A stretch of 64,000 nucleotides of DNA, from the NCBI RefSeq assembly GCF_002300555.2, contig NZ_NTHN02000001.1:1-64000 (forward strand), given 5' to 3'. Shown one piece after another: positions 1 to 64,000 of the stretch. Under the pieces are notes generated by a model, which ran no database searches, was not told the DNA's origin, and was given only the letters and a program-made list of their open reading frames with translations. The stretch's first letter is position 1, and the number at the start of each line of letters is the position of its first letter. Both the position numbers and the translations under genes were made by a program. The stretch is from Alloyangia mangrovi. GTDB lineage: Bacteria; Pseudomonadota; Alphaproteobacteria; Rhodobacterales; Rhodobacteraceae.

Positions 1-47
1 GCAGCCGCGAGGAGCGCGAGGCGGCGCTGGCCGCAACACACGGCTGA
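1..47 (+). CDS. C-terminal end of an unidentified protein (partial)
   Basis: The third frame is open from the window edge and ends at a TGA at 45-47, giving a tail that reads SREEREAALAATHG. The Glu/Ala-rich tail looks like a helical C-terminus, but there is too little sequence to name a family. It is convergent with the MarR gene that follows. That it is a real gene end at all is only moderately likely. Confidence 0.3.
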   Translation, partial: SREEREAALAATHG

Positions 48-195
48 TCCATGGCGCATGTCCCCGCCCGCTCCCCGCGGGCGGGGCGCTTCCGACAGGC
101 GGCGCGTGGCAACCCTCTGTGGCCGCCATTCAACACCCCTGCGTCTCGCGATCACTTTCACGGCAGCCGTCAGCTACTGGCGACAGCCCCTGCGC

Positions 196-690
196 CTAAG
201 GGTCCTGGCCCGTCTCGCGCTGCAGCTCGATCAATGCCTCGGCGTTCATGCCCACCCGCCCGAGAAGCTCGAAGAGCTGCTCCAACTCCTTGGCGGTGAA
301 GCCCGCGCGTATACGCTCGGCCCGGCGGTCGCCCGCCTGCAGCAGCCGGGCATGAAGGCTGCGCCCGCTCTCGGTCAGGCGCACAATGGTCGCCCGGCCA
401 CGGCTTGCGGTCAGCTCCATGGTCACCAGTTCGCGCGCCCGGAGCATCTTGAGCGCCCGGCTGGCCTGCGCCGCATCGAGATCCGCGGACCGCGCCGCAT
501 CGCCCACCTTCAGCTCGGGCGTCTTGCCAAGCGCAAGCATCATCCGCCATTCCGGCAACCCGAGCCCGAATGCCTCTCGATAGAAGACCGAGGCCGAGCG
601 GTTCAGCCGGTTGGCGACCCCGGTGATGCGAAAGGACACCCCGTGATCGAACAGCAGCGGGATGCCGTCGGTTTCTTCAGTCTCAGCCAT
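196..690 (-). CDS. MarR-family transcriptional regulator
   Basis: This is a winged-helix regulator of about 164 aa. The central part has the MarR layout: a helix around PEWRMMLALGK, a recognition-helix region around LDAAQASRALKMLRARELV, and a wing around ASRGRATIVRLTESGR. The start at 690 is chosen because AGGA lies about six bases upstream; an ATG at 708 and a GTG at 735 are in-frame alternatives that would add up to 15 residues. The gene is divergent from the IlvD/Edd dehydratase, and the shared 690-877 region holds repeated GATGYATCCTT elements. The likely role is control of its own promoter and the dehydratase promoter in response to a small acidic ligand. The ligand is unknown. Confidence 0.85.
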   Translation of the reverse strand: MAETEETDGIPLLFDHGVSFRITGVANRLNRSASVFYREAFGLGLPEWRMMLALGKTPELKVGDAARSADLDAAQASRALKMLRARELVTMELTASRGRATIVRLTESGRSLHARLLQAGDRRAERIRAGFTAKELEQLFELLGRVGMNAEALIELQRETGQDP

Positions 691-768
691 CTGCCGTCCT
701 ATTGCCATCACGTCTCGATCACTCCGCGCCTGCACCTATAGCGCGAATCTCCTCACCAGATCACTCCT

Positions 769-816
769 GCATCCTTCGATGCATCCTTATGTTGACATGT
801 CATTAAAGGATACATC
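769..816. promoter_or_regulatory. Candidate MarR operator: three copies of a GATGYATCCTT element
   Basis: The divergent region carries GCATCCTT at 769-776, GATGCATCCTTA at 778-789, and the inverted copy TAAAGGATACATC at 804-816. The last two form an imperfect inverted repeat whose centre includes TTGACA (about 793-798). Placement over a likely -35 element between marR and its divergent target suggests an operator. That MarR binds here is inference. Confidence 0.5.
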
Positions 817-877
817 AAGTAAAAGACGCATCGGAGGAGATGCACCACGGAAGTTTCGGAGGAGGAGTGGCAGGCCC

Positions 878-2572
878 ATGACAGGCATGCGGAACAGGCG
901 CCATTTGCGCAGCAATTACGAGATCGGGAGTTCCTTCTGGGCCGTCCGCCGGGCCCAGTGGCGCGCCATGGGGCTGACGGACGAGGACATGGAGAAGCCC
1001 AAGATCGCGGTCATCAACACCTCGTCCGAGCTGGCGATCTGCTTCAACCATCTCGACCACGTGGCCGCGGTGGTGAAGCAGGCGATCCGCGAGGCCGGCG
1101 GCCTGCCCTTCGAGGTCCGCACCGCGGCGCCTTCGGATTTCATCCATTCGGCGGGCAACGCAGGCAAGTACATCCTGCCCTCGCGCGATCTCATCACCAA
1201 TGACATCGAGGTCCAGGTCGAGGGCGCGCAGCTTGACGGCATGGTCTGCCTCGCCTCCTGCGACAAGACCGCCCCCGGCCAGCTGATGGCCGCCGCCCGG
1301 CTCGACATTCCCACGATCTTCGCCATCTGCGGCTACCAGGGCAGCGGCCATATCGGCGCGGAACATGTCGACATCGAAGAGGTCTTCCTCGGCGCCGGGC
1401 ACCACGCCATGGGGGCCATCAGCCTCGAGCGGCTGAAGCAGATGAGCGAGAAGGCCATCACCTCCTCCGGCGTCTGCTCCGGGATGGGCACGGCGAACTC
1501 GATGCACACGGTCTGCGAGGCGCTCGGCATGACCCTGCCCGGCCACGCGCCGGTGCGTGCCTCGGGGGGCGGCATGCTGGACAATGCCGCCGCGGCGGGC
1601 AAGCGCATCGTCGACATGGTCTGGGAAGATCTTCGGCCGCGCCAGATCCTCACCGAGGCGGCCTTCGAGAACGCCGTGCGCTCGGTCTTCGCGGTCAGCG
1701 GTTCGATCAACACGATCAAGCACCTGCAGGCGGTGGCCACCGAGGCGGACACCGACATCGACGTCTACGGCATGTACGAGCGGCTGATGGACAGCGCCCC
1801 GGTGCTGGTCGCGGTGCGGCCGAACGGCGAGTCCTCGATCGAGGACTTCGACGACGGCGGCGGCGCGCGGGCGGTGCTGAAGAACCTCGGCGCGCTGACC
1901 CGAACCGAAGCGATGACCGTCGCCGGGCGAACCCTCGGCGAGACCCTCGCGGGGTGGGAGCCGCCCACCGACACGGTCAAGACCGCCGAGGCCCCGCTTT
2001 CGGACAAGCCCGCCATCGTGATCGTGCGTGGCAATCTCGCGCCGGACACCGGCATCATCAAGCTCGGCCTGCGCTACGACCGCAAACTCAAGGTGACCGG
2101 CCCCGCCGTCTGCTTCGACAATCCCAACGCCGCGATCGACGGTCTGAAGGCCGGACAGGTCAAACCCGGCGACGTGCTGGTGCTGCGCGGCCTCGGTGTG
2201 CGCGGCGGGCCGGGCATGGGCATGGCCTCGCGCGTGGTCTTCGCCATCGAGGGCGCGGGCCTCGGCGAAGACGTCGCGGTCGTCACCGACGGCCAGCTCT
2301 CGGGGCTGGTCAACAAGGGCCTCGTGGTCGGCGAGGTCACCCCCGAGGCACATGGCGGCGGCCCGCTGGGCCTGTTGCGCGACGGCGATCTGATCACCAT
2401 CGACGTTCTGGCCCGCCGGGTCGACGTGGATATGGACGCCGCCGAGATGGATCGCCGCCGCGCCGCGCTGCCACCGGTCGGGCACTCCGGCCAGCGCGGC
2501 TGGCTCTCGGTCTACGAGGGCGAGGTCGAGCCGCTGTCGCGCGGCGCGGTCCTGATCCCGCCGCGCGCCTGA
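878..2572 (+). CDS. IlvD/Edd-family Fe-S dehydratase (dihydroxy-acid or sugar-acid dehydratase-like)
   Basis: The product is about 564 aa, the normal length for the family of Fe-S-dependent dehydratases acting on 2,3-dihydroxy acids and aldonic acids. Three candidate cluster cysteines are visible: C55 (ELAICFNH), C128 in the hallmark SCDKTAPGQ, and C200 in GVCSGMGTANSMH. The C-terminal swivel domain includes the VRGGPGMGM region. The ATG at 878 is chosen because a GGAGGAGGAG tract lies 10-20 bases upstream; ATG 887 is an alternative. The gene leads straight into a TRAP transporter and lies near aconitase X and a flavin oxidoreductase, so it probably dehydrates an imported hydroxy acid rather than serving valine/isoleucine synthesis. 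The exact substrate cannot be read from the sequence. Confidence 0.85.
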   Translation: MTGMRNRRHLRSNYEIGSSFWAVRRAQWRAMGLTDEDMEKPKIAVINTSSELAICFNHLDHVAAVVKQAIREAGGLPFEVRTAAPSDFIHSAGNAGKYILPSRDLITNDIEVQVEGAQLDGMVCLASCDKTAPGQLMAAARLDIPTIFAICGYQGSGHIGAEHVDIEEVFLGAGHHAMGAISLERLKQMSEKAITSSGVCSGMGTANSMHTVCEALGMTLPGHAPVRASGGGMLDNAAAAGKRIVDMVWEDLRPRQILTEAAFENAVRSVFAVSGSINTIKHLQAVATEADTDIDVYGMYERLMDSAPVLVAVRPNGESSIEDFDDGGGARAVLKNLGALTRTEAMTVAGRTLGETLAGWEPPTDTVKTAEAPLSDKPAIVIVRGNLAPDTGIIKLGLRYDRKLKVTGPAVCFDNPNAAIDGLKAGQVKPGDVLVLRGLGVRGGPGMGMASRVVFAIEGAGLGEDVAVVTDGQLSGLVNKGLVVGEVTPEAHGGGPLGLLRDGDLITIDVLARRVDVDMDAAEMDRRRAALPPVGHSGQRGWLSVYEGEVEPLSRGAVLIPPRA

Positions 2573-2734
2573 GCCCGCCGCGCCCGGCCCGCGCATCGTC
2601 AACGGCCGGGCGATCCACCTTTTCCAAATCGCGAAGGCATCTGTGCGGCAATCACGCTAGTTTCGCGATCAATTGACCTTCTAGACTACGACTTGTCAGG
2701 GATCTTCGGAACCTCTGCACCTAGGGAGGACTAC

Positions 2735-3850
2735 ATGAAACAGACCATCTTCGGGGTTGCCGTCTCGGCAAGCCTGGTCCTGGCGGCCATGCCGTCCCAG
2801 GCCAAGGAACTGATCTACGGCAGCTGGATGGGGGCCAATGCCTCGACCAATGCCATCACGCTGCCGCTGTTCTTCGAGCGGGTGAAGGCGGCGACCGGAG
2901 GCGAGATCGAATGGACCCTGGTGCCCGGCGGCCAGCTCGCCACGGGCGCGGGCACCGTCGACGCGGTAAAGGGCAACCTCATTGACGCGGGCACCACCAT
3001 GGCGCCCTACACCCCGCGCGAGCTGCCGGCGACCAATGCGATCTTCACCCGCACCGTCGCGGGCAACGACGTGGTCGGCACCGCGGGCGCGATGAACGAG
3101 TTGATCCTGCTCAACTGCCCCGAGTGCAAGGCCGAGTACGAGCGCAACGACGCCGTCGCCTTCGCCGCCTACAACACCACGCCCTACCTGCTGATGTGCA
3201 AGCCCGACATCTCGACAGTGGCCGATCTGCGCGGAACCAAGGTGCGCGCCTCCGGCGGCGGCGTCGAAATCATGAAGATGGCCGGCGCCACCCCGGTGGC
3301 GATGAGCCCGGCCGAGGCGACCTCGGCGCTCGAGCGCGGCGTGGTCGACTGTGTCATGGGCTCGCTCGCCTGGCTGCGCAACTACGGCTACATGGACATC
3401 ACCGAATCCGTGGTGGAATTCCCGCTCGGCATGGCCGGTCCGCCGCTGCTGATGTACATGAACCGCGACGTCTGGCAGGATCTCACGCCCGAGCAGCGCA
3501 AGGCGCATATCGACAACGCCGCCGAACTGGTCGCCGTGGGCACGATCACCGCCCAGATCGACATCGACGCCGAGGTCCGCGCCGCGGCGCTCGACGAGGG
3601 GGTCACCTTCCACGAGGGCGGTGCCGACTTCGCCGAGATCATGCAGCGCCGGGTCGACGAGCAGGAAGCGGCGATCATCGAGATGGCCTCCTCGGTCGGG
3701 GTGGACAACGTCGAGGCTCTCCTCGCCAAATACACCGAACTTCTGGAGAAATGGGCCGCCATCTCCGACGAGGTGGGCACGGACGTGGCCAAGTTCACCG
3801 AGGCGCTCAACCGCGAGGTCTTCTCGAAACTCGACCCCGAGGATCTCTGA
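2735..3850 (+). CDS. TRAP transporter solute-binding protein (DctP family)
   Basis: This is a periplasmic receptor of about 371 aa. It has a Sec signal peptide (MKQTIFGVAVSASLVLAAMPSQA, cleavage near residue 23) and a typical DctP body, including ADLRGTKVRASGGGV and the ALERGVVDCVMG segment that corresponds to the ligand-contacting hinge of the family. AGGGAGGA lies six bases before the ATG. It is followed by a strong hairpin and then the two membrane subunits, so the set is a complete PQM system. The substrate is probably a carboxylic or hydroxy acid processed by the neighbouring dehydratases, which is inference from context. Confidence 0.92.
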   Translation: MKQTIFGVAVSASLVLAAMPSQAKELIYGSWMGANASTNAITLPLFFERVKAATGGEIEWTLVPGGQLATGAGTVDAVKGNLIDAGTTMAPYTPRELPATNAIFTRTVAGNDVVGTAGAMNELILLNCPECKAEYERNDAVAFAAYNTTPYLLMCKPDISTVADLRGTKVRASGGGVEIMKMAGATPVAMSPAEATSALERGVVDCVMGSLAWLRNYGYMDITESVVEFPLGMAGPPLLMYMNRDVWQDLTPEQRKAHIDNAAELVAVGTITAQIDIDAEVRAAALDEGVTFHEGGADFAEIMQRRVDEQEAAIIEMASSVGVDNVEALLAKYTELLEKWAAISDEVGTDVAKFTEALNREVFSKLDPEDL

Positions 3851-3869
3851 TCCCCCCCGGTTCCCATGT

Positions 3870-3896
3870 CGCCGGGGGCCGCCGTGGCCCCCGGCG
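3870..3896. promoter_or_regulatory. Intercistronic GC hairpin after the receptor gene
   Basis: An 11-bp perfect stem (3870-3880 with 3886-3896, CGCCGGGGGCC) has a 5-nt loop and no T tract. It sits between the receptor and permease genes. Such hairpins usually stabilise the upstream mRNA 3' end or attenuate read-through, making more receptor than permease. Confidence 0.6.
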
Positions 3897-3962
3897 ATCC
3901 ACTCCGGATCCCTGCCTGCCAGGCCCGTCCCTGCCAGGTCCTTACCTGAAAGCGCATCACCC

Positions 3963-4493
3963 ATGAAACAGCTCGACCGGGTTGCGCAAGCGACGACCGC
4001 CGTGGCCTGCATCTTCGTCATCATCATGATGCTGCATGTCAGTGCCGATGTCGTCGCGCGCACCTTCTTCCACGCCCCGCTCATCGGCACGACCGAGATC
4101 GTCGCGGCCTATTACATGGTCGCCCTGGCGTTCCTGCCGATCGCATGGATTTCCCGCCAACGCGGACACATCATCGTGGAGCTCTTCACCTCGCACCTGT
4201 CCAAGCGCAAGGTGAAGGCGCTCGACGCCTTCGCCGGCGTCGTCACCCTCGCCTATGTCTGCCTCTTCGTGTGGAAGCTCCTCGGCATCGCCATCGAGAA
4301 GACCCACATCCGCGAGGCATGGGAATCCGCCACCGGCTTCGTCGAGATCTGGCCCTCGCGCTGGGTCGTGCCCGCGGGCTTCCTCTTCATGGCGATCTAC
4401 GTGCTGATCCACACCCTGCGCGATGCCCGGGCCGCCCTCACGGGTGACGTCTCCGAAACCGACGTCGAAGCGCGCCTGGAGGTGATGGAATGA
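3963..4493 (+). CDS. TRAP transporter small permease (DctQ family)
   Basis: This is an inner-membrane protein of about 176 aa with four predicted transmembrane segments (near residues 12-32, 46-64, 85-105 and 130-150) and the DctQ-type segment RQRGHIIVELF after the second one. It is the small subunit that pairs with DctM to form the sodium-coupled transporter fed by the upstream receptor. Its stop overlaps the DctM start as ATGA at 4490, so translation of the two is coupled. The ATG at 3963 has no strong ribosome binding site close by, but the protein starts where DctQ proteins usually start. Confidence 0.9.
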   Translation: MKQLDRVAQATTAVACIFVIIMMLHVSADVVARTFFHAPLIGTTEIVAAYYMVALAFLPIAWISRQRGHIIVELFTSHLSKRKVKALDAFAGVVTLAYVCLFVWKLLGIAIEKTHIREAWESATGFVEIWPSRWVVPAGFLFMAIYVLIHTLRDARAALTGDVSETDVEARLEVME

Positions 4494-5806
4494 GCGGCCC
4501 CCTGATCGGCGCCCTCGGGCTTCTGGGGGTGCTCGGGCTCATCGCGATCCGCATCCCCATCGGCGTTGCCCTGGGCGTCGCGGCGGTGGCCGGCCTCACG
4601 CTGCTGCGCAACGGGCGCGTGGCGATGAACGTGATGGAGCAGACCCCGTTCGAGGTCGCCGCCAGCTGGAGCCTCTCGGCCATTCCCATGTTCATCCTGA
4701 TGGGCGCCATCGCGCACAACTCCGGCATCTCGGTGGCACTCTTCCGCGCCGCCCGGCTCTGGGCCTCGCGCCTGCCCGGCGGGCTGGCTGTGGCCACCAA
4801 CCTCGCCTCGGCGGGCTTTGCCGCCGCCTCGGGCTCGTCGGTCGCCACCGCGGCGACCATGGGCCGGCTCGGCATCCCCGAGATGCTCCGGGCCGGCTAC
4901 GACAAGGGGCTTGCCGCCGGAGTCGTCGCCTCGGCGGGCACGCTCGGCGCGCTGATCCCGCCCTCGATCATGTTCGTCATCTACGGCGTCTTCGCCGAGG
5001 TCTCGATCACCAAGCTGCTGGTCGCGGGCGTGCTGCCCGGCGTCCTGACGGCGGCGGTCTACACGGCGATGATCATCCTGCGCGCAAAGCTGAACCCGGC
5101 CATCGCCCCCGCCGTCCGGGTGGACCCGGAAGAGGGCACGCTCTGGCAGGCGCGCTGGCGGGCGCTGCTGCCGGTCTGGCCGGTGCTGGTGCTGATCTTC
5201 GGGATCATCGGCGGGCTCTACGGCGGCATCTTCACCCCCACCGAGGCCGGCGCCGGCGGCGCCCTGCTGGCCTGCGCGATCGCGCTCTTCCAGCGGCGCC
5301 TGACAAGGCAGGTGGTCTGGACCTCGGTGATGGAGGCGGTGACCACCACGGCCTCGCTGCTCTTCGTGGCCTATGGTGCCGTGATGTTCACCAAGTTCCT
5401 GGCGCTCTCGGGGCTGCCGGTCTTCCTTGGCCACACCATCGAGAGCTGGCAGCTCTCGCCCTACATGCTGATCCTCGCCGCCTCGGTCATTTACCTGGTC
5501 CTCGGGATGTTCCTCGATCCGATGGGCGTACTGCTGCTGTCGCTGCCGGTGATGCAGCCGATGTTCGACGCGGTCGGCGCCGATCCGATCTGGGTCGGGG
5601 TGATCGTGGTGAAATTCATCGAGATCGGCCTGCTCACCCCGCCCGTCGGCTTCAACGTCTACGTGGTGAAATCGGTGGTCGGCGACGAAATCGCCCTCGG
5701 CCGGATCTTCCGCGGTGTGGGCTGGTTCCTGCTCTGCGAGGTGATCATCATGGTGCTGCTCGTGGTGTTCCCGCAGATCTCGCTCTTCCTGCCTAACGGG
5801 ATGTGA
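4490..5806 (+). CDS. TRAP transporter large permease (DctM family)
   Basis: This is a 438-aa polytopic membrane protein with about 12 hydrophobic segments. Characteristic DctM stretches are SGSSVATAATMGRLG, AGTLGALIPPSIMFVIYG and GLLTPPVGFNVYVVKS. It is the translocation subunit of the TRAP system encoded from 2735. The 3' end overlaps the convergent LysR gene by 14 bp, so the two transcripts are antisense to each other at their ends. Substrate identity must come from the receptor and the enzymes around it. Confidence 0.93.
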   Translation: MSGPLIGALGLLGVLGLIAIRIPIGVALGVAAVAGLTLLRNGRVAMNVMEQTPFEVAASWSLSAIPMFILMGAIAHNSGISVALFRAARLWASRLPGGLAVATNLASAGFAAASGSSVATAATMGRLGIPEMLRAGYDKGLAAGVVASAGTLGALIPPSIMFVIYGVFAEVSITKLLVAGVLPGVLTAAVYTAMIILRAKLNPAIAPAVRVDPEEGTLWQARWRALLPVWPVLVLIFGIIGGLYGGIFTPTEAGAGGALLACAIALFQRRLTRQVVWTSVMEAVTTTASLLFVAYGAVMFTKFLALSGLPVFLGHTIESWQLSPYMLILAASVIYLVLGMFLDPMGVLLLSLPVMQPMFDAVGADPIWVGVIVVKFIEIGLLTPPVGFNVYVVKSVVGDEIALGRIFRGVGWFLLCEVIIMVLLVVFPQISLFLPNGM

Positions 5807-6749
5807 GCAAGGGGGCGGCGGAGGCATCCGCCGCCCCGCCGCCCTCCACCGTGCCCCTGTCCCAGGGCGCCACCGGCTGGACGGCCTCCCGCAGCCAGTC
5901 GCACATGGCCATGACAAGCCGGTCCTTGCTCCGCGACACCGGCACCCAGGCCGAGATCCAGAGCTCGGGAATGGCATACTCCTCCAGCACCCGGCACAGC
6001 GTGCCCCGCGCCACATGCGGCCGCGCCAGGTAATCCGCGACCACCGCCACGCCAAGGTCCGCCAGCGCCGCCTCGACCAGCACCTGGCTGTCGTTCACCG
6101 AGAAATGCGAATTGATCTCGACGCTCACCGGCCCCTGCGCCCCCTCGAAGATCCAGTTCGAACCGATCGGGTGGAAGGTCAGGCAATCATGGTTCAGCAG
6201 GTGCTGCGGGTGGGTCAGCTCCCCTGCCCGCTCGAGATACCCCGGCGAGGCCACGGTCGAGCGCGGATAGGGGCAGAGCGGGATCGCCTCGACGTTCGGA
6301 TAGGACGAGGGGATCGCGCCAATGGCGATGTCGAACCCCTCCTCCATCGGGTTGACCGACCGGTCCATCAGCACGAGGTCGATCCGCACCCCCGGATGCG
6401 CCGCCTGGAACTCGGTGACGATCCTCCCGAAATGCAGCACGCAGAGGGTCGTCGGGCACTTGATCCGCAGACTGCCCGCCACTGGCGAGCCATGGGCCCT
6501 CAGATCGGCAAAGGCATCGGTGACCTCCGCCACGATGGCAAGGAACCGCGGGTGCACCTGCGCGCCGGTCTCGGTCAGCTCCAGCTTGCGGGTCGAGCGA
6601 ATGAAGAGCGGCGCCCCGACCTGGTCTTCAAGCCGGTTCACCTTCTTCGAGATCACCGAGGGCACGGTATCGAGATTGCGCGCCGCCGCCGAGAAACTGC
6701 CTGCGCGCACCACCGCAAGGAAGGCGCGCATATTGTCGATCGTATCCAT
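5793..6749 (-). CDS. LysR-family transcriptional regulator
   Basis: The product is about 318 aa. The N-terminal winged helix-turn-helix (MRAFLAVVRAGSFSAAARNL, then SVISKKVNRLEDQVGAPLF) is followed by a LysR effector domain starting near residue 92. This is the subgroup in which positions after the HTH read KKVNRLE. The gene is transcribed divergently from the FAD oxidoreductase and aconitase X genes, and the 126-bp gap holds a 25-bp inverted repeat of the type LysR proteins bind. It probably activates the oxidoreductase-aconitase X operon when the pathway substrate is present. Confidence 0.92.
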   Translation of the reverse strand: MDTIDNMRAFLAVVRAGSFSAAARNLDTVPSVISKKVNRLEDQVGAPLFIRSTRKLELTETGAQVHPRFLAIVAEVTDAFADLRAHGSPVAGSLRIKCPTTLCVLHFGRIVTEFQAAHPGVRIDLVLMDRSVNPMEEGFDIAIGAIPSSYPNVEAIPLCPYPRSTVASPGYLERAGELTHPQHLLNHDCLTFHPIGSNWIFEGAQGPVSVEINSHFSVNDSQVLVEAALADLGVAVVADYLARPHVARGTLCRVLEEYAIPELWISAWVPVSRSKDRLVMAMCDWLREAVQPVAPWDRGTVEGGGAADASAAPLLTSR

Positions 6750-6772
6750 CTGGCTCCTCTTCCCCGAGCAAG

Positions 6773-6797
6773 TATCTTTCGCAATTCGAGAAAGGTA
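6773..6797. promoter_or_regulatory. Candidate LysR box (inverted repeat)
   Basis: CTTTC (6776-6780) and GAAAG (6790-6794) form an inverted repeat with a 9-bp centre, and the TA pairs at 6773-6774 and 6796-6797 extend it. It lies in the divergent lysR / FAD-oxidoreductase promoter region, the expected place for the LysR recognition site. Confidence 0.5.
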
Positions 6798-6820
6798 AAG
6801 GCGTGAATTTCTTCTGTTTC

Positions 6821-6840
6821 CGGGTGCAACCGGGTGCAAC
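6821..6840. repeat. Perfect tandem duplication of a 10-mer
   Basis: CGGGTGCAAC occurs twice head to tail, at 6821-6830 and 6831-6840. The pair lies between the LysR-type box and the ribosome binding site of the FAD oxidoreductase gene. It may be a regulator contact repeated on the same helical face, or a recent slippage duplication. Confidence 0.6.
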
Positions 6841-6875
6841 TTTCGCCCCAACGAAGTGAACGAGGAGCATCCGCC

Positions 6876-8222
6876 ATGAGCGAGCAATTCAACACCGCGA
6901 CCCGGGTGGTGCGGCGCGAGGCCGGGCGCCCGGTCGACCGGCTGACGGCGGACATCTGCGTCGTCGGCGCCGGGATCTCGGGCGTCACCGCGGCCCTGCA
7001 GGCCGCAAAGTTGGGCCGAAAGGTCGTGCTGCTCGACAGCCAGCCCGCGCTTGGCGGCCAGGCGGTGAACTCGATCATCGCCACCTTCTGCGGGCTCTTC
7101 TCCAACGGCACCCATGGCTATCAATTCACCCATGGCATCGCCGACGATCTGCTCGGCTACCTCGAAGCGCAGGACAAGGGCATCTTCTACCGCCACGGGC
7201 CGAACACCACCGTCGTCTACTACGACGAGGTCGCGCTTGGTCGCTGGGTCGAGGAAAGCATCCTCGCCGCCGGAATCACCGTGGTGCTCGGCGCCATGCT
7301 GAATGGCACCGAGGTAGAGGGCGGCCGGGTCACCCGCGGCCATTTCCTCACCCGCTATGGCGCGCTGGACGTGGATGCCGACGGCTGGGTCGATGCCTCT
7401 GGCGACGCGGCGCTGGTCTGGCAATCGGGCTTCGACTGCCGCGAGCCCGACCGCAACGGGGTCTTCGGCACCCAGATGGTGGTGATGGAGAACATCGAAG
7501 AGGCCGCCCAGCCGACCCGCGACCTGATCGGGGCGCGGATGAAGGAGGTGGGCGACCGCTACGGGCTGCGGCGGCGCGAGGGGCTCGGCTTCACCATCCC
7601 CGGCCGCGGCATCGCGGCAATGAATATGACCCATGTGGAAACGCCGCTCGAACCCGTGGCCGCCTCGGCGGCGGCGCTGGACGGCAAGGATCAGGCGATG
7701 CGTGCGGTCGACTTCCTGCGAACCGAATTCCCCGAGTGTTTCGGCAAGGCCCGCATCCGCTCCTTCGGCCTGCCGGGGATCCGCCAGACCCGCTGGATAA
7801 AGGGCCGCCATCACCTGACGGTCGACGAGATCCGCTCCGGCCACAAGTTCGGCGACGCCATCGGCCGCACCGCCTGGCCGATCGAACTGCACGACCATGA
7901 CGACGGGCATCACTGGATCGTCTTCGATCAGGACCACGTGCACTATGTCCCGCTCGGCAGCCTGGTGCCCGAGGCCTGCCACAACGTCATTGCCGCCGGG
8001 CGCTGCATCGACGCCGACAGCGCCGCGCTCTCCAGCGTGCGCGTCATGGGGCCCTGCATCGCCATGGGCATGGCCGCGGCCCACGCGCTTGACCTCGCGG
8101 GAACCGGAAGTACCCATCAGATCGACATGGAGGAGATGCGCGCCCGCGTCTCCGAGAACGTCGAACGCCAGCACTACCGCTGGGACGAAAAGGAGCTGGC
8201 CTCGGTCGCGATCAACTCGTGA
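6876..8222 (+). CDS. FAD-dependent oxidoreductase (FAD_oxidored family)
   Basis: The product is about 448 aa. The dinucleotide-binding motif VVGAGISGVTAALQAAKLG starts near residue 29, followed by an acidic strand end (VVLLD) and GGQAVN, the arrangement of flavoproteins of the fumarate-reductase/GidA-like superfamily. The C-terminal FAD-closing region reads IAAGRCIDADSAALSS. No signal peptide is present, so it is cytoplasmic. CGAGGAG lies eight bases before the ATG. It is the first gene of a three-gene unit with both aconitase X subunits, and probably oxidises or reduces the hydroxy or amino acid that aconitase X then dehydrates. The substrate is not known. Confidence 0.85.
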   Translation: MSEQFNTATRVVRREAGRPVDRLTADICVVGAGISGVTAALQAAKLGRKVVLLDSQPALGGQAVNSIIATFCGLFSNGTHGYQFTHGIADDLLGYLEAQDKGIFYRHGPNTTVVYYDEVALGRWVEESILAAGITVVLGAMLNGTEVEGGRVTRGHFLTRYGALDVDADGWVDASGDAALVWQSGFDCREPDRNGVFGTQMVVMENIEEAAQPTRDLIGARMKEVGDRYGLRRREGLGFTIPGRGIAAMNMTHVETPLEPVAASAAALDGKDQAMRAVDFLRTEFPECFGKARIRSFGLPGIRQTRWIKGRHHLTVDEIRSGHKFGDAIGRTAWPIELHDHDDGHHWIVFDQDHVHYVPLGSLVPEACHNVIAAGRCIDADSAALSSVRVMGPCIAMGMAAAHALDLAGTGSTHQIDMEEMRARVSENVERQHYRWDEKELASVAINS

Positions 8223-8242
8223 GCCGGACCAGGGGAGGACAT

Positions 8243-9514
8243 ATGCAACTGACCGATACAGAAAAGGCCATGCGGGACGGCAGCGGAGGCGAGGCCGTCG
8301 CCGCCGCCATGGACCTGCTGATCCGCTACGGCGAGGCCTTGGGAGCCGAGCGGCTGGTGGAGACCGACAATGTGGCCGGCGCCTTCAACGCCTCCACGCC
8401 CTCGGTGCGCAAGATCGCGGAGCGGGGCATGGACGAGGTCTTCTCGCGGCTCAACCTCGACAGCGACAGGACGGTCGAGATCCCCCGCTTGGCGGCGCGC
8501 ACCTGCCAGCTGATCACCGGGATCGACGACCAAAACTGGGCGCTGCAGGGGGCCGACCCGCAGATGATCGAGATGCAGCGTGCCAGCGAGGCCTTCGTCG
8601 GCCAGCGCGGGGTCAATCTCATGGCCACCTGCACCCCCTACCAGGTCGGCAACGTGCCGACCTTCGGCGAGCATTGCGCGTGGATGGAAAGCTCGGCGGT
8701 GGTCTATTGCAACGGCGCGCTTGGCGGGCGCACCAACGTCGAGGGCAAGGAAAGCACCGGTGCCGCCGCGCTGACCGGGCGGATCCCCTACTGGGGCTAC
8801 CACCTGACCCGGAACCGCTATGGCAATCGCCATATCCGCGTCGACGTGCCGGTGCGCTCGATGCTCGACTGGGGCCTTCTGGGCTATTTCACCGGCGAAA
8901 GGGTCGAAGAGAACATCCCCGTGCTCGAGGGGGCGCTGGCGGGGGTCGACCTGGTGACGCTGAAGCACTTCGGCGCCGCCGCCGCTTCCTCCGGCGGGGT
9001 CGAGATGTATCACATCCCCGGCCACACGCCCGAGGCGCGCAGCGCCGAGGACGCCTTCGGCCCCAACCGGGCGGAAGAGCAGCATGTCTACGATGCCGCG
9101 GCGCGCAAGCAGATGTACGAGACGCTGCAGAGCGCGACCGACCGCAAGGTGGACTTCATCATGCTCGGCTGCCCGCACAACTCGATCGAGCAGGTCGGCC
9201 GGATCGCCGCACTGCTGGACGGCAAGCGGCTGCACCCGGACGTGGCGCTCTGGGTGCACACGCCGCGTGCCATCCGCACGGTGGCCGAGCGCTCGGGCTA
9301 CGTGGCGCGGATCGAGGCCGCCGGCGGCAAGGTCATGTCCGACACCTGCCCGGCGATCTCGCGCCGCTTGCCCCCCGGCGTGCGGGTGATCGCCACCGAT
9401 TCCGCCAAGCAGGCGCACTACCTGCCCGCCATCGCCAAGGTGCAGGGCTGGTTCGGCAGCCTGGACGCCTGCATCGAGGCCGGCCTGACCGGCATCTGGA
9501 CCGGAGATTTCTGA
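8243..9514 (+). CDS. Aconitase X catalytic (large) subunit
   Basis: The product is about 423 aa, matching the AcnX catalytic domain (formerly DUF521). Likely Fe-S ligands are C130 (TCTPYQVGN), C310 (GCPHNS) and C369 (SDTCPAIS), in contexts conserved in AcnX. Characterised bacterial AcnX two-subunit enzymes dehydrate cis-3-hydroxy-L-proline, and archaeal ones dehydrate mevalonate 5-phosphate. The ATG at 8243 follows AGGGGAGGA at good spacing. The stop overlaps the small-subunit start. No pyrroline-2-carboxylate reductase is nearby, so hydroxyproline is only one candidate substrate. Confidence 0.9.
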   Translation: MQLTDTEKAMRDGSGGEAVAAAMDLLIRYGEALGAERLVETDNVAGAFNASTPSVRKIAERGMDEVFSRLNLDSDRTVEIPRLAARTCQLITGIDDQNWALQGADPQMIEMQRASEAFVGQRGVNLMATCTPYQVGNVPTFGEHCAWMESSAVVYCNGALGGRTNVEGKESTGAAALTGRIPYWGYHLTRNRYGNRHIRVDVPVRSMLDWGLLGYFTGERVEENIPVLEGALAGVDLVTLKHFGAAAASSGGVEMYHIPGHTPEARSAEDAFGPNRAEEQHVYDAAARKQMYETLQSATDRKVDFIMLGCPHNSIEQVGRIAALLDGKRLHPDVALWVHTPRAIRTVAERSGYVARIEAAGGKVMSDTCPAISRRLPPGVRVIATDSAKQAHYLPAIAKVQGWFGSLDACIEAGLTGIWTGDF

Positions 9515-9948
9515 TGCCCACGCTCAGCACACCCACCCTGATCCGCGGCCGCCGCGTGGTCGGCGGCCGCGCCGAGGGCGAAGCCCTCGTGACCACCCAG
9601 ACCATCTCGGGCTGGGGCGGGATCAACGAACGCGACGGCTCGATCATCGAGCGCCGCCACGAGCTGGTCGGCCAGAGCTTCGCCGGCAAGATCCTGGTCT
9701 TCCCCGGCGCCAAGGGCTCCTCGGGCTGGTCGGCCTTCTTCCACATGACCCGGATCAACGGCGTCGCCCCGGCGGCCATGCTGTTCACCCGGACAACCAC
9801 CAAGATGGCCCTCGGAGCGGTGGTGACCCGCGTCCCGGCGATGACCGATTTCGATGCCGACATCTTCGAGAGCATCCGCACCGGCGATCACGTGGTCGTC
9901 GACGCCGAGGCCGGCGAGATCCACGTGACGAGGGCCCGCGCCAACTAG
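9514..9948 (+). CDS. Aconitase X swivel-domain (small) subunit
   Basis: This 144-aa protein is the DUF126-type swivel domain that closes over the catalytic subunit. It shows GRAEGEALVTTQTISGWGG near the N-terminus and LVFPGAKGSSGWSAFF in the middle, the loop containing the active-site serine in this family. The start codon overlaps the large-subunit stop (TGATG at 9512-9516), which couples translation for equal stoichiometry. A perfect hairpin 8 bp after the stop marks the probable end of the operon. Confidence 0.9.
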   Translation: MPTLSTPTLIRGRRVVGGRAEGEALVTTQTISGWGGINERDGSIIERRHELVGQSFAGKILVFPGAKGSSGWSAFFHMTRINGVAPAAMLFTRTTTKMALGAVVTRVPAMTDFDADIFESIRTGDHVVVDAEAGEIHVTRARAN

Positions 9949-10344
9949 CGTGCCGGAGGCTGCACGCGCCCTGCAGCCTCATCCGCCCTCACCGCAGGGA
10001 ATCGCCCCTCCCGGCCATGCCAGTGCAGCAAGGCCCCGTTTCCCGCTGGCCGGGGAATGGGGTCTTGACGCTCATCACCCGGCTCTGATGCCCCCCCAAA
10101 AGCGCATGATCGCCCCCGCGCCACGACCCTTCCTGGGGCACACAAGCCGCCATCCTACTGATGAATGTGGAAAACTTCTTGCGCGACTCGCGTCCCTTCG
10201 GCAATAGTCACGAAAAAAGAGCCGGAACACGCCAAAAACCGTGAACACGACAAGGCGCTCAAGACGCCAAACGGAACAAGGCACGGCACGAGGCAGGACA
10301 CAGGGCAAAGTCCCTGGCAAGACAGTGAGCAGGATACCGCGCAG
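9949..10344. other. Non-coding gap between the aconitase X operon and repA
   Basis: Apart from the hairpin at 9956-9980, no convincing gene is seen. The part from about 10200 is purine-rich and holds short direct repeats (GAACACG twice, ACAAGGC twice) just upstream of repA. This is where the repABC promoter and autoregulatory RepA/RepB binding sites are expected. An in-frame upstream extension of repA to 10165 exists but lacks family resemblance. Confidence 0.5.
9956..9980 (+). terminator. Hairpin at the end of the aconitase X operon
   Basis: A 9-bp perfect stem (GAGGCTGCA, 9956-9964, with TGCAGCCTC, 9972-9980) has a 7-nt loop. No T tract follows, so it is either a Rho-assisted end or an mRNA-stabilising structure. 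Confidence 0.5.
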
Positions 10345-11557
10345 ATGCAGGATATCACCGAAGAAGAAGATCTGAACGCGGTTATTCGCGACCATTCGGA
10401 ACGTCTGACCGCGCAGCTTCACGCGCAGGCAGAAAGCCTTTTTCCGCCCGACGCTTCGAAGGAAATGCGCAAGTTCACCTCCGGCGAAGCCGCGGCGCTG
10501 CTCGGGGTGAATGATTCGTACCTGCGCAAGCTGCACCTCGACGGAAAGGGCCCCTCCCCCGAGCTGACCCCCGGCAACCGCCGGCTCTACTCGGTGCATG
10601 ACATCCACGATCTGCGCATCCTGCTCGAAAAGACCGCCCGCAAGCCCGGTGACTACCTGCCCGGGCGCCGCCTCGCGCCGGAGGGCAGCGAAACCAAGTA
10701 TCTCGATCACCTGCAGGTCATCGGCGTGATGAACTTCAAGGGCGGCTCGGGCAAGACCACCAGCTCGGCCCACCTCGCGCAGCGCCTTGCCCTTCTGGGC
10801 TACCGGGTGCTGGCGATCGACCTCGACCCGCAGGCCTCGCTCACCGCGCTGCACGGGGTCCAGCCCGAGTTCGACCTGCCCGAGGGCGGCACGCTCTACG
10901 ATGCGATCCGCTACGATGACCCGGTGCCGATCACCGAGGTCATCCGCCCGACCTACATCCCCGGGCTCGACCTGATCCCCGGCAACCTCGAGCTGATGGA
11001 ATTCGAGCACGAGACCCCCCCGCGCCTTGGCGCAAGGCAACGCAGGACTGTTCTTCTTCCGCGTCAAGGACGTGCTCTCGCAGGTCGACGAGCGCTACGA
11101 CGTGGTGGTCATCGACTGTCCGCCGCAGCTCGGCTTCCTGACCATGTCGGCGCTCTCGGCCGCCTCCGGCGTGCTGGTCACCATCCACCCCGAGATGCTC
11201 GACGTCATGTCGATGTCGCAGTTCCTGCGGATGACCGCCGACCTCATGGACGTGATCGCCGAGTCGGGCGCCAACATGAAACACGACTGGATGCGCTACC
11301 TGCTCACCCGCTACGAGCCCACCGACGCACCGCAGAACCGTATCGTCGCCTTCCTGCGCACCATGTACGCCGAGAAGGTGCTGAACGCACCGATGCTGAA
11401 ATCCACCGCCATCTCCGACGCAGGCCTCACCAAGCAGACGCTCTACGAGGTCGACCGCAGTGCCTTCACCCGCGCCACTTATGACCGCGCGCTGGAGAGC
11501 CTCAACGCGGTGAACGACGAGATCGCCGCGTTGATCCAGAAGACCTGGGGCCGATGA
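10345..11557 (+). pseudogene. repA: RepA partition ATPase of a repABC replicon (one frameshift, probably an assembly error)
   Basis: RepA is the ParA-type ATPase that segregates repABC plasmids and represses the operon. The N-terminal part has a HTH region (FTSGEAAALLGVNDSYLRKL) and Walker A KGGSGKTT at residues 132-139 with LDPQAS after it. The frame is lost at a run of seven C at 11015-11021. Deleting one C joins HETP directly to RALAQGNAGLFFFRVKDVL, and the rest (VVIDCPPQLGF Walker B region, C-terminus KTWGR) follows in the new frame. The corrected protein is about 403 aa, the usual RepA length. ATG 10345 (MQDITEEEDL) is preferred over an upstream extension. Because repA is needed for stable inheritance, the break is probably not real. 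Confidence 0.9.
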
Positions 11558-11603
11558 GGGCCGACGAAGGGAACAGGCAGACAGGACATCGAGGATCTGA
11601 CCG

Positions 11604-12611
11604 ATGAGTGACACCCGCAAGAAACGCATGTCCATGCTCGACAGCCTCGCCGCCGCTGGAAAACAGGGCGGCGCGGGCGCGCCGATGATGGCCTCCAACC
11701 GCGCGCTGCGCTCCGCCCGCGACGCGGTCGACAGCCATCGGATCTGGGAGCTGGACCCGTCGCAGATCGACGACATGCGCACCCGTGACCGGCTCGACCC
11801 CGCCGACGTGCTCGACCTGCGCGACGCGATCGAGACCAATGGCCAGACCGTGCCGATCCTCGTGCGTCGCAACCCCGAGCAGGAGGGGCGCTACCTGCTG
11901 GTCTACGGCGGCCGCCGGCTCGAGGCGATCCGCGGCTCCGACAAGGTCACCAAGGTCCGCGCGCTGGTCGCCACGCTCGACGAGCGCGACGCGGTGACCG
12001 CGCAGATCTCCGAGAACATGGCCCGGCGCGACCTTTCCTTCATCGAGAAGGCGCTCTTCGCCAAGGAGCTCGTCGACACCGGCTTCGGCAACCAGAGCCA
12101 GGTCGCCGAGGTGCTGACCGTCAGCAAGTCGGCGATCTCCATGGCGCTGTCCGTGGCCGAGCTGATCGGCACCGAGCTCGCCACCGCCATCGGGGCCGCC
12201 CATGGCATCGGCCGCCCCCGCTGGGAGGCCATGGCCCGCGCGATCGAGGAAACCGGCGCCGACAAGCGCGAGCTGGCGCAGCTTGCCGATGACGTGCACA
12301 CCCGCGCACAGGTCGCCGTGGTCAACGGCGAGACCCCGCCCGAGGATGTCTCCGTCGCCGCCTTCGAGGTGGTGATGGGCCATCTGGCCCCCTCCCCTGC
12401 CCGTCCGGCCGTGCCACGCGCCAAACCGGCGGAAAAGCCGCGGCGTCAGGCGTTGGTGGTGAATGGCCGCAAGGCCGGTACGCTCAAGCGCACCGCCAAG
12501 GGGCTGAACATGGAATTTGTCGACTCGCGTTTCGCCGACTGGATTGAGTCGGAAGCGCAGGCCGTCATCGAAGAGCTTCACGCGCGCTGGAAAAGCCGCG
12601 CGGAAGACTGA
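11604..12611 (+). CDS. repB: RepB, ParB-type centromere-binding protein
   Basis: This 335-aa protein has the ParB/RepB plan: an N-terminal RepA-interaction tail, a ParB/Srx-like CTP-binding domain (LVYGGRRLEAIRG around residue 98-110, then TAQISENMARRDLSFIEKA), and a HTH (NQSQVAEVLTVSKSAISMAL) that should contact the GTTCACAGCTGTGAAC palindromes at 13986 and 14017. A C-terminal dimerisation segment follows a Pro/Ala-rich linker. It lies 46 bp after repA. RepB loads on parS and cooperates with RepA in segregation and operon repression. Confidence 0.95.
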   Translation: MSDTRKKRMSMLDSLAAAGKQGGAGAPMMASNRALRSARDAVDSHRIWELDPSQIDDMRTRDRLDPADVLDLRDAIETNGQTVPILVRRNPEQEGRYLLVYGGRRLEAIRGSDKVTKVRALVATLDERDAVTAQISENMARRDLSFIEKALFAKELVDTGFGNQSQVAEVLTVSKSAISMALSVAELIGTELATAIGAAHGIGRPRWEAMARAIEETGADKRELAQLADDVHTRAQVAVVNGETPPEDVSVAAFEVVMGHLAPSPARPAVPRAKPAEKPRRQALVVNGRKAGTLKRTAKGLNMEFVDSRFADWIESEAQAVIEELHARWKSRAED

Positions 12612-12783
12612 GCAGTCAACGATAACAAAGAGATAGGAGGCACGAGCCCGACAAAGAAAGAGCCCCGCAAAGCTTACGCTCTACGAGACCCTCACTTGTT
12701 CTTAGCACCCTCAAGGTAGTGTCTGGAGCCTCTGACCGCAAGTCGAATTCGATTTGCGGAACGGCTATTTCTTGTCTTCGTGA
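12612..12783 (-). ncRNA. Probable antisense incompatibility RNA in the repB-repC gap
   Basis: In repABC replicons the repB-repC interval encodes a small RNA on the opposite strand that limits RepC synthesis. This 172-bp gap has the right place and size, is less GC-rich than its flanks, and holds a stem-loop (12736-12759). The exact ends of the RNA and its promoter cannot be set by eye. The call rests on position and family knowledge. Confidence 0.5.
12736..12759. promoter_or_regulatory. Stem-loop in the repB-repC gap
   Basis: CCGCAAGTCG (12736-12745), an AATT loop and CGATTTGCGG (12750-12759) form a 10-bp stem with one G-T wobble, about 25-30 bp before repC. It fits the repC-leader stem-loop / antisense target found in this family. 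Confidence 0.55.
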
Positions 12784-12792
12784 ATGAAAAAT

Positions 12793-13983
12793 ATGGGTTA
12801 CACCCCCATCACGCCTTTTGGGCGAACGGCTGACGCTGTCCTGGGCTCTCTGAGAGCACGGCAGCAGGCCGCCGATGCCCCCTGCCCGATCGACAAGTGG
12901 CAGATCCTCCGCGACCTCACCGCCGCCCGCAAGAGCTTCGAGCTTTCCGACCGGGACATCACCCTGCTGCAGGCGCTGCTGAGCTTCCACCCCGAGGCAA
13001 AGCTCGACGCAGCGCAGTCTCTGGTCGTCCATCCGTCGAACGAGACGATCTGCGCCCGCGCCAACGGCATGCCCAATTCGACCATGCGCCGCCATCTTGC
13101 CCGGCTGATCGATGCCGGCCTGCTGATCCGCCGCGACAGCCCGAACGGCAAGCGCTACGCCCGCCGCGTCGCCGGCGAGAAGATCGCCTTCGGCTTCGAT
13201 CTGAGCCCCCTGCTCCAACGCGCTGCCGAGATCGCCGGCCGTGCCGAGGAAGCCCGGGAGCTTGACGCCCGCACCAAGGCCCTGCGCGAGACCGCCAGCC
13301 TCCTGCGCCGCGACCTGGCGGCCCTTGCCGACCTTGGCCGTATCGAGTTCCCGGACGGCCCCTGGGATGCGCTCTCCGACCTCGCCCGCCTCACCGCCCG
13401 GGAACTGCGCCGCAAGCTCGATCTCGAAACCCTCGAAAATATCGAGCGCAATCTGCGCGAGGCCGTGCTCCGCGCGACCCGTCTCTTCGATATCGAAACA
13501 CCCGAAATGAGCAGCAGTGCTGACCGCAATGAGCAGCACCAACAGAAGTCACTAAAAGAATCTTTAGACTCTGAACGGGGCGCTGAAGACACTGCTGTGC
13601 CCATGGCTGATATCACGTCCTGCAACGACGAGGCACCGCAGCCTGCCGAGAAGCCGGCAGCGCCGCCGCCACCGCTGCGCCTCGTCCTTGGCACCTGCTC
13701 CGAGATCGCCGTTTTCTCCCCGGACCCGATCCACGACTGGCACAGCCTGATCAGAGCCGCGGACAAGATCCGTCCGATGACCGGAATCTCGGACTCCGCC
13801 TGGACCGATGCCAAGGCCGTCATGGGCGCGGAGCAGGCCGCGGCCACCCTCTGCGCCATGCTTCAGCGGTTCTCGGAAATCCGAAACCCCGGCGGCTACC
13901 TCCGCCACCTGACCGGCAAGGCCCGCGAAGGCAGTTTTTCCTCGAGCCGCATGGTGCTCGCCCTTGACCGGCGCGCGGCGTGA
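12793..13983 (+). CDS. repC: RepC replication initiator
   Basis: RepC is the initiator that binds and opens the origin lying within its own gene. The protein is about 396 aa and starts MGYTPITPFGR, like RepC proteins of Rhodobacterales. The N-terminal winged-helix region includes NSTMRRHLARLIDAGLLIRRD. A basic, Arg-rich helical middle (residues about 140-230) and a low-complexity linker with Gln and Pro runs lead to the C-terminal domain (MLQRFSEIRNPGGYLRHLTGKA). An ATG at 12784 would add three residues. No strong ribosome binding site is seen, in line with translation controlled by the leader RNA. It completes the repABC set and shows that the window lies on a repABC replicon. Confidence 0.95.
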   Translation: MGYTPITPFGRTADAVLGSLRARQQAADAPCPIDKWQILRDLTAARKSFELSDRDITLLQALLSFHPEAKLDAAQSLVVHPSNETICARANGMPNSTMRRHLARLIDAGLLIRRDSPNGKRYARRVAGEKIAFGFDLSPLLQRAAEIAGRAEEARELDARTKALRETASLLRRDLAALADLGRIEFPDGPWDALSDLARLTARELRRKLDLETLENIERNLREAVLRATRLFDIETPEMSSSADRNEQHQQKSLKESLDSERGAEDTAVPMADITSCNDEAPQPAEKPAAPPPPLRLVLGTCSEIAVFSPDPIHDWHSLIRAADKIRPMTGISDSAWTDAKAVMGAEQAAATLCAMLQRFSEIRNPGGYLRHLTGKAREGSFSSSRMVLALDRRAA

Positions 13984-13985
13984 AA

Positions 13986-14001
13986 GTTCACAGCTGTGAA
14001 C
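13986..14001. promoter_or_regulatory. parS-type palindrome, copy 1
   Basis: The perfect 16-bp palindrome GTTCACAGCTGTGAAC starts two bases after the repC stop. It fits the repABC parS consensus GTTNNCNGCNGNNAAC and is the expected RepB target. Confidence 0.9.
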
Positions 14002-14016
14002 TGCGTGAAGTCCACG

Positions 14017-14032
14017 GTTCACAGCTGTGAAC
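14017..14032. promoter_or_regulatory. parS-type palindrome, copy 2
   Basis: An identical copy of GTTCACAGCTGTGAAC lies 15 bp after the first (31 bp start to start, close to three helical turns), so two RepB dimers could bind on the same face. Confidence 0.9.
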
Positions 14033-14480
14033 TTCTGCAGCCCTTCGTGATTGCGGGTTCGGTCCGTGAACGGCGTACCGCATCAGACGCTGCGACGAGC
14101 GGTTTCGCCGAGCGCACTGATCTGGTGCAGCACGGCCTTGGGTGTTGCGTTTGGGGAGACCGGAGGCGATTGGGCAGGAGTGTCATGCCCGGTCTTGGGG
14201 CGAGGTTCTCGCCCTGCTGAAGCCATGGAGGGTGATCCGGACGATCATCCTAGCTTCCCGAAGGTGAAAGCCGTTGGACCGGTGAAAACAACGAAAATCA
14301 CAGTAACTTAGCGTTTTTTCTCCATTTTTTCTCTAAACTGCATCTTTATATCTAATAGCGTCAATGGGTTACGTCGAAACGCCTTGTCCCAGACATGGCC
14401 GAGCGGCCCAAAGCGCGCGTAAAACCTGTCTGTTTGGGGGAAATCGGTGTTTCCGGCGGCGAATTGCCCGCAGACAGCGA
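14033..14480. other. Gap between parS and fdhD with an AT-rich island
   Basis: No convincing gene is seen; short open frames here lack recognisable family features and ribosome binding sites. A hairpin (GGGCGAG 14198-14204 with CTCGCCC 14208-14214) may end repC transcription. From about 14286 to 14365 the sequence turns strongly AT-rich, with TTTTTTCTC repeated at 14314-14322 and 14325-14333. It stands out against the GC-rich flanks and may be an unwinding, nucleoid-protein-binding or promoter element. Confidence 0.5.
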
Positions 14481-15251
14481 TCAGCCCAGCCTTTCGGGGC
14501 CGCAAAGGCAAGTCGGGCGGCGATCGATGCCGCGGGCGATCAGCGTGAGACGGGCCGAGCTTGCGATCCGCACCGCGTAGTCGGTGGCAGCGCTTGCGGC
14601 TACAAGGGCGGTGCAGCCGAGCGCGACAGTCTTCTGCACCATCTCGGTCGAGACGCGCGAGGAGATGACCACCGCGCCCTGAGCCGGATCAAGCGCCGCG
14701 CGGTGAAGGGCTCCGGCGAGCTTGTCGAGGGCGTTGTGGCGACCGACATCCTCGCGCGCCATGACGATGCCATGACCGGGCAGCAGGAAGCCGGCGGCGT
14801 GGCAGGCGCGGGTGCGGTCATGCCGGGGTTGGTGATCGCGCAGCAGGTCGGGGGCCGCAGCAAGTTCGTCCGGATCGAAGCGCGGTCCGGGCGAAAGCGT
14901 AGGCAAGTCCCGGGCCACCTTGGCGAGGCTGTCGATGCCGCAAAGGCCGCAACCGACCGGACCGACAAGCGCGCGCTGACGTCCCAGCACCAGCCGCGAA
15001 GCCCCGGGGGTGAGCCACATGCGGGCCTCAAAGCCCTCGGCGTGGCGGAGGATTTCGAGCTCGCGCAGGTCGGCGGACGTAGTCAGGATGCCTTCGGTGA
15101 GCGCGAAGCCGAGCGCGAAATCCTCCAGATCGCTCGGGGTCGCCATCATCACCGCCAGCGTGCTGCCGTCGCAGGTCAACGCCACGGGGGCTTCCTCGAT
15201 CAGCGGCGGAAGGGCAGGGCGGCTGCCCCGGGGGCTCTGGTGCAGGCTCAT
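14481..15251 (-). CDS. fdhD: FdhD, sulfurtransferase for formate dehydrogenase
   Basis: FdhD transfers sulfur from a cysteine desulfurase to the molybdenum cofactor of formate dehydrogenases. The 256-aa protein has the essential Cys pair in GCGLCGI (residues about 100-106) and typical FdhD stretches LEDFALGFALTEGI, AREDVGRHNALDK and ISSRVSTEMVQK. Its start overlaps the stop of the molybdoenzyme gene as ATGA, so the two are translationally coupled. This suggests that the upstream enzyme needs a sulfurated bis-MGD cofactor. Confidence 0.95.
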   Translation of the reverse strand: MSLHQSPRGSRPALPPLIEEAPVALTCDGSTLAVMMATPSDLEDFALGFALTEGILTTSADLRELEILRHAEGFEARMWLTPGASRLVLGRQRALVGPVGCGLCGIDSLAKVARDLPTLSPGPRFDPDELAAAPDLLRDHQPRHDRTRACHAAGFLLPGHGIVMAREDVGRHNALDKLAGALHRAALDPAQGAVVISSRVSTEMVQKTVALGCTALVAASAATDYAVRIASSARLTLIARGIDRRPTCLCGPERLG

Positions 15252-17548
15252 ACGACGATCCTCACCGGCGTGCCCTTGTAGGCGGGGGTCTGCGAGTTCT
15301 TCTCGTGGTACCCGAGCGGCACCAGCGGGTTGAGCTCGGGATAGTAGCCGGCAATGCAGCCGTCGGGCAAATCGTAGGGGGTGACCGCGAAGCCCTCGAC
15401 CCGGCGCGTCACGCCGTCGGCGATGGCGGTCTCCAGAGCGACCTTCTGGCCCTCGCTAAGACCGAGCCGGACCAGTTCGCGACGGTTTATCATGACAATC
15501 TCGCGCCCGCCGCTCAGCCCGCGCAGCCGGTCGGAGAAGCCGTAGATCGTGGTGTTGAACTGATCGTTCGAGCGCAGGGTGATCAGCGTCATCACGTCGT
15601 CGCCCTCAGGCGCCTCGCCGAGCGCCGAAAGCGTGGTGGGGGCGGTGAACTGCGCCTTGCCGCTCTCGGTTTTCCAGGTCCGGTCACGGGCAGGATTTCC
15701 CCGGTAGAAGCCGCCGGGCTGCATCAGGCGGGTGTTGAAGTCGGCGAAGTCGTCGGGGAAGGTCTGCGCGATGAGATCGCGGACCCGGTCGTAATTCGCT
15801 GTCCAGCCGTCCCAGTCGAGCCGGGGATTTTCGCGGAGGGTGGCCTTGGCCATCCCGGCGACGATGGCCAGTTCAGAGCGCACGTCTTCCGAAGGCGGCT
15901 CGGCCCGGCCCAGCGAGCCGTAGATATGCGAGAAGGTGTCCTCCATCGACACGGCCTGCGGGCCGCTCGCCTGAAGGTCGCGGTCGGTGCGGCCGAGGCA
16001 GGGCAGGATGTAGCTGACCTGCCCGGGCACGAGGTGCGAGCGGTTGAGCTTGGTGGCCACATGCACGGTGAGGCGCAGGTTTGGCCAGGCCGCTTCCATA
16101 CGGACGCGGTCGGGCAGGGCGCGGACGAGGTTGCCGCCGAGCGAGACCAGCGCCTCGACGCGGCCATCGAGGATGCCCTCGCAGGCATGCACGGCGTTCA
16201 GGCCATCGCGGGAGGGGGGCTCGATACCGAAGAGCGCGCGCAGCTTGTCGGCCGGCATGTGCTTGGACTTCTCGCCGATGCCCACGGTGCGCTGCCCCTG
16301 CACGTTGGAATGGCCCCGGACCGGCGAGATGCCGGCGCCGGGCTTGCCGATATTGCCGCGCATGAGGAGCAGGTTGCACAGCATCCCCAGGTTGAGCCAG
16401 CCGTTGACATGTTGCGTCATGCCCATGCCGTAGATGCCGATGGCCCTGTCCGCCGAGAGGTAGATTTCCGCCGCCTCGCGGATCATCGCCTCGGTCAGCC
16501 CTGAATGCCGCTCGATCTCGGGCCAGAGGGTGGCGCGGACGGTCTTCTCGGTCTCGGCAAAGCCGGTGGTCTCGGCCGCGATGAAGGCGTGATCGAGCAC
16601 GGTGCCGGGGGCGGCGTCCTCGGCCTCGAGCACGCATTTCATCAGGCCGGCAATCACCGCGATGTCGCCGCCGGGGCGGAGCTGGTAATATTTCTCGGAG
16701 ATCCGCGTCGGCTTGCCGAGGGTCATCTGCCCGGGGCTCTGCGGATCGGCGAATTCGATGAGCCCGCGCTCGCGCACGGGGTTGAAGGTCACGATCCGGC
16801 AGCCCCGCTGCACAGCGGCCTTCAGCACGTGCAGGAAGCGCGGGCTGTTGCTGCCGGTGTTCTGGCCGAAGAAGAAGATCGTGTCGCAGGTCTCGAAGTC
16901 GTCGAGCGTGCAGGTGCCGACCGGCGTGCCGATGAAGGTCTCGAGGTTCACGCTGGTGGTCTCGTGGCACATGTTCGAGCTTTGCGGAAGGTTCTGGTGG
17001 CCCATCGCCCGGGCGAAGAGCGCATAGAGGTATGAGGCCTCGAGCCCGGCGTGGCCGGAGGCGTAGAAGACGGCGCGCTCGGGGGACATGCCGCGCAACT
17101 CGCGTCCGATCTCGGCGAAGGCCGTGTCCCAGCTCACCGGCGCGTAGCGGTCGAGCCCGGGATCGTAGCGCAGCGGCTCGGTCAGGCGTCCAGATTTCTC
17201 GAGGTCATGGTCGTGCCAGTCGCGCAGTTCGGTGACGCTGTGACGGGCGAAGAACGCGGCGTCGGCGCGGTTGCGGTCGAGCTCCCAGAGCGTCGCCTTG
17301 GCGCCGTTCTCGCAGAACTCGAAGGTGTTGGGTTTGGCGGGCTTGGCCCAGGCGCAGGAGGAGCACATGACCCCGCCGGGCTTGTTGAGCGAGCCGAGGA
17401 TCCTGGCAGCCACCGCCGAGACGCCGGTCTCGCCCGCCACCCGGGCCACGCCCTTGAGCGAGCCCCAGCCGCCCGCGGGATCGGTGTCATGGGGGGTGTC
17501 CGGGTCCTGCGACACCGCGCGGCCGGGGTCGGGGGGGAAGCCTGTCAT
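15248..17548 (-). CDS. FdhF/YdeP-family molybdopterin oxidoreductase (formate dehydrogenase alpha-like)
   Basis: This 766-aa protein belongs to the bis-MGD oxidoreductases of the FdhF/YdeP group. Near the N-terminus it keeps CSSCAWAKP with only part of the usual 4Fe-4S ligand set, as in YdeP. It has Mo-cofactor stretches (SNMCHETTSVNLETFIG, FFGQNTGSNSPR, GMGMTQHVNGWLN) and a C-terminal molydopterin-binding domain. No Tat signal is evident, so it is cytoplasmic. The physiological reaction of this group is not established. The start is uncertain: the ATG at 17552 has the better spacing to AGGAG, but its frame joins this one only if the seven-base run at 17531-17537 is one base too long. No electron-transfer subunit is encoded nearby. 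Confidence 0.85.
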   Translation of the reverse strand: MTGFPPDPGRAVSQDPDTPHDTDPAGGWGSLKGVARVAGETGVSAVAARILGSLNKPGGVMCSSCAWAKPAKPNTFEFCENGAKATLWELDRNRADAAFFARHSVTELRDWHDHDLEKSGRLTEPLRYDPGLDRYAPVSWDTAFAEIGRELRGMSPERAVFYASGHAGLEASYLYALFARAMGHQNLPQSSNMCHETTSVNLETFIGTPVGTCTLDDFETCDTIFFFGQNTGSNSPRFLHVLKAAVQRGCRIVTFNPVRERGLIEFADPQSPGQMTLGKPTRISEKYYQLRPGGDIAVIAGLMKCVLEAEDAAPGTVLDHAFIAAETTGFAETEKTVRATLWPEIERHSGLTEAMIREAAEIYLSADRAIGIYGMGMTQHVNGWLNLGMLCNLLLMRGNIGKPGAGISPVRGHSNVQGQRTVGIGEKSKHMPADKLRALFGIEPPSRDGLNAVHACEGILDGRVEALVSLGGNLVRALPDRVRMEAAWPNLRLTVHVATKLNRSHLVPGQVSYILPCLGRTDRDLQASGPQAVSMEDTFSHIYGSLGRAEPPSEDVRSELAIVAGMAKATLRENPRLDWDGWTANYDRVRDLIAQTFPDDFADFNTRLMQPGGFYRGNPARDRTWKTESGKAQFTAPTTLSALGEAPEGDDVMTLITLRSNDQFNTTIYGFSDRLRGLSGGREIVMINRRELVRLGLSEGQKVALETAIADGVTRRVEGFAVTPYDLPDGCIAGYYPELNPLVPLGYHEKNSQTPAYKGTPVRIVV

Positions 17549-17552
17549 CCAT

Positions 17553-17863
17553 GGGAGCGCTCCTGTGATCTTGGGGATCGTGGGGTCTGCCGGGGTAACG
17601 GGGCGCGCGGGGGGTGCGTTCCGCCGGTTGCGGGGATGTGAACGCGGGCCGGGGGCTTGGGGGCAGATATCCCTAGGGTTGAATATCTTGCTTGTGGAAT
17701 TCGACTCCGGTGACGGAGTTTTTGCGGAACCAACGGTGGCGCGACGGGGTTGCTCGTGCGGATCGTCCGGCCGGTCAGATCATTCCAGACACACCCAGTG
17801 GCGAGGGGCCCTCTCGGGGCGCCGCGCATGGGGCTGTGTCATGACCTGATGGGGCCTCTTGAG
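17553..17863. other. Divergent promoter region between fdhF-like gene and glgC
   Basis: No gene is seen. A stretch around 17670-17725 is relatively AT-rich and probably contains the promoters. It also contains a compact terminator-like hairpin at 17704-17723 facing glgC. Confidence 0.5.
17704..17723 (+). terminator. Terminator-like hairpin in the glgC leader region
   Basis: ACTCCG (17704-17709), a GTGA tetraloop and CGGAGT (17714-17719) are followed by TTTT, the only hairpin in the window with a T tract. It faces glgC about 140 bp upstream of the start, so it could act as a leader attenuator if the promoter is further upstream. Confidence 0.4.
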
Positions 17864-19076
17864 ATGCGTAGTTCCTCTGCTCAGCCGAGCATCCGAATTT
17901 CCGACCTTCCCGATCTCCATGACCTTCGCGTCGAGCGCTGCATGCCGGTGCTGCTTGCGGGGGGGGCGTGGCTCGCGCCTGCACGAGCTGACCGACCGGC
18001 AGTGCAAGCCGGCGGTGGCCTTTGGCTCGGGCGAGGGGCGGATCGTCGATTTCATTCTCGCCGCGCTGGCGCGGGCCGGGTTCCCGAGCCTGTTCGTCGC
18101 CACCCAGTACCGGCCGCGCGACCTGTCGCGCCACCTCGAGGACCGCTGGGCGCATCACTTCCCGCGGGGTATCCTGCAGCGTGACGGCGCCGCGCTTGGT
18201 CCCTGCGGCTATCGCGGCACCGCCGATGCGGTGCGGCAGACGGCGACGCTGCTTGATGCCCATGCGCCGCGCGAGGTGATGATCCTCTCGGGTGACCACG
18301 TTCTGGACCTCGACCTGCGGGCGCTGCTGGCGCACCACCGCGCGCAGGGCCGCGCCGCAACCGTGGTTGCCACCGCGGTGCCGCGGCACGAGGCGCGCGG
18401 CTTCGGGGTCTTCGAGGAGGGGCCGGACGGGCGGGTGATCGGCTTTGCCGAGAAGCCCGCGCGGCCAACCCCCATGCGCGACGACCCGGAGCAGGCGTTG
18501 GCCTCGGCGGGACTATACGTCTTCGACTGGATCTGGCTGAAGGCCGCGCTGCGCGCGGATGCCGAGCGGGAGGAGACGCGCCACGATTTCGGCCATGACA
18601 TCCTGCCGATGGCGATGGATGCGGGCGAGCTGTCGGTCTGGCGGATGCCGAAGACCGCGCCGGGGCAGGGGGCCTATTGGCGCGACGTCGGCACGCTGGA
18701 CGCCTATCGCCGCAGCCAGCTCGACTTTGCCGGGGTCGAGCTGCCGGTGCCGCTGCCGCCGACCATGCGCCGGCCGGTGACCTTTGCCCGCGACAGCGCG
18801 CTCGAGGGCAGCGTGCTGCTGCCGGGTGCCTTGGTGGGGCGCCGCTGCCACCTGCGTGACACCATCGTCGGCCCGGGCGTGCGCCTGCCCGACGGATTCC
18901 ACGCCGGGATCGATGCCGAGGAGGATGCCCGCTGGTTCCGTCGCAGCAGCGGTGGCACACTGCTTATCACCGCCGAGATGATGAGCCGGCGGGAAACGGC
19001 GCTGCGGCGTCCCGCCGCGCGCGCCCTGTTCCGGCACCCGCCGCAGATGGCCGCTGCCCCGGCCGTGGAGAGCTGA
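17864..19076 (+). pseudogene. glgC: Glucose-1-phosphate adenylyltransferase-like protein (one frameshift, probably an assembly error)
   Basis: ADP-glucose pyrophosphorylase makes the glucosyl donor for glycogen. The nucleotidyltransferase signature is split at a run of eight G (17959-17966). Removing one G gives MPVLLAGGRGSRLHELTDRQ, the canonical P-loop-like site, followed by KPAVAFG. The rest shows YRGTADAVRQ, ILSGDHVLDLD, GFAEKP and YWRDVGTLDAY, and ends in a left-handed beta-helix-type tail. The corrected protein is about 403 aa. ATG 17864 in the upstream frame is the likely start. It lies one base before glgX. Some positions near the allosteric region differ from standard GlgC (LHELTDRQCK), so it is a divergent paralog. 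Confidence 0.85.
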
Positions 19077-19077
19077 G

Positions 19078-21135
19078 ATGATCGACCCCCGTGACGTGAC
19101 CATCGACCCCGCGCGCTCGCGTCCGGACCAGCTGGGCGCCCGCTGCGACGACGAGGGCACCAATTTCGCCCTCTTCTCGGACCATGCCGAGGCGGTGGAG
19201 CTGTGTCTCTTCGATGCGGCGGGGGAGGAGGAGATGGCGCGGCTGGAGCTGCCGCGCGCCGAGGGCGGCATCTTCTTCGGCTATTGCCCCGATCTGGGGC
19301 CGGGGCAGGCCTATGGCTACCGGGTGCACGGGCCGTTCAATCCCGAGGAGGGGCACCGCTTCAACCCGCACAAGCTGCTGCTTGATCCCTATGCCATGGC
19401 TGCGCGCGGGAAGCTGATCTGGGACGATGCGCTTTACGGCTACCCGGTGGGCGGTTCGGACCTCGAGCTCGACACCCGCGACAGCGCGCCCTTCATGCCC
19501 AAGGCGGTGGTCGCCGACCCGGTCTTCGACTGGGAGGCGGATGCCGCGCCGCAGGTGCGCTGGCAGGACACGGTGATCTACGAAGCCCATGTGAAGGGGC
19601 TGACCATGCGTCATCCGGGCGTGGTGCAGGCCGATCGGGGGACCTTCCGCGCGCTGGCCTCGGCGCCGATCATCGAGCACCTGCAGAAACTCGGGGTCAC
19701 GACGATCGAGCTCTTGCCGGTCCACGCCATGGTGCAGGACCGCCATCTGATCGAGAAGGGGCTGCGCAACTACTGGGGCTACAACACGCTCGGCTTCTTC
19801 GCGCCCAACCGCAGCTATCTTGCCACCGAGGACGTGGGCGAGGTGCGCGCCGCGGTGAAGCGCTTCCACGCCGCCGGGATCGAGGTGATCCTCGACGTCG
19901 TCTACAACCACACCGCCGAGGGCAACGAGCTTGGCCCGACGCTGTCGTTCAAGGGCATCGACAACGCCAGCTACTACCTGCTGTCGCCCGAGAACCGGCG
20001 CCACGGGTTCGACACCACCGGCACCGGCAACACGCTCAACGTGGCGCACCCGATGGTGCTGCGCATGGTGATGGACAGCCTGCGCTACTGGGTCGAGGCG
20101 TTTCACGTCGACGGCTTCCGCTTCGACCTGGCCTCGACGCTGGCGCGCGAGCCCGAGGGGTTCGAGCGCGAGGGGGCGTTCTTCAACGCAATCCGGCAGG
20201 ACCCGGTGCTGAGCCAGGTCAAGCTGATCGCCGAGCCCTGGGACGTGGGCGAGGGCGGCTACCAGGTTGGCGGCTTCCCCTGGCCCTTCCGCGAGTGGAA
20301 CGACAAGTTCCGCGATGACGTGCGCAGCTTCTGGCGGCGCGAGCCGGGCAAGCTGTCGGCCCTTTCGGAGCGGCTGATGGGCAGCCCGGTGCAGTTCGAC
20401 CATTCGCACCGGCCGGCGACCTCCTCGGTGAATTTCATCGCCGCGCATGACGGGTTCACCCTGTGGGACACGGTGTCGTTCAACGACAAGCACAACGAGG
20501 CCAATGGCGAGGATGGGCGCGATGGCCACGGCAACAACCTCTCGGACAACATGGGCCATGAGGGAACAACCGACGATGTCGGCATCGAGGCCGCCCGGGT
20601 GCGACGGGTGAAGGGCCTGCTGGCGACGCTCTTCGTCTCGCACGGCGTGCCGATGCTGCTGGCGGGTGACGAGATGGGCCAGACGCAGGGCGGCAACAAC
20701 AACGCCTATTGCCAGGACAATGAGACCACATGGATCGACTGGGAGGCGGCCCGGCCGGAGCTGGTCGGTACGGTCTCGGCGCTGACCGCGCTGCGCCGCG
20801 AGTGGCGCGGCCATCTTGCGCCCTATGGCTTCTGGCCGCGCCCCGAGGCCACCGAGAGCGTCTGGCTGCATCCCGAGGGGTGGCAGATGTCGGCGAAGGA
20901 CTGGGGCGATGCGGGGCTCTATGCCTTTGGCCTGCGGCACCATCAGGAGGAGTGTCCGGACCTGCTGATCCTGGTCAACGGCGGCGAGGCCTGCACCTTC
21001 ACGCTGCCCGAGGGCAGCTGGGAGCTGATTCTCGACACCGCGCGCGCGGAGGTGAGCTGCGCCGAGGCGCCCGGCGGCAGCTTCACCGTCGAGGCGCAGG
21101 CGGTGGCGGTGCTCCGCGATCGTGCTGGGAGCTGA
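19078..21135 (+). CDS. glgX: Glycogen debranching enzyme GlgX (GH13)
   Basis: GlgX hydrolyses alpha-1,6 branches of phosphorylase-limited glycogen. The 685-aa protein has an N-terminal CBM48/isoamylase-N domain (EGTNFALFSDHAEAVELCLFD region, residues about 20-40) and the GH13 motifs DVVYNH, DGFRFDLAS (nucleophile Asp), EPWDVG (acid/base Glu) and the later HD of FIAAHDGFT. It starts one base after glgC. The rest of the usual glycogen operon (glgP, glgB, glgA, pgm) is absent from this window. Confidence 0.93.
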   Translation: MIDPRDVTIDPARSRPDQLGARCDDEGTNFALFSDHAEAVELCLFDAAGEEEMARLELPRAEGGIFFGYCPDLGPGQAYGYRVHGPFNPEEGHRFNPHKLLLDPYAMAARGKLIWDDALYGYPVGGSDLELDTRDSAPFMPKAVVADPVFDWEADAAPQVRWQDTVIYEAHVKGLTMRHPGVVQADRGTFRALASAPIIEHLQKLGVTTIELLPVHAMVQDRHLIEKGLRNYWGYNTLGFFAPNRSYLATEDVGEVRAAVKRFHAAGIEVILDVVYNHTAEGNELGPTLSFKGIDNASYYLLSPENRRHGFDTTGTGNTLNVAHPMVLRMVMDSLRYWVEAFHVDGFRFDLASTLAREPEGFEREGAFFNAIRQDPVLSQVKLIAEPWDVGEGGYQVGGFPWPFREWNDKFRDDVRSFWRREPGKLSALSERLMGSPVQFDHSHRPATSSVNFIAAHDGFTLWDTVSFNDKHNEANGEDGRDGHGNNLSDNMGHEGTTDDVGIEAARVRRVKGLLATLFVSHGVPMLLAGDEMGQTQGGNNNAYCQDNETTWIDWEAARPELVGTVSALTALRREWRGHLAPYGFWPRPEATESVWLHPEGWQMSAKDWGDAGLYAFGLRHHQEECPDLLILVNGGEACTFTLPEGSWELILDTARAEVSCAEAPGGSFTVEAQAVAVLRDRAGS

Positions 21136-21185
21136 ACCGGCAGGAAGGAACCCGTCCGCCGTGCGAGCCGTTGGAGGGAGGGGCG

Positions 21186-21737
21186 ATGCCCATCGCCCAA
21201 GCCCACGCCACCTTCAAGCAAGAGAGCCACATGCGGACACGATTCACGGTGAACGGCGAGGCCCGCGAGGTCGAGCACGATACGCGCACCACCCTTCTCG
21301 ACGCCCTGAGAGACCAGCTCGGGCTGACCGGCACCAAGAAGGGCTGCGACCATGGCCAATGCGGCGCCTGCACGGTTCTGCTCAACGGCAAGCGGGTGAA
21401 CTCCTGCCTCTGCCTCGCCGCCATGCACGAGGGCGACGAGGTGACCACCATCGAGGGGCTCGGCAGCCCCGAGGCGCTGAACGCGCTGCAGAAGGCCTTT
21501 GTCGCCAAGGACGGCTACCAGTGCGGCTTCTGCACGCCGGGGCAGATCGTCTCGGCCACCGCGATGCTCGAGGAGCTGCGGGCGGGGGACCCGTCGTTCG
21601 CCTCGGCCTCGCTGGAGGGGGAGATGCCGCTGGATGACGCCGAGATCGCCGAGCGGATGAGCGGCAACCTCTGCCGCTGCTCGGCTTATCCGCTGATCCG
21701 CGAGGCCATCGCCATGGCCGCGGAGGTGAAGTCATGA
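21186..21737 (+). CDS. Aldehyde oxidoreductase 2Fe-2S subunit (PaoA/YagT type)
   Basis: The product is about 183 aa. It carries a plant-ferredoxin-type 2Fe-2S domain ([18 protein letters not shown], next Cys in NSCLCLA) and the second 2Fe-2S four-helix domain ([12 protein letters not shown] and GNLCRCSAY), as in all xanthine-oxidase-family small subunits. ATG 21186 follows a strong GGAGGGAGGGG site; ATG 21231 is an alternative that would remove 15 residues. No Tat signal is seen, unlike E. coli PaoA, so the complex may be cytoplasmic. Its stop overlaps the next start as ATGA. Confidence 0.93.
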
Positions 21738-22756
21738 GGGACTTCGAGTACAGCCGGGCCGAGACGCTTTCGGGTGCCGCGGGGCAGATCGGCGAGGGCG
21801 CGAGCGTCGTCGCCGGGGGCACCAACCTGCTCGACCTGATGAAAATCCAGGTGATGTCCCCGGCGCGGCTGGTCGACATCTCGCGGATCGGCGAGCTGCA
21901 GGGGATCTCGGATGACGGGGAGGGCCTGCGCATCGGCGCCTTGGCGACCAATTCCGAGCTGGCGGCGGATGGGCGCATCCGCAGCGGCTGGCCGCTGCTG
22001 TCGCGCGCCATTCTGGCGGGCGCCTCGGCGCAGATCCGCAACAAGGCCACCACCGGTGGCAACCTGCTGCAGCGCACGCGATGCCCGTATTTCTACGACA
22101 CCGCCATGGCCTGCAACAAGCGCAGCCCCGGCGAAGGCTGCGCGGCGCAAGAGGGCGTGGGGCGCATGCTGGCGATCTTCGGCACATCCGAGCATTGCCT
22201 TGCGGCGCATCCCTCGGACATGGCGGTGGCACTGACGGCGCTGCGGGCCGAGGTGGAGATCCGTTCGAAGGAGGGTGAGACGCGGCGCCTGCCGGTGACC
22301 GAGCTTTACCGGCTCCCCGGCGACCGGCCTGACCTGGAGACCGTGCTGGCGCCGGGCGAGATCATCACTGCCGTGCGGCTGCCGGCGCCGATGGCGGAGA
22401 CGCGGCAGGTCTACAGCAAGGTGCGCGACCGCGCCTCCTATGCCTTCGCGTTGGTCTCTGTGGCTGCCGTGGTGCAGATGGACGGGGATCGCATCGGCTC
22501 GGCCTCGCTGGCCTTTGGCGGCGTCGCGCCGAGGCCCTGGACCGACCCGGAGGTGGATCAGGCGCTGGTCGGGGCGGCCCCGGGTGATGAGGCTTTCGGC
22601 AATGCCGCCGATGTACTGGTCGCGCAGGCGCAGTGCCATCCCGACACAGAGTTCAAGAAGCCGCTGTTGCGGCGCACCCTGATCGCCGCGCTGCGCGAGG
22701 CCACCGGACTGGCCGAAACCGCGACAGGCGCCAGCACCGCGAGGATCCCGGCATGA
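21734..22756 (+). CDS. Aldehyde oxidoreductase FAD-binding subunit with Fe-S insert (PaoB/YagS type)
   Basis: This 340-aa subunit passes electrons from the Fe-S subunit to FAD. The FAD site shows [13 protein letters not shown] and [19 protein letters not shown]. Right after it lies a four-cysteine insert ([11 protein letters not shown], then a Cys in GEGCAAQEG) corresponding to the extra 4Fe-4S cluster of PaoB, which ordinary xanthine dehydrogenase FAD subunits lack. It overlaps both neighbours as ATGA, forming a strictly coupled operon. Confidence 0.92.
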
Positions 22757-24948
22757 CCAAGACCTTCCGCATGAACGAGGCGCAGCCGCGCCTTCTCGAC
22801 GAGACCGGACAGGGCATCGTTGGCGCTCCGCTCGATCGCCCCGAGGGGCCCAAGAAGGTCTCGGGCCGGGCGCATTACGCCGCTGACGGGCTGCCCGAGG
22901 GGGCGGCGCAGGGCGTGCTGGTGCGCGCCACGATTGCTCGCGGCCGGATCACCGGCATCGATGAGGACTCGGTGTCGGGGCTCGAGGGGGTGATCGGCGT
23001 CTTCCACGGCCCCGAGTTCCTGCGCAACCCGGCGCAGGGCATGGCAGGCGAGGCCCCGGTGCAGCCCGGTGGCGAGGTGCACTACCACGGCCAGCCGATC
23101 GCGCTGGTGGTGGCCGAGAGCTTCGAGGCGGCGCGCGACGCGGCGCAGCGGCTTGTCGTGACCTACGAGGCCGAGGCGGGCGTGGTAACCGATCCCGCCC
23201 GCAGCGAGGAGCTGGAGCAGGACGATCCCGAGACCGCCGGTGATTTCGAAGCCGCGTTTGCCGCGGCAGAGGTGACGCTCGACCGCAGCTACACGACCCC
23301 GGCGCAGGCTGCCGCCGCGATGGAACCCCACGCGGCTCTGGCCGAGTGGGAGGGGGATGAGCTGACGCTGCGCGGCGCGCTGCAGATGCTGCGGTTCAAC
23401 AAGGAGGAGCTGGCGGATTCGCTCGGCATCCCGGCGGAGAAGGTGCGCATCCTCGCGCCCTACGTCGGGGGCGGTTTCGGCTCGAAGCTGGGCATCGGCC
23501 CGGAAGCGGTGGCCGCGGCGCTCGCGTCGCGCACGCTCGGGCGCCCGGTGCGCGTGGTGATGACCCGGCAGACCGTCTTCGACGCCGTGCTGCGCCGCAC
23601 CGAGACAAGCCAGCGCCTGCGCCTTGGCGCCGACAGGGATGGACGCCTGCGGGCGCTGTCGCACGATGACCGCGTGTCGAACATCCAAGGGGAGGGCTTC
23701 GCCGAGCCGGTGAGTCAGGCGTCGCAGTTCCTCTATGGTGCCGAGGGGCTCAGCTTTGCGCAGACATTGGCACGGGTCAGCCGGACGCCGGCGGGCTCGG
23801 TGCGTGCGCCGGGCGAGGCCGTGGGGATGCTGGCGCTCGAGCAGGCGATGGACGAGCTGGCCGAGATGCTGGAGATGTGCCCGGTTGCGCTGCGGCTGAA
23901 GAACCTGCCCGAGAAGAACCCGATGACCGGCCAGCCTTTCAGCGCCACGCGCCTTGGCGATTGCCTGCGCGAGGGGGCGGAGCGCTTCGGTTGGGATGCG
24001 CGCAAGCCGATGGGCAGCCGCCGCGAGGGCGAGTGGTACGTCGGCATGGGCATGGCCTCGGCGGCGCGCTCGAACATGCTGGTGAAATCCGCGGCGCGGG
24101 TGCGGCTGAGCGGAGAGGGCGCGGTGGTCGAGACCGATATGACCGACATCGGCACCGGCACCTATGCGATCCTCGGTCAGATCGCCGCCGAGATGCTGGG
24201 CTTGCCGGTCGAAAAGGTCGAGGTGCGCCTTGGCGACACCAGCTTCCCCGGGGCCTCGGGGTCCGGCGGTTCCTTCGGCGCCAACTCGGCGGGCTCGGCG
24301 ACCTTCCTTGCCGCCAAGGCGATCCGCGAGACGCTGGCCGGGCGCATGGGCTGCGGCCTGTCGGAGCTGACCCTTCAGGAAGGCATCGCCCGCGGCGGCA
24401 ACCGCGAGGTGCCGCTGGCGGAGCTCATCGAGGAGGAATTGGTCGAGGAGGCCAGCGTCGAGGCGGGTGACACCTCGGAGAGCCACTTCTCGTCGGGCTT
24501 CGGTGCGCATTTCGCCGAGGTGGCGGTGCATGCCTACACCGGCGAGGTCCGGGTGCGTCGCATGCTCGGCGTGATGGCCATGGGGCGGATCCTCAACGAG
24601 AAGACCGCGCGATCGCAGGCGCTTGGCGGGATGATCTGGGGGCTCGGCGCGGCACTGACCGAGGAGATGGCGCATGACCCGCGCACCGGCCACGTGGTGA
24701 GCCGCGATCTTGCCAACTACCACGTGCCCGCCCATGCCGACGTGCCGGGCGACATGACGGTGGTCTTCCTCGAAGAGCGCGACGACATGGCCAACCCGAT
24801 CCAGACCAAGGGTATTGGCGAGCTTGGCATTTCCGGCGCGGGGGCGGCGATCCTCAACGCGGTGCGCAATGCCTGCGGCGCGCGGGTCTACGACATGCCG
24901 GCGACGCCCGACCGGGTGATCGCGGCGATGGAAGCGGCGGGGTTCTGA
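22753..24948 (+). CDS. Aldehyde oxidoreductase molybdenum-binding subunit (PaoC/YagR type)
   Basis: This catalytic subunit of about 731 aa hydroxylates aldehydes to carboxylic acids, probably with a MCD-type cofactor. Visible landmarks are [48 protein letters not shown] and the catalytic Glu in [12 protein letters not shown] near the C-terminus. With the two upstream subunits it forms a complete heterotrimeric enzyme. The dedicated XdhC/PaoD-type maturation factor is not encoded in the window. The position downstream of glycogen genes is probably chance rather than pathway. Confidence 0.93.
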
Positions 24949-24965
24949 GCCGGGCGGATCGGCTG

Positions 24966-24995
24966 AAGGGGCGGGGGCGGAGGCTCTCGCCCCTT
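24966..24995 (+). terminator. Hairpin after the aldehyde oxidoreductase operon
   Basis: AAGGGGCG (24966-24973) pairs with CGCCCCTT (24988-24995) across a 14-nt loop, 18 bp past the stop. There is no long T tract. It probably marks the operon end. Confidence 0.45.
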
Positions 24996-25147
24996 GGTGC
25001 GCGCAGGCCTCAACGCCGGAACCACCCAGCCCTACGCAACGGAAGTCTTTGGAATCTCGGGGAAGGGCCTTTTGCGGCGGGGCTTGCCATTGACTCTGGG
25101 GCGACTAATTGGCTTACCTGCCGCATCATTCAGCACTGGGGTCCAAA

Positions 25148-26023
25148 ATGCCGCAATCCGCGACGGCGAATATCCTGACGATCCTCGAAACGAGCTTTTC
25201 CGGCATCGTCGAGGAGTGGCTTGGCACACAGGTCAAGGAAGGCGTCAAACGCTCGGACCTGTTCTCTGACGCCGAGAGCCGGGCTCAGAACCAGGAGCTG
25301 CTCAAGGCCTTTGCCAAGGGTGTTCGCACGGGGGTGGTCGGCGAGGAATTCAACCTCGATGACGATGCCTGGGAAGACCTGCGCGCGGTGCTCTCGGAGG
25401 TCAGCAAGGAGCGGGTCAGCCGCGGTGTGACGCCGACCGAGATGGCGACCTTCGTGCTGGCGCTGAAGACCCCGCTCTTCAACCGGCTGGAGGCGATGCT
25501 CGACGTCGAGCAGAGCGTGCTGATCCGCGACGTGCTGCTGGTGACCCGGCTGGTCGATGCCTTTGCGATCTACACCAACGAGATCTTCATCGGCGAGCGT
25601 GACCAGATCATCGAGCGCCAGCGCCAGGAGATGCTCGAGCTGTCGACCCCGGTGGTCGAGCTCTGGGACCGGGTGCTGACCCTGCCGTTGATCGGCACGC
25701 TGGATTCCGCCCGGGCGCAGGAGGTCATGGAGAACCTGCTGCAGACCATCCTCGAGCGTCAGGCCGAGGTGGTGATCATGGACATCACCGGCGTCGGCAC
25801 GGTCGACACGCAGGTGGCTCAGCACTTGCTGCGCGCCGCCGCCGCGGTGCGGCTGATGGGCGCGGAATGCATCATCAGCGGCATCAGCCCGATGATCGCC
25901 CAGACCATGGTGCAGCTCGGCATCGACGTCGGCACGGTCTCGACCCGCTCGAGCATCCGCACGGCGCTGTCGGACGCGCTGCAGCGGGTCGGCTATGTGA
26001 TCCAGAAGACCGAGGCCTCCTGA
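25148..26023 (+). CDS. RsbR-like stressosome scaffold protein (RsbRD-N + STAS)
   Basis: The product is about 291 aa. The N-terminal half (residues 1-160) is a helical RsbRD-N-type or globin-like sensor region ending in a long linker helix (IGERDQIIERQRQEMLELSTPVVELW), the hallmark junction to the STAS domain. The STAS domain (about 168-285) has MDITGVGTVDTQVAQHLL and GISPMIAQTMVQLGID, matching the phosphorylated segments of Bacillus RsbR. It should form the stressosome shell with the next gene product. It opens a five-gene run with overlaps or 1-bp gaps. The input signal is unknown. Confidence 0.9.
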   Translation: MPQSATANILTILETSFSGIVEEWLGTQVKEGVKRSDLFSDAESRAQNQELLKAFAKGVRTGVVGEEFNLDDDAWEDLRAVLSEVSKERVSRGVTPTEMATFVLALKTPLFNRLEAMLDVEQSVLIRDVLLVTRLVDAFAIYTNEIFIGERDQIIERQRQEMLELSTPVVELWDRVLTLPLIGTLDSARAQEVMENLLQTILERQAEVVIMDITGVGTVDTQVAQHLLRAAAAVRLMGAECIISGISPMIAQTMVQLGIDVGTVSTRSSIRTALSDALQRVGYVIQKTEAS

Positions 26024-26024
26024 G

Positions 26025-26378
26025 GTGTCCGGCGTCACGTCGATAAACCTGGTCGAGAGCGCGCTGCTCGTGTCGATCCAGGACGACGTCACGGATACGG
26101 AAATCGTCGAACTGCAGGACATGCTCTCGCATCGGATCGCCAAGGAGAACGTCAAGGGCGTGATCCTCGACATCAGCTCGCTGGAGATCGTCGACACCTT
26201 CGTGGGCCGGGTCATCGCGCAGCTTGCGGGGATCTCGCGGCTGCTGGCCGCCGAGACCTTCGTGGTGGGCATGCGCCCTGCGGTGGCGGTGACCCTGGTC
26301 GAGCTCGGCATGTATCTCACCGAGACACGGACCGCGCTCAGCCTGACCCATGCGCTTGCGCAGTTGCGGCGTGATTGA
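26025..26378 (+). CDS. RsbS-like STAS-domain antagonist
   Basis: This 117-aa single STAS domain corresponds to RsbS, the stressosome core protein that sequesters the RsbT kinase until phosphorylated. The phospho-acceptor region reads LDISSLEIVDTFVGRVI, closely like the RsbS site with its serine retained. The start is GTG at 26025, one base after the rsbR stop with GAGG just before it. The end overlaps the RsbT-like gene by eight bases. Confidence 0.9.
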   Translation: MSGVTSINLVESALLVSIQDDVTDTEIVELQDMLSHRIAKENVKGVILDISSLEIVDTFVGRVIAQLAGISRLLAAETFVVGMRPAVAVTLVELGMYLTETRTALSLTHALAQLRRD

Positions 26379-26790
26379 TCGCAAGCAAACAGCCAACAGG
26401 ACCCTGCTTGCGGCCATGCCCCTCGCGACCAGTCGCGATGTCGTGGCTGCACGTCAGGCGGTGGCCCGTTTCATGAAGGACCGAGGGGCGAGCGCGCTTC
26501 GCATCACCCGTTTCGCGACGGCGGTGAGCGAGATCTCACGCAATGCCATCGTCCACGGCGGAGGCGGCGACATTTCGATTTATCTCGATGGCCGCAACGA
26601 GTATCTGCACGTCGAATGCCGGGACACGGGTCCGGGGATCGAAGACGTGACGCTGGCCATGACCGAGGGCTACACCTCGGGCGGGGGCCTCGGCCGGGGG
26701 CTCGGCGGGGCGAAACGGCTTTCGCACGGTTTCGAGATCCACTCCGTGCCGGGCGAGGGAACACTCGTGTCGATGAGCGTGAAACTATGA
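26371..26790 (+). CDS. RsbT-like serine/threonine kinase
   Basis: This switch kinase of about 139 aa has a GHKL/HATPase fold: the N box SEISRNAIVHGGGG, the G1 motif DTGPGIED and the G2 region GGGLGRGLGGAKRL. By homology it phosphorylates RsbR and RsbS, is then released, and activates a downstream phosphatase. GTG 26371 inside the rsbS end is the likely start; the stop overlaps the next gene as ATGA. The full R-S-T order is conserved, which makes the assignment firm. Confidence 0.92.
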   Translation: MIDRKQTANRTLLAAMPLATSRDVVAARQAVARFMKDRGASALRITRFATAVSEISRNAIVHGGGGDISIYLDGRNEYLHVECRDTGPGIEDVTLAMTEGYTSGGGLGRGLGGAKRLSHGFEIHSVPGEGTLVSMSVKL

Positions 26791-27797
26791 ACCAGTGGGT
26801 CGAGATTGATGACCGCAGCGCAGTGGCCGTGATCCGCCGCCTCGCGCGGCGCCATGCCGCCGAAATGGGACTGCCGGAGCAGCGCATCGACGAGTTGGCC
26901 ATCGTGGCCAGCGAGGCGACGACCAATGTCCTGCGCTACGCCGATCGGGGACGGGCGCTGATCGACGTGCAGCGCAACGCCGGGTCCGAGCGGCTGGTCA
27001 TGATCTTCACCGACCGCGGTCCGGGGATCTCCGACATCGACCGAATGTTCCAGGACGGGGAAAGCTCGACGGATTCCGCGGGGCTGGGGCTGGGCGCGAT
27101 CCGCCGCCTGTCGGACACTTTCGACATCTACAGCTCGGCCGAGAGCGGCACGACGATGGTCTGCACCTTCACAGCACGGCCCGAGGTCCCGGAGCTCGGG
27201 ATCGACGCGGTGGCGCTGCGGGTCTGCCACCCGCAGGAGCAGGTGTGCGGCGATGACTTCCAGCTCCGCCAGACCCGCGGGGCGACGGATGTGCTGCTCT
27301 GCGACGGGCTTGGGCACGGCCCGGAGGCCGCGGCGGCGGCGGAAGAGGTGATGGAGGCGGCCCGGCGTGCCGGGGGGCTATCGCAGGATCCGGGCGCGAC
27401 GATGCGGAAGATCACCGAGCAGCTCGTCGGGCGGCGCGGTGCGGTGGCGGCCATCGTCCATATCGCCCATCCGGAGATGACGATGAGCTATGCCGGGCTG
27501 GGGAATATCTCGACGCTCCTGATCGGGGCGCAGGGCGTGCGCCGCATGGCCGTGCGCGACGGGCGGATCGGGGCCGGGCCGACGCATGGCTACGAGGAGA
27601 AGGTGGAGCTGGCGGAGGGGGATCTGCTGATCCTGCACAGCGATGGTCTCAAGACATTGCGCGAGGCGCATTTCCCGCCGGGGCTGCTCAAGAAGAGCCC
27701 CATGGTGATCGCCGGCTTCTTCCTTGACCGGGCCTTCCGGGGCCGCGACGACGCGAGCATCGTGGTGATGCGCATCACCCGGGGACCCGAGCGATGA
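26787..27797 (+). CDS. ATPase-phosphatase fusion: RsbT/RsbW-like HATPase + RsbX/SpoIIE-type PP2C domain
   Basis: The product is about 336 aa with two modules. Residues about 1-130 are an anti-sigma-type HATPase (SEATTNVLRYADRG, DRGPGISD, GLGLGAIRRLSD). Residues about 145-335 are a PP2C/SpoIIE-type phosphatase with GDDF, CDGLGHGPEAA, HSDGLKTLRE and RDDASIVV metal-binding positions. In Bacillus the fourth gene is either RsbU (output) or RsbX (resetting). Here the phosphatase domain is RsbX-like and fused to a kinase-like ATPase, so it may combine resetting with another regulated step. No sigma-B-type factor is in the window. Confidence 0.88.
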   Translation: MNQWVEIDDRSAVAVIRRLARRHAAEMGLPEQRIDELAIVASEATTNVLRYADRGRALIDVQRNAGSERLVMIFTDRGPGISDIDRMFQDGESSTDSAGLGLGAIRRLSDTFDIYSSAESGTTMVCTFTARPEVPELGIDAVALRVCHPQEQVCGDDFQLRQTRGATDVLLCDGLGHGPEAAAAAEEVMEAARRAGGLSQDPGATMRKITEQLVGRRGAVAAIVHIAHPEMTMSYAGLGNISTLLIGAQGVRRMAVRDGRIGAGPTHGYEEKVELAEGDLLILHSDGLKTLREAHFPPGLLKKSPMVIAGFFLDRAFRGRDDASIVVMRITRGPER

Positions 27798-28936
27798 AAT
27801 CCGAGAAGCTGGCCACGGTGAACCTCGAGAAGAGCGCCGATGTCGCGCGCCTGCGCGACGTGGCGATGACGCTGACGCACGTGCTGGGCTTCGGTGCCTT
27901 CGAGCGGACGCGGACGGTGACCGCCATCGTCGAGTTGGGCCGCAATGCCATCGAGCATGGCCAGAAGGGGCGGGCGACCTTCGCGCTGACCGAGGTGCGC
28001 GGCAAGCCGGCGCTGGACCTGACGGTGATTGACCAGGGCCGGGGCATCCCGCGCGAGCAGCTCGATCCTAACGGGGCGGTGGGCTCCTCCTCCTCCTCGG
28101 GCATGGGGCTGGGGCTGCGCGGGGTGCAGCGGATCGCCGAGCGGTTCGCGGTCGAGACCGGCCACGAGGGAACTCGGATCAACACGTCGTTCCTGCCCTT
28201 GGCGGCGCAAGCGGACAGCAGGCTGCTGGTCGCACGGGCCGCCGAGGCGCTGAGCGCGCTCAGCGCCAAGGATCCGACCGCGGCGCTCACCGAGGAGAAC
28301 CGCGCGCTCACCGAGGGCATCGCCGACCGCGACCTGCTGATGCAGGAATTGCACCACCGGACGGGCAACAACCTGGCCCTGATCGTGGCGCTGATCCGCA
28401 TGAGCAAGTCTCAGGCCGAGGCGGAGGAGACCCACCAGGTGCTGCGCGAGCTCGAGATCCGCGTCGGCTCGCTGGCCAAGGCGCACGAGTTGATGCAGCG
28501 CAGCGCAAGCGCCAGCGAACTCGACCTGTGCGACATGCTGCAGGAGGTCGCCGCGAACGCCGAGCGCGCCTTCAGCGGTGGTGGTCGGGCCGTGGTGATC
28601 GGGGTGGACTGCCCGCCGCTCGAATTGGAAAGCAAGCTGGCCATCGACATCGGTCTGATCGTCGGCGAGCTGATCACCAACGCGTACAAATATGCCTTTG
28701 TCGGGCGTGACAGCGGGCGGATTTCGGTGACGCTGAAGGGCGGCCTGCAAGAGGGGCTGGTCCTGAACGTCGCCGATGACGGGGTCGGCCTGCCGGAGGA
28801 CGCGGAGCGTCCCGAACGCTCGCAGTCGCTGGGCTGGCGGATGATCCGCACGCTGACCTTCCAGCACGGGGCGACGCTGAGCGTCGATGGCGCGGGCGGG
28901 CTGAGCGTGCAGGTCAAGTTCCCGGCGCAGGGGTGA
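27794..28936 (+). CDS. Two-module kinase: HATPase domain + HisKA_2/HWE-type histidine kinase
   Basis: This 380-aa protein has a first GHKL domain (residues about 20-135: ELGRNAIEHG, DQGRGIP, GMGLGLRGVQRIAE) resembling RsbT. A linker leads to a HisKA_2 dimerisation/phosphoacceptor region (DLLMQELHHRTGNNLALIVA, His 187/188) and a second GHKL domain (ELITNAYKYAF, ADDGVGLPED, LGWRMIRTL). There is no sensor domain or membrane segment. The overlap with the phosphatase gene (ATGA) ties it to the stressosome. It could convert the stressosome state into a phosphorelay, for example towards a response regulator encoded elsewhere. That output route is inference. Confidence 0.88.
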   Translation: MKSEKLATVNLEKSADVARLRDVAMTLTHVLGFGAFERTRTVTAIVELGRNAIEHGQKGRATFALTEVRGKPALDLTVIDQGRGIPREQLDPNGAVGSSSSSGMGLGLRGVQRIAERFAVETGHEGTRINTSFLPLAAQADSRLLVARAAEALSALSAKDPTAALTEENRALTEGIADRDLLMQELHHRTGNNLALIVALIRMSKSQAEAEETHQVLRELEIRVGSLAKAHELMQRSASASELDLCDMLQEVAANAERAFSGGGRAVVIGVDCPPLELESKLAIDIGLIVGELITNAYKYAFVGRDSGRISVTLKGGLQEGLVLNVADDGVGLPEDAERPERSQSLGWRMIRTLTFQHGATLSVDGAGGLSVQVKFPAQG

Positions 28937-29052
28937 GCCGGGCGCAGAGCGGGTCTGGTCAGACCTTTGCCCGATAGGTGGCAGAACCAAGAGCTATTGG
29001 TGCCCGGTGCCCCTGCGCGGGATGATGCAGGCGAACCACAAGAGGTCCCACC

Positions 29053-30403
29053 GTGCCCGAAGCAACTGCCGCTACACTGGGGGCCGCCAATGCCGCCCCG
29101 CTCGAGACGCTGATCGCACTTGCTCAGCTTCCTCCGGAGGACTGCCCCGGCGAGGCGCTGCTCTTGGCCCGGGTTTCTCTGCTCGACTGGCTGATCTGCG
29201 GCATCGCAGGCGCTTCCGAGCCGGTGGCGGAGAAGATGCGGGCCTTTGCGGCGGCGGAGCAGGGGGGGCGACGGCCCGGCCTCGCTCTTCGGCGGCGGTA
29301 TGGCCCCGGCGCGGATGGCGGCGCTGGTCAATGGCACCACCTCGCATGCGCTCGACTATGACGACACGCATTTCGATCACGTCGGGCATCTCTCGGTCGG
29401 CCTCTATCCCGCGGCGCTGGCGGTGGCGGAGGCCCGAGATGCCTCGGTGCTGGAGCTCAGCGCCGCGTTTCTCGTCGGAGCGGAGAGCGCGATACGGCTC
29501 GGCCGGGTGCTTGGGGCGGCGCATTACAACCGCGGCTTTCACCAGACCGCCACCGCCGGTGCTTTCGGCGCCACGGTCGCCGCAGGGCGGCTCGCGGGGC
29601 TCGACGACGCGCAGATGCGGGTGGCGCTCGGGCTCTGTGCGACGCGCGCCTCGGGGCTCAAGAGCCAGTTCGGCACGATGGGCAAGCCGCTCAACGCGGG
29701 GATCGCGGCGTCGAACGGTGTCGAGGCGGCGCAACTTGCCGCGCTGGGGCTGAGTTCGGCGGACGACGGCATCTTCGGGCAGCAGGGCTTCGTCGAGACC
29801 CATACGGACGCGCCCGGGGCCTTCCTTGGCGGGCTGACCGACTTTCGCTTCATGGACAACCGCTACAAGTTCCACGCCTGCTGCCACGGGCTGCACGCGA
29901 TGATCGAGGGGCTGCGCGATATTGCCGGGCAGGTCGATCCTTCGCAGGTCGCGCGGCTGCATGTCCGGACCAATCCGCGCTGGTTGCGGGTCTGCGATCT
30001 GAAGGCGCCGCGCACAGGGCTCGAGGTGAAGTTCAGCTACGCCTGGCTGGCGGGCATGGTGCTGGGCGGGATGGAGACGGGCGAGGGCGGGCTCTACACC
30101 GATGCGCTGGCCGCGGATCCCGCACTGGCCGCCTTCGCGCGGAAGGTCGAGGTCACGGGCGATGCCGCGCTCGGGGATCAGCAGGGCGCGGGCACGCTTG
30201 TCCTGCGCGACGGGACGCGGATCGACTACAGCCACGATCTTGCCGCGCCGGTGCCGCCGGGCGAGCTGATGCTGCGGGTGGCCGCCAAGGCCCGGACGGT
30301 GCTCGGAGCGCGGGCGACGCCGGTGCTGAAGATGGCGGAGCGGATCGACCATGACCCGCGCGGTGTCTCGGCCCGGGAGATCGGCGCGCTGATCCGCGCC
30401 TAG
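29053..30403 (+). pseudogene. MmgE/PrpD-family dehydratase (one frameshift, probably an assembly error)
   Basis: MmgE/PrpD proteins include 2-methylcitrate dehydratase and cis-aconitate decarboxylase. The N-terminal piece (LARVSLLDWLICGIAGASEPVAEKM) loses frame at seven G, 29262-29268. Removing one G continues as EQGGDGPASLFGGGMAPARM and then the family motif VNGTTSHALDYDDTHFDHVGH. The corrected protein is about 449 aa, full length for the family. It later shows KFHACCHGLHAMIEGL. It stands alone, convergent with a LysR gene 10 bp away. Members of this family occur in itaconate degradation clusters, and such a cluster may start at 40770, but the link is weak. Confidence 0.85.
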
Positions 30404-30413
30404 AGCGGCGCGC

Positions 30414-31343
30414 TCAGACCAGCGTGCCCTCCCAGATGCCCCGCTGCACCAGCTCGCGCGCCACGTCGAGCGTGACCTGCTCCACCGCGCGGCAGGCGCG
30501 GGTCATCACCCGCGCCGGGTTCGACACGAGGTAGACCGGCCGCATCATGGTGGGCGCGACGATGGGTGCGCGCAAGAGTTCGCCGCGCTGGACGAAGTCC
30601 TGCGCCGCGACCGGGGCGAAGATCGTATAGCCCGAGCCGCGCGCGACCAGCTCCTTGATCTGGGTCATCGCGTCCATCTCGACCACGACGTTGAGCTTGA
30701 TCCCGGCCTTGCTGCAGTAGCCCTCGATGGTGTTGCGCAGACCGTTCGAGGGCAGGATCATGTCGAGCGTCTGCAATTCGGCCAGAGGCACGGGGGTGCC
30801 CGGCGGCGTGTCCAGCGGCCAGGCGTCGGGTGCCGAGTAGAAGAACAGCTCCTCGTCCATGACATGCGTCGCCCGAAGCTGCCCTGCATCGGTCAGGTCG
30901 TAGAGAAAGCCGATGTCGACCGTGCCATCCTCGATCCAGGTCTTGAGATAGCCGCTCATCGCCTCGACCGCGCGCAGACGGACCTCGGGAAGTTCGAGCC
31001 GCACGGTCTCGGCCAGCGGCACCGACATGACCATCGAGCAGGACGGCGGCATGCCGAAGCCGACCCGGCCCCGCACCACGCCGCCCAGCTCGCGCATGTC
31101 GGCGATGCAGCGGTCGAGGCTGTCGCAGATCCGCCGCGCATGGTCGACGAAGACATGGCCCTCCTGGGTCAGCAGCGTGCCGCGCGGCGAGCGGTCCATG
31201 AGCTTGACGCCGAGCTCCTCCTCCATCCGCTGGATGTGCTGCGAGAGCGAGGGCTGCGCGACGCCGATGCTCTGCGCCGCGGCCGAGATCGAGGGCGCGT
31301 CGGCGATGGCGAGGAAATAGCGCAGCTGGCGAATGTCGATCAT
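30414..31343 (-). CDS. LysR-family transcriptional regulator
   Basis: The product is about 309 aa. The N-terminal HTH (QLRYFLAIADAPSISAAAQS, then VAQPSLSQHIQRMEEELGVKL) is of the LysR/Nac/Cbl type, and the effector domain follows from residue about 90. The gene overlaps the stop of the upstream alcohol dehydrogenase gene as ATGA and so is its cotranscribed partner. A classical ATAG-N7-CTAT box upstream of that operon (32554) is its likely site. It probably controls both the dehydrogenase operon and the divergent ABC transporter. Confidence 0.93.
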   Translation of the reverse strand: MIDIRQLRYFLAIADAPSISAAAQSIGVAQPSLSQHIQRMEEELGVKLMDRSPRGTLLTQEGHVFVDHARRICDSLDRCIADMRELGGVVRGRVGFGMPPSCSMVMSVPLAETVRLELPEVRLRAVEAMSGYLKTWIEDGTVDIGFLYDLTDAGQLRATHVMDEELFFYSAPDAWPLDTPPGTPVPLAELQTLDMILPSNGLRNTIEGYCSKAGIKLNVVVEMDAMTQIKELVARGSGYTIFAPVAAQDFVQRGELLRAPIVAPTMMRPVYLVSNPARVMTRACRAVEQVTLDVARELVQRGIWEGTLV

Positions 31344-32467
31344 GCGTCGAACTCGATCACCTGGCGGATGGCGGTGCCCTGGTCGAGCTGGTCCATCGCG
31401 CGGTTGATGTCGCGCAGCTTCAGCCGGTGGGTCAGCATCTTCTCGACCGGCAGCTTGCCCTGCGCATGCAGCGAGAACATCCGCGGCAGGTCGCGCTGCG
31501 GCACGCAGGAGCCGATGTAGCTGCCCTTGAGCGTGCGCTCCTCGGCGACAAGTTGCAGCGCGTTCAGCGCCATGCGGGCGTCTGGGTGGGGGAGTCCGGC
31601 GGTGACGGTGGTGCCGCCGCGGCAGGTGCAGCCCCAGGCGGTCTCGAGCGCCTTGGTCGAGCCGGCGAGCTCGATGGCCACGTCGACGCCACCGCCGGTG
31701 GCGTCGCGCACCGCTTCGATCGTGTGGGCGTCGGCCTTGACCGCGCGCGTGGCGCCCATCTCGAGCGCGGTCTGCATCTTGGTCTCGAAGGGGTCGATGG
31801 CGATGATCTCGCCCGCGCCCGCCGCCACCGCCCCGAGGATCGCCGACAGGCCGACCCCGCCGAGGCCGAAGACCGCGACCTTGCTGCCCGGCGTCACACG
31901 CGCGGTGTTGAACACCGCGCCGGCACCGGTGAGCATGGCGCAGGAGAAGAGCGCCGAGATGTGCGGCGGCAGGTCGGCCTCGACCTTCACCAGCGATTGC
32001 CGGGCAAGCACCGCGTGGGTGGCGAAGGCGGATACACCGACGTGGTGGTGCACCGGCGCGCCGTCCATCGACAGGCGGCGGTGCCCGGTCATCAGCTCGC
32101 CGACGCCGTGGTGCTTCGCGGCGCGGGTGCAAAGCGCGGGGCGCCCCTCGGCGCAGGGCAGGCAGCTGCCGCAGCCGGGCGCGAAGATGCAGACCACGTG
32201 GTCTCCGGGGGCAAGATCGTCGACACCCGCGCCGACCTCCTCGACGTAGCCCGAGGCCTCGTGGCCCAGCACCATCGGCACCGGGCGCGGCCTTGTGCCG
32301 TTGATCACCGACAGGTCGGAATGACACACGCCCGCAGCGGCGATGCGGATGCGCACTTCGCCCGGCCCGGGGGCGGCGAGATCGAGCTCGCGCACCTCCA
32401 GCGCCGTCGCGGCCTCGAAATCGCGTTCAACTCCCCCGTGCAGAAGCACGGCAGCTTCAATCTTCAT
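31340..32467 (-). CDS. Zinc-dependent alcohol dehydrogenase (class III-like MDR family)
   Basis: This 375-aa medium-chain dehydrogenase has a catalytic zinc site (GVCHSDLSV, GHEASGYVEEVG), the structural zinc loop CGSCLPCAEGRPALC with all four cysteines, and an NAD-binding motif VFGLGGVGLSAILGA. It oxidises an alcohol to an aldehyde. The divergent transporter operon encodes an aldehyde dehydrogenase (37692) that could take the next step, and the same LysR probably controls both. Substrate is unknown. AGGAGG lies about five bases before the ATG. Confidence 0.92.
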   Translation of the reverse strand: MKIEAAVLLHGGVERDFEAATALEVRELDLAAPGPGEVRIRIAAAGVCHSDLSVINGTRPRPVPMVLGHEASGYVEEVGAGVDDLAPGDHVVCIFAPGCGSCLPCAEGRPALCTRAAKHHGVGELMTGHRRLSMDGAPVHHHVGVSAFATHAVLARQSLVKVEADLPPHISALFSCAMLTGAGAVFNTARVTPGSKVAVFGLGGVGLSAILGAVAAGAGEIIAIDPFETKMQTALEMGATRAVKADAHTIEAVRDATGGGVDVAIELAGSTKALETAWGCTCRGGTTVTAGLPHPDARMALNALQLVAEERTLKGSYIGSCVPQRDLPRMFSLHAQGKLPVEKMLTHRLKLRDINRAMDQLDQGTAIRQVIEFDA

Positions 32468-32843
32468 CAGGACCTCCTCCCAGGAGCCCGAGCGGCTCCG
32501 CTGCGCTCAGGCTAAGGTTTCGGGCGGGCGCCGAAACACCTTTCCGTAGGGGCATAGCATAAACCTATGACCGGAAGTGCTCCAAGATATTGGCGGCGGT
32601 TCGCGCTCTGACCCTAGGCTCTTTCACAACTCGGGCTCTGGGAGGACGCCATGGGGGCTCACCCTCGAGGAGCACGCGCGGCGGCGCCGGCGTGGAGGAT
32701 GAGCCGCCGGAGGCCGAGCATACCGACAGGCTGATGCAGCAGGTCCAGCACGGCATCCATGCCCGCAAGCGCGGGGCGCCGTGCCGAGGATCATCACCCC
32801 GTTCGCGATCCGCGGGCGGGACAGACACAGGGAGGAGACCACC
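32468..32843. other. Divergent control region between adh-lysR and the ABC transporter operon
   Basis: The adh-proximal part contains the LysR-type box and a less GC-rich promoter stretch (about 32550-32600). The part from 32600 to 32820 is GC-rich and shows short open frames without recognisable family features. It may be an untranslated leader or remnant coding DNA. A strong GGGAGGAG site precedes the receptor gene. Confidence 0.5.
32554..32568. promoter_or_regulatory. LysR box ATAG-N7-CTAT
   Basis: ATAGCATAAACCTAT is the classical LysR recognition form (T-N11-A within inverted ATAG/CTAT arms). It lies 87 bp before the adh start, in the region shared with the divergent ABC operon. Confidence 0.6.
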
Positions 32844-34133
32844 ATGAAGACACTATTGACCACATCGGCGCTCTGCGTGGCGATGCCGCTGGCGGCGATG
32901 GCCGCGGACAAGCCCGAGACGCTGAAGATCGGAATGACCACGTTCCTGACAGGGCCGGCCTCGGTCTTCGGGGTGCCGGCGCGGGATGCCATGGACATCT
33001 TCGTCGAGAACCTCAACGCCGAGGGCGGCATCAACGGGGTGCCGATCGAGGTGACCTACATCGACGAGGGCGCGGGCGCCGAGGCGCTGACCTCGGAATA
33101 CCGCCGTGTGGCGCAGACTGAGGGTGCCGAGGTGATGCTGGCCTCGATTTCCTCGGGCAACTGCCAGACGCTGGCGCCGCTGGCCGAGGACCTGAAGGTG
33201 CCGAACCTGATGTGGGACTGCGGCACGCAGCGGATCTTCGAGGAGCAGAGCTACGACTACGTGTTCCGTCCGCAGGGCAACGCCACCTCCGAGATGCTGG
33301 CCGCCGTCGCCTACCTGCTGAAGACGCACCCCGATTTCGAGACCATCGCCGTGGTGAACCAGGACTACGCCTGGGGCCGCGACAGCTGGGACATCTTCCA
33401 CACCGCGCTCGAGGCGATGAAGCCCGGGGTGAAGGTGGTGGGCGAGTTCTTCCCCAAGTTCGGCGCGCCGGACTTCTCGACCGAGATTTCGCGCCTGCAG
33501 GCGCTGCGGCCGGACGTGGTGCTCTCGACCTCCTGGGGTGGCGATCTCGACACCTTCGTGCAGCAGGCCTTCCAGCGCGGGCTGATGAACACCTCTACCT
33601 TCGTGCTGCCGCTGGCGGAAAGCTCGCTGGAGCGGCTCGGCAGCAGCCTGCCGGCTGGCCATATCGTCGGCGCGCGCGGCGATCACTACTTCCTGCACCC
33701 CGAGCGCCGCGATGATGCCGACTTCAAGGGCTTCATGGAGCAGTACAAGGACGCCACGGGCGACATCCCCGTCTACTCGGTGTTCCACGCGAGCCAGGCC
33801 TTTGCCGCGCTGAAGACCGCCTACGAGAAGGCGATTGCCGACAATGGCGTGGACTGGCCGGACGAGGACCAGCTCTTGGCGGCGCTCGACGGGCTCGAAT
33901 TCCAGGGCCTCGGCCGTGCGCTGCACCTGCGCGAGGATCACCAGGGCGTCGAGTCGCAGCTCATGGGCACCAGTGCGCAGACCGGCGAGTACCCCTTTGC
34001 CACGCTCGAGAACATCATGATCTTCGATGGCGAGGGCCTGCTGCCGCCGGTCGGCGAGGCTTCGATCGACTGGATCAAGGGGCTCGATGCGAGCTTTGCC
34101 GACGGGCTGTCGGTGAAGACCTACGAGAACTGA
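32844..34133 (+). CDS. ABC transporter substrate-binding protein (branched-chain amino acid / amide type)
   Basis: This periplasmic binding protein of about 429 aa has a signal peptide (MKTLLTTSALCVAMPLAAMAA) and the Leu/Ile/Val-binding (Peripla_BP_6) fold: LKIGMTTFLTGPASVFG, NAEGGINGVPIEVTYIDEG, VVNQDYAWGRDSWDIF. It captures a ligand for the two permeases and two ATPases that follow. Family members bind amino acids, amides, aromatic acids or other small molecules. With an alcohol and an aldehyde dehydrogenase next door, an oxidisable non-amino-acid ligand is possible. GGGAGGAG lies about 7 bases before the start. Confidence 0.92.
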   Translation: MKTLLTTSALCVAMPLAAMAADKPETLKIGMTTFLTGPASVFGVPARDAMDIFVENLNAEGGINGVPIEVTYIDEGAGAEALTSEYRRVAQTEGAEVMLASISSGNCQTLAPLAEDLKVPNLMWDCGTQRIFEEQSYDYVFRPQGNATSEMLAAVAYLLKTHPDFETIAVVNQDYAWGRDSWDIFHTALEAMKPGVKVVGEFFPKFGAPDFSTEISRLQALRPDVVLSTSWGGDLDTFVQQAFQRGLMNTSTFVLPLAESSLERLGSSLPAGHIVGARGDHYFLHPERRDDADFKGFMEQYKDATGDIPVYSVFHASQAFAALKTAYEKAIADNGVDWPDEDQLLAALDGLEFQGLGRALHLREDHQGVESQLMGTSAQTGEYPFATLENIMIFDGEGLLPPVGEASIDWIKGLDASFADGLSVKTYEN

Positions 34134-34137
34134 GGCG

Positions 34138-34166
34138 GTCCGGTCCGGCCCCGCGCCGGACCGGAC
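34138..34166. promoter_or_regulatory. Intercistronic hairpin after the ABC receptor gene
   Basis: A 12-bp perfect stem (GTCCGGTCCGGC, 34138-34149, with 34155-34166) has a 5-nt loop and no T tract, four bases past the receptor stop and well before the permease genes. It is the same architecture as at 3870, 51523 and 56687. Confidence 0.6.
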
Positions 34167-34298
34167 AACCGACGTGGCCGGCGTGACCGTCGGCCGAGCT
34201 GAGGACATCGGCGGGCTGCCCGCCGGACCGGGCCATGGCGCGCGCCCCCGGCGCTCTCCAAGACACTTCCGAACGGCCCACCAACAAGAGGCGGTCTC

Positions 34299-35204
34299 AT
34301 GAACCTGACCATCTTCCTGCTCGCGCTTTTCGACGGGATTTCCTACGCGGCGCTGGTCTTCATCGTCGCGCTGGGGCTGACGCTGATCTTCGGCGTGATG
34401 CGCATCCTCAACGTGGCGCACGGCTCGCTCTACGCCATCGGGGCCTACGCCACGGTCTCGCTGACTGGCTTCTTCCTCGCGCTCGGCTTCGCCCCTGTCT
34501 TCGCCTTTCCGCTGATGCTGGTCTCGGCGGTGCTGGTCGGCGTGCTGCTCGGCGGGCCGATCGAATGGCTGCTGCTCAGGCGCATCTACGACAAGCCCGA
34601 GGTGTTGCAGCTGCTGGTGACCTTCGCCGTCTTCATGATCCTCGAGGATGTGCAGCGGCTGCTCTGGGGCACCCAGCCGTATTTCCAGGCAAGCGCGCTG
34701 CAGGCGCTCGGCAACGTCACGGTCTTCGGGGTGACCTACACGGTCTACCAGCTGATCCTGCTGCCGCTCGTCGCGATCTGCCTGCTCTTCGGGCTGCGCT
34801 TCTTCCTGCGCCACACGGTGATCGGCAAGCTGATCCTCGCAACGACAGAGGATCGCGAGGCCGCGCAATCCATCGGCATCGATGCCGACCGGGTGTTCCT
34901 CTTCACCTTTGTCGTCGGCGCGGTGCTGGCCGGGCTCGGCGGCGCGCTGGCCTCGCCCACGACCTCGATCCTGCCGGGCATGGGCGCGGACATGATCGTG
35001 CTGTCCTTCGCCGTTGTGGCGACCGCCGGCCTTGGCCAGATCGAGGGGGCGGCGGTGACCGCGCTGATGATCGGCCTCGGGCGCTCCTTCGCCGTCTACG
35101 TCTGGCCCGAGGTTGCCGTTCTCGTGCCCTATCTCATCATGGTGCTGGTCCTGCTGGTCCGGCCCGAGGGGCTCTTCGGCAGCCCTGTCGCCCGCAAGAT
35201 CTGA
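34299..35204 (+). CDS. ABC transporter permease, LivH type
   Basis: This is a 301-aa inner-membrane protein with about eight hydrophobic segments. The LivH signature VMRILNVAHGSLYAIGAYA is near residue 30, and a later segment reads LAGLGGALASP. It pairs with the LivM-type protein to form the channel for the ABC importer. The start follows a purine-rich stretch (AAGAGG). Confidence 0.93.
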   Translation: MNLTIFLLALFDGISYAALVFIVALGLTLIFGVMRILNVAHGSLYAIGAYATVSLTGFFLALGFAPVFAFPLMLVSAVLVGVLLGGPIEWLLLRRIYDKPEVLQLLVTFAVFMILEDVQRLLWGTQPYFQASALQALGNVTVFGVTYTVYQLILLPLVAICLLFGLRFFLRHTVIGKLILATTEDREAAQSIGIDADRVFLFTFVVGAVLAGLGGALASPTTSILPGMGADMIVLSFAVVATAGLGQIEGAAVTALMIGLGRSFAVYVWPEVAVLVPYLIMVLVLLVRPEGLFGSPVARKI

Positions 35205-35213
35205 GGACGCGAC

Positions 35214-36239
35214 ATGAGCGATATTTCCCGACACACCACCGCGCGAGGCGACGTCAAATCCGGCGGCATGCCCTCGCTGCGCGCGCTGCTGACTCTTCTG
35301 GCCGTGCTGCTGCTGGCGGCAGTGCCCTTCATCGCCCCCTCGATGCAGCTGCTGATCAACCTTGCGCTGGCCAAGGGCATCGCCGTGCTCGGCGTGACGG
35401 TGCTGCTGCGGGCCGGGCAGGTGTCCTTCGGCCACGCGCTGTTCTTCGGCATCTCGGCCTATGCCGGGGCCTTCCTGATGGCTTCGCTGCCCGGGGCCGA
35501 CCTGATCCTCGTGCTGATCGCCGGGGTGCTCGGCGCGGCGCTGAGCGGGCTGCTGGTCGGGCTCTTCGTGGTGCGCTACCGGGGCATTTTCTTCGGGATG
35601 CTGAACCTTGCCTTCTCGATGATCTTCTGGTCGATCCTCGAGAAGTTCTACCACGTCACCGGCGGTGCCGACGGCATCCGCCTGCCGCGGCCGACGGTGC
35701 TCGGCATGGCGCTGGAGCGGTCGGGCTTCGAGGCGGTGATCTTCTACCTGTCGATCGCGCTGATGGTGGGGCTCGGCTGGTTCACCCTGCGCTGGTTCGC
35801 CTCGCCGGTGGGGCAGATTTTCCAGACCATCAAGACCAACGAGACGCGGCTCGAATACCTCGGCCTCTCGCCCAAGCGCGTGCTGCTGTCGGGCTACCTG
35901 CTCTCGGCGATCCTCTGCGGCGTCGGCGGCTCGCTGATGGCGATGACCCAGGGCGTGGTGACGCCGGAATACGTCTGGTGGGTACGCTCGGCCGAGATGG
36001 TCTTTATCGCCGTGCTCGGCGGCGCGGGCTCGGTGCGCGGGGCCTTCATCGGCGCGCTGATCTACGAGATCGTGCGGGTCTATGCCTCGGCCTATGCCGG
36101 AGACATCTGGCAGATGCTGCTCGGGGCCTTCCTGCTGGTCATCATCCTTTTCGCGCCGAAGGGCATCATGGGCATCGCCGACGGGCTCATTCACCGCGGC
36201 GGCAAGCGCCGCGCCACCACCGCGGAGGAGGCACGATGA
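35214..36239 (+). CDS. ABC transporter permease, LivM type
   Basis: This 341-aa permease has about ten membrane segments. LivM-type features include RAGQVSFGHALFFGISAYAG, FGMLNLAFSMIFWSIL and the C-terminal AVLGGAGSVRGAFIGALIYE. It lies nine bases after the LivH gene, and its stop overlaps the first ATPase gene as ATGA. The N-terminus has a hydrophilic extension of about 20 residues before the first membrane helix. Confidence 0.93.
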   Translation: MSDISRHTTARGDVKSGGMPSLRALLTLLAVLLLAAVPFIAPSMQLLINLALAKGIAVLGVTVLLRAGQVSFGHALFFGISAYAGAFLMASLPGADLILVLIAGVLGAALSGLLVGLFVVRYRGIFFGMLNLAFSMIFWSILEKFYHVTGGADGIRLPRPTVLGMALERSGFEAVIFYLSIALMVGLGWFTLRWFASPVGQIFQTIKTNETRLEYLGLSPKRVLLSGYLLSAILCGVGGSLMAMTQGVVTPEYVWWVRSAEMVFIAVLGGAGSVRGAFIGALIYEIVRVYASAYAGDIWQMLLGAFLLVIILFAPKGIMGIADGLIHRGGKRRATTAEEAR

Positions 36240-37015
36240 CCGCGACCAACAAGGCGGGCACCGCCAAGCCACCGCTGCTGGAAACGCGCGAGCTGATGAT
36301 CAAATTCGGAGGGGTGACCGCGGCCAATAATGTCTCGATGCAGATCGAGGCGGGGCGCAACCTTGCCATCATCGGCCCCAACGGCGCGGGCAAGACCACC
36401 TTCCTCAACATCTGCACGGGCTGGATCAAGCCGCGCTCGGGCAAGGTGTTTCTCGAGGGCGAGGACATCACCCCGCTGCCGCCGCGCAAGATCGTACGGC
36501 GCGGCGTGGCGCGGGCCTTCCAGATCCCGCAGCTGTTCACCGAGCACACCGCGCTCGAGAACCTGCTGATCTCGGCGGCGGCGCGGGAGGGGCTGCGCAA
36601 CCCGCTGCAGAACCTGCACAACATCCGCCAGCGCGACGAGATGATGCACCTTCTCGACCTCGTGCATTGCACGGATGTGGCGGACCGGGTGGTGGTCGAG
36701 CTCTCGGAAGGGCAGCGCAAGCTGATCGACATCGCCGTGGCGCTGGCGCTGAAGCCGCGGCTGCTGCTGATGGACGAGCCGACCTCGGGGGTGGCCTCGT
36801 CGCAGAAGCACGAGGTGATGGAGATCCTCGTCGGCGCGTTGGCCGAGGCCGGGGTGACCTCGGTCTTCGTCGAGCACGACATGGGCATCGTCGCCCGCCA
36901 TGCCGACGAGGTGGCGGTGTGGAACGCGGGCAACGTGCAGCTGCGCGGCACGCCGCAGGAGATACTCGAACATCCCGACGTGATCCGGGACGTCATCGGC
37001 GAGGAGGTGGCCTGA
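36236..37015 (+). CDS. ABC transporter ATP-binding protein, LivG type
   Basis: This ATPase of about 259 aa has Walker A GPNGAGKTT, the signature LSEGQRKLIDIA (Glu-Gly-Gln in place of the usual Gly-Gly-Gln), Walker B LLLMDEPTSG and the switch His in VEHDMG. It powers import with its LivF partner. The LivG-type length and the FQIPQLF segment after the Q-loop position distinguish it from LivF. It overlaps both neighbours by a few bases. Confidence 0.93.
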   Translation: MTATNKAGTAKPPLLETRELMIKFGGVTAANNVSMQIEAGRNLAIIGPNGAGKTTFLNICTGWIKPRSGKVFLEGEDITPLPPRKIVRRGVARAFQIPQLFTEHTALENLLISAAAREGLRNPLQNLHNIRQRDEMMHLLDLVHCTDVADRVVVELSEGQRKLIDIAVALALKPRLLLMDEPTSGVASSQKHEVMEILVGALAEAGVTSVFVEHDMGIVARHADEVAVWNAGNVQLRGTPQEILEHPDVIRDVIGEEVA

Positions 37016-37695
37016 TGCTGGAATTTCGCAATGTGACCGCCTCGATCGGCATCATCGAGATCCTGCGGGACCTCAACTTCCGCATCGAGCCCGCCGAGAC
37101 GCTGGCGCTGATCGGACGCAACGGCGCGGGAAAGACGACCTTGCTGCGCACGATCATGGGCTTCACCAGGGTGACAGGCGAGCTGCTCTTCGACGGCAAG
37201 CCGCTGACCCCGGTGGCGCCGCCCAAGCGGCCAGGGCTGGGGATCGGCTACTCGCCCGAGGACCGGCGGCTGTTCTCGGCCTTTACCGTCGAGGAGAACA
37301 TCCTTCTGCCCGCCGATGCCGCACGGCTCGGCTCGGCAGAGACGAAGCGGCGGCTGGACAAGGTCTACGACATCCTGCCCGAGCTGAAGGAGATGGCAGG
37401 CCGCCCCGCCGGCAATGTCTCGGGCGGGCAGGGCAAGATGGTCGCCCTTGCCCGGGCGCTGATGCTCGGCACGAAACTGGTTATGCTGGACGAGCCCTTC
37501 CAGGGGCTCGCCCCGGCGCTGGCCCTGCGCTACGCCGATGCGCTGCGCGCCCTGCGCGACAGCGACCGCAGCATCACCCTCATCATCACGGAATCCAATC
37601 CCTCGCTGCTGCGCGGCTTTGCCAGCCGGACGCTGGTCATCGAACGCGGCGAGGTCGGCGAAGGGTCACTCGACCCGGAAAGGAAAAGCGCATGA
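37015..37695 (+). CDS. ABC transporter ATP-binding protein, LivF type
   Basis: The product is about 226 aa. Walker A is GRNGAGKTT, the signature is VSGGQGKMVALARAL (Gly-Lys instead of Gln-Gln after SGGQ), and Walker B is LVMLDEPFQGLAP. The catalytic switch region reads IITESNPS, with Ser/Asn where a His is usual, so ATP turnover by this half-site may be weak, as in asymmetric ABC transporters. It overlaps the aldehyde dehydrogenase gene as ATGA. Confidence 0.92.
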   Translation: MLEFRNVTASIGIIEILRDLNFRIEPAETLALIGRNGAGKTTLLRTIMGFTRVTGELLFDGKPLTPVAPPKRPGLGIGYSPEDRRLFSAFTVEENILLPADAARLGSAETKRRLDKVYDILPELKEMAGRPAGNVSGGQGKMVALARALMLGTKLVMLDEPFQGLAPALALRYADALRALRDSDRSITLIITESNPSLLRGFASRTLVIERGEVGEGSLDPERKSA

Positions 37696-39161
37696 AAGAT
37701 TTCCCTGTCAGCACGCGCAGCCTCGTGCTGCCGAAGCCGCTCAACCTCATCGGCAATGACTTCCGCCCTGCCGCGTCGGGGGCCGAGATGGAGGTGCTCT
37801 CGCCGCTCGACGGCCTGCCTTTCACCACCATTGCCGACAGCGGCCCCGAAGATGTGGATGCGGCGGTGGCGGCGGCGCGGGCGGCCTTTGACGGCGGCAC
37901 CTGGAGCAAGCTTTCGGCGGCGGAACGCGGCCGGCTCATGCTGAAGCTCTCGGCGCTGATCCTCGAACACGCCGAGGACCTGGCGCAACTCGAGACCGCG
38001 GACAACGGCAAGCCGATCGTTCAGGCCCGCGCCGACATGCAGGTGACCGCGCGCTACTTCGAGTTCTACGGCGGCGCGGCGGACAAGGTGCATGGCGAGA
38101 TCATCCCCTTCCAGCCCGGCTACAACGTCGAGGTGCAGCGCGAGCCGCATGGCGTCACCGGCCACATCATCCCCTGGAACTACCCGGCGCAGATGTTCGG
38201 CCGCTCGGTCGCGCCGGCGCTGGCCATGGGCAATGCGACCGTGCTCAAGCCCGCCGAGGACGCCTGCCTCACGGCGCTGCGGATCGGCGAGCTGGCGGTC
38301 GAGGCGGGCTTCCCGCCCGGCGCGCTCAACATCGTTACCGGGCGCGGCGAGGTCGCGGGAAAGGCGCTCTCCGAACATCGCGGCATCGATTTCATCTCCT
38401 TCACCGGCTCGCCCGAGGTGGGGGTGATGATCCAGACCGCCGCGGCGCGCAACTTCATCGGCTGCACGCTGGAGCTGGGGGGCAAGTCGCCGCAGATCCT
38501 CTTCGAGGATGCCGACCTTGAAGCCGCGATCCCGGTGGTGGTCAAGGCGCTGATCCAGAACGGCGGGCAGACCTGTTCGGCGGGCTCGCGGGCGCTGGTG
38601 CACCGCAGCCTCTGGGACCGGGTCGTGGCCGAGCTGAAGACCGCCTTCGAGGCCATCGAGGCCAGCGCCTCGGACGAGGCTGCGGTGCTTGGTCCGCTGA
38701 TCTCGGCCAGGCAGAAGCGCCGGGTCGAGGGCTATATCGCCGATGCCGACGCGCCGCTGATCGCGCGCGGCGGCATCGCGGCGGAGGCGCCTGAGGGTGG
38801 CTATTACGTGGCACCCGCCATCTTCGGGCCCTGCGCCCCGGACGCGCGGATCGCGCAGGAAGAGGTCTTTGGCCCGGTGCTGGCGATGATCCCCTTCGAT
38901 GACGAGGCCGAGGCGATCCGCATCGCCAACGGCACCGACTACGGGCTGGTCGCGGCGGTCTGGACCCGCAACGGGGCCCGGCAGCAGCGTGTCGCCAAGG
39001 CGCTGCGCTGCGGGCAGGTGTTCATCAACGGTTACGGCGCGGGCGGCGGCGTCGAGCTGCCCTTTGGCGGCATCCGCAAGTCCGGACACGGCCGCGAGAA
39101 GGGCTTCGCGGCGCTGCTGGAGTTCTCCCACATCAAGACGGTCGTGAACAACCACGGCTGA
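37692..39161 (+). CDS. NAD(P)-dependent aldehyde dehydrogenase
   Basis: This 489-aa member of the aldehyde dehydrogenase superfamily carries the catalytic Glu in LELGGKSPQ and the Cys nucleophile in GGQTCSAGSR, along with NAD-site stretches IIPWNYPAQM and FTGSPEVGV. It oxidises an aldehyde to an acid, probably the product of the divergently encoded alcohol dehydrogenase. Translational coupling to the LivF-type gene places it in the transporter operon. Confidence 0.94.
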   Translation: MKDFPVSTRSLVLPKPLNLIGNDFRPAASGAEMEVLSPLDGLPFTTIADSGPEDVDAAVAAARAAFDGGTWSKLSAAERGRLMLKLSALILEHAEDLAQLETADNGKPIVQARADMQVTARYFEFYGGAADKVHGEIIPFQPGYNVEVQREPHGVTGHIIPWNYPAQMFGRSVAPALAMGNATVLKPAEDACLTALRIGELAVEAGFPPGALNIVTGRGEVAGKALSEHRGIDFISFTGSPEVGVMIQTAAARNFIGCTLELGGKSPQILFEDADLEAAIPVVVKALIQNGGQTCSAGSRALVHRSLWDRVVAELKTAFEAIEASASDEAAVLGPLISARQKRRVEGYIADADAPLIARGGIAAEAPEGGYYVAPAIFGPCAPDARIAQEEVFGPVLAMIPFDDEAEAIRIANGTDYGLVAAVWTRNGARQQRVAKALRCGQVFINGYGAGGGVELPFGGIRKSGHGREKGFAALLEFSHIKTVVNNHG

Positions 39162-39195
39162 TCGGCCGGGACTGCCAGAGAGATCAAACGACTGT

Positions 39196-39215
39196 GCCGG
39201 CCCGTGGGGGCCGGC
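39196..39215. promoter_or_regulatory. Hairpin between aldehyde dehydrogenase and SDR genes
   Basis: GCCGGCCC (39196-39203) pairs with GGGCCGGC (39208-39215) over a GTGG loop, 35 bp after the stop. It may separate the transporter operon from the following genes or stabilise the upstream mRNA. Confidence 0.5.
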
Positions 39216-39241
39216 CCGAAAGACATGGCTAGGAGAAAGAC

Positions 39242-39991
39242 GTGAGACTTCAGGGCAAGACAACCATGATCACCGGCGCGGCCTCGGGCTTCGGCAAGGG
39301 CATCGCCGAGGTCTACATCCGCGAGGGCGCCAAGGTCGCCGTCGCCGACCTCAACGCCGAGGGCGCGCGCGCCGTCGCCGAAGAACTCGGGCCGAATGCC
39401 ATCGCGGTCACTTGCGACGTGTCCAAGGCCGATCAGGTCGAGGCGGCGGTGGCGCAGACCGCCGAGGCCTTCGGCAGCCTCGACATCGTCGTCAACAACG
39501 CTGGCTGGACCAACCCCAACAGACCGCTGATGGAGACCGACGAAGAGACCTTCCGGCGGATCTACGACATCAACGTGCTGTCGATCTTCCACATGACCAA
39601 GACCTGCGTACCGCTCTGGCGCAAGCAGGGCGGCGGGGTGATGCTGAATGTCGGCTCGGTGGCGGGCATCCGGCCGCGGCCCGGCCTGACATGGTACAAT
39701 TCCTCGAAGGGCGCGGTGAACATCATGACCAAGTCGCTGGCGGTCGAGCTGGCGCCCGATGGAATCCGGGTCTGCGGCATCGCGCCGGTGATGGGGGTCA
39801 CGGGGCTCCTCGAACAGTTCATGGGCATGCCCGACACGCCGGAGAACCGGCAGAAATTCCTCGCGACCATTCCCATGGGGCGCTTCTCGGAGCCGCGCGA
39901 CGTGGCCAATGCCGCGCTCTATCTCGGCTCGGACGAGGCGGATTTCATCACCGGGGTGATCCTCGAGGTCGATGGCGGCCGTACCGTCTGA
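39242..39991 (+). CDS. SDR-family oxidoreductase (3-oxoacyl-ACP reductase / glucose dehydrogenase-like)
   Basis: This 249-aa short-chain dehydrogenase has the cofactor motif TGAASGFGKG, NNAGW, and the catalytic Ser-Tyr-Lys (GSVAG ... YNSSK). Asp in VAVADLN at the end of beta-2 favours NAD(H). GTG 39242 is the start, with AGGAG nine bases upstream. It follows the aldehyde dehydrogenase in the same direction and probably oxidises or reduces an intermediate of the same route. Confidence 0.92.
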   Translation: MRLQGKTTMITGAASGFGKGIAEVYIREGAKVAVADLNAEGARAVAEELGPNAIAVTCDVSKADQVEAAVAQTAEAFGSLDIVVNNAGWTNPNRPLMETDEETFRRIYDINVLSIFHMTKTCVPLWRKQGGGVMLNVGSVAGIRPRPGLTWYNSSKGAVNIMTKSLAVELAPDGIRVCGIAPVMGVTGLLEQFMGMPDTPENRQKFLATIPMGRFSEPRDVANAALYLGSDEADFITGVILEVDGGRTV

Positions 39992-40021
39992 GGCGCTAGC
40001 CCAAGCCAAGGGAGACAGCCC

Positions 40022-40768
40022 ATGCCAAGCCGCAAGATGCTCGACGCGACGCGTCAGGCGACAGGGCAGGGCGCAACGCCCGAAACCAGCGTCGTCACGG
40101 CGAAGATCCTCGAATTTCTCGCCGCCGAAGAGGTGCGGCGGGTGCTCGACATAGGCTGCGGCAGGGGAGACCTTGCCGCGGCGCTGGTGAGGCGCGGATA
40201 CGCCGTCACCGGGGTCGACCCGCTGGCGGCATCGCTCGACATCGCGCGTGGCCGGGCGCCGGGGGCGGAATTCCTGCAGGCGAGCGCGGAGGCGATCCCG
40301 GCGCGCGTCCGCAGTTTCGGGGCCGCCGTCTTCCTCAATTCCCTGCATCATGTCCCTGCGGCACAGATGCTTCCCGGGCTTTCCGAGGCCTGGCGCCTGC
40401 TGCGCCCGCGCGGGCTGCTGCTGGTGATCGAGCCTCTGGCGCAGGGCAGTTTCTTCGAGGCGATGCGCCGGGTGGACGATGAAACCGAGGTGAGGTCCCG
40501 CGCGCTCGCGGCGCTGGAGAGCTTCGCCGGCGGGGTGCGCTGCGAGACAATCGCGGACCTGCGGCTCGACCGGGTCAGCCATTTCGCCTCGGAAGAGGCT
40601 TTCGTCACCTACCTCTGCGCCGCCGATCCCGAGCGCCGCGCGGCGATCGGGGCTGACCCCGAGGCGGTGACGCGCGATTTCCTGCATTGGGCGGACACCT
40701 CGGATGGCAGGCCGCCCTATGTGCTCACACAGCCGCACCTCGTCCGGGCGCTGCGCAAGCTCGACTGA
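40022..40768 (+). CDS. Class I SAM-dependent methyltransferase
   Basis: This 248-aa protein has a SAM-binding motif I VLDIGCGRGDLA (residues about 41-52), acidic VTGVDPLAAS (motif II) and the motif III-like WRLLRPRGLLLVIEP. The acceptor cannot be inferred; the type is shared by small-molecule and cofactor methyltransferases. It lies 30 bp after the SDR gene with GGGAGA before the start. It is convergent with the CitE gene, which ends one base after its stop. Confidence 0.88.
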   Translation: MPSRKMLDATRQATGQGATPETSVVTAKILEFLAAEEVRRVLDIGCGRGDLAAALVRRGYAVTGVDPLAASLDIARGRAPGAEFLQASAEAIPARVRSFGAAVFLNSLHHVPAAQMLPGLSEAWRLLRPRGLLLVIEPLAQGSFFEAMRRVDDETEVRSRALAALESFAGGVRCETIADLRLDRVSHFASEEAFVTYLCAADPERRAAIGADPEAVTRDFLHWADTSDGRPPYVLTQPHLVRALRKLD

Positions 40769-40769
40769 C

Positions 40770-41558
40770 CTAGGAGGCGCGCGCGAGAATGGCGCGGGCG
40801 CGCTGGCGTACCGGCTCGTCGACCATGGCGCCGTCGACCGCCACCGCCCCGTCGCCCGAGGCCAGCACCCGCGACGCCCAGTCCAGTTCGGAGGGCGTTG
40901 GCGCGAAACCGCTGCGGACCGGCGCGACCTGCCGTGGATGGATGCAGAGCTTGCCGCCCATGCCGAGGCAGCGGGCATGGCGGCTGTCGTCCTCGGCGAT
41001 CGCCGGGTCCGAGAGGTCCGCGGTCACCCCGTCGAGCGGCGCGGCGATGCCCGCGAGGCGCGAGGCGATGACCAGTTCGAGCCGCACCGGGCGCAGCGTC
41101 TCGCGCAGGTGCTCGCAGCCGATGTCGGCGCAGAAGTCGATGGAACCGAAGGCGAGCCGTGCCGTGTCCGGGCAGGCGGCGATTTCGCGCGCTGCGGCAA
41201 GGCCGCGGGCGCTTTCGATCAGCGGCAGGATCGGGTGGCCGGTTCGCCGCGCGACCGTGGCAACGGTCTCGGGATCCTCGGCCTTGGGCAGCATGATCGC
41301 GGTGAAGGGCAGGGCGGCGGCGGCCTCGAGGTCGGCCTCGTGCCAAGGCGTGCCGGCGGGGTTGATCCGGACCAGCACAGGAAGCTCGGTGAAGTCGCAG
41401 GTGAGCGCCGCGCGGGCGGTCTCCTTGGCGTCGAGCGCCACCGCGTCCTCGAGATCGAGGATCACCGCGCAGGCGCCGGAGCCCGCTGCCTTGGCGAAGC
41501 GATCGGGGCGGTCGGCGGGCACGAAGAGCGGGGCGCGGAGGGTGTCGAGGGTTACCAT
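40770..41558 (-). CDS. CitE/HpcH-family CoA lyase (citramalyl-CoA lyase-like)
   Basis: The short product of about 262 aa is like stand-alone CitE proteins that cleave citramalyl-CoA or malyl-CoA. Typical stretches are LFVPADRPDRFAKA (substrate Arg), VILDLEDAV (metal-binding Asp/Glu), LVRINPAGT and FGSIDFCADIG. It is the last gene of a left-facing operon, overlaps the preceding hydratase-like gene by seven bases, and would release acetyl-CoA plus pyruvate if its substrate is citramalyl-CoA. Malyl-CoA is an alternative. Confidence 0.9.
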   Translation of the reverse strand: MVTLDTLRAPLFVPADRPDRFAKAAGSGACAVILDLEDAVALDAKETARAALTCDFTELPVLVRINPAGTPWHEADLEAAAALPFTAIMLPKAEDPETVATVARRTGHPILPLIESARGLAAAREIAACPDTARLAFGSIDFCADIGCEHLRETLRPVRLELVIASRLAGIAAPLDGVTADLSDPAIAEDDSRHARCLGMGGKLCIHPRQVAPVRSGFAPTPSELDWASRVLASGDGAVAVDGAMVDEPVRQRARAILARAS

Positions 41559-42418
41559 CTGGCGGTCGCCTCCATCGCCACGGGCCCGCCGGGGCGCGCG
41601 GTCCAGAGCGCGAGGCCCTCGGGCGTGTCGCGGGCGTTCAGGATGACATCCGCCGTGTCGAAGAGCGGCGATAGGCTGCGGAAGCGGAACTCGGTCGGCG
41701 CTGCGCCGCGCAGGTCGGCGGCATATTGGGCCAGGAGCGTCGCCTGCAGGGGGCCGTGCACGATCAGCCCGGGGTAGCCTTCCTTGCCGGTGACATAGGG
41801 TTGGTCGTAGTGGATGCGGTGACCGTTGAAGGTGAGCGCCGAATAGCGGAACAGCAGCACGGGATCGGTCGCGATCTCCTTGCTGTGGACGCCGGGCGCG
41901 GCGGTTTCGGGCGCGGTCTTCGGTGCGCCGGTGTCGATGCCGCGGTAGACGATGTCCTGCCGCTCGGTGACCGCCGGGCCGCCTTCGTCGGAAATCTCGT
42001 GCTCGACGGTGACGAAGCAGAGCGGGCCGGTGCGGCCCTGCTTGAGCACCACGTCGCGGATGGTGGAGAGACGCGTGACCAGGCTGCCGATGCGCAGCGG
42101 GCGGTGGAAGGTGAGGGCGCCGCCCGCCCACATGCGCCGGGGCAGCGGCACCGGAGGCAGGAAGCCGCCGCGCGCCGGATGGCCATCGGGGCCAAGCTCT
42201 TCGGCGGGCACCGCGGGCTGCGTTAGGCAGAGGTGGATCATCAGCGGCGCCTCGGCGCCCTCGTCCATCGGTCCGCCGCGGGCAAAGGTGGCGTTGAACC
42301 GATCGACGAGCGCCGGGGTGAGATGCTCGGAGCGGGTCTCGGTCCGGCCGATCCAGCGGCGCAGCGGGTCGATGTCGATCTCGGGTGCGGTTTCTGTCGC
42401 CGGTGCGTTCATGGTCAT
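41552..42418 (-). CDS. HTD2/MaoC-like double hot-dog hydratase (mesaconyl-C4-CoA hydratase-like)
   Basis: The product is about 288 aa: an N-terminal FAS1-type dehydratase hot-dog and a C-terminal MaoC-like one. The C-terminal segment FNGHRIHYDQPYV followed by EGYPGLIVHGPL carries the family's hydratase residues. Proteins of this group hydrate mesaconyl-C4-CoA or itaconyl-CoA. ATG 42418 overlaps the upstream CoA-transferase stop as ATGA; an internal ATG at 42412 is possible. Placement between a CaiB transferase and a CitE lyase is exactly that of itaconate/mesaconate pathways. Confidence 0.88.
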   Translation of the reverse strand: MTMNAPATETAPEIDIDPLRRWIGRTETRSEHLTPALVDRFNATFARGGPMDEGAEAPLMIHLCLTQPAVPAEELGPDGHPARGGFLPPVPLPRRMWAGGALTFHRPLRIGSLVTRLSTIRDVVLKQGRTGPLCFVTVEHEISDEGGPAVTERQDIVYRGIDTGAPKTAPETAAPGVHSKEIATDPVLLFRYSALTFNGHRIHYDQPYVTGKEGYPGLIVHGPLQATLLAQYAADLRGAAPTEFRFRSLSPLFDTADVILNARDTPEGLALWTARPGGPVAMEATARW

Positions 42419-43524
42419 TTCTCCGTCTCGTACTGCGGCTCGGGCAGGGCGGGGACCGGGCCATAGCTGCGGGTCTCGCCGGTCACGCGCGGCGCCGGGG
42501 CCGGCAGGAAGACCGCGCCGTTCGGCGTGTCGACCCGGATCCGGCGCAGGTGCGGATGGGCCGAGAGCCCGGCCATGCCGTTTACCGATGCCATGGCCAC
42601 ATCCGCCCTGTCGAGTGCAGCCATCGCTGCCTCGTGGCTCATCGAGGCAAAGGCCTCCGCGACGAGGCCATCGGTCTCGGGCCGGTTCTCGACCCGCGCG
42701 ACATTGGTGGCAAAGCGGGGGTCGCGGCCAAGCTCGGGTCGCTGCAGGAAATGCTCGCAGAGCATCCGCCATTCCCGGTCGCTCTGGATCGAGATGAGGA
42801 TGAGCTGGCCGTCGCTTGTCTCGAAGGCGCTGTAGGGCGAGATCGAGGGATGCGCCAGGCCGACACGCTTGGGGGTCTTGCCGCCCTCGTGGTTGAGCAG
42901 CGGCACAGTCATCCATTCGGCCATGACATCGAACATCGAGACCGAGATCGCCGCGCCCCTGCCGGTGATGCCGCGGGCGATGAGCGCCTCGAGAATGGCG
43001 GCATGGGCGGTGGCACCGGTGGCGACATCGACCACAGACATGCCCACGCGGGCCGGCTCCGTCGGGCCACCGGTGATCGAGCAGAGTCCCGACTCCGCCT
43101 GGATCAGCAGGTCATAGGCCTTGCGGTCGGCCATCGGCCCGCCCTCGCCATAGCCGGTGATCGAGCAGGTGATGAGCCGCGGATAGTCTCGGGCCAGCCG
43201 CTCGGGCGTGAAACCGAGCCGCCCGAGCGCGCCGCGCTTGAGGTTCTGCACCAGCACGTCGGCGTCTTCGAGCAGCCGGGCCAGCTCGGTCCGGCCCGCC
43301 TCGGACCTGAGGTCGAGCGCAACCGAGGTCTTGCCCCGGTTGAGCCAGACGAAATAGCTCGACTGCCCGGCGGCAACGTCGTCGTAGCCGCGGGCAAAGT
43401 CGCCCTCGGGACGCTCGATCTTGATCACCTCGGCGCCGGCATCGGCGAGGCGCGAGGTGGCAAAGGGCGCCGCCACCGCCTGCTCGACGGCGACGACCTT
43501 GAGGCCGGTGAGGGGCAGCGTCAT
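42415..43524 (-). CDS. CaiB/BaiF-family CoA-transferase
   Basis: This 369-aa family III CoA-transferase has the catalytic Asp in KAYDLLIQAESGL and the CoA-contacting region FVWLNRGKTSVALDL. Enzymes of this group move CoA from succinyl-CoA to acids such as mesaconate, itaconate or citramalate. It is translationally coupled on both sides: TGATG with the acyl-CoA dehydrogenase gene, ATGA with the hydratase gene. It would activate the imported dicarboxylate. Confidence 0.92.
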   Translation of the reverse strand: MTLPLTGLKVVAVEQAVAAPFATSRLADAGAEVIKIERPEGDFARGYDDVAAGQSSYFVWLNRGKTSVALDLRSEAGRTELARLLEDADVLVQNLKRGALGRLGFTPERLARDYPRLITCSITGYGEGGPMADRKAYDLLIQAESGLCSITGGPTEPARVGMSVVDVATGATAHAAILEALIARGITGRGAAISVSMFDVMAEWMTVPLLNHEGGKTPKRVGLAHPSISPYSAFETSDGQLILISIQSDREWRMLCEHFLQRPELGRDPRFATNVARVENRPETDGLVAEAFASMSHEAAMAALDRADVAMASVNGMAGLSAHPHLRRIRVDTPNGAVFLPAPAPRVTGETRSYGPVPALPEPQYETEK

Positions 43525-44687
43525 CAGAAGCTCCGCGGCAGGCCGAGGACATGCTCGGCGACGTAGGACAGGATGAGGTTGGTCGAGATAGGGGCGACCT
43601 GGTAGAGCCGGGTCTCGCGGAACTTGCGCTCGACGTCATACTCGCAGGCGAAGCCGAAACCTCCGTGGAACTGGATGCAGGCGTTGGCGGCCTCCCAGCT
43701 GGCTTTCGCGGCAAGGTATTTCGCCATGTTGGCCTCGGTGCCGCAGGGCTTGCCCTCGTCGAAGAGCGCGCAGGCCTTGTAACGCATGAGGTTGGCGGCC
43801 TCGACCTCGATGTAGCTCTCGGCGATGGGGAACTGCACCCCCTGGTTCTGACCGATCGGGCGGCCGAAGACCTCGCGCTCGCACACGTATTTCGACACCC
43901 GGTCAATGAACCAGTAGCCATCGCCGATACATTCCGCCGCGATCAGCGTACGCTCGGCATTGAGCCCGGTGAGGATGTACTTGAAGCCCTTGCCCTCCTC
44001 GCCGATCAGGTTCTCCTCGGGGATCTCGAGGTTGTCGAAGAACAGCTCGTTGGTCTCGTGGTTGACCATGTTGGGGATCGGGCGCACCTCCATGCCCGTC
44101 TTCATCGCCTCCTTGATGTCGACGAGGAAGATCGACAGCCCCTCGGATTTCTTTTTCACCTCCGAGAGAGGCGTGGTGCGGGCGAGCAGGATCATCAGGT
44201 CGGAATGCTGCACCCGGCTGATCCAGACCTTCTGCCCGTTGATCATGTAGCGGTCGCCCTTCTTGACGGCGGTGGTCTTGATCTTGGTGGTGTCGGTGCC
44301 GGTGGTCGGTTCGGTCACGCCCATCGACTGCAGCCGCAGCTCGCCCGAGGCCAGCTTTGGCAGGATGCGGCGGCGCTGCTCCTCGGAGCCGTGCCGCACC
44401 AGCGTGTTCATGTTGTACATCTGGCCGTGGCAGGCGCCGGAGTTGCCGCCGGCGCGGTTGATTTCCTCCATGATCACCGAGGCCTCGGTCAGCCCCAGCC
44501 CCGAGCCGCCGTATTCCTCGGGGATCAGCGCGGCCATCCAGCCCGCCCTGGTCAGCGCGTCGACGAAGTCTTCCGGGTAGCCGCGGGCCTCGTCGATCCT
44601 GCGGTGGTACTCGTCGGGAAACTGGGCGCAGAGCGCGCGCACCGCGTCGCGAATGTCCTGAAAGTTCTCTTCAACGTGCTGAAGCAC
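43524..44687 (-). CDS. Acyl-CoA dehydrogenase
   Basis: This flavoprotein of about 387 aa has VTEPTTGTDTTKIKTTA and WISRVQHSD in the FAD/substrate region and FGFACEYDVERKFRE near the C-terminus. The segment normally reading IYEGT, with the catalytic Glu in many family members, reads LYQVAPISTNLI here, so the base must lie elsewhere or the reaction differs. GTG 44687 is chosen because AAGGAG lies six bases upstream; an extension to 44738 has no ribosome binding site. It leads the four-gene coupled block ending at the CitE gene. Confidence 0.9.
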   Translation of the reverse strand: MLQHVEENFQDIRDAVRALCAQFPDEYHRRIDEARGYPEDFVDALTRAGWMAALIPEEYGGSGLGLTEASVIMEEINRAGGNSGACHGQMYNMNTLVRHGSEEQRRRILPKLASGELRLQSMGVTEPTTGTDTTKIKTTAVKKGDRYMINGQKVWISRVQHSDLMILLARTTPLSEVKKKSEGLSIFLVDIKEAMKTGMEVRPIPNMVNHETNELFFDNLEIPEENLIGEEGKGFKYILTGLNAERTLIAAECIGDGYWFIDRVSKYVCEREVFGRPIGQNQGVQFPIAESYIEVEAANLMRYKACALFDEGKPCGTEANMAKYLAAKASWEAANACIQFHGGFGFACEYDVERKFRETRLYQVAPISTNLILSYVAEHVLGLPRSF

Positions 44688-44781
44688 CGCGCTCTCCTTC
44701 CGTAGATGTTTGCGCTTTGGGGGCGCCTTGGACTGCACAGTGCCGCATCGCGGCGGATCTGCGGAAATACGGGTTTGTCAT

Positions 44782-44810
44782 GGGGGCCATATGCTCAGTC
44801 TATGGCCCCC
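44782..44810. promoter_or_regulatory. Hairpin after the fumarase gene
   Basis: GGGGGCCATA (44782-44791) and TATGGCCCCC (44801-44810) form a perfect 10-bp stem with a 9-nt loop, 25 bp past the fumarase stop. It may end that transcript or act as a processing site before the acyl-CoA dehydrogenase block. Confidence 0.55.
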
Positions 44811-44834
44811 TCGGTTGACGTGCGGGGAGCGCTT

Positions 44835-46343
44835 TCAGGCCCCGGAGGCGGTGGGCTCCCGGCGCCAGCGCGCCGGGCCGAGGCGGTGCACCGACTGCCC
44901 GCTGCTGTCTACCGCCACGGTCACCGGCATGTCGCGGACCTCGAACTCGCGCACCGCCTCCATGCCCAGATCCTCGAAGGCAACCATGCGCGCGCCGTGG
45001 ATCGCGCGGGACACCAGCACCGCCGCGCCGCCGACGGCGATGAGATAGGTGGCTCCGGCCTTGGCGATGCGCTCGACCGTATCCGACCCGCGCTCGGCCT
45101 TGCCGATCATCGACAGCAGCCCCTGATCGAGCATCATCTGCGTGTAGCCGTCCATCCGGGTCGAGGTGGTCGGCCCGGCGGGCCCGACGACCTCGGAGCC
45201 GACCGGGTCCACGGGGCCGACGTAGTAGATCACCCGGCCGCGCAACGAGAAGGGCAGCGCCTCGCCGCGCGCGAGGATCTCGCTGATCCGCCGGTGTGCG
45301 GCATCGCGTCCGGTGAGAATGTGTCCGCTCAGCAGCAGCGTCTCGCCGGGCTGCCAGTCGGCCATCTCCGCCTTGGTCAGCGTGTCGACGTTCACCCGGC
45401 GCAGGGTGCCTTCCGCCGCCCCGCCATCGATCTCGGGCCAGAGAGAGAGGTCGGGCGGATCGAGATAGACCGGCCCGGCGCCGGTGAGCGTGACCTTGGC
45501 GTGGCGGTTGGCGGCGCATTGCGGCATCAGCGCCACCGGCTTCGAGGCAGCGTGGGTCGGATAGGAGGAGACCTTGACGTCGACCACCGTGGTCAGCCCT
45601 CCGAGCCCCTGGGCCCCGATCCCGAGATCGTTGATCCGGTGGTAGAGCTCGATCCGCAGCTCCTCCTCGGCGGTGTCGGGGCCGCGCTCGATCAACTCGT
45701 GCATGTCGATCTCATCCATCAGCGCGCGCTTGGCGAGCAGCATGGCCTTCTCGGCGCTGCCGCCGACGCCGACCGAGATCACCCCGGGCGGGCACCAGCC
45801 CGCGCCGAGCCCCGCCACCGTCTCGACAACCCAGTCGGCGACCGGGGCGGCGGGATTGAGCATGGTGTAGCGCGCCTTGTTTTCCGAGCCGCCGCCCTTT
45901 GCTGCCACCATCAGCTCGAGCGTGTCACCAAGGCAGCTTTCCACGTGGGTCACGGCGGGTGTGTTGTCGCGGGTGTTGCGGCGCCCGAAGATCGGGTCGG
46001 CGACCATCGAGGCGCGCAGCGGGTTGCCCGCGTCGAGATAGGCAAGGCGAACGCCGTCATTGATGCACTGCTCAAGCGTGCGGTTGCCGGAGATTGTCGC
46101 CGACTGGCCGAGCCGGGCGAACACCGTGACCATGCCGGTGTCCTGGCAGACCGGCCGGTTGCCGAGGGCCGCCATCCGCGCGCTTTGCAGAATCTGGCCG
46201 ATCGCGTCGCGGGCGGCGGGGCTTTCCTCGCGGCGGTAGGCGTCCGAGAGCCGCCGGATGTAGTCCGGCGCGTGATAGACCGCGATGTACTGAAGCGCCG
46301 CGCGGATTGTTTCGGTGATGTCCTCGCCTTTGATCGTGCTCAT
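44835..46343 (-). CDS. Class I fumarase (fumarase/mesaconase-like Fe-S hydratase)
   Basis: This 502-aa single-chain class I hydratase combines the alpha and beta (swivel) domains. Candidate 4Fe-4S cysteines lie in RPVCQDTGM, AGWCPPGV and MPQCAANRH. VGPAGPTTSTRMDGY is the swivel-domain substrate loop. Class I fumarases also hydrate mesaconate to citramalate, and the downstream CoA-transferase, hydratase and CitE lyase genes make that the more interesting role. A plain fumarase role cannot be excluded. It lies between a MarR gene and the acyl-CoA dehydrogenase block, all in one direction. Confidence 0.9.
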   Translation of the reverse strand: MSTIKGEDITETIRAALQYIAVYHAPDYIRRLSDAYRREESPAARDAIGQILQSARMAALGNRPVCQDTGMVTVFARLGQSATISGNRTLEQCINDGVRLAYLDAGNPLRASMVADPIFGRRNTRDNTPAVTHVESCLGDTLELMVAAKGGGSENKARYTMLNPAAPVADWVVETVAGLGAGWCPPGVISVGVGGSAEKAMLLAKRALMDEIDMHELIERGPDTAEEELRIELYHRINDLGIGAQGLGGLTTVVDVKVSSYPTHAASKPVALMPQCAANRHAKVTLTGAGPVYLDPPDLSLWPEIDGGAAEGTLRRVNVDTLTKAEMADWQPGETLLLSGHILTGRDAAHRRISEILARGEALPFSLRGRVIYYVGPVDPVGSEVVGPAGPTTSTRMDGYTQMMLDQGLLSMIGKAERGSDTVERIAKAGATYLIAVGGAAVLVSRAIHGARMVAFEDLGMEAVREFEVRDMPVTVAVDSSGQSVHRLGPARWRREPTASGA

Positions 46344-46464
46344 TTGGGCTCCCTCCCTTGCGCGGGCAAGAATGCGGCAGCGCGCGGCGATTTGCGAGGG
46401 GGTGAGCCAGAGCGCCGTCCTATGGCGGCGTGACCGGCACGCAATGGGTCACCGGGAGCCCGGG

Positions 46465-46944
46465 TCAGGACAGGTTGTCGATGAGTTTCTGCAGCACGCG
46501 CAGCCCGCTCGCGATCTCCTCCGGGCTCATGTCGCGGGTCATCTCTGCCTCGTAGCGCTGCGCCTCCTGCATGAGGCGGCCCACCACGTCCTCGCCCTGC
46601 GGCGTCAGCCACAGGCCGTTGGCGCGGCGGTCATATTTCGAGGGGCGCCGTTCGATCAGCCCCTCGGCGGAGAGCTGGTCAAGGATGGTCACGAAGCTCG
46701 ATCGCGGCAGGGCCACCGCCTCGGCGATCCGGCTCTGAGGTTGGCCGGGGTGGGCACGGATCACCGACAGCAGCCCCAGATAGCGCGGCGCCCGCCCATA
46801 GTCGGTCAGCCGCTGCTCGAATCCGCGGAACGCGAGGATCTGCGCGAGCCGCAGCTTGTAGCCGAGGGTCTGCTCGGCCTCTCCCGCGTCGAGGCGCACC
46901 TGGCGATCTTGGCGGTCTGGGCTGGCGGACACCGGCACGGACAT
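46465..46944 (-). CDS. MarR-family transcriptional regulator
   Basis: This regulator of about 159 aa has a MarR core: PRYLGLLSVIRAHPGQPQSR, recognition helix ALPRSSFVTILDQLSAEGLI and wing KYDRRANGLWLTPQG. GGAGG abuts the ATG at 46944, so the GTG two codons inside (46938) may be the real start. It is divergent from the acyl-CoA ligase operon and first in line with the fumarase operon, and so could link control of both. Confidence 0.9.
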   Translation of the reverse strand: MSVPVSASPDRQDRQVRLDAGEAEQTLGYKLRLAQILAFRGFEQRLTDYGRAPRYLGLLSVIRAHPGQPQSRIAEAVALPRSSFVTILDQLSAEGLIERRPSKYDRRANGLWLTPQGEDVVGRLMQEAQRYEAEMTRDMSPEEIASGLRVLQKLIDNLS

Positions 46945-46967
46945 CCTCCGCGATTTTGTTTTACATC

Positions 46968-46991
46968 GAACAGTTCCATTACGTACAGTAC
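46968..46991. promoter_or_regulatory. Candidate MarR operator: two 9-bp palindromes
   Basis: GAACAGTTC (46968-46976) and GTACAGTAC (46983-46991) are perfect palindromes sharing the core ACAGT, 15 bp apart centre to centre, in the 96-bp gap between marR and the ligase gene. Confidence 0.45.
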
Positions 46992-47040
46992 CGCATGGAC
47001 TTCGTCCATCCTGAGTCGACCCGGAGGGAGGAACGTGTCG

Positions 47041-48742
47041 ATGGGAGTGACCGCCACAGGTCTGTCGCACTGGCTGCCCGAGGCGTCGGCTGCGCCGCTG
47101 CGCGAAACGACGCTGGGGGCCCTGCTGGCCGAGCGCGCCGCGGCGCTGCCGGAGCGCCCGGCGCTCATCTTCGATGATCCGCAGGCACAAGCAACATGGA
47201 CCTACGCGCAGCTTGACGCCGAGGTCACGCGGCTCGCGAAGGCACTGCTGGGCCACGGGATCGCGCCGGGGCAACGCGTGGCGGTGATGGCCGCCAACTG
47301 CCCCGAGTGGGTGCTTCTCGAATATGCGCTGGGTCGGATCGGCGCGGTACTGGTGACGGTAAACCCGTCGTTCCGGCAGGGCGAGCTCGACTACCTGCTG
47401 CGGCAGGCGCGGGTCTCGGCGCTCTTCGTGGCGGGGGTCTTCCGGGGCTTCGATCTCGGGGCGATGCTGGCGGAGATGCTGCCCGGGCTCGACCATGGGC
47501 GCCCGGATGGCGGCTCGGCCTATCCTGATCTGAGGCTCGTCGTGCAAATCGGTGCGGCCCCGGTTCCGGGGGCGCTGCCTTTTGCAAAGTTTCTGGAGGA
47601 AGCGCCGACGGTCTCGGGCATCGCGCTCGCCGAGGCCGCGCAGGCTGTGCGCCCCGAGGACGTGCTGCAGATCCAGTATACGTCGGGAACCACCGGCAAA
47701 CCCAAGGGGGCGATGCTCACCCACCGGGGCACGATCAACAACGCGCTGCTGGCGGCGCAGCGGGCCGGGTATCGCGAGACCGACGTGATGGTCTCGGCGA
47801 TGCCGCTCTTTCACACCGCGGGCTGCGTGTGCAACGTGATGGGGATGCTGGCCGCTGGGGGGGTGCCTCGTTGTCATGGCCGATTTCGACGCGGGACGGC
47901 TGCTCGACCTCATCGAGCGCCACGGCGGGACGATCACCAACGGCGTGCCGACCATGTATATCCGCATGCTGCAGGACCCGAGGTTGATGGCCGGGGAGCG
48001 TGACCTTGCGCGCTGGCGGATCGCCTACACCGGGGGCACCTCGATCCCGCCGCAGGTGATGCTCGAGCTGCACGCCCGGGTCGGCTGCGAGCCGGTGATC
48101 ATCATGGGGATGACCGAATGCAGCCCGATCATCACTCAGACGGTGCCCGAGGAGCCGCTGGACGCGCGGGTAAGGAGCGCAGGGGTGCCGCTGCCCCATG
48201 TCGAGATTCGCATTGTCGATCCGGCGAGTGGCGAGACCTGCCCCGTCGGCGCCGAGGGCGAGTTGCAGATCCGCGGCTTTCTGGTGACGGCGGGCTACTT
48301 CGACATGCCGGAACAGACCGGAGCGACGATCGATGCCGAGGGTTGGCTGAAGAGTGGCGATCTGGCGGTGATGGACGCGGAAGGGCACCTGCGCATCATC
48401 GGACGGATCAAGGACATGCTGATCCGCGGCGGCGAGAACATCTATCCCGTCGAGATAGAGGATTGGCTGATGCAGCACCCCGCCATTGCCGAGGCGCAGG
48501 TGGTCGGCGTGCCCGACCCGGAGTTCGGCGAGGAGATTTTCGCCTTCATCGTGCCGCGCTCGGGGCAGGCGCTGGACAGCGGCGTGCTGCGCGACTGGTG
48601 CCGGGCGCGGATCGCGCGCCACAAGGTGCCGCGCCACATCGCTTTCCTCGAGGCGACACCGAAGACCGCGAACGGCAAGGTGCGCAAGATCGACCTTCGG
48701 AAGATGGCCGAAGAGATTCTGGATAAGGATACGACTGCATGA
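47041..48742 (+). pseudogene. Acyl-CoA synthetase / AMP-dependent ligase (one frameshift, probably an assembly error)
   Basis: The ligase activates a carboxylic acid as acyl-AMP and then acyl-CoA. It shows the P-loop YTSGTTGKPKGAM, AMPLFHTAG, and in the C-terminal lid GWLKSGDLAVMDAEG, GRIKDMLIRGGENIYP and the catalytic Lys in TANGKVRKIDL. The frame is lost at seven G (47857-47863); removing one G gives AAGGCLVVMADFDAGRLL without a break. The corrected length is about 566 aa. The start is ATG 47041 (GTG 47035 also possible) after GGAGGGAGGA. The next gene overlaps as ATGA. Confidence 0.88.
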
Positions 48743-49553
48743 GCGCCCCTCACCTGCTCGAAGAGCGCCGCGGCCCGGTGCTGCTGCTGACCCTGAACCG
48801 GCCCGAGGTGCGCAATGCGATCTCGCCGGAGATGGCCTGTCGGCTGGCCGATGCCTTTGTGGCCTTCGATGCGGACGACACGCTGCGGGTGGCGATCCTG
48901 ACCGGGGCGGGGGAGCAGGCGTTTTGCGCGGGGGGGTGATCTGGGGCGGACGTTGCCGCTGCTGTCGGGGGATCGCCTGCCCGAGGACGACTGGGACCGG
49001 CGCTTCCTGGATGAGCCGGGGCTGCAGGATCGCTCGGCGCTGCGTCGTTCGCCGCCCGCCAAGCCGGTGATCGCGGCGATCAACGGGCTCTGCCTTGCGG
49101 GGGGGGATGGAGACCATGTTGGGCACCGACCTGCGGATCTGCGCGGAGGGTGCCGTCTTTGGCCTGCCCGAGGCGCGGCGCGGGGTCATCCCCTTTGCCG
49201 GGGCGCTGGTGCGGCTCTCCCGCCAGATCCCCGAGCCGGTGGCGCTGGAACTGCTGCTGACCGGGGGCACCATCGACGCCGCCCGCGCGCATGAGATCGG
49301 GCTGGTGAACCGGGTGGTACCGGGGGCCGAGGTGCTGGCGCGGGCGTTCGAGATGGCCGGGGCGCTGGCCGAGAACGGCCCGGTCTCGCTGCGCGAGATC
49401 AAACGGGTGGTGCGCGGCAGCTCGGGGCTGACGCTGGACGAGGGCTTTGTGCTGGAGGACGAGGCGAAGCGCGTCGTCATGGCCTCGGAGGACGCGCGCG
49501 AGGGCCCCCGCGCCTTCATGGAAAAGCGCAGGCCGAGGTTCGTGGGACGATGA
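48739..49553 (+). pseudogene. Enoyl-CoA hydratase/isomerase (two frameshifts, probably assembly errors)
   Basis: This crotonase-family enzyme hydrates an enoyl-CoA. It is broken twice. The first break is at seven G (48930-48936): removing one restores QAFCAGGDLGRTL, the oxyanion-hole motif. The second is at eight G (49099-49106): removing one restores NGLCLAGGMETMLGTDLRI with the first catalytic Glu. The second catalytic Glu is in FGLPEARRGVIP. The corrected protein is about 270 aa. It sits between the ligase and an SDR, with ATGA overlaps on both sides. Confidence 0.87.
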
Positions 49554-50452
49554 GCGGAACGGGGAAAATCCGGCTCGACGGGCGCGTTGCGGTGGTGACC
49601 GGTGCCGGGCAGGGGATCGGGCGCGCGACGGCGCTCGCGCTGGCGGATGCGGGGGCCTCGGTGGTGGTCAACGACATCGACGCGGGAGCCGCAGAGGCGG
49701 TTGCGGGAGAAATCGGCCCGCACGCCGTGCCATGCGTCGCCGCGATCGGGACGGCGGAAGCGGCGGAAGCCTGTCTGGCGGTGGCGCTGGAGCGGTTCGG
49801 CAGGCTCGACGCCTTCGTCTGTAATGCGGGGATCCTGCGCGACCGGGTTCTCTGGAACACCTCCGACACGGATTTCGATGCGGTGATAGCCACGCATCTG
49901 CGCGGCACCTTCACCTGCGCCCGGGCCGCCGCGCGGCATTGGCGCGCGGCGGGGCAGGGCGGGCGGCTCATCCTCATGTCCTCGATCGCCGGGCAGCGCG
50001 GCAACTTCGGCCAGACCGCCTATTCGGCGGCCAAGGCGGGGATCGCCGCGATGGCGCGGACGTGGTCGATGGAACTCGCGCGCGCCGGGGTCACGGTGAA
50101 CGCCGTGGTGCCGACGGCGCTCACCGCGATGACCGCCACCATCCCGGCCCTCAGCGAGCTCTCCGAGCAGGCGGCGCGGGGCGAGGCGCTGGACGACAGC
50201 GTCCGCCAGAAGATGGGGATCGGCGGGCCGGCGGACGTTGCGCCGCTGATCGTCTACCTTGCCTCCGAAGCCGCGGCGGGGGTTACCGGGCAATGTATCG
50301 GCATCGGCGGTGACCGGTTGAGCCTCTGGGCCCATCCAGTCGAGGCCGCACATGAAATCACGAAGGGCGGGTGGAGCGCGGACGGCATTGCCGCCGCGCT
50401 CGACGGAGGGCTCGCCGGGTCCCTGCAATCGGTTGGGATCGAGATGAACTGA
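49550..50452 (+). CDS. SDR-family 3-hydroxyacyl-CoA dehydrogenase-like oxidoreductase
   Basis: This 300-aa SDR has TGAGQGIGRATALALADAG, CNAGI and the catalytic Ser plus YSAAK, and Asp in VVNDID favouring NAD. A C-terminal extension (SLWAHPVEAAHEITKGGWSA) resembles the peroxisomal multifunctional-enzyme type of hydroxyacyl-CoA dehydrogenases. With the ligase and hydratase it gives activation, hydration and oxidation of an acyl-CoA, a beta-oxidation-like route. A thiolase is missing here. Confidence 0.9.
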   Translation: MSGTGKIRLDGRVAVVTGAGQGIGRATALALADAGASVVVNDIDAGAAEAVAGEIGPHAVPCVAAIGTAEAAEACLAVALERFGRLDAFVCNAGILRDRVLWNTSDTDFDAVIATHLRGTFTCARAAARHWRAAGQGGRLILMSSIAGQRGNFGQTAYSAAKAGIAAMARTWSMELARAGVTVNAVVPTALTAMTATIPALSELSEQAARGEALDDSVRQKMGIGGPADVAPLIVYLASEAAAGVTGQCIGIGGDRLSLWAHPVEAAHEITKGGWSADGIAAALDGGLAGSLQSVGIEMN

Positions 50453-50494
50453 CGCCCCGGAGGAGGAACCCGGGCGCATTTTGGGAGGAAGACC

Positions 50495-51514
50495 ATGAAG
50501 ACCTTTATCATCGGAGCCGCAGCCACACTGGCTCTTGGCACCACCTGCGCGCAGGCGCAGAACGTCACGCTGCGGCTTGCGCATTGGCTGCCGCCGCAGC
50601 ACGCGGTGCCGCAGACCGGCATGCAGGAGTGGATGGACTCGATCACCGCGGACTCGGGCGGCTCCATCACATTCGAGGTGTTCCCCGCGCAGCAGCTCGG
50701 CGCGGCGCCCGATCACTACGACATGACCCGCGACGGCATCGCTGACATCGGCTACGTGAATCCCGGTTACACTGCCGGGCGCTTCCCGATCTACGAGCTG
50801 GTCGGCGTGCCTTTCCTCGCCACCGACGGGCCGAACGCCGCCAAGGCGATCCACGAGTGGTACGCGGGCGATCATGCCGAGAAGGAGATGGGCGACGTCC
50901 ACTTCTGCCTCGTCAATCCGCACGAGCCCGGTCGCTTCCACGGCAAGGCCGAGATCAAGGTCCCGGCGGACGTGAAGGGGCTCAACGTGCGCCCGGCGCA
51001 TTCGACCATGGCGCGTTTTGTCAGCTCGCTTGGCGGAGCCTCGGTGCAGGTGCCCGCCCCCGAGGCGCGCGAGGCGCTGGCGCGCGGGACCGCCGACGCG
51101 GTGACCTTCCCCTACGAGGCGATGAAGGTCTTCAACGTGGCCGAGGAGACCAAGTTTCACAATGACATGCCGCTCTATCTCTCGGCGCAGGTGCTGCTGT
51201 TCAACAAGGACAGTTACGGCGGGCTGAGCGCCGAGCAGAAGGCGGTGATCGACGATCACTGCACGCCGGAATGGTCGAAGAAGTTCTCGGAAGGCTGGGC
51301 CGAGTACGACAAGGGTGTGCGTGAGGAGATCCTGAACAACCCCGAGCACACGGTCTACATGCCCACCGACGAGGAAGTCGCGCTCTGGCGCGAGGCGGCC
51401 ATGCCGACGCTGGAGGCGTGGAAGGCGGATGTGTCGGCGGCGGGCTCGGACCCCGAGGCGGTTCTCGAGGGGCTGCGCGCGGCGCTCGACGCCAACGGCG
51501 TGCTCTACAAGTAA
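50495..51514 (+). CDS. TRAP transporter solute-binding protein (DctP family)
   Basis: This 339-aa periplasmic receptor has a signal peptide (MKTFIIGAAATLALGTTCAQA) and DctP landmarks: LRLAHWLPPQHAVPQ, DVKGLNVRPAHSTMARFV (substrate-carboxylate Arg region) and ALARGTADAVTFPYE. GGGAGGAAG precedes the start. As part of the ligase-hydratase-SDR operon it should bring in the carboxylic acid the ligase activates. Confidence 0.93.
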   Translation: MKTFIIGAAATLALGTTCAQAQNVTLRLAHWLPPQHAVPQTGMQEWMDSITADSGGSITFEVFPAQQLGAAPDHYDMTRDGIADIGYVNPGYTAGRFPIYELVGVPFLATDGPNAAKAIHEWYAGDHAEKEMGDVHFCLVNPHEPGRFHGKAEIKVPADVKGLNVRPAHSTMARFVSSLGGASVQVPAPEAREALARGTADAVTFPYEAMKVFNVAEETKFHNDMPLYLSAQVLLFNKDSYGGLSAEQKAVIDDHCTPEWSKKFSEGWAEYDKGVREEILNNPEHTVYMPTDEEVALWREAAMPTLEAWKADVSAAGSDPEAVLEGLRAALDANGVLYK

Positions 51515-51522
51515 AGCAAACC

Positions 51523-51544
51523 GGGGGAGCGGGAGCGCTCCCCC
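51523..51544. promoter_or_regulatory. Intercistronic hairpin after the receptor gene
   Basis: GGGGGAGCG (51523-51531) and CGCTCCCCC (51536-51544) form a 9-bp perfect stem with a GGAG loop, between receptor and small permease genes, without a T tract. Confidence 0.6.
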
Positions 51545-51563
51545 CCTTCACTAGCGAGGCGCC

Positions 51564-52109
51564 ATGGCTCGGCAACGACACGGCTCGGCGGACCGGGTGA
51601 TCCTGTGGGTGGAGAGAACCGCCGCGGTGATGCTCGGGCTCGTCACGCTGCTCATCTTCGTCTCGGCGGTGGGACGGTATCTCTTTGCCGCGCCGCTGCC
51701 GGATTCCTTCGATCTCTCGCGGCTGACGCTGGCGATCGCGGTGATCTGGGGCTTTGCCTCGCTCGGTTACCGCGGCAGCCACATCAAGGTCGACATCCTG
51801 GCGCAGGCGGTCCGACCTGCGCTGCGGCGGTGGATGGATCTTGCCGCCTGGGCGATCCTGCTGGGCTTTACCGGGCTGCTGGTGTGGAAGCTGGGCGGGC
51901 GGGTGCTCTCGCAGCTCTCGGGCGGCGAGGTCACCATGGACCTGCGGCTGCCGCATTGGCCCTTCCTTGCGGCGATCCTGCTGGGCTTGATCGCGGCGCT
52001 CTTCACCACCGCGTTCCGGCTTTGGCGGATCTGGCGCCATGGCGAGGGGCTCGAATCCCATGAAGCCCCCTCCGAAGACACGGGTTCCGAGGTAGACAAG
52101 AATGAGTGA
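51564..52109 (+). CDS. TRAP transporter small permease (DctQ family)
   Basis: This is a 181-aa membrane protein with four hydrophobic segments. After the second comes YRGSHIKVDILAQAV, the conserved DctQ stretch. The C-terminal 25 residues are charged and cytoplasmic. It overlaps the DctM gene by eight bases and pairs with it in the transporter served by the receptor at 50495. Confidence 0.9.
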   Translation: MARQRHGSADRVILWVERTAAVMLGLVTLLIFVSAVGRYLFAAPLPDSFDLSRLTLAIAVIWGFASLGYRGSHIKVDILAQAVRPALRRWMDLAAWAILLGFTGLLVWKLGGRVLSQLSGGEVTMDLRLPHWPFLAAILLGLIAALFTTAFRLWRIWRHGEGLESHEAPSEDTGSEVDKNE

Positions 52110-53394
52110 ACGCGACCTGATCGCGGCGGGCGGCTTTGTGGTGCTGTTCCTGCTGATGCTGATCCGCGTGCCGATCGGCATCGCCATGGGGATCGTCGGG
52201 GTCGGCGGGTTCGGCATGGTGACCGGGCTGAAGCCGGCGCTGAACCTGCTGGCCACCTCGCCGCTGCGCACGGTGACGGACTTCAACCTGACGCTCATCC
52301 CCTTCTTCGTGCTAATGGGCGTGCTGGCCACCCGCTCGGGGATGAGCCGTGAGCTTTTCCGCGCCGCCAATGCCACGCTCGGCTCGTTCCGCGGCGGGCT
52401 CGGCATCGCCACGGTGGGAGCCTGCGCGGGCTTCGCGGCGATCTGCGGCTCGTCGGTGGCGACCGCCGCCACGATGACCGACATCGCCTACCCGGAGATG
52501 AAGCGCGCCGGCTACGGCGACGACGTGGCCACCGGGGTGATCGCCGCGGGCGGCACGCTCGGGATCCTGATCCCGCCGTCGGTGGTGCTGGCGGTCTACG
52601 GCTATATCACCGAACAAGACATCGGCAGCCTCTTCATCGCGGGCATCCTGCCGGGGCTGCTGGCGGTGCTGATGTACATGCTGACGGTGCGCTTCTGGTA
52701 CGGGCCACGCCTGCCCGCGGGCGCGCCCTTCCGGACGGGTGAGGCGCTGCGGGCGCTGCGCGACGTCTGGGCGGTGGCGCTGCTTTTCATCGCGGTGATC
52801 CTGTCGATCTACCTCGGGATCGCCACGGCAACCGAGGCCGCTGCGGTCGGCGCGGTGCTGACGGCGGTCATCGGGCTTGCGCGCGGGCGGCTGGGGGCGG
52901 CCTCGCTGCTCGACTGCCTCGTCGGGGCGCTGCGCACTTCGGTGGCGATCTACACCATCCTGATAGGGGCGATCCTCTTCGGCTACTTCCTTGCGGTGAC
53001 GCAGGTGCCGCAGAACATGACCCGCATGCTGATCGAGCTGGGGCTGGGGCGCTATGGCACGCTGGTGCTGATCATGGCGCTTTTCGTGGTGCTGGGTTGT
53101 TTTCTGGATGCCATGGCGATGATCATCCTGATGGTGCCCATCGTCTTTCCGGTGATCACCCAGCTCGGCTTCGATCCGATCTGGTTCGGCATCATCATCG
53201 TGATGACAGTGGAGCTGGGGCTGATCACCCCGCCGATCGGGATGAATGTCTTCGTGATCAACAGCATCGCCCGGCACGTCGGGCTCGGGACGATCTTCCG
53301 CGGAGTGCTGCCCTTCGTGCTGGTGGACCTCGTGCGTCTCGCGATCCTGATCCTCGTGCCGGGGCTGGTGCTGTTCCTGCCCAACTCGATGTAG
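52102..53394 (+). CDS. TRAP transporter large permease (DctM family)
   Basis: This is a 430-aa polytopic protein with about 12 membrane segments and DctM signatures CGSSVATAATMTDIAYPEM, AAGGTLGILIPPSVVLAVYG and LGLITPPIGMNVFVINS. It is the last gene of the right-facing acyl-CoA operon that starts at 47041. The convergent DUF3237 gene begins 34 bp beyond its stop. Confidence 0.93.
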   Translation: MSERDLIAAGGFVVLFLLMLIRVPIGIAMGIVGVGGFGMVTGLKPALNLLATSPLRTVTDFNLTLIPFFVLMGVLATRSGMSRELFRAANATLGSFRGGLGIATVGACAGFAAICGSSVATAATMTDIAYPEMKRAGYGDDVATGVIAAGGTLGILIPPSVVLAVYGYITEQDIGSLFIAGILPGLLAVLMYMLTVRFWYGPRLPAGAPFRTGEALRALRDVWAVALLFIAVILSIYLGIATATEAAAVGAVLTAVIGLARGRLGAASLLDCLVGALRTSVAIYTILIGAILFGYFLAVTQVPQNMTRMLIELGLGRYGTLVLIMALFVVLGCFLDAMAMIILMVPIVFPVITQLGFDPIWFGIIIVMTVELGLITPPIGMNVFVINSIARHVGLGTIFRGVLPFVLVDLVRLAILILVPGLVLFLPNSM

Positions 53395-53428
53395 GGCGAT
53401 CGGGCCGGTCCTCATCGGGCCGGCGCGC

Positions 53429-53899
53429 TCAGAGGCAGCGGAAGACATCCACCGTGACGCCGCCCGGTTGCGGCGTCACGCGGCTGACGAAGAGGGTCTC
53501 CCGCAGCCATTGGTGCCGCCCATCGGGCGCGTCGAAGACCGGCGCGGCGCGGAAGTAATAGGCCCCAGGGTCGACGGGCTCGCCGACCCGAAGCGCGGCG
53601 CGGGTCTCGGGCAGGGCGACGCGCAGGCCGAAGTTGCGCACGTAGATGAGCGTGCCGTCCTCGGCCTCGAGCGAGTAATGCGCGTTGACCTCGGCGACGC
53701 CATCCGGGCGCTGCCACAGCCAGTCGTAGCCGCCGGGTAGCACCCTGCCGCGAAGCAACGGCCCAGAGACGGTGCCACCGGTGATCGGGATGTGCTTGCG
53801 CTCGCCGTTTTCGCCCGCGCCGTTGCTCAGCGGCGGCGAGATCGCGACCTCGATGGTGAAGACGTGCTCGAGCGCCGGGGGTAGTGGTGGAACGGGCAC
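53429..53899 (-). CDS. DUF3237-domain protein
   Basis: This 156-aa protein fits the DUF3237 family, a small beta-barrel-like domain of unknown function. It has PLSNGAGENGERKHIPITGG and GTVSGPLLRGRVLPGG near the N-terminus and GAYYFRAAPVFDAPDG near the C-terminus. GTG 53899 is the start, two bases after the stop of the hydrolase gene, so it is the last gene of the dctPQM-hydrolase operon. Members are often found next to esterases and dehydrogenases in aromatic or terpenoid catabolism; the role here is unknown. Confidence 0.82.
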   Translation of the reverse strand: MPVPPLPPALEHVFTIEVAISPPLSNGAGENGERKHIPITGGTVSGPLLRGRVLPGGYDWLWQRPDGVAEVNAHYSLEAEDGTLIYVRNFGLRVALPETRAALRVGEPVDPGAYYFRAAPVFDAPDGRHQWLRETLFVSRVTPQPGGVTVDVFRCL

Positions 53900-53901
53900 T
53901 C

Positions 53902-54834
53902 TCAGACCTCGGCGTAGCGGCGGCCGAGCCAGGCGGTCATTTCTGTCAGCTTGGTCCGGGTGTCCTCGCAGTATTCCATGGCGCGCAGGTAGCCGTGGAT
54001 CAGCCCCTTGCCCGCGTCGAAGGTGACATCGACGCCTGCGGCACCCAGTTTTTCCGCATAGGCATAGCCGTCGTCGCGCAGGGGGTCGTGCTCGGCCACA
54101 GCGATGAAGGCCGGGGGCAGGTCGTCGTGGCTCTTCGCGTGCAGCGGCGCGGCGAGCGGGTGGGTGAGGTTCTCCTCGCTGCCGCAGTACATGAGGTTGG
54201 TCGCCCCCATGTGTTTCGTCTGGATCAGTGGGCCGTCGGCGTTCTCCTGGTAGGAAGGGTAGGCCATCTCGAAATGCACGCAGGGATAGACCAGCAGCTG
54301 TGCCATGGGCGCCGCCTCGGTGCCGCGCAGGCCGAGGCAGGCCGCCGCGGCAAGGTTGGCCCCGGCGCTGTCGCCGCCGATGGCGATGCGGGCGGGGTCG
54401 ATGCCGAGGGTCTCGGCGTTGTCGCGGACCCAGCGGGCGACGTCCATCACCTCGTGGATGGCCTTGGGGAAGGGGTGTTCGGGCGCCAGCGCGTAATCGA
54501 CGCTGATCACCGTCTGCCGGCCGGCGGCGGCGATGCGCGAGGTGATGTCGGCATGGGTCATCGGGCTGCCCTGCATCCAGGCGCCGCCGTGCATGTAGAT
54601 GAGGCAGGGCTGTGCGCCGCTGCTCTCGTGGCGCTCGATACGCAGCAGCACGTTGCGACCTTCGGAGGTGACGAAGGCAGTCGAGAGCGCGATGCCCTCG
54701 GGCTGCGGCAGGCGCATCTTCTCGGCGATGTATTCGAAGAGCAGGCGGCGGTCGGTCACCGGGGCCGCGGCGGGAAGCACGGCCCAGGAGCTTTCCCAGG
54801 TTGCGAGGAAGGTCTTGATATCCGGATTGATCAT
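53902..54834 (-). CDS. Alpha/beta hydrolase, hormone-sensitive-lipase-like (family IV) esterase
   Basis: This 310-aa cytoplasmic esterase has the oxyanion motif YMHGGAWMQG, the nucleophile GGDSAGANLAAA, the catalytic Asp in VAEHDPLRDDG and the His in GLIHGYLRA. It hydrolyses short-chain carboxyl esters or lactones. GGAG lies about 7 bases before the start. Cotranscription with a TRAP transporter suggests that it opens an imported ester or lactone. Confidence 0.93.
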   Translation of the reverse strand: MINPDIKTFLATWESSWAVLPAAAPVTDRRLLFEYIAEKMRLPQPEGIALSTAFVTSEGRNVLLRIERHESSGAQPCLIYMHGGAWMQGSPMTHADITSRIAAAGRQTVISVDYALAPEHPFPKAIHEVMDVARWVRDNAETLGIDPARIAIGGDSAGANLAAAACLGLRGTEAAPMAQLLVYPCVHFEMAYPSYQENADGPLIQTKHMGATNLMYCGSEENLTHPLAAPLHAKSHDDLPPAFIAVAEHDPLRDDGYAYAEKLGAAGVDVTFDAGKGLIHGYLRAMEYCEDTRTKLTEMTAWLGRRYAEV

Positions 54835-54853
54835 TGAGGTCTCCTGGGAAGGA

Positions 54854-56155
54854 TCAGCCCTGATAGCCTATGAGGCGGGGCAGGAAGAGGACGAAGTCGG
54901 GAACGAAGGTGATGATCCCGAGCGCGGCGAGCAGCGCGAGGATGAAGGGCCAGATGTCGCGCACGATGGCGCGCATCGGCTGGTTGGTGATCGAAGCGGT
55001 GATGAACAGCAGCAGCCCGTAGGGCGGGGTGATCAGCCCGAGCATCGCGTTGACCACCGCGATGACCCCGAAGTGCACCAGGTCGATGCCCATGGCCTGC
55101 ACCGCGGGAACGAGGATCGGCACCACGATGAGCAGGATCGCCCCGCCTTCCAGCACGCAGCCGAGCAGCAGGATCAGGATGTTGATGACGATCAGGAAGC
55201 CGGTCTGCGACAGGTCGAGGCTGGTCAGCCAGCCGGCAAGCTTGGCGGGCACGTCCTCGCGGGTGATCACGTAGTTGAAGGTGATCGAGCCGGCGATGAG
55301 GATGCCGATGGAACCGGCCGAGCGGGCCCCGGCGCAGAGCGTGCTCCAGAAGGCGCGGAAGCTGACCGAGCGGTAGAGCAGGATCGAGATGATCAGCGCG
55401 TAGGCGGCGGCGACGGCGGCGGCCTCGGTCGGGGTGACGATGCCGCTGTAGATGCCGCCCAGCAGGATCACCGGCAGCATCAGCGCGGCGACCGCCTGCA
55501 GGGTGGCGCGGGGTAGCTCCGACAGGGGCACGGCCTCGTCGGTAGGGAAGTTGCGCTTGCGGGCGATGACATAGTTCATCAGCCCCATGACCAGCGCCAT
55601 CAGCAGGCCGGGCGCCAGCCCGGCGGCAAAGAGGAAGCCCACCGACTGGTCGGCGACCAGCGCGTAGAGAACCATGGGGATCGAGGGCGGGATGATCGGG
55701 CCGATGGTGGCCGCTGCGGCGGTGATCGCGGCGGCGTAGCTCGGCGTGTATTTCCCATCGCGGGTCATCAGCCCGATGATGATCTTGCCCATGCCCACCG
55801 CGTCGGCCACCGCCGAGCCGGACATGCCGGAAAAGATCACCGAGGAGACCACGTTGACGTGGCCGAGCCCGCCGCGGAACCGCCCGACCAGCGCCTGGCA
55901 GAAGCGCAGCAGCCGATCGGCGAGGCTGCCGATGTTCATGATGTCGGCCGCGAGGATGAACAGCGGGATCGCGAGCAGCGTGTAGCCGTTGTAGAGCCCC
56001 TGCAGCAGTTGCTCGGAGGCAATCGAGGGGTCGTAGCCCTTGAGGATGAGATAGAGGAACGAGCCGCACATCATCGCGAGGCCCACCGACAGGCCGGTGA
56101 TCGACAGCAGCACGATCAGCAGCATCGAGAGCGCGAAGGGGTCAGTCATAGTCAT
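54854..56155 (-). CDS. TRAP transporter large permease (DctM family)
   Basis: This is a membrane protein of about 433 aa with roughly 12 segments and DctM motifs SGMSGSAVADAVGMGKI, AAAATIGPIIPPSIPMVLY and LGLITPPYGLLLFIT. The start at 56155 follows GGAG and overlaps the DctQ end by 14 bases; ATG 56149 is an alternative. It belongs to the third TRAP system, on the minus strand. Confidence 0.92.
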   Translation of the reverse strand: MTMTDPFALSMLLIVLLSITGLSVGLAMMCGSFLYLILKGYDPSIASEQLLQGLYNGYTLLAIPLFILAADIMNIGSLADRLLRFCQALVGRFRGGLGHVNVVSSVIFSGMSGSAVADAVGMGKIIIGLMTRDGKYTPSYAAAITAAAATIGPIIPPSIPMVLYALVADQSVGFLFAAGLAPGLLMALVMGLMNYVIARKRNFPTDEAVPLSELPRATLQAVAALMLPVILLGGIYSGIVTPTEAAAVAAAYALIISILLYRSVSFRAFWSTLCAGARSAGSIGILIAGSITFNYVITREDVPAKLAGWLTSLDLSQTGFLIVINILILLLGCVLEGGAILLIVVPILVPAVQAMGIDLVHFGVIAVVNAMLGLITPPYGLLLFITASITNQPMRAIVRDIWPFILALLAALGIITFVPDFVLFLPRLIGYQG

Positions 56156-56663
56156 GGGTCTCCGGGTGGAGGTCGACTTCGTCGCGCGTGCGGTTGCCGG
56201 CAATTCCGCCCCAGGCGAGCAGCAGCATCCGGATGATCACGGCGACGTGGAAGGGGATGTAGATGCCGAAGACGAGGTCGAACGGCCAGCGCATGTAGGC
56301 GGTGCGCTCGATGGACATGAACTGCACGTAGTCCCAGGCCGCCGGCAGCGTGTAGGCGAAGATCGCGGCGCAGGTCAGACCGGCAAAGACGTCGAAGGTG
56401 CGGCGCACCCCGCGCGGCACCGCGCTGTAGACGATGTCGAGCCGGATCATGTCGCCGCTGCGGATCACGAAGGCGAAGCTGAAAAGGATGCCCCAGAGCC
56501 AGGCGATGGTCACCCATTCCACGGTCCAGCCCACCGGCAGGCCGAGGAAATAGCGGAACACTACCTGCAGGATGAAGACGGCGAACATACTGCCCAGGAG
56601 CAGCGCAGCGATGTGCTGGGGCAGGCGGCTCAGCCACTGCCAGAGAGAGTGGAGGGTTTGCAT
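56142..56663 (-). CDS. TRAP transporter small permease (DctQ family)
   Basis: This is a 173-aa membrane protein with four hydrophobic segments and the DctQ-type stretch RSGDMIRLDIVYSAV after the second, followed by a cytoplasmic tail. It overlaps the DctM gene. A 12-bp hairpin separates it from the receptor gene upstream on the minus strand. Confidence 0.9.
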   Translation of the reverse strand: MQTLHSLWQWLSRLPQHIAALLLGSMFAVFILQVVFRYFLGLPVGWTVEWVTIAWLWGILFSFAFVIRSGDMIRLDIVYSAVPRGVRRTFDVFAGLTCAAIFAYTLPAAWDYVQFMSIERTAYMRWPFDLVFGIYIPFHVAVIIRMLLLAWGGIAGNRTRDEVDLHPETHDYD

Positions 56664-56686
56664 GGGGGATCCTATCCCGAGGCGCG

Positions 56687-56714
56687 GGGTGGCAGAGCGC
56701 TGGCTCTGCCACCC
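56687..56714. promoter_or_regulatory. Intercistronic hairpin after the receptor gene
   Basis: GGGTGGCAGAGC (56687-56698) and GCTCTGCCACCC (56703-56714) form a 12-bp perfect stem with a 4-nt loop between dctP and dctQ of the third TRAP system, without a T tract. Confidence 0.6.
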
Positions 56715-56744
56715 ATGGTTGGTCTTACCGGGTGGTCAGTCGGC

Positions 56745-57740
56745 TCACTTGCCGACGGCGAGGATCGCGTCGACCAGCCCTTCCGGCCAGTCCGCCGAGT
56801 ACTTCGAGTCCTGGTAGACCGCGATCACATGGGTCTGGAACGCCTCGTTGTCCGGCGTGTAGATGTCGAGACCATTGGCGGCCATGTCGGCCTCGAGTTC
56901 GGCCTCCTGGTCGAGCGTGATCTTGTCGAGCGCGGCCTCGAAGTTGTCGGCGCAGCCCTGCATCTTCTCCTGCTGCGCCTGGGTCAGCGAGTCCCACTTC
57001 TTCAGCGAGATGGTGAACTCGTTGGCGGCGATCAGATGCGCGGTCTTGCCGATGTGGTTGATCACCTCGTCGAACTTCATGCTGCGTGTCGCCGGGAACC
57101 CGTTGTCCTGACCGTCGATCGCGCCGGTCTGCAGCGCGGTATAGACCTCGGCGAAGGGCACCGGCACCGGGGTCGCGCCCATGGCGGTGCCGACGAACTG
57201 CCAGCCTTCGCCCGGCGGCATGCGCAGCTTGACGCCGTCGAGGTCCTCGGGAGTCATGATGCGCGCGTCGCCGACATAGCCGAGGTGGCGTGCGCCGATG
57301 TAGGGGAAGGAGAGGATCTTGACCTTCGCCCTGTCCTCGATCTCGGCCAGCATTTCGTCCAGCACGTCGGAATCGTAGACCGCGCGCATGTGCTCGTAGT
57401 CGCGGAACAGGAACGGCGTGCCCAGCAGCGAGGTCGAGGGCACCTGGTTGTAGAAATCGAAGATCGCGAGGTTGCCCATGTCAAGGTTGCCGCGCTGCAT
57501 GGCGGTCAGCTCGGTGCCCAGCTTGAACAGCGTGGCGCCGTGGTAGGACTTGAACTCGAACTCGTCGCCGAGACAGGCGCCGAAGGCCTCGCGCAGCGTG
57601 GTGGTGCGGATGTCGTTCTCGGAGACGGTGTCCGAATAGATCAGCTCGACCTTGTCCGCGGCGCTGGCGGGCAGGGCGAGGGTGAGTGCCAGGGCCGAGG
57701 TGGCGATGCCACCGGCCAGAAATGCCTTCAGAGACGTCAT
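56745..57740 (-). CDS. TRAP transporter solute-binding protein (DctP family)
   Basis: This receptor of about 331 aa has a signal peptide ending near ALPASAADK and DctP features: DLDGVKLRMPPGEGWQFVG with the substrate Arg, EVYTALQTGAIDGQDNGFP and a C-terminal helical latch. GGAGGACC sits just before the ATG at 57740. It opens the five-gene unit dctP-dctQ-dctM-esterase-DUF3237 and is divergent from a TetR gene, the probable regulator. Confidence 0.93.
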   Translation of the reverse strand: MTSLKAFLAGGIATSALALTLALPASAADKVELIYSDTVSENDIRTTTLREAFGACLGDEFEFKSYHGATLFKLGTELTAMQRGNLDMGNLAIFDFYNQVPSTSLLGTPFLFRDYEHMRAVYDSDVLDEMLAEIEDRAKVKILSFPYIGARHLGYVGDARIMTPEDLDGVKLRMPPGEGWQFVGTAMGATPVPVPFAEVYTALQTGAIDGQDNGFPATRSMKFDEVINHIGKTAHLIAANEFTISLKKWDSLTQAQQEKMQGCADNFEAALDKITLDQEAELEADMAANGLDIYTPDNEAFQTHVIAVYQDSKYSADWPEGLVDAILAVGK

Positions 57741-57934
57741 GTGGTCCTCCCATCTGTACCGTTGCGCAGCGGCGCGCCTGTCGGCGTGCCAGCGGTCCTC
57801 CCGGGCGACGGCCCGCCGCCTCATCCGCTGCTTGTCATTTATGTACCTAGTGGTTCATTAACGTAAAGAGAGATGTTTCCGCCTTGTCACCACGGGCGCA
57901 CCGGGAGAGAACCGGCAGGGGAGGACCAAGAGGC

Positions 57935-58660
57935 ATGACGGCAGACGGCACCAAGACGACCGAGGGCAAGGCAAAGGCGCGCTCGGGGCGGCGCAAGCTG
58001 GCCGCGGATCAGGACACCGCCGCACTGGCCGAGCAGACGCGCGCCAATATCATCGCCGTTGCGACCCGCGAATTCGTCCGCCACGGTTTCGACGGGGCCA
58101 GCATCAACGAGATCGCCGCGGAGACCGCGACCTCGAAGCGCATGATCTACTACCATTTCGGCTCGAAGCTGGGGCTCTACCGGGCGGTGCTCGAGGCCGC
58201 CTACGAGCGGGTGGGACACCGGGACAACAGCGCGGAGACGCCAAAGGCCCCGGCGATGGACGCCCTGCGCAGCTACGCCGAGAACGCCTTCGAGCATTTT
58301 CACGCCAACGAGGATTTCGTGCGCCTCGTCATGGCCGAAAACCTCAACAACGGGGCCACGATCCGCGAGTCCGACTTCGTCCGCGCGCGCTCGGCGGCGA
58401 ACCTCTCCTCGCTCGAGGCGATCTGGACGCGCGGCGTAACCGAGGGGACGATGCGCAAGAACATCCGCATCGTCGATCTCTATTTCGCGATCGTGGCCGT
58501 CTCCTTCCATGCCGTGTCGAACCGGATTTCCACCGGCATCTCGCTGGGCATGGACCTCACGTCCGAGGCGGAGATCGACTTCCGGCGCAGGTTGGTCGGC
58601 GATGTCGCCTGTCACTATGTCGCCCGGATTTCCGACGAGTCGCCGGACCGCACGACATAA
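57935..58660 (+). CDS. TetR-family transcriptional regulator
   Basis: The product is about 241 aa. After a basic N-terminal tail of about 35 residues comes the TetR HTH: IIAVATREFVRHGFDGASIN and EIAAETATSKRMIYYHFGSK. The C-terminal ligand domain is of the RutR-like/TetR_C type. GGGGAGGA lies upstream of ATG 57935. The 194-bp gap to the divergent dctP holds a relatively AT-rich segment near 57835-57870 (TTTATGT ... ACGTAAA arms) that may be the operator. It probably represses the third TRAP/esterase operon. Confidence 0.92.
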   Translation: MTADGTKTTEGKAKARSGRRKLAADQDTAALAEQTRANIIAVATREFVRHGFDGASINEIAAETATSKRMIYYHFGSKLGLYRAVLEAAYERVGHRDNSAETPKAPAMDALRSYAENAFEHFHANEDFVRLVMAENLNNGATIRESDFVRARSAANLSSLEAIWTRGVTEGTMRKNIRIVDLYFAIVAVSFHAVSNRISTGISLGMDLTSEAEIDFRRRLVGDVACHYVARISDESPDRTT

Positions 58661-58678
58661 CCGCTGCGGGCCGGGGCT

Positions 58679-60796
58679 TTAGGCGTGCAGTCCGCGGCGG
58701 GCGAGGGCCTCGGCGCAGCGGCGACCAAGGGTGATCTCCTCGGTGGAGAAGCTTGGGGCGCCCCGCAGATAGTTGATCGTCCCGAGCACCTGGCCCCCCG
58801 CGATCACCGGCACGTTCAGCACCGCCTCGAGTCCGAGTCCGAGGATGGTCTCGTGGTCGGAGAAGGCCCAGGCGATGTCCGCGGGGCCGAAACCGGCGTT
58901 CACCTCGCGCCCGACCAGCACCTTTTCGCCCCAAGCGGTGGCGCGCTTGGGTTTGCGCCCGCTCACCGGGTAGACCTCGGGCAGGGTGGAGTAGAGGCGC
59001 TCGACTTCCATCTCTGCCGCGTGAAGGCGCATGGCGGTGAAGAGCCCGTTGGGGATCGCGGCGGCGCAGAGCGCATAGGCCTCGGCGCGCGGGGTCGCGG
59101 GGTCGGCGATGCGGGCGAGGTCGGGCGGTCGTATCGGAGCGGGCCCCGTGGCGGCGGTGCCGGCACGGCGGGTGTCGGCCACGGCGATCGCGCCCTCCGC
59201 GCTGCGCAGGGCGATGCAGATGCCGCCGGCCATCCAGGTCTCCTGTGGCCAGGCTTCGAGGTCATGGCCGCGGGCCGCGAGATCGGCGATCTGCGACGGC
59301 TCCAGGTCGGACTCGAAGAGCACCTTGTTGGGGAACACGTCATGCGGCGCGAAGCTGCCGGGGAAGGCATAAGTGGCGACGCGCGGGGCGCGCACCGCCT
59401 GGGCGGGTGCCATACCTAGGTCGAGCATGTTCAGCAAAACCTGGACCATCGCCTGCACCTGCACGTCGCCGCCGGGCGTGCCCATGGCGAGCCAGGGCTT
59501 GCCATCCTTCAGCGCGAGGATCGGGTTCGGGGTGAGCCGCGGCCGCTTGCCCGGGGCAAGGGCGTTGAGGTGCCCGGGGATCGCCCGCGACTGCGAGCCG
59601 CGCGACGAGACCGAAAGTCCGGTGCCGGGGATCACCAGCGTGTCGTAGCTGGGATCGCTCGGGGTAGCCGAGAAGATGTTCCCCGCGCCATCGATGACGC
59701 TGACATGCGAGGTGTCGGCGCAGCCGATGTGGAAGACCGCCGGCGCGCCGCTTGGCGGTGTGGGGGTGCCGGGCGCGGGCAGCGGGTCGGACTGCGGGCC
59801 GATCCCGGCGAGCCGGTCGGCGAGGAACTCGGGCGCGAGCAGCTCTTCGGGGCGGATCTCCATATGGTCGGGGTCGGTGATGAAGGCCTCGCGGTCGGCG
59901 AAGACCCGTTTCAGCACTTCGATCAGGAGATGCAGGTCGAGCGCGCCATCGCGGGTGGCGGCGCCGGGGCCGGCGGCCTCGATCATCGCCAGCGTCTCGG
60001 CCATGGAGATGCCCTGGCACCAGGCGCCACAGCAATGCACCTCGGCGCCGCGGAAACTGACGGGAAGCGTCGGCTCTTCGCGCACCTCGTAGCCGGCAAG
60101 GTCGGCCGCGGTCAGCAGCCCGCCGTTCGCTGCATGGAAGGCAACGATCCGCTCGGCGATGGGCCCTTCGTAGAAGGCGGCGCGCGCTGCGGCGAGCCCG
60201 GCGCGGCGGTCGCCGGGGCAGGCGGCCTCGGCTGCGATCATCTGCTCCAGCGTCCAAGCAAGGTCGCGCTGCACAAAGCGTTCGCCGACCACGGGCGGGC
60301 GGCCTCCGGGCAGGAAAATCTCGGCGGTGGAGGGGAAACGGGCGTATTTCTCCTGCCGCGAGGCGACGAATTCGGCGAAGAGCGGGTAGACCTCGAAGCC
60401 CTCACGCGCCGCTTCCAGCGCCTCCTCGGCGATATCGGCAAAGCGCATGGTGCCCTTCTCCGAGAGGGCGCGGATCCAGCTGGCGGGGGCGGCGGGGATG
60501 ACGGTGCGCAGGATGCCCTCGGGGACATGGTCGCCATGGGCGCGGTGCAGGGCCTCGACATCCGCAGCGGCGGGCCAGCCGCCGACCCCGTCCTGGCTGG
60601 TGACCCGGCCGCTGGTGGCATCGAACATGATGATGGGCGCGACCCCGGCGACGGAAACGAGATCGGGCTGGACCACGCCCAGCGTCAGCCCTGCGGCGAC
60701 GCCCGCATCCACGGCATTGCCGCCGGCGCGGAGGAGTCGCTCGGCGGCCCTGGTGGCGGTCGGGTGTCCCGTGGCGACTGCCCAATTTTCGCTCAT
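58679..60796 (-). CDS. Gamma-glutamyltransferase-family protein fused to a GAF domain
   Basis: The protein is about 705 aa. Residues 1 to about 535 form a gamma-glutamyltransferase-like Ntn-hydrolase: it begins ENWAVATGHPTATRAAERLL, and the autoprocessing nucleophile Thr362 is in CADTSHVSVIDGAGN. Later come GLSVSSRGSQ and MGTPGGDVQVQAMVQ. There is no signal peptide, so it is cytoplasmic, unlike secreted GGT. From residue about 555 the chain continues into a GAF-like domain (GRKPKRATAWGEKVL, HETILGLGLEAVLNVPV, LGTINYL) normally encoded as a separate small protein. The fusion could allow ligand control of hydrolysis. It is divergent from a GntR gene. Confidence 0.88.
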   Translation of the reverse strand: MSENWAVATGHPTATRAAERLLRAGGNAVDAGVAAGLTLGVVQPDLVSVAGVAPIIMFDATSGRVTSQDGVGGWPAAADVEALHRAHGDHVPEGILRTVIPAAPASWIRALSEKGTMRFADIAEEALEAAREGFEVYPLFAEFVASRQEKYARFPSTAEIFLPGGRPPVVGERFVQRDLAWTLEQMIAAEAACPGDRRAGLAAARAAFYEGPIAERIVAFHAANGGLLTAADLAGYEVREEPTLPVSFRGAEVHCCGAWCQGISMAETLAMIEAAGPGAATRDGALDLHLLIEVLKRVFADREAFITDPDHMEIRPEELLAPEFLADRLAGIGPQSDPLPAPGTPTPPSGAPAVFHIGCADTSHVSVIDGAGNIFSATPSDPSYDTLVIPGTGLSVSSRGSQSRAIPGHLNALAPGKRPRLTPNPILALKDGKPWLAMGTPGGDVQVQAMVQVLLNMLDLGMAPAQAVRAPRVATYAFPGSFAPHDVFPNKVLFESDLEPSQIADLAARGHDLEAWPQETWMAGGICIALRSAEGAIAVADTRRAGTAATGPAPIRPPDLARIADPATPRAEAYALCAAAIPNGLFTAMRLHAAEMEVERLYSTLPEVYPVSGRKPKRATAWGEKVLVGREVNAGFGPADIAWAFSDHETILGLGLEAVLNVPVIAGGQVLGTINYLRGAPSFSTEEITLGRRCAEALARRGLHA

Positions 60797-60816
60797 TCCG
60801 CCCTGCCTTTCAAAAT

Positions 60817-60828
60817 AACTTCCTAGTT
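60817..60828. promoter_or_regulatory. GntR operator-like motif, copy 1
   Basis: AACTTCCTAGTT, an imperfect palindrome, lies in the 96-bp ggt/gntR divergent gap, 30 bp (about three helical turns) from a second related site. Confidence 0.55.
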
Positions 60829-60846
60829 TTTCGAGAGTACCTGAAT

Positions 60847-60858
60847 AACTACGTAGTT
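60847..60858. promoter_or_regulatory. GntR operator-like motif, copy 2, overlapping a -35 element
   Basis: AACTACGTAGTT is a perfect 12-bp palindrome sharing AACT....AGTT arms with copy 1. It overlaps TTGACA at 60857-60862, with TATTAC 15 bp further on, so a bound regulator would block the gntR promoter. Confidence 0.6.
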
Positions 60859-60892
60859 GACAAGGGTGAACGCTCATTATTACCGTTGTTGT

Positions 60893-61681
60893 ATGAGTGA
60901 CATGCCCCACAAACTCTCCCTCGCCCCCTTGGCGGCGCAATGGGAGGCAACCCCCGATACCGGGGTGAAATACCAGCGTCTGGCGGGGGCCTTCGCCGCT
61001 TGCATCCAGTCCGGCACTTACATGCCGGGCGGCCACCTGCCCAAGGAGACCGAGATCAGCGCCGCGCTGCCGGTGGGCCTGTCGACGGTGCAGAAGGCGC
61101 TGGCGCAGCTGGTCGAAGAGGGGCTGATCGTCCGCCGCCGCAAGCTCGGCAGCTTCATTGCCGACCTCAGCCATCAGGTGCCCGAGGTGCACGTCTACCG
61201 CTTCCGGGATCCGGCCACGGGTGCCGAGATGATGCCCTTCACCCGCGTGGTGCGGGTGCAGCGCGTGATCGCGGCGGAATACGGAGCGCTGCTGACCGGC
61301 TTCGACGCCGAGGAGGTGATGCGGCTCGATCGCCTGGTCTGGGTCTCGGGCGCGCCGCCGGCCTACAGCTCCTTCTTCATGCGCTGCGAGCACCACGTGG
61401 AAGAGCCCGGCGACCGGCCAGAGACGCTGCACGGGGCCTCTTACCACCGGATGCTCTGGGAGCGTTTCGGCATTCGCACCGCGCAGGTGCGGCACAGCGC
61501 GAGCGCCGAGCTGCTGTCGGGCCACGCCTGCGAGCAGCTCGATCTCGCTGCGCCGCATGTGGGGATGATCTGGGACGCCAGCGAATACGACCGCGACGGG
61601 CGGCTGCAGATCGTCCAGCGCTTCGAGCTGCCGCGCGGTCACCGGCCGATGGAGCTGGTCGAGGGCAAGACCGGCTTCTGA
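60893..61681 (+). CDS. GntR-family regulator (HutC subfamily)
   Basis: This regulator of about 262 aa has a winged HTH (GHLPKETEISAALPVGLSTV then QKALAQLVEEGLIVRRRKLG) and a UTRA-type effector domain from residue about 95. HutC-type proteins bind AACT/AGTT-like palindromes, and two such sites lie just upstream. It lies 39 bp before the tripartite transporter genes, in the same direction, and is divergent from the GGT fusion. It probably represses both until a glutamyl- or carboxylate-type ligand appears. Confidence 0.92.
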   Translation: MSDMPHKLSLAPLAAQWEATPDTGVKYQRLAGAFAACIQSGTYMPGGHLPKETEISAALPVGLSTVQKALAQLVEEGLIVRRRKLGSFIADLSHQVPEVHVYRFRDPATGAEMMPFTRVVRVQRVIAAEYGALLTGFDAEEVMRLDRLVWVSGAPPAYSSFFMRCEHHVEEPGDRPETLHGASYHRMLWERFGIRTAQVRHSASAELLSGHACEQLDLAAPHVGMIWDASEYDRDGRLQIVQRFELPRGHRPMELVEGKTGF

Positions 61682-61720
61682 GCCCAATTCAAAAACATGA
61701 ACACAACAGTGGAGATAGAC

Positions 61721-62659
61721 ATGAAAAGATCGCTTTTGATCGCCGCATCGATGCTGGCGCTGGCCAGCCCCGCCTTCGCCGAATGGCAGCCCGACGGTCC
61801 GATCCGGCTCTGGATCGGCTATGGTGCCGGCGGCGGCACCGACGTGCAGGGCCGCACGCTTGCCAAGGAGATCGAGGCCCGACGCGGCTGGAAGATCGTC
61901 CCCGAGAACAAGGCGGGCGAGGACGGAACGGTCATGTCGGCGCAGCTCAAGTCGGAGGCGCCGGACGGCCAGACGCTCGGCTTTGCAATCACCACCACCT
62001 ATGACTTCGCGCCGATGAACAGCGACAACCTCTCGCCCGAGGATTTCACCTATATCACCACCACCGCGGGCTCGCAGATGGCGGTGCTGGCGCGCGCTGA
62101 CAGCGGTTGGAACACGCTCGAGGACCTGCAGGCCGCAGCCGCCGGGGGCGAGCCGATCGTCTGGGCCAATTGGGGCACGCAGGTCGAGGCCGGGGCCGAA
62201 CTGGTGGCGCGCGGGCTGGGCATTACCGTCAACCACCTGCGCACGGAAGGTGGCAAGGGCGCGCTCAACGCGTTGGTATCGATGGATGCCAACGTCGGCT
62301 GGGGCGGCGGCGTGCAAAAACCGCTGGTCGAAGCCGGGGTGCTGAAGATCCTCGCCTCTGCCGAGACGACCCCGGTCGCGCTCGACCCCGAAAAGCCGAC
62401 GCTGAAGGACATGGGCATCGCGCTGAACCTCGGCTACCAGTACATCATAACCGCGCCCGCCGGCCTGCCGGACGAGATCCGCGACGAGATCGGCGCCGTG
62501 GTGGCCGAGATCCTCGCCGATCCCGAGAGCGAAACCCGCCAGTTTATCGAAAAGCAGTATCCGCCCGCGCCGATCGTCACCCAGGGCGACGCGCTGCGCG
62601 AGCAGATGCTCGCCACCTACGACTCCAACGTCGAGATGATGAAGGCCTTCGCGCAATGA
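61721..62659 (+). CDS. Tripartite tricarboxylate transporter substrate-binding protein (TctC family)
   Basis: This periplasmic receptor of about 312 aa has a signal peptide (MKRSLLIAASMLALASPAFA) and TctC features: GYGAGGGTDVQGRTLAKEIE (ligand loop), VENKAGEDG-like VPENKAGEDGTV, and VSMDANVGWGGG. ATG 61721 follows GGAGA. Unlike the other receptors here, it overlaps the next gene directly (ATGA at 62656), with no hairpin between. Confidence 0.93.
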   Translation: MKRSLLIAASMLALASPAFAEWQPDGPIRLWIGYGAGGGTDVQGRTLAKEIEARRGWKIVPENKAGEDGTVMSAQLKSEAPDGQTLGFAITTTYDFAPMNSDNLSPEDFTYITTTAGSQMAVLARADSGWNTLEDLQAAAAGGEPIVWANWGTQVEAGAELVARGLGITVNHLRTEGGKGALNALVSMDANVGWGGGVQKPLVEAGVLKILASAETTPVALDPEKPTLKDMGIALNLGYQYIITAPAGLPDEIRDEIGAVVAEILADPESETRQFIEKQYPPAPIVTQGDALREQMLATYDSNVEMMKAFAQ

Positions 62660-63292
62660 GCCGTCGTCCCGAGGAAACTGCGGCGGCTCCGGCTCCTGTT
62701 CCGGTTCCTGCCGGGCGCTGGAACCTCTGGATCGGGCTTGGCACGCTGGCCTTCGTGGCGCTGTGCCTGCTGGCCTGGTTTCCCCGGGACATCGGCAGCG
62801 GTTTCCTGCAGACCAATCTCACCGGGCGCACGGTGCCCGGTGACAGCTTCTTCCCGATCCTGCTTGTAGGCCTCATGGTGCCGCTTGCGGCGCTGCTGAT
62901 CCTGAGCCAGCTCGGAACGGCGCGCGGCGCGGACGGCGAGGAGGTCGGCAGCCTCGGCCCTGCCAACCTCGGCTTTCTCGGCCGGTCGCTGCTGCTGACC
63001 GCGGTCAGCCTGCTCGTGATGAACTGGACCGGTCCGGCGCTGGTCTGGCTGACCAACGCTCTGGGGCTCACCGCCTTCAGCGGCTATCGCGCGGCCTCGG
63101 CGAGCTTTCCCTTCGACGTTTCGGGCTTTTTTGGTCGGTGGCACGCTGCTGACCTGCGGCTTCATTCGGATCACCTGCCACAGGCTGCGGATGTCTGACG
63201 TGCTGGTTGCCGCGGCCACGGTCGCGGTGATGATCCTGATCTTCGACGGCCTTCTGGAGAATATCCAGCTGCCCCCGAACGCCGACCTCTGA
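62656..63292 (+). pseudogene. Tripartite tricarboxylate transporter small membrane subunit (TctB family; one frameshift, probably an assembly error)
   Basis: The small membrane subunit has four hydrophobic segments. The frame breaks at six T (63127-63132). Deleting one gives FDVSGFLVGGTLLTCGF, followed by an amphipathic link (RITCHRLRMSDVL) and a last membrane helix (AAATVAVMILIFDGLLENI), and ends at 63292, twelve bases before the TctA start. The corrected length is about 211 aa. Without correction the last helix is lost. Confidence 0.85.
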
Positions 63293-63303
63293 GGACCCCT
63301 TTC

Positions 63304-64000
63304 ATGGACCTACTCCTGCAATACGTCGGCCTCGGCGTGACTTCCGTGTTCCAGGGCGCCGACGGCGCGCTGCAATTTCTGCCGGTGCTGATGGTGTTGA
63401 TCGGGGTGCTGGTGGGCATCCTCATCGGCGCGGTGCCGGGAATGTCGGGGCCCTTTGCCATGGCCATCGCGCTGCCGATCCTCGTGTCGATCTTCGGCTA
63501 TGGCAACGATGCGCTCTACCCGGTGCTCGGCTGCCTGCTGGGCATCATGAAGGGCGCGACGGTGGGAGGGGCGGTGCCGGCGATCCTGTTCAAGACGCCG
63601 GGCACGCCCGACGCCTTCCTCACCACGCTCGACGGCTATCCGATGGCGCGCAAGGGGCAGGGCCGCAAGGCGATCCAGACCGCGCATTTCGCCTCGGTCA
63701 TGGGCGACAACTTCTCGGACATCGTGCTCTTCATCGCGGCCCCGGCCATCGCCGTGGCGGTTGAGCGCATCCTTGGCCTGCCGGAGAAGTCGGCGCTGAT
63801 CATCCTCTCGCTCTGCTTTATGGCCGCGGTGGTGGGCAAGGCCCCGCTGAAGGGGCTGATCGGCGGGCTGCTGGGGATGTTCGTCTCGCTCATCGGCTCG
63901 ACCATGTCGGGCAACGGCCCGAGACTGACCTTCGGCATCCCCGAACTCGGCAACGGGCTGCCGCTGACCTCGGCGGTGCTCGGGGTGCTGGTGGTCTCGG
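63304..64000 (+). CDS. Tripartite tricarboxylate transporter large membrane subunit (TctA family; partial)
   Basis: The large polytopic subunit is open to the window end (first 232 residues). It starts MDLLLQYVGLGVTSVFQGAD and has the TctA glycine-rich signature GILIGAVPGMSGPFAMAIAL and the segment KGATVGGAVPAILFKTPGTP (PGTP is the second TctA repeat motif). It completes the tripartite importer for a carboxylate whose identity may relate to the GGT-family enzyme. Confidence 0.93.
   Translation, partial: MDLLLQYVGLGVTSVFQGADGALQFLPVLMVLIGVLVGILIGAVPGMSGPFAMAIALPILVSIFGYGNDALYPVLGCLLGIMKGATVGGAVPAILFKTPGTPDAFLTTLDGYPMARKGQGRKAIQTAHFASVMGDNFSDIVLFIAAPAIAVAVERILGLPEKSALIILSLCFMAAVVGKAPLKGLIGGLLGMFVSLIGSTMSGNGPRLTFGIPELGNGLPLTSAVLGVLVVS

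Follow-up and report, generated by a model that had tools for sequence, protein, structure and literature searches.

Stressosomes are protein hubs that sense stress, and HWE/HisKA2 kinases drive the PhyR-NepR-EcfG general stress response (GSR) of alphaproteobacteria. Outside the sigma-B bacteria the targets of stressosomes are largely undefined, and for many HWE kinases in the GSR no input is known. Bacillus and Listeria have RsbR, RsbS, RsbT and an RsbX-like phosphatase together with RsbU/V/W-SigB. Vibrio-type RSTX modules have a four-gene core with a globin-type RsbR and a single-domain X, directly followed by signalling genes that include HisKA/REC proteins (PMC9237108). HWE/HisKA2 kinases are described as having a characteristic H-box motif, a conserved R-box Arg and a Glu in place of the first N-box Asn, and in a different member of the Rhodobacterales a kinase of this class phosphorylates a PhyR (PMC12148442). 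HWE kinases are also described as acting outside the GSR (PMC6530869).

The window analysed here is a stretch of 64,000 nt from Alloyangia mangrovi. Positions 25148-28936 contained five tightly packed genes, encoding RsbR, RsbS, RsbT, a protein with GHKL and PP2C domains (X) and a kinase with GHKL and HisKA_2 domains (K) (Table 1). RsbR and RsbS were separated by one base, RsbT overlapped RsbS by 8 or 29 bases (start at GTG 26371 or ATG 26350, respectively), and the RsbT/X and X/K overlaps were both 4 bases long; operon status was judged from gene spacing. Pfam matched RsbR (RsbRD_N, 1.4e-19; STAS, 8.5e-16), RsbS (STAS, 7.4e-9), RsbT (HATPase_c_2, 2.3e-13), X (HATPase_c_2, 3.3e-16; SpoIIE/PP2C, 3.5e-11) and K (two HATPase stretches; HisKA_2, 5.5e-15; HWE_HK, 8.8e-8), so that GHKL domains occur four times in three proteins. 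The five domain assignments of the first-pass annotation, its GHKL count and its description of all junctions as overlapping or one base apart were borne out by these open reading frames, Pfam matches and coordinates. An Alloyangia pacifica plasmid has the stretch 21500-28947 in common with the window, and a RepC gene lies upstream there.

Table 1. Positions in the window of the five genes and of their domains and putative functional residues.
Feature	Position	Strand	Details
RsbR homolog, 291 aa	25148..26023	+	RsbRD_N-type helical sensor aa 12-115, STAS aa 170-260
RsbR putative phospho-acceptors	T221 at 25808-25810, T253 at 25904-25906	+	
RsbS homolog, 117 aa, single STAS	26025..26378	+	T58 at 26196-26198
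RsbT homolog, 139 aa, GHKL Ser/Thr kinase	26371..26790	+	N-box E54-x-x-R57-N58
X	26787..27797	+	GHKL aa 12-124 fused to RsbX-like PP2C phosphatase aa 165-288
K, 380 aa, RsbT-like GHKL domain + HisKA_2/HWE histidine kinase	27794..28936	+	
K N-terminal RsbT-like GHKL domain, aa 15-129	27836..28180	+	N-box E47-x-x-R50-N51
K DHp domain (HisKA_2), aa 185-257	28346..28564	+	H187/H188 at 28352-28357
K catalytic ATP-binding domain, aa 242-376	28517..28921	+	N-box E292...N296

The first three genes formed a stressosome core, with RsbR (sensor plus STAS), the STAS protein RsbS and the GHKL kinase RsbT adjacent in one predicted operon. The best PDB matches of RsbR were the Vibrio and Listeria RsbR proteins, and those of RsbS were B. 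subtilis and Listeria RsbS. In the predicted RsbR model (pLDDT 79, pTM 0.52) the sensor half was helical, and the best structural match was full-length Listeria RsbR (286 columns). We take the stressosome acceptor positions to be two Thr in RsbR and one Ser in RsbS. On alignment to the solved proteins these places were kept: T221 was found in 65/65 rows, T253 in 64/65 and RsbS T58 in 65/65, the last being a Thr aligned with the Ser, presumably phosphoserine, of Bacillus and Listeria RsbS. The RsbT N-box residues E54, R57 and N58 were present in 67/67 rows. Thus, the cassette is a stressosome-type module, as the first-pass annotation had read it, and a megadalton RsbR:RsbS complex would be expected of it.

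The remainder of the module differed from the Bacillus and Listeria arrangement: a GHKL domain is part of the phosphatase, the cassette ends with a histidine-kinase gene, and no RsbU_N domain was found in the five proteins (Pfam, E ≤ 0.05). Sigma-B had been reported missing from the window, and this extended to the whole A. mangrovi genome, in which the SigB/F/G profile gave four matches, none above the curated cut-off. Compared with the Vibrio-type modules of the survey (PMC9237108), the RSTX core and the signalling gene directly after it were alike, whereas RsbR was of the RsbRD_N type, X was a GHKL-PP2C fusion, and the kinase combined an RsbT-like domain with HisKA_2.

X occupies the place of an RsbX-type PP2C directly after RsbT, but with a GHKL domain joined to the phosphatase. 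Its three PDB matches were 3zt9 (2.9e-14; deposited as SpoIIE, and in our assumption a Moorella stressosome phosphatase), RsbX 3w40 (3.1e-7) and RsbW 6m36 (0.0027). The PP2C residues D156, D173, D286, D321 and D322 were invariant, and the GHKL N-box lacked the RsbT-type Arg (no Arg in 66/66 rows). Because the solved relatives of its PP2C half are 3zt9 and RsbX, this half is more likely a putative feedback phosphatase than an output. The two-part output proposed in the first-pass annotation is therefore doubtful and was set aside. It is decidedly improbable that X is the main, RsbU-like output onto a chromosomal RbaV/RbaW-type partner switch with K as an accessory: such a switch, RbaV/W/Y, is described in R. 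capsulatus (PMC3999984), and in A. mangrovi an RsbW-like gene comes after a STAS gene on contig C112, but RsbU was not among the three PDB matches, RsbU_N was lacking as stated, and K was retained in all 60 complete loci described below (loci found through K).

K was modeled with AlphaFold2 (mean pLDDT 84), and both halves of this protein, the only one compared with VIA-align, resembled solved structures: aa 2-138 matched SpoIIAB 1l0o (Z 16.0, rmsd 3.0, 132 aligned) and aa 176-380 matched EL346 4r39 (Z 19.8, rmsd 3.4, 177 aligned). SpoIIAB together with its STAS partner is found in PDB 1th8. The features of HWE/HisKA2 kinases were present: H187, H188, R189, T190, N192 and N193 (HHRT-x-NN) in 68/68 rows, E292 in 68/68 rows, an invariant R223, which in our reading would be the R-box Arg, and an EL346-type fold. 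K thus shared the H-box, R-box Arg, N-box Glu and fold with the GSR kinases PhyK and the LOV-HKs EL346 and RT-HK, whereas its input domain was an RsbT-like GHKL domain rather than LOV/PAS. Consistent with the earlier reading, K is an intact-looking histidine kinase, and it belongs to the module (60/63 loci). The RsbT-type ExxRN N-box of its N-terminal domain was found in 67/67 rows with letters there. The ATP-site residues of this domain were invariant, beyond the need of docking alone, which would fit an additional Ser/Thr kinase directed at the STAS proteins in place of a docking domain, K then acting mainly within the stressosome; the DHp histidines and the second ATP site were, however, equally invariant, which indicates that the predicted histidine-kinase activity is also under selection, and we consider this alternative improbable.

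The search for the five-gene order in other genomes recovered R-S-T-X-K in 60/63 loci with K, the remaining three being interrupted by contig ends. This recurrence is far beyond chance, and the five genes are a conserved alphaproteobacterial cassette; since the loci were collected through K, the 60/60 complete loci with K cannot exclude forms that lack it. In the cassette alignments the catalytic residues were invariant or nearly so at each of the four GHKL sites, in the PP2C domain and in the DHp. Among viral contigs, 18 pattern matches to K were obtained, none of them a relative. RSTX modules followed by an [RsbT-like GHKL]-HisKA-HATPase-REC protein were found in Deinococcus radiodurans (pMPI), Paraburkholderia and Sphingomonas aliaeris. 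The gene order, the GHKL-PP2C fusion and the N-terminal domain of the fifth protein were shared with these modules, and the K N-terminal domain fell into one group with its counterparts in hybrid kinases from other phyla, but the kinase body there was classical HisKA with an attached receiver, whereas K has HisKA_2 and no receiver.

Contig C1 of the A. mangrovi genome carries the alphaproteobacterial GSR locus: PhyR, NepR, a sigma factor of the EcfG type and a kinase resembling PhyK (EcfG was looked for in this genome only). NepR was found in 7/7 cassette carriers of the family sample and in 111/248 genomes of that sample overall (Fisher P = 0.003, uncorrected for phylogeny). NepR was present in 47/49 carrier genomes searched, and both misses had PhyR-like proteins; this search queried 50 of the 63 loci (L024, from the same assembly as L021, was omitted), and the PhyR search covered five genomes, including those of L055 and L060, which lay outside the NepR query. 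One carrier subset (32 Rhodobacterales and Roseibium), sampled unlike the family sample and overlapping the 7/7, had NepR in 33/33 and is given as a side result. K-type kinases were found in 26/26 NepR-positive and 3/84 NepR-negative genomes tested, and in non-carriers alone in 19/19 and 3/84, respectively (uncorrected for phylogeny). The NepR-positive genomes were 26 of 111, hand-picked rather than random (seven were carriers, and the rest were mostly assemblies with ≤10 contigs); the NepR-negative genomes were 84 of 137 (4 + 80), and two of the three matches among them fell in the 68 of those 80 that are at least 90% complete. In genome G063 the only two kinase matches at E ≤ 1e-10 were K and one adjoining NepR. 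The two stressosome genomes without K in the sample, one NepR-positive and one NepR-negative, were too few for a control.

When the flanks of 67 loci were clustered (10 kb or up to the contig end), no gene, of the GSR or otherwise, was common to most of them. Receiver-domain frames were present in the flanks of 14/66 loci counted, and in 4/66 scanned loci a single-domain receiver of the PRK13435/PhyR-receiver type lay ≤5 kb upstream of RsbR. The pattern GGAAC-N15-19-CGTT, which we take to be the EcfG promoter consensus, was absent in its strict form from the region preceding RsbR (up to 300 bases) in all 66 loci searched (shuffle mean 0.34), and the module is therefore not an obvious EcfG target. 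A looser pattern matched in eight loci, slightly more than in any of 200 shuffles that kept base composition (mean 3.2, maximum 7); this excess is unexplained and is given no weight. The kinase tree placed the kinase half of K in a cluster of its own (support 50), apart from the kinases adjacent to NepR, which ruled out K as a PhyK ortholog.

That the histidine kinase serves another pathway, through an orphan receiver or other regulator, is rather unlikely. The position of K outside the PhyK group, the lack of a partner gene common to most loci, the receivers borne by those hybrid kinases of Deinococcus, Paraburkholderia and Sphingomonas that share the docking domain, and the action of HWE kinases outside the GSR cited above (PMC6530869) all favor such an output, but the frequency of NepR in carriers relative to the family sample and the near confinement of K-type kinases to NepR-positive genomes among those tested argue against it.

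We consider it slightly better than an even chance that the module is a stressosome variant in which K is the output, phosphorylating PhyR or a PhyR-like receiver and switching on the EcfG response. RsbR and RsbS would form the scaffold, and under stress RsbT would phosphorylate RsbR T221/T253 and RsbS T58. The PP2C half of X would strip these STAS phosphates in an RsbX-like manner, its GHKL domain tethering X to the scaffold. The N-terminal RsbT-like domain of K would dock on the unphosphorylated STAS scaffold and keep the kinase off; scaffold phosphorylation would free or rearrange K and lead to autophosphorylation at H187/H188. Phosphate would then reach PhyR, or a single receiver resembling it, so that NepR would let go of EcfG and the GSR would start. 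The partner of K is probably chromosomal PhyR or a PhyR-type receiver rather than a gene in the window. We infer that a complex forms, that docking and phosphorylation take place and that PhyR is the target, docking of K on STAS being predicted from homology only. Gene order, domains, conserved residues, the PhyR-NepR-EcfG locus and co-occurrence are the observations that support the stressosome-GSR reading, and they suggest that two separately known stress systems are wired together.

Stressosomes beside histidine kinases are already described (PMC9237108, PMC12143880); the general idea is thus not new, and the description of the locus as a little-described signalling system is weakened. Among the matches listed in the open-licence literature, no paper joined the stressosome and PhyR/EcfG signalling. 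The five genes are annotated in cultured Phaeobacter inhibens 2.10 (plasmid pPGA2_239, PGA2_RS18170-18190), so the cassette is directly testable.

More tentatively, and with less than even confidence, a Bacillus-type stressosome may control the alphaproteobacterial EcfG response, which would bring together the two best-known bacterial general stress responses, with the output kinase exchanged in evolution and the hub portable between phosphorelays; such an exchange is considered because relatives have this docking domain attached to different kinase bodies. The messenger domain would be built into the effectors, replacing a diffusing RsbT that seeks an RsbU_N receptor, and RsbT, X and K would therefore be in competition for shared STAS sites of a single scaffold. 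An effector-fused RsbT-like domain would be a coupling unlike the published RsbT-RsbU_N mechanism. If this is true, the EcfG response gains a megadalton sensory hub, and the Gram-negative stressosome gains a defined output.

The junctions between the five cassette genes (homologs of RsbR, RsbS, and RsbT; a GHKL-PP2C protein, X; and a GHKL-HisKA_2/HWE kinase, K) were +1, -8 (or -29), -4, and -4 bases, in line with the first-pass annotation, which had described them as overlapping or one base apart. Among solved proteins, RsbR and RsbS came nearest to those of the Vibrio, Listeria, and Bacillus stressosomes, and the predicted structure of RsbR resembled full-length Listeria RsbR. The PP2C half of X matched B. 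subtilis RsbX and 3zt9 (deposited as SpoIIE), which we take to be a Moorella stressosome phosphatase; its GHKL half matched RsbW weakly (E 0.0027). In the predicted structure of K, the GHKL domain (aa 2-138) aligned with SpoIIAB (1l0o; Z 16.0, rmsd 3.0, 132 aligned), and the kinase half (aa 176-380) aligned with Erythrobacter EL346 (4r39; Z 19.8, rmsd 3.4, 177 aligned), which reportedly itself phosphorylates PhyR. The cassette core (RSTX) is a stressosome of a known kind. At 25000-27000 of the window, GC content was approximately 0.65 over RsbR-RsbS-RsbT vs. approximately 0.70 around it, which is consistent with a foreign origin of this stretch but no proof of it.

Features of the cassette and of other loci (L numbers) in the scanned genomes
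Feature	Coordinates	Strand	Domains or gene order
Cassette	25148-28936	+	RsbR, RsbS, RsbT, X, K
RsbR, gene one		+	Pfam RsbRD_N + STAS
RsbS, gene two		+	Pfam STAS
RsbT, gene three		+	Pfam HATPase_c_2
X, gene four		+	Pfam HATPase_c_2 + SpoIIE
K, gene five		+	Pfam two HATPase stretches + HisKA_2/HWE
L112, Variovorax paradoxus	3786-9377		RSTX; HisKA kinase without RsbT-like domain; PAS-HisKA hybrid with two receiver matches
L116, Deinococcus radiodurans pMPI	25219-31024		Two STAS genes; anti-sigma-type gene; GHKL-PP2C; GHKL-HisKA-HATPase-REC; REC-HisKA-HATPase kinase
L134, G226:C103 (window's family)	4171-6576		Second, K-less stressosome type: RsbR, RsbS, RsbT, PP2C frame without GHKL match
L135, G219 (family sample)	4642-6222	-	Nearest kinase to K within this genome (527 aa frame)
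L166, contig C112 of own genome	1051-1917		STAS gene, then RsbW-like GHKL gene

A K profile was run against the genomes of 84,980 species of bacteria and archaea; the scan required exact HHRT[GK]NNL or SLGWRMIR peptides, so that more distant forms escape it, and left 80 loci (best 80 of 141). In 63 of them (L021-L083) both parts of K were matched or a contig end cut the locus; the other 17 matched the kinase half only. All 63 were alphaproteobacterial (33 Rhodobacterales, 17 Hyphomicrobiales, 12 Sphingomonadales, and 1 Parvularculales). The five genes, whose order the first-pass annotation had proposed searching for in other genomes, lay in order on one strand in 60 of the 63 loci, the remaining three (L047, L067, and L076) being cut by contig ends; because the loci were found through K, this proportion says nothing about the frequency of RSTX without K. 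The five genes are one conserved cassette. Two complete copies were present on different contigs of one Alloyangia pacifica KcN7-14 assembly (L021, L024).

Xanthine dehydrogenase genes flanked the cassette in the window and in A. pacifica, unrelated genes flanked it in Salipiger CCB-MM3 and Phaeobacter, and no gene common to most cassette flanks was found. The stretch shared by the window and A. pacifica plasmid NZ_CP022193.1 (89.6% identity) ended at 28947, 11 bases past the K stop, and the downstream neighbors differed between the two.

Residue counts cover 65-68 rows for each protein, a number that includes near-copies. The threonines targeted by RsbT were conserved in RsbR (T221, 65/65; T253, 64/65) and in RsbS (T58, 65/65; Ser at this place in Bacillus and Listeria), as were E54, R57, and N58 of RsbT (67/67) and H187, H188, E292, and N296 of K (68/68). 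In the first GHKL domain of K and in the GHKL domain of X, glycines and aspartates of the ATP site varied hardly or not at all; the PP2C aspartates of X were invariant. On this conservation, all cassette enzymes, extra GHKL domains included, look active.

Known outputs described in PMC12143880 and PMC9237108 involve departure of RsbT from the stressosome and its binding to the RsbU_N domain of a phosphatase or diguanylate cyclase, and these papers report stressosome operons containing histidine kinases with RsbU_N. The cassette differs in that K and X themselves bear RsbT- or RsbW-like domains, and no RsbU_N was found by Pfam in its five proteins at E ≤ 0.05. By analogy with SpoIIAB on SpoIIAA, the simplest reading is that these domains of K and X would dock on the STAS scaffold and that phosphorylation of the scaffold by RsbT would free or rearrange K.

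PMC12148442 describes PhyR-NepR-EcfG, the alphaproteobacterial general stress response (GSR), as driven by the HWE/HisKA2 kinase class, gives the H-box, R-box Arg, and N-box Glu as class features, and reports that Rubellimicrobium RT-HK phosphorylates one PhyR. K shows all three features. PhyR, NepR, an EcfG-type sigma factor, and a PhyK-like kinase (NCBIfam PhyK match below cut-off) lay together on contig C1 of the own genome, which gave no SigB/F/G match over cut-off. The window's family (taken as GTDB's Rhodobacteraceae) was sampled with 248 genomes, approximately one per genus. Of these, 111 had NepR and 7 had the cassette, and every one of the 7 was NepR-positive (Fisher P = 0.003; P = 0.007 if the two carriers from the same genus count as one; the statistic ignores descent). 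In an eighth genome (G219), the match to K covered just its kinase half and linker; this kinase lay approximately 7 kb from NepR, beside the GSR locus (L135). Starting from the loci, 49 carrier genomes were reached; NepR was present in 47 of them, and the two without a match had PhyR-like proteins (52% and 32-34% identity). K-type kinase halves occurred in 26/26 hand-picked NepR-positive vs. 3/84 NepR-negative genomes tested, descent ignored (19/19 vs. 3/84 without the seven carriers). All seven carriers had one K-type kinase within 2.5 kb of NepR; in G063, this kinase and K were the sole two matches at E ≤ 1e-10. A single-domain receiver lay ≤5 kb upstream of RsbR in 4 of 66 loci scanned (L017, L022, L023, and L043). 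PRK13435 was its best NCBIfam match, with PhyR ranking among those that followed; every one of these matches was below cut-off.

Several findings count against a link of K to the GSR. The kinase tree placed the kinase half of K outside the PhyK group (support for K's own grouping, only 50), and K was rejected as a PhyK ortholog on this placement. No strict EcfG promoter was found upstream of RsbR in 66 loci. A loose EcfG-like pattern matched there in 8 of the 66, at no common place, vs. a maximum of 7 in 200 composition shuffles. Two K-less stressosomes occurred in the family sample, the first in a genome with NepR and the other in a genome with no NepR match, too few as a control; the contig of the latter (G017) stops right after RsbT. 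PMC6530869 describes HWE kinases as able to work outside the GSR, and the own-genome STAS/RsbW-like pair (L166), which resembles RbaV/RbaW of Rhodobacter capsulatus, could be a target.

The N-box was ExxRN in both RsbT and the N-terminal GHKL domain of K (67/67 rows with letters there, each), and ExxTN (54 rows), ExxQN (11), or ExxHN (1) in that of X; ExxTN also occurs in SpoIIAB and in a Streptomyces RsbW-like protein. In a 78-domain tree, the X and K domains each formed one group, and RsbT required two changes; the groups included rows of Alphaproteobacteria, Burkholderiales, and Deinococcus. The K domain fell on the RsbT side, a placement that depends on rooting at one long-branched row, with supports of only 82-87 and only 140 usable columns. 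For an RsbT affinity of the K domain, the N-box is the firmer sign.

Histidine kinases beside stressosomes are already in print. Four features of the cassette were not found among the papers listed in the open-licence literature: an RsbT-like domain on the kinase, a kinase body of the HWE/HisKA2 type, occurrence in four orders of Alphaproteobacteria, and the proposed GSR tie. The modules of Sphingomonas aliaeris, Paraburkholderia, and D. radiodurans pMPI share the gene order and the GHKL-PP2C fusion but differ in the fifth protein, GHKL-HisKA-HATPase-REC; in Variovorax, the fifth is a HisKA kinase without a GHKL domain, followed by a hybrid kinase. L116 comes from a model organism and is a stressosome-kinase module related to the cassette. 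Thus, one putative docking domain is carried on differing kinase bodies, that of this alphaproteobacterial family being HisKA_2.
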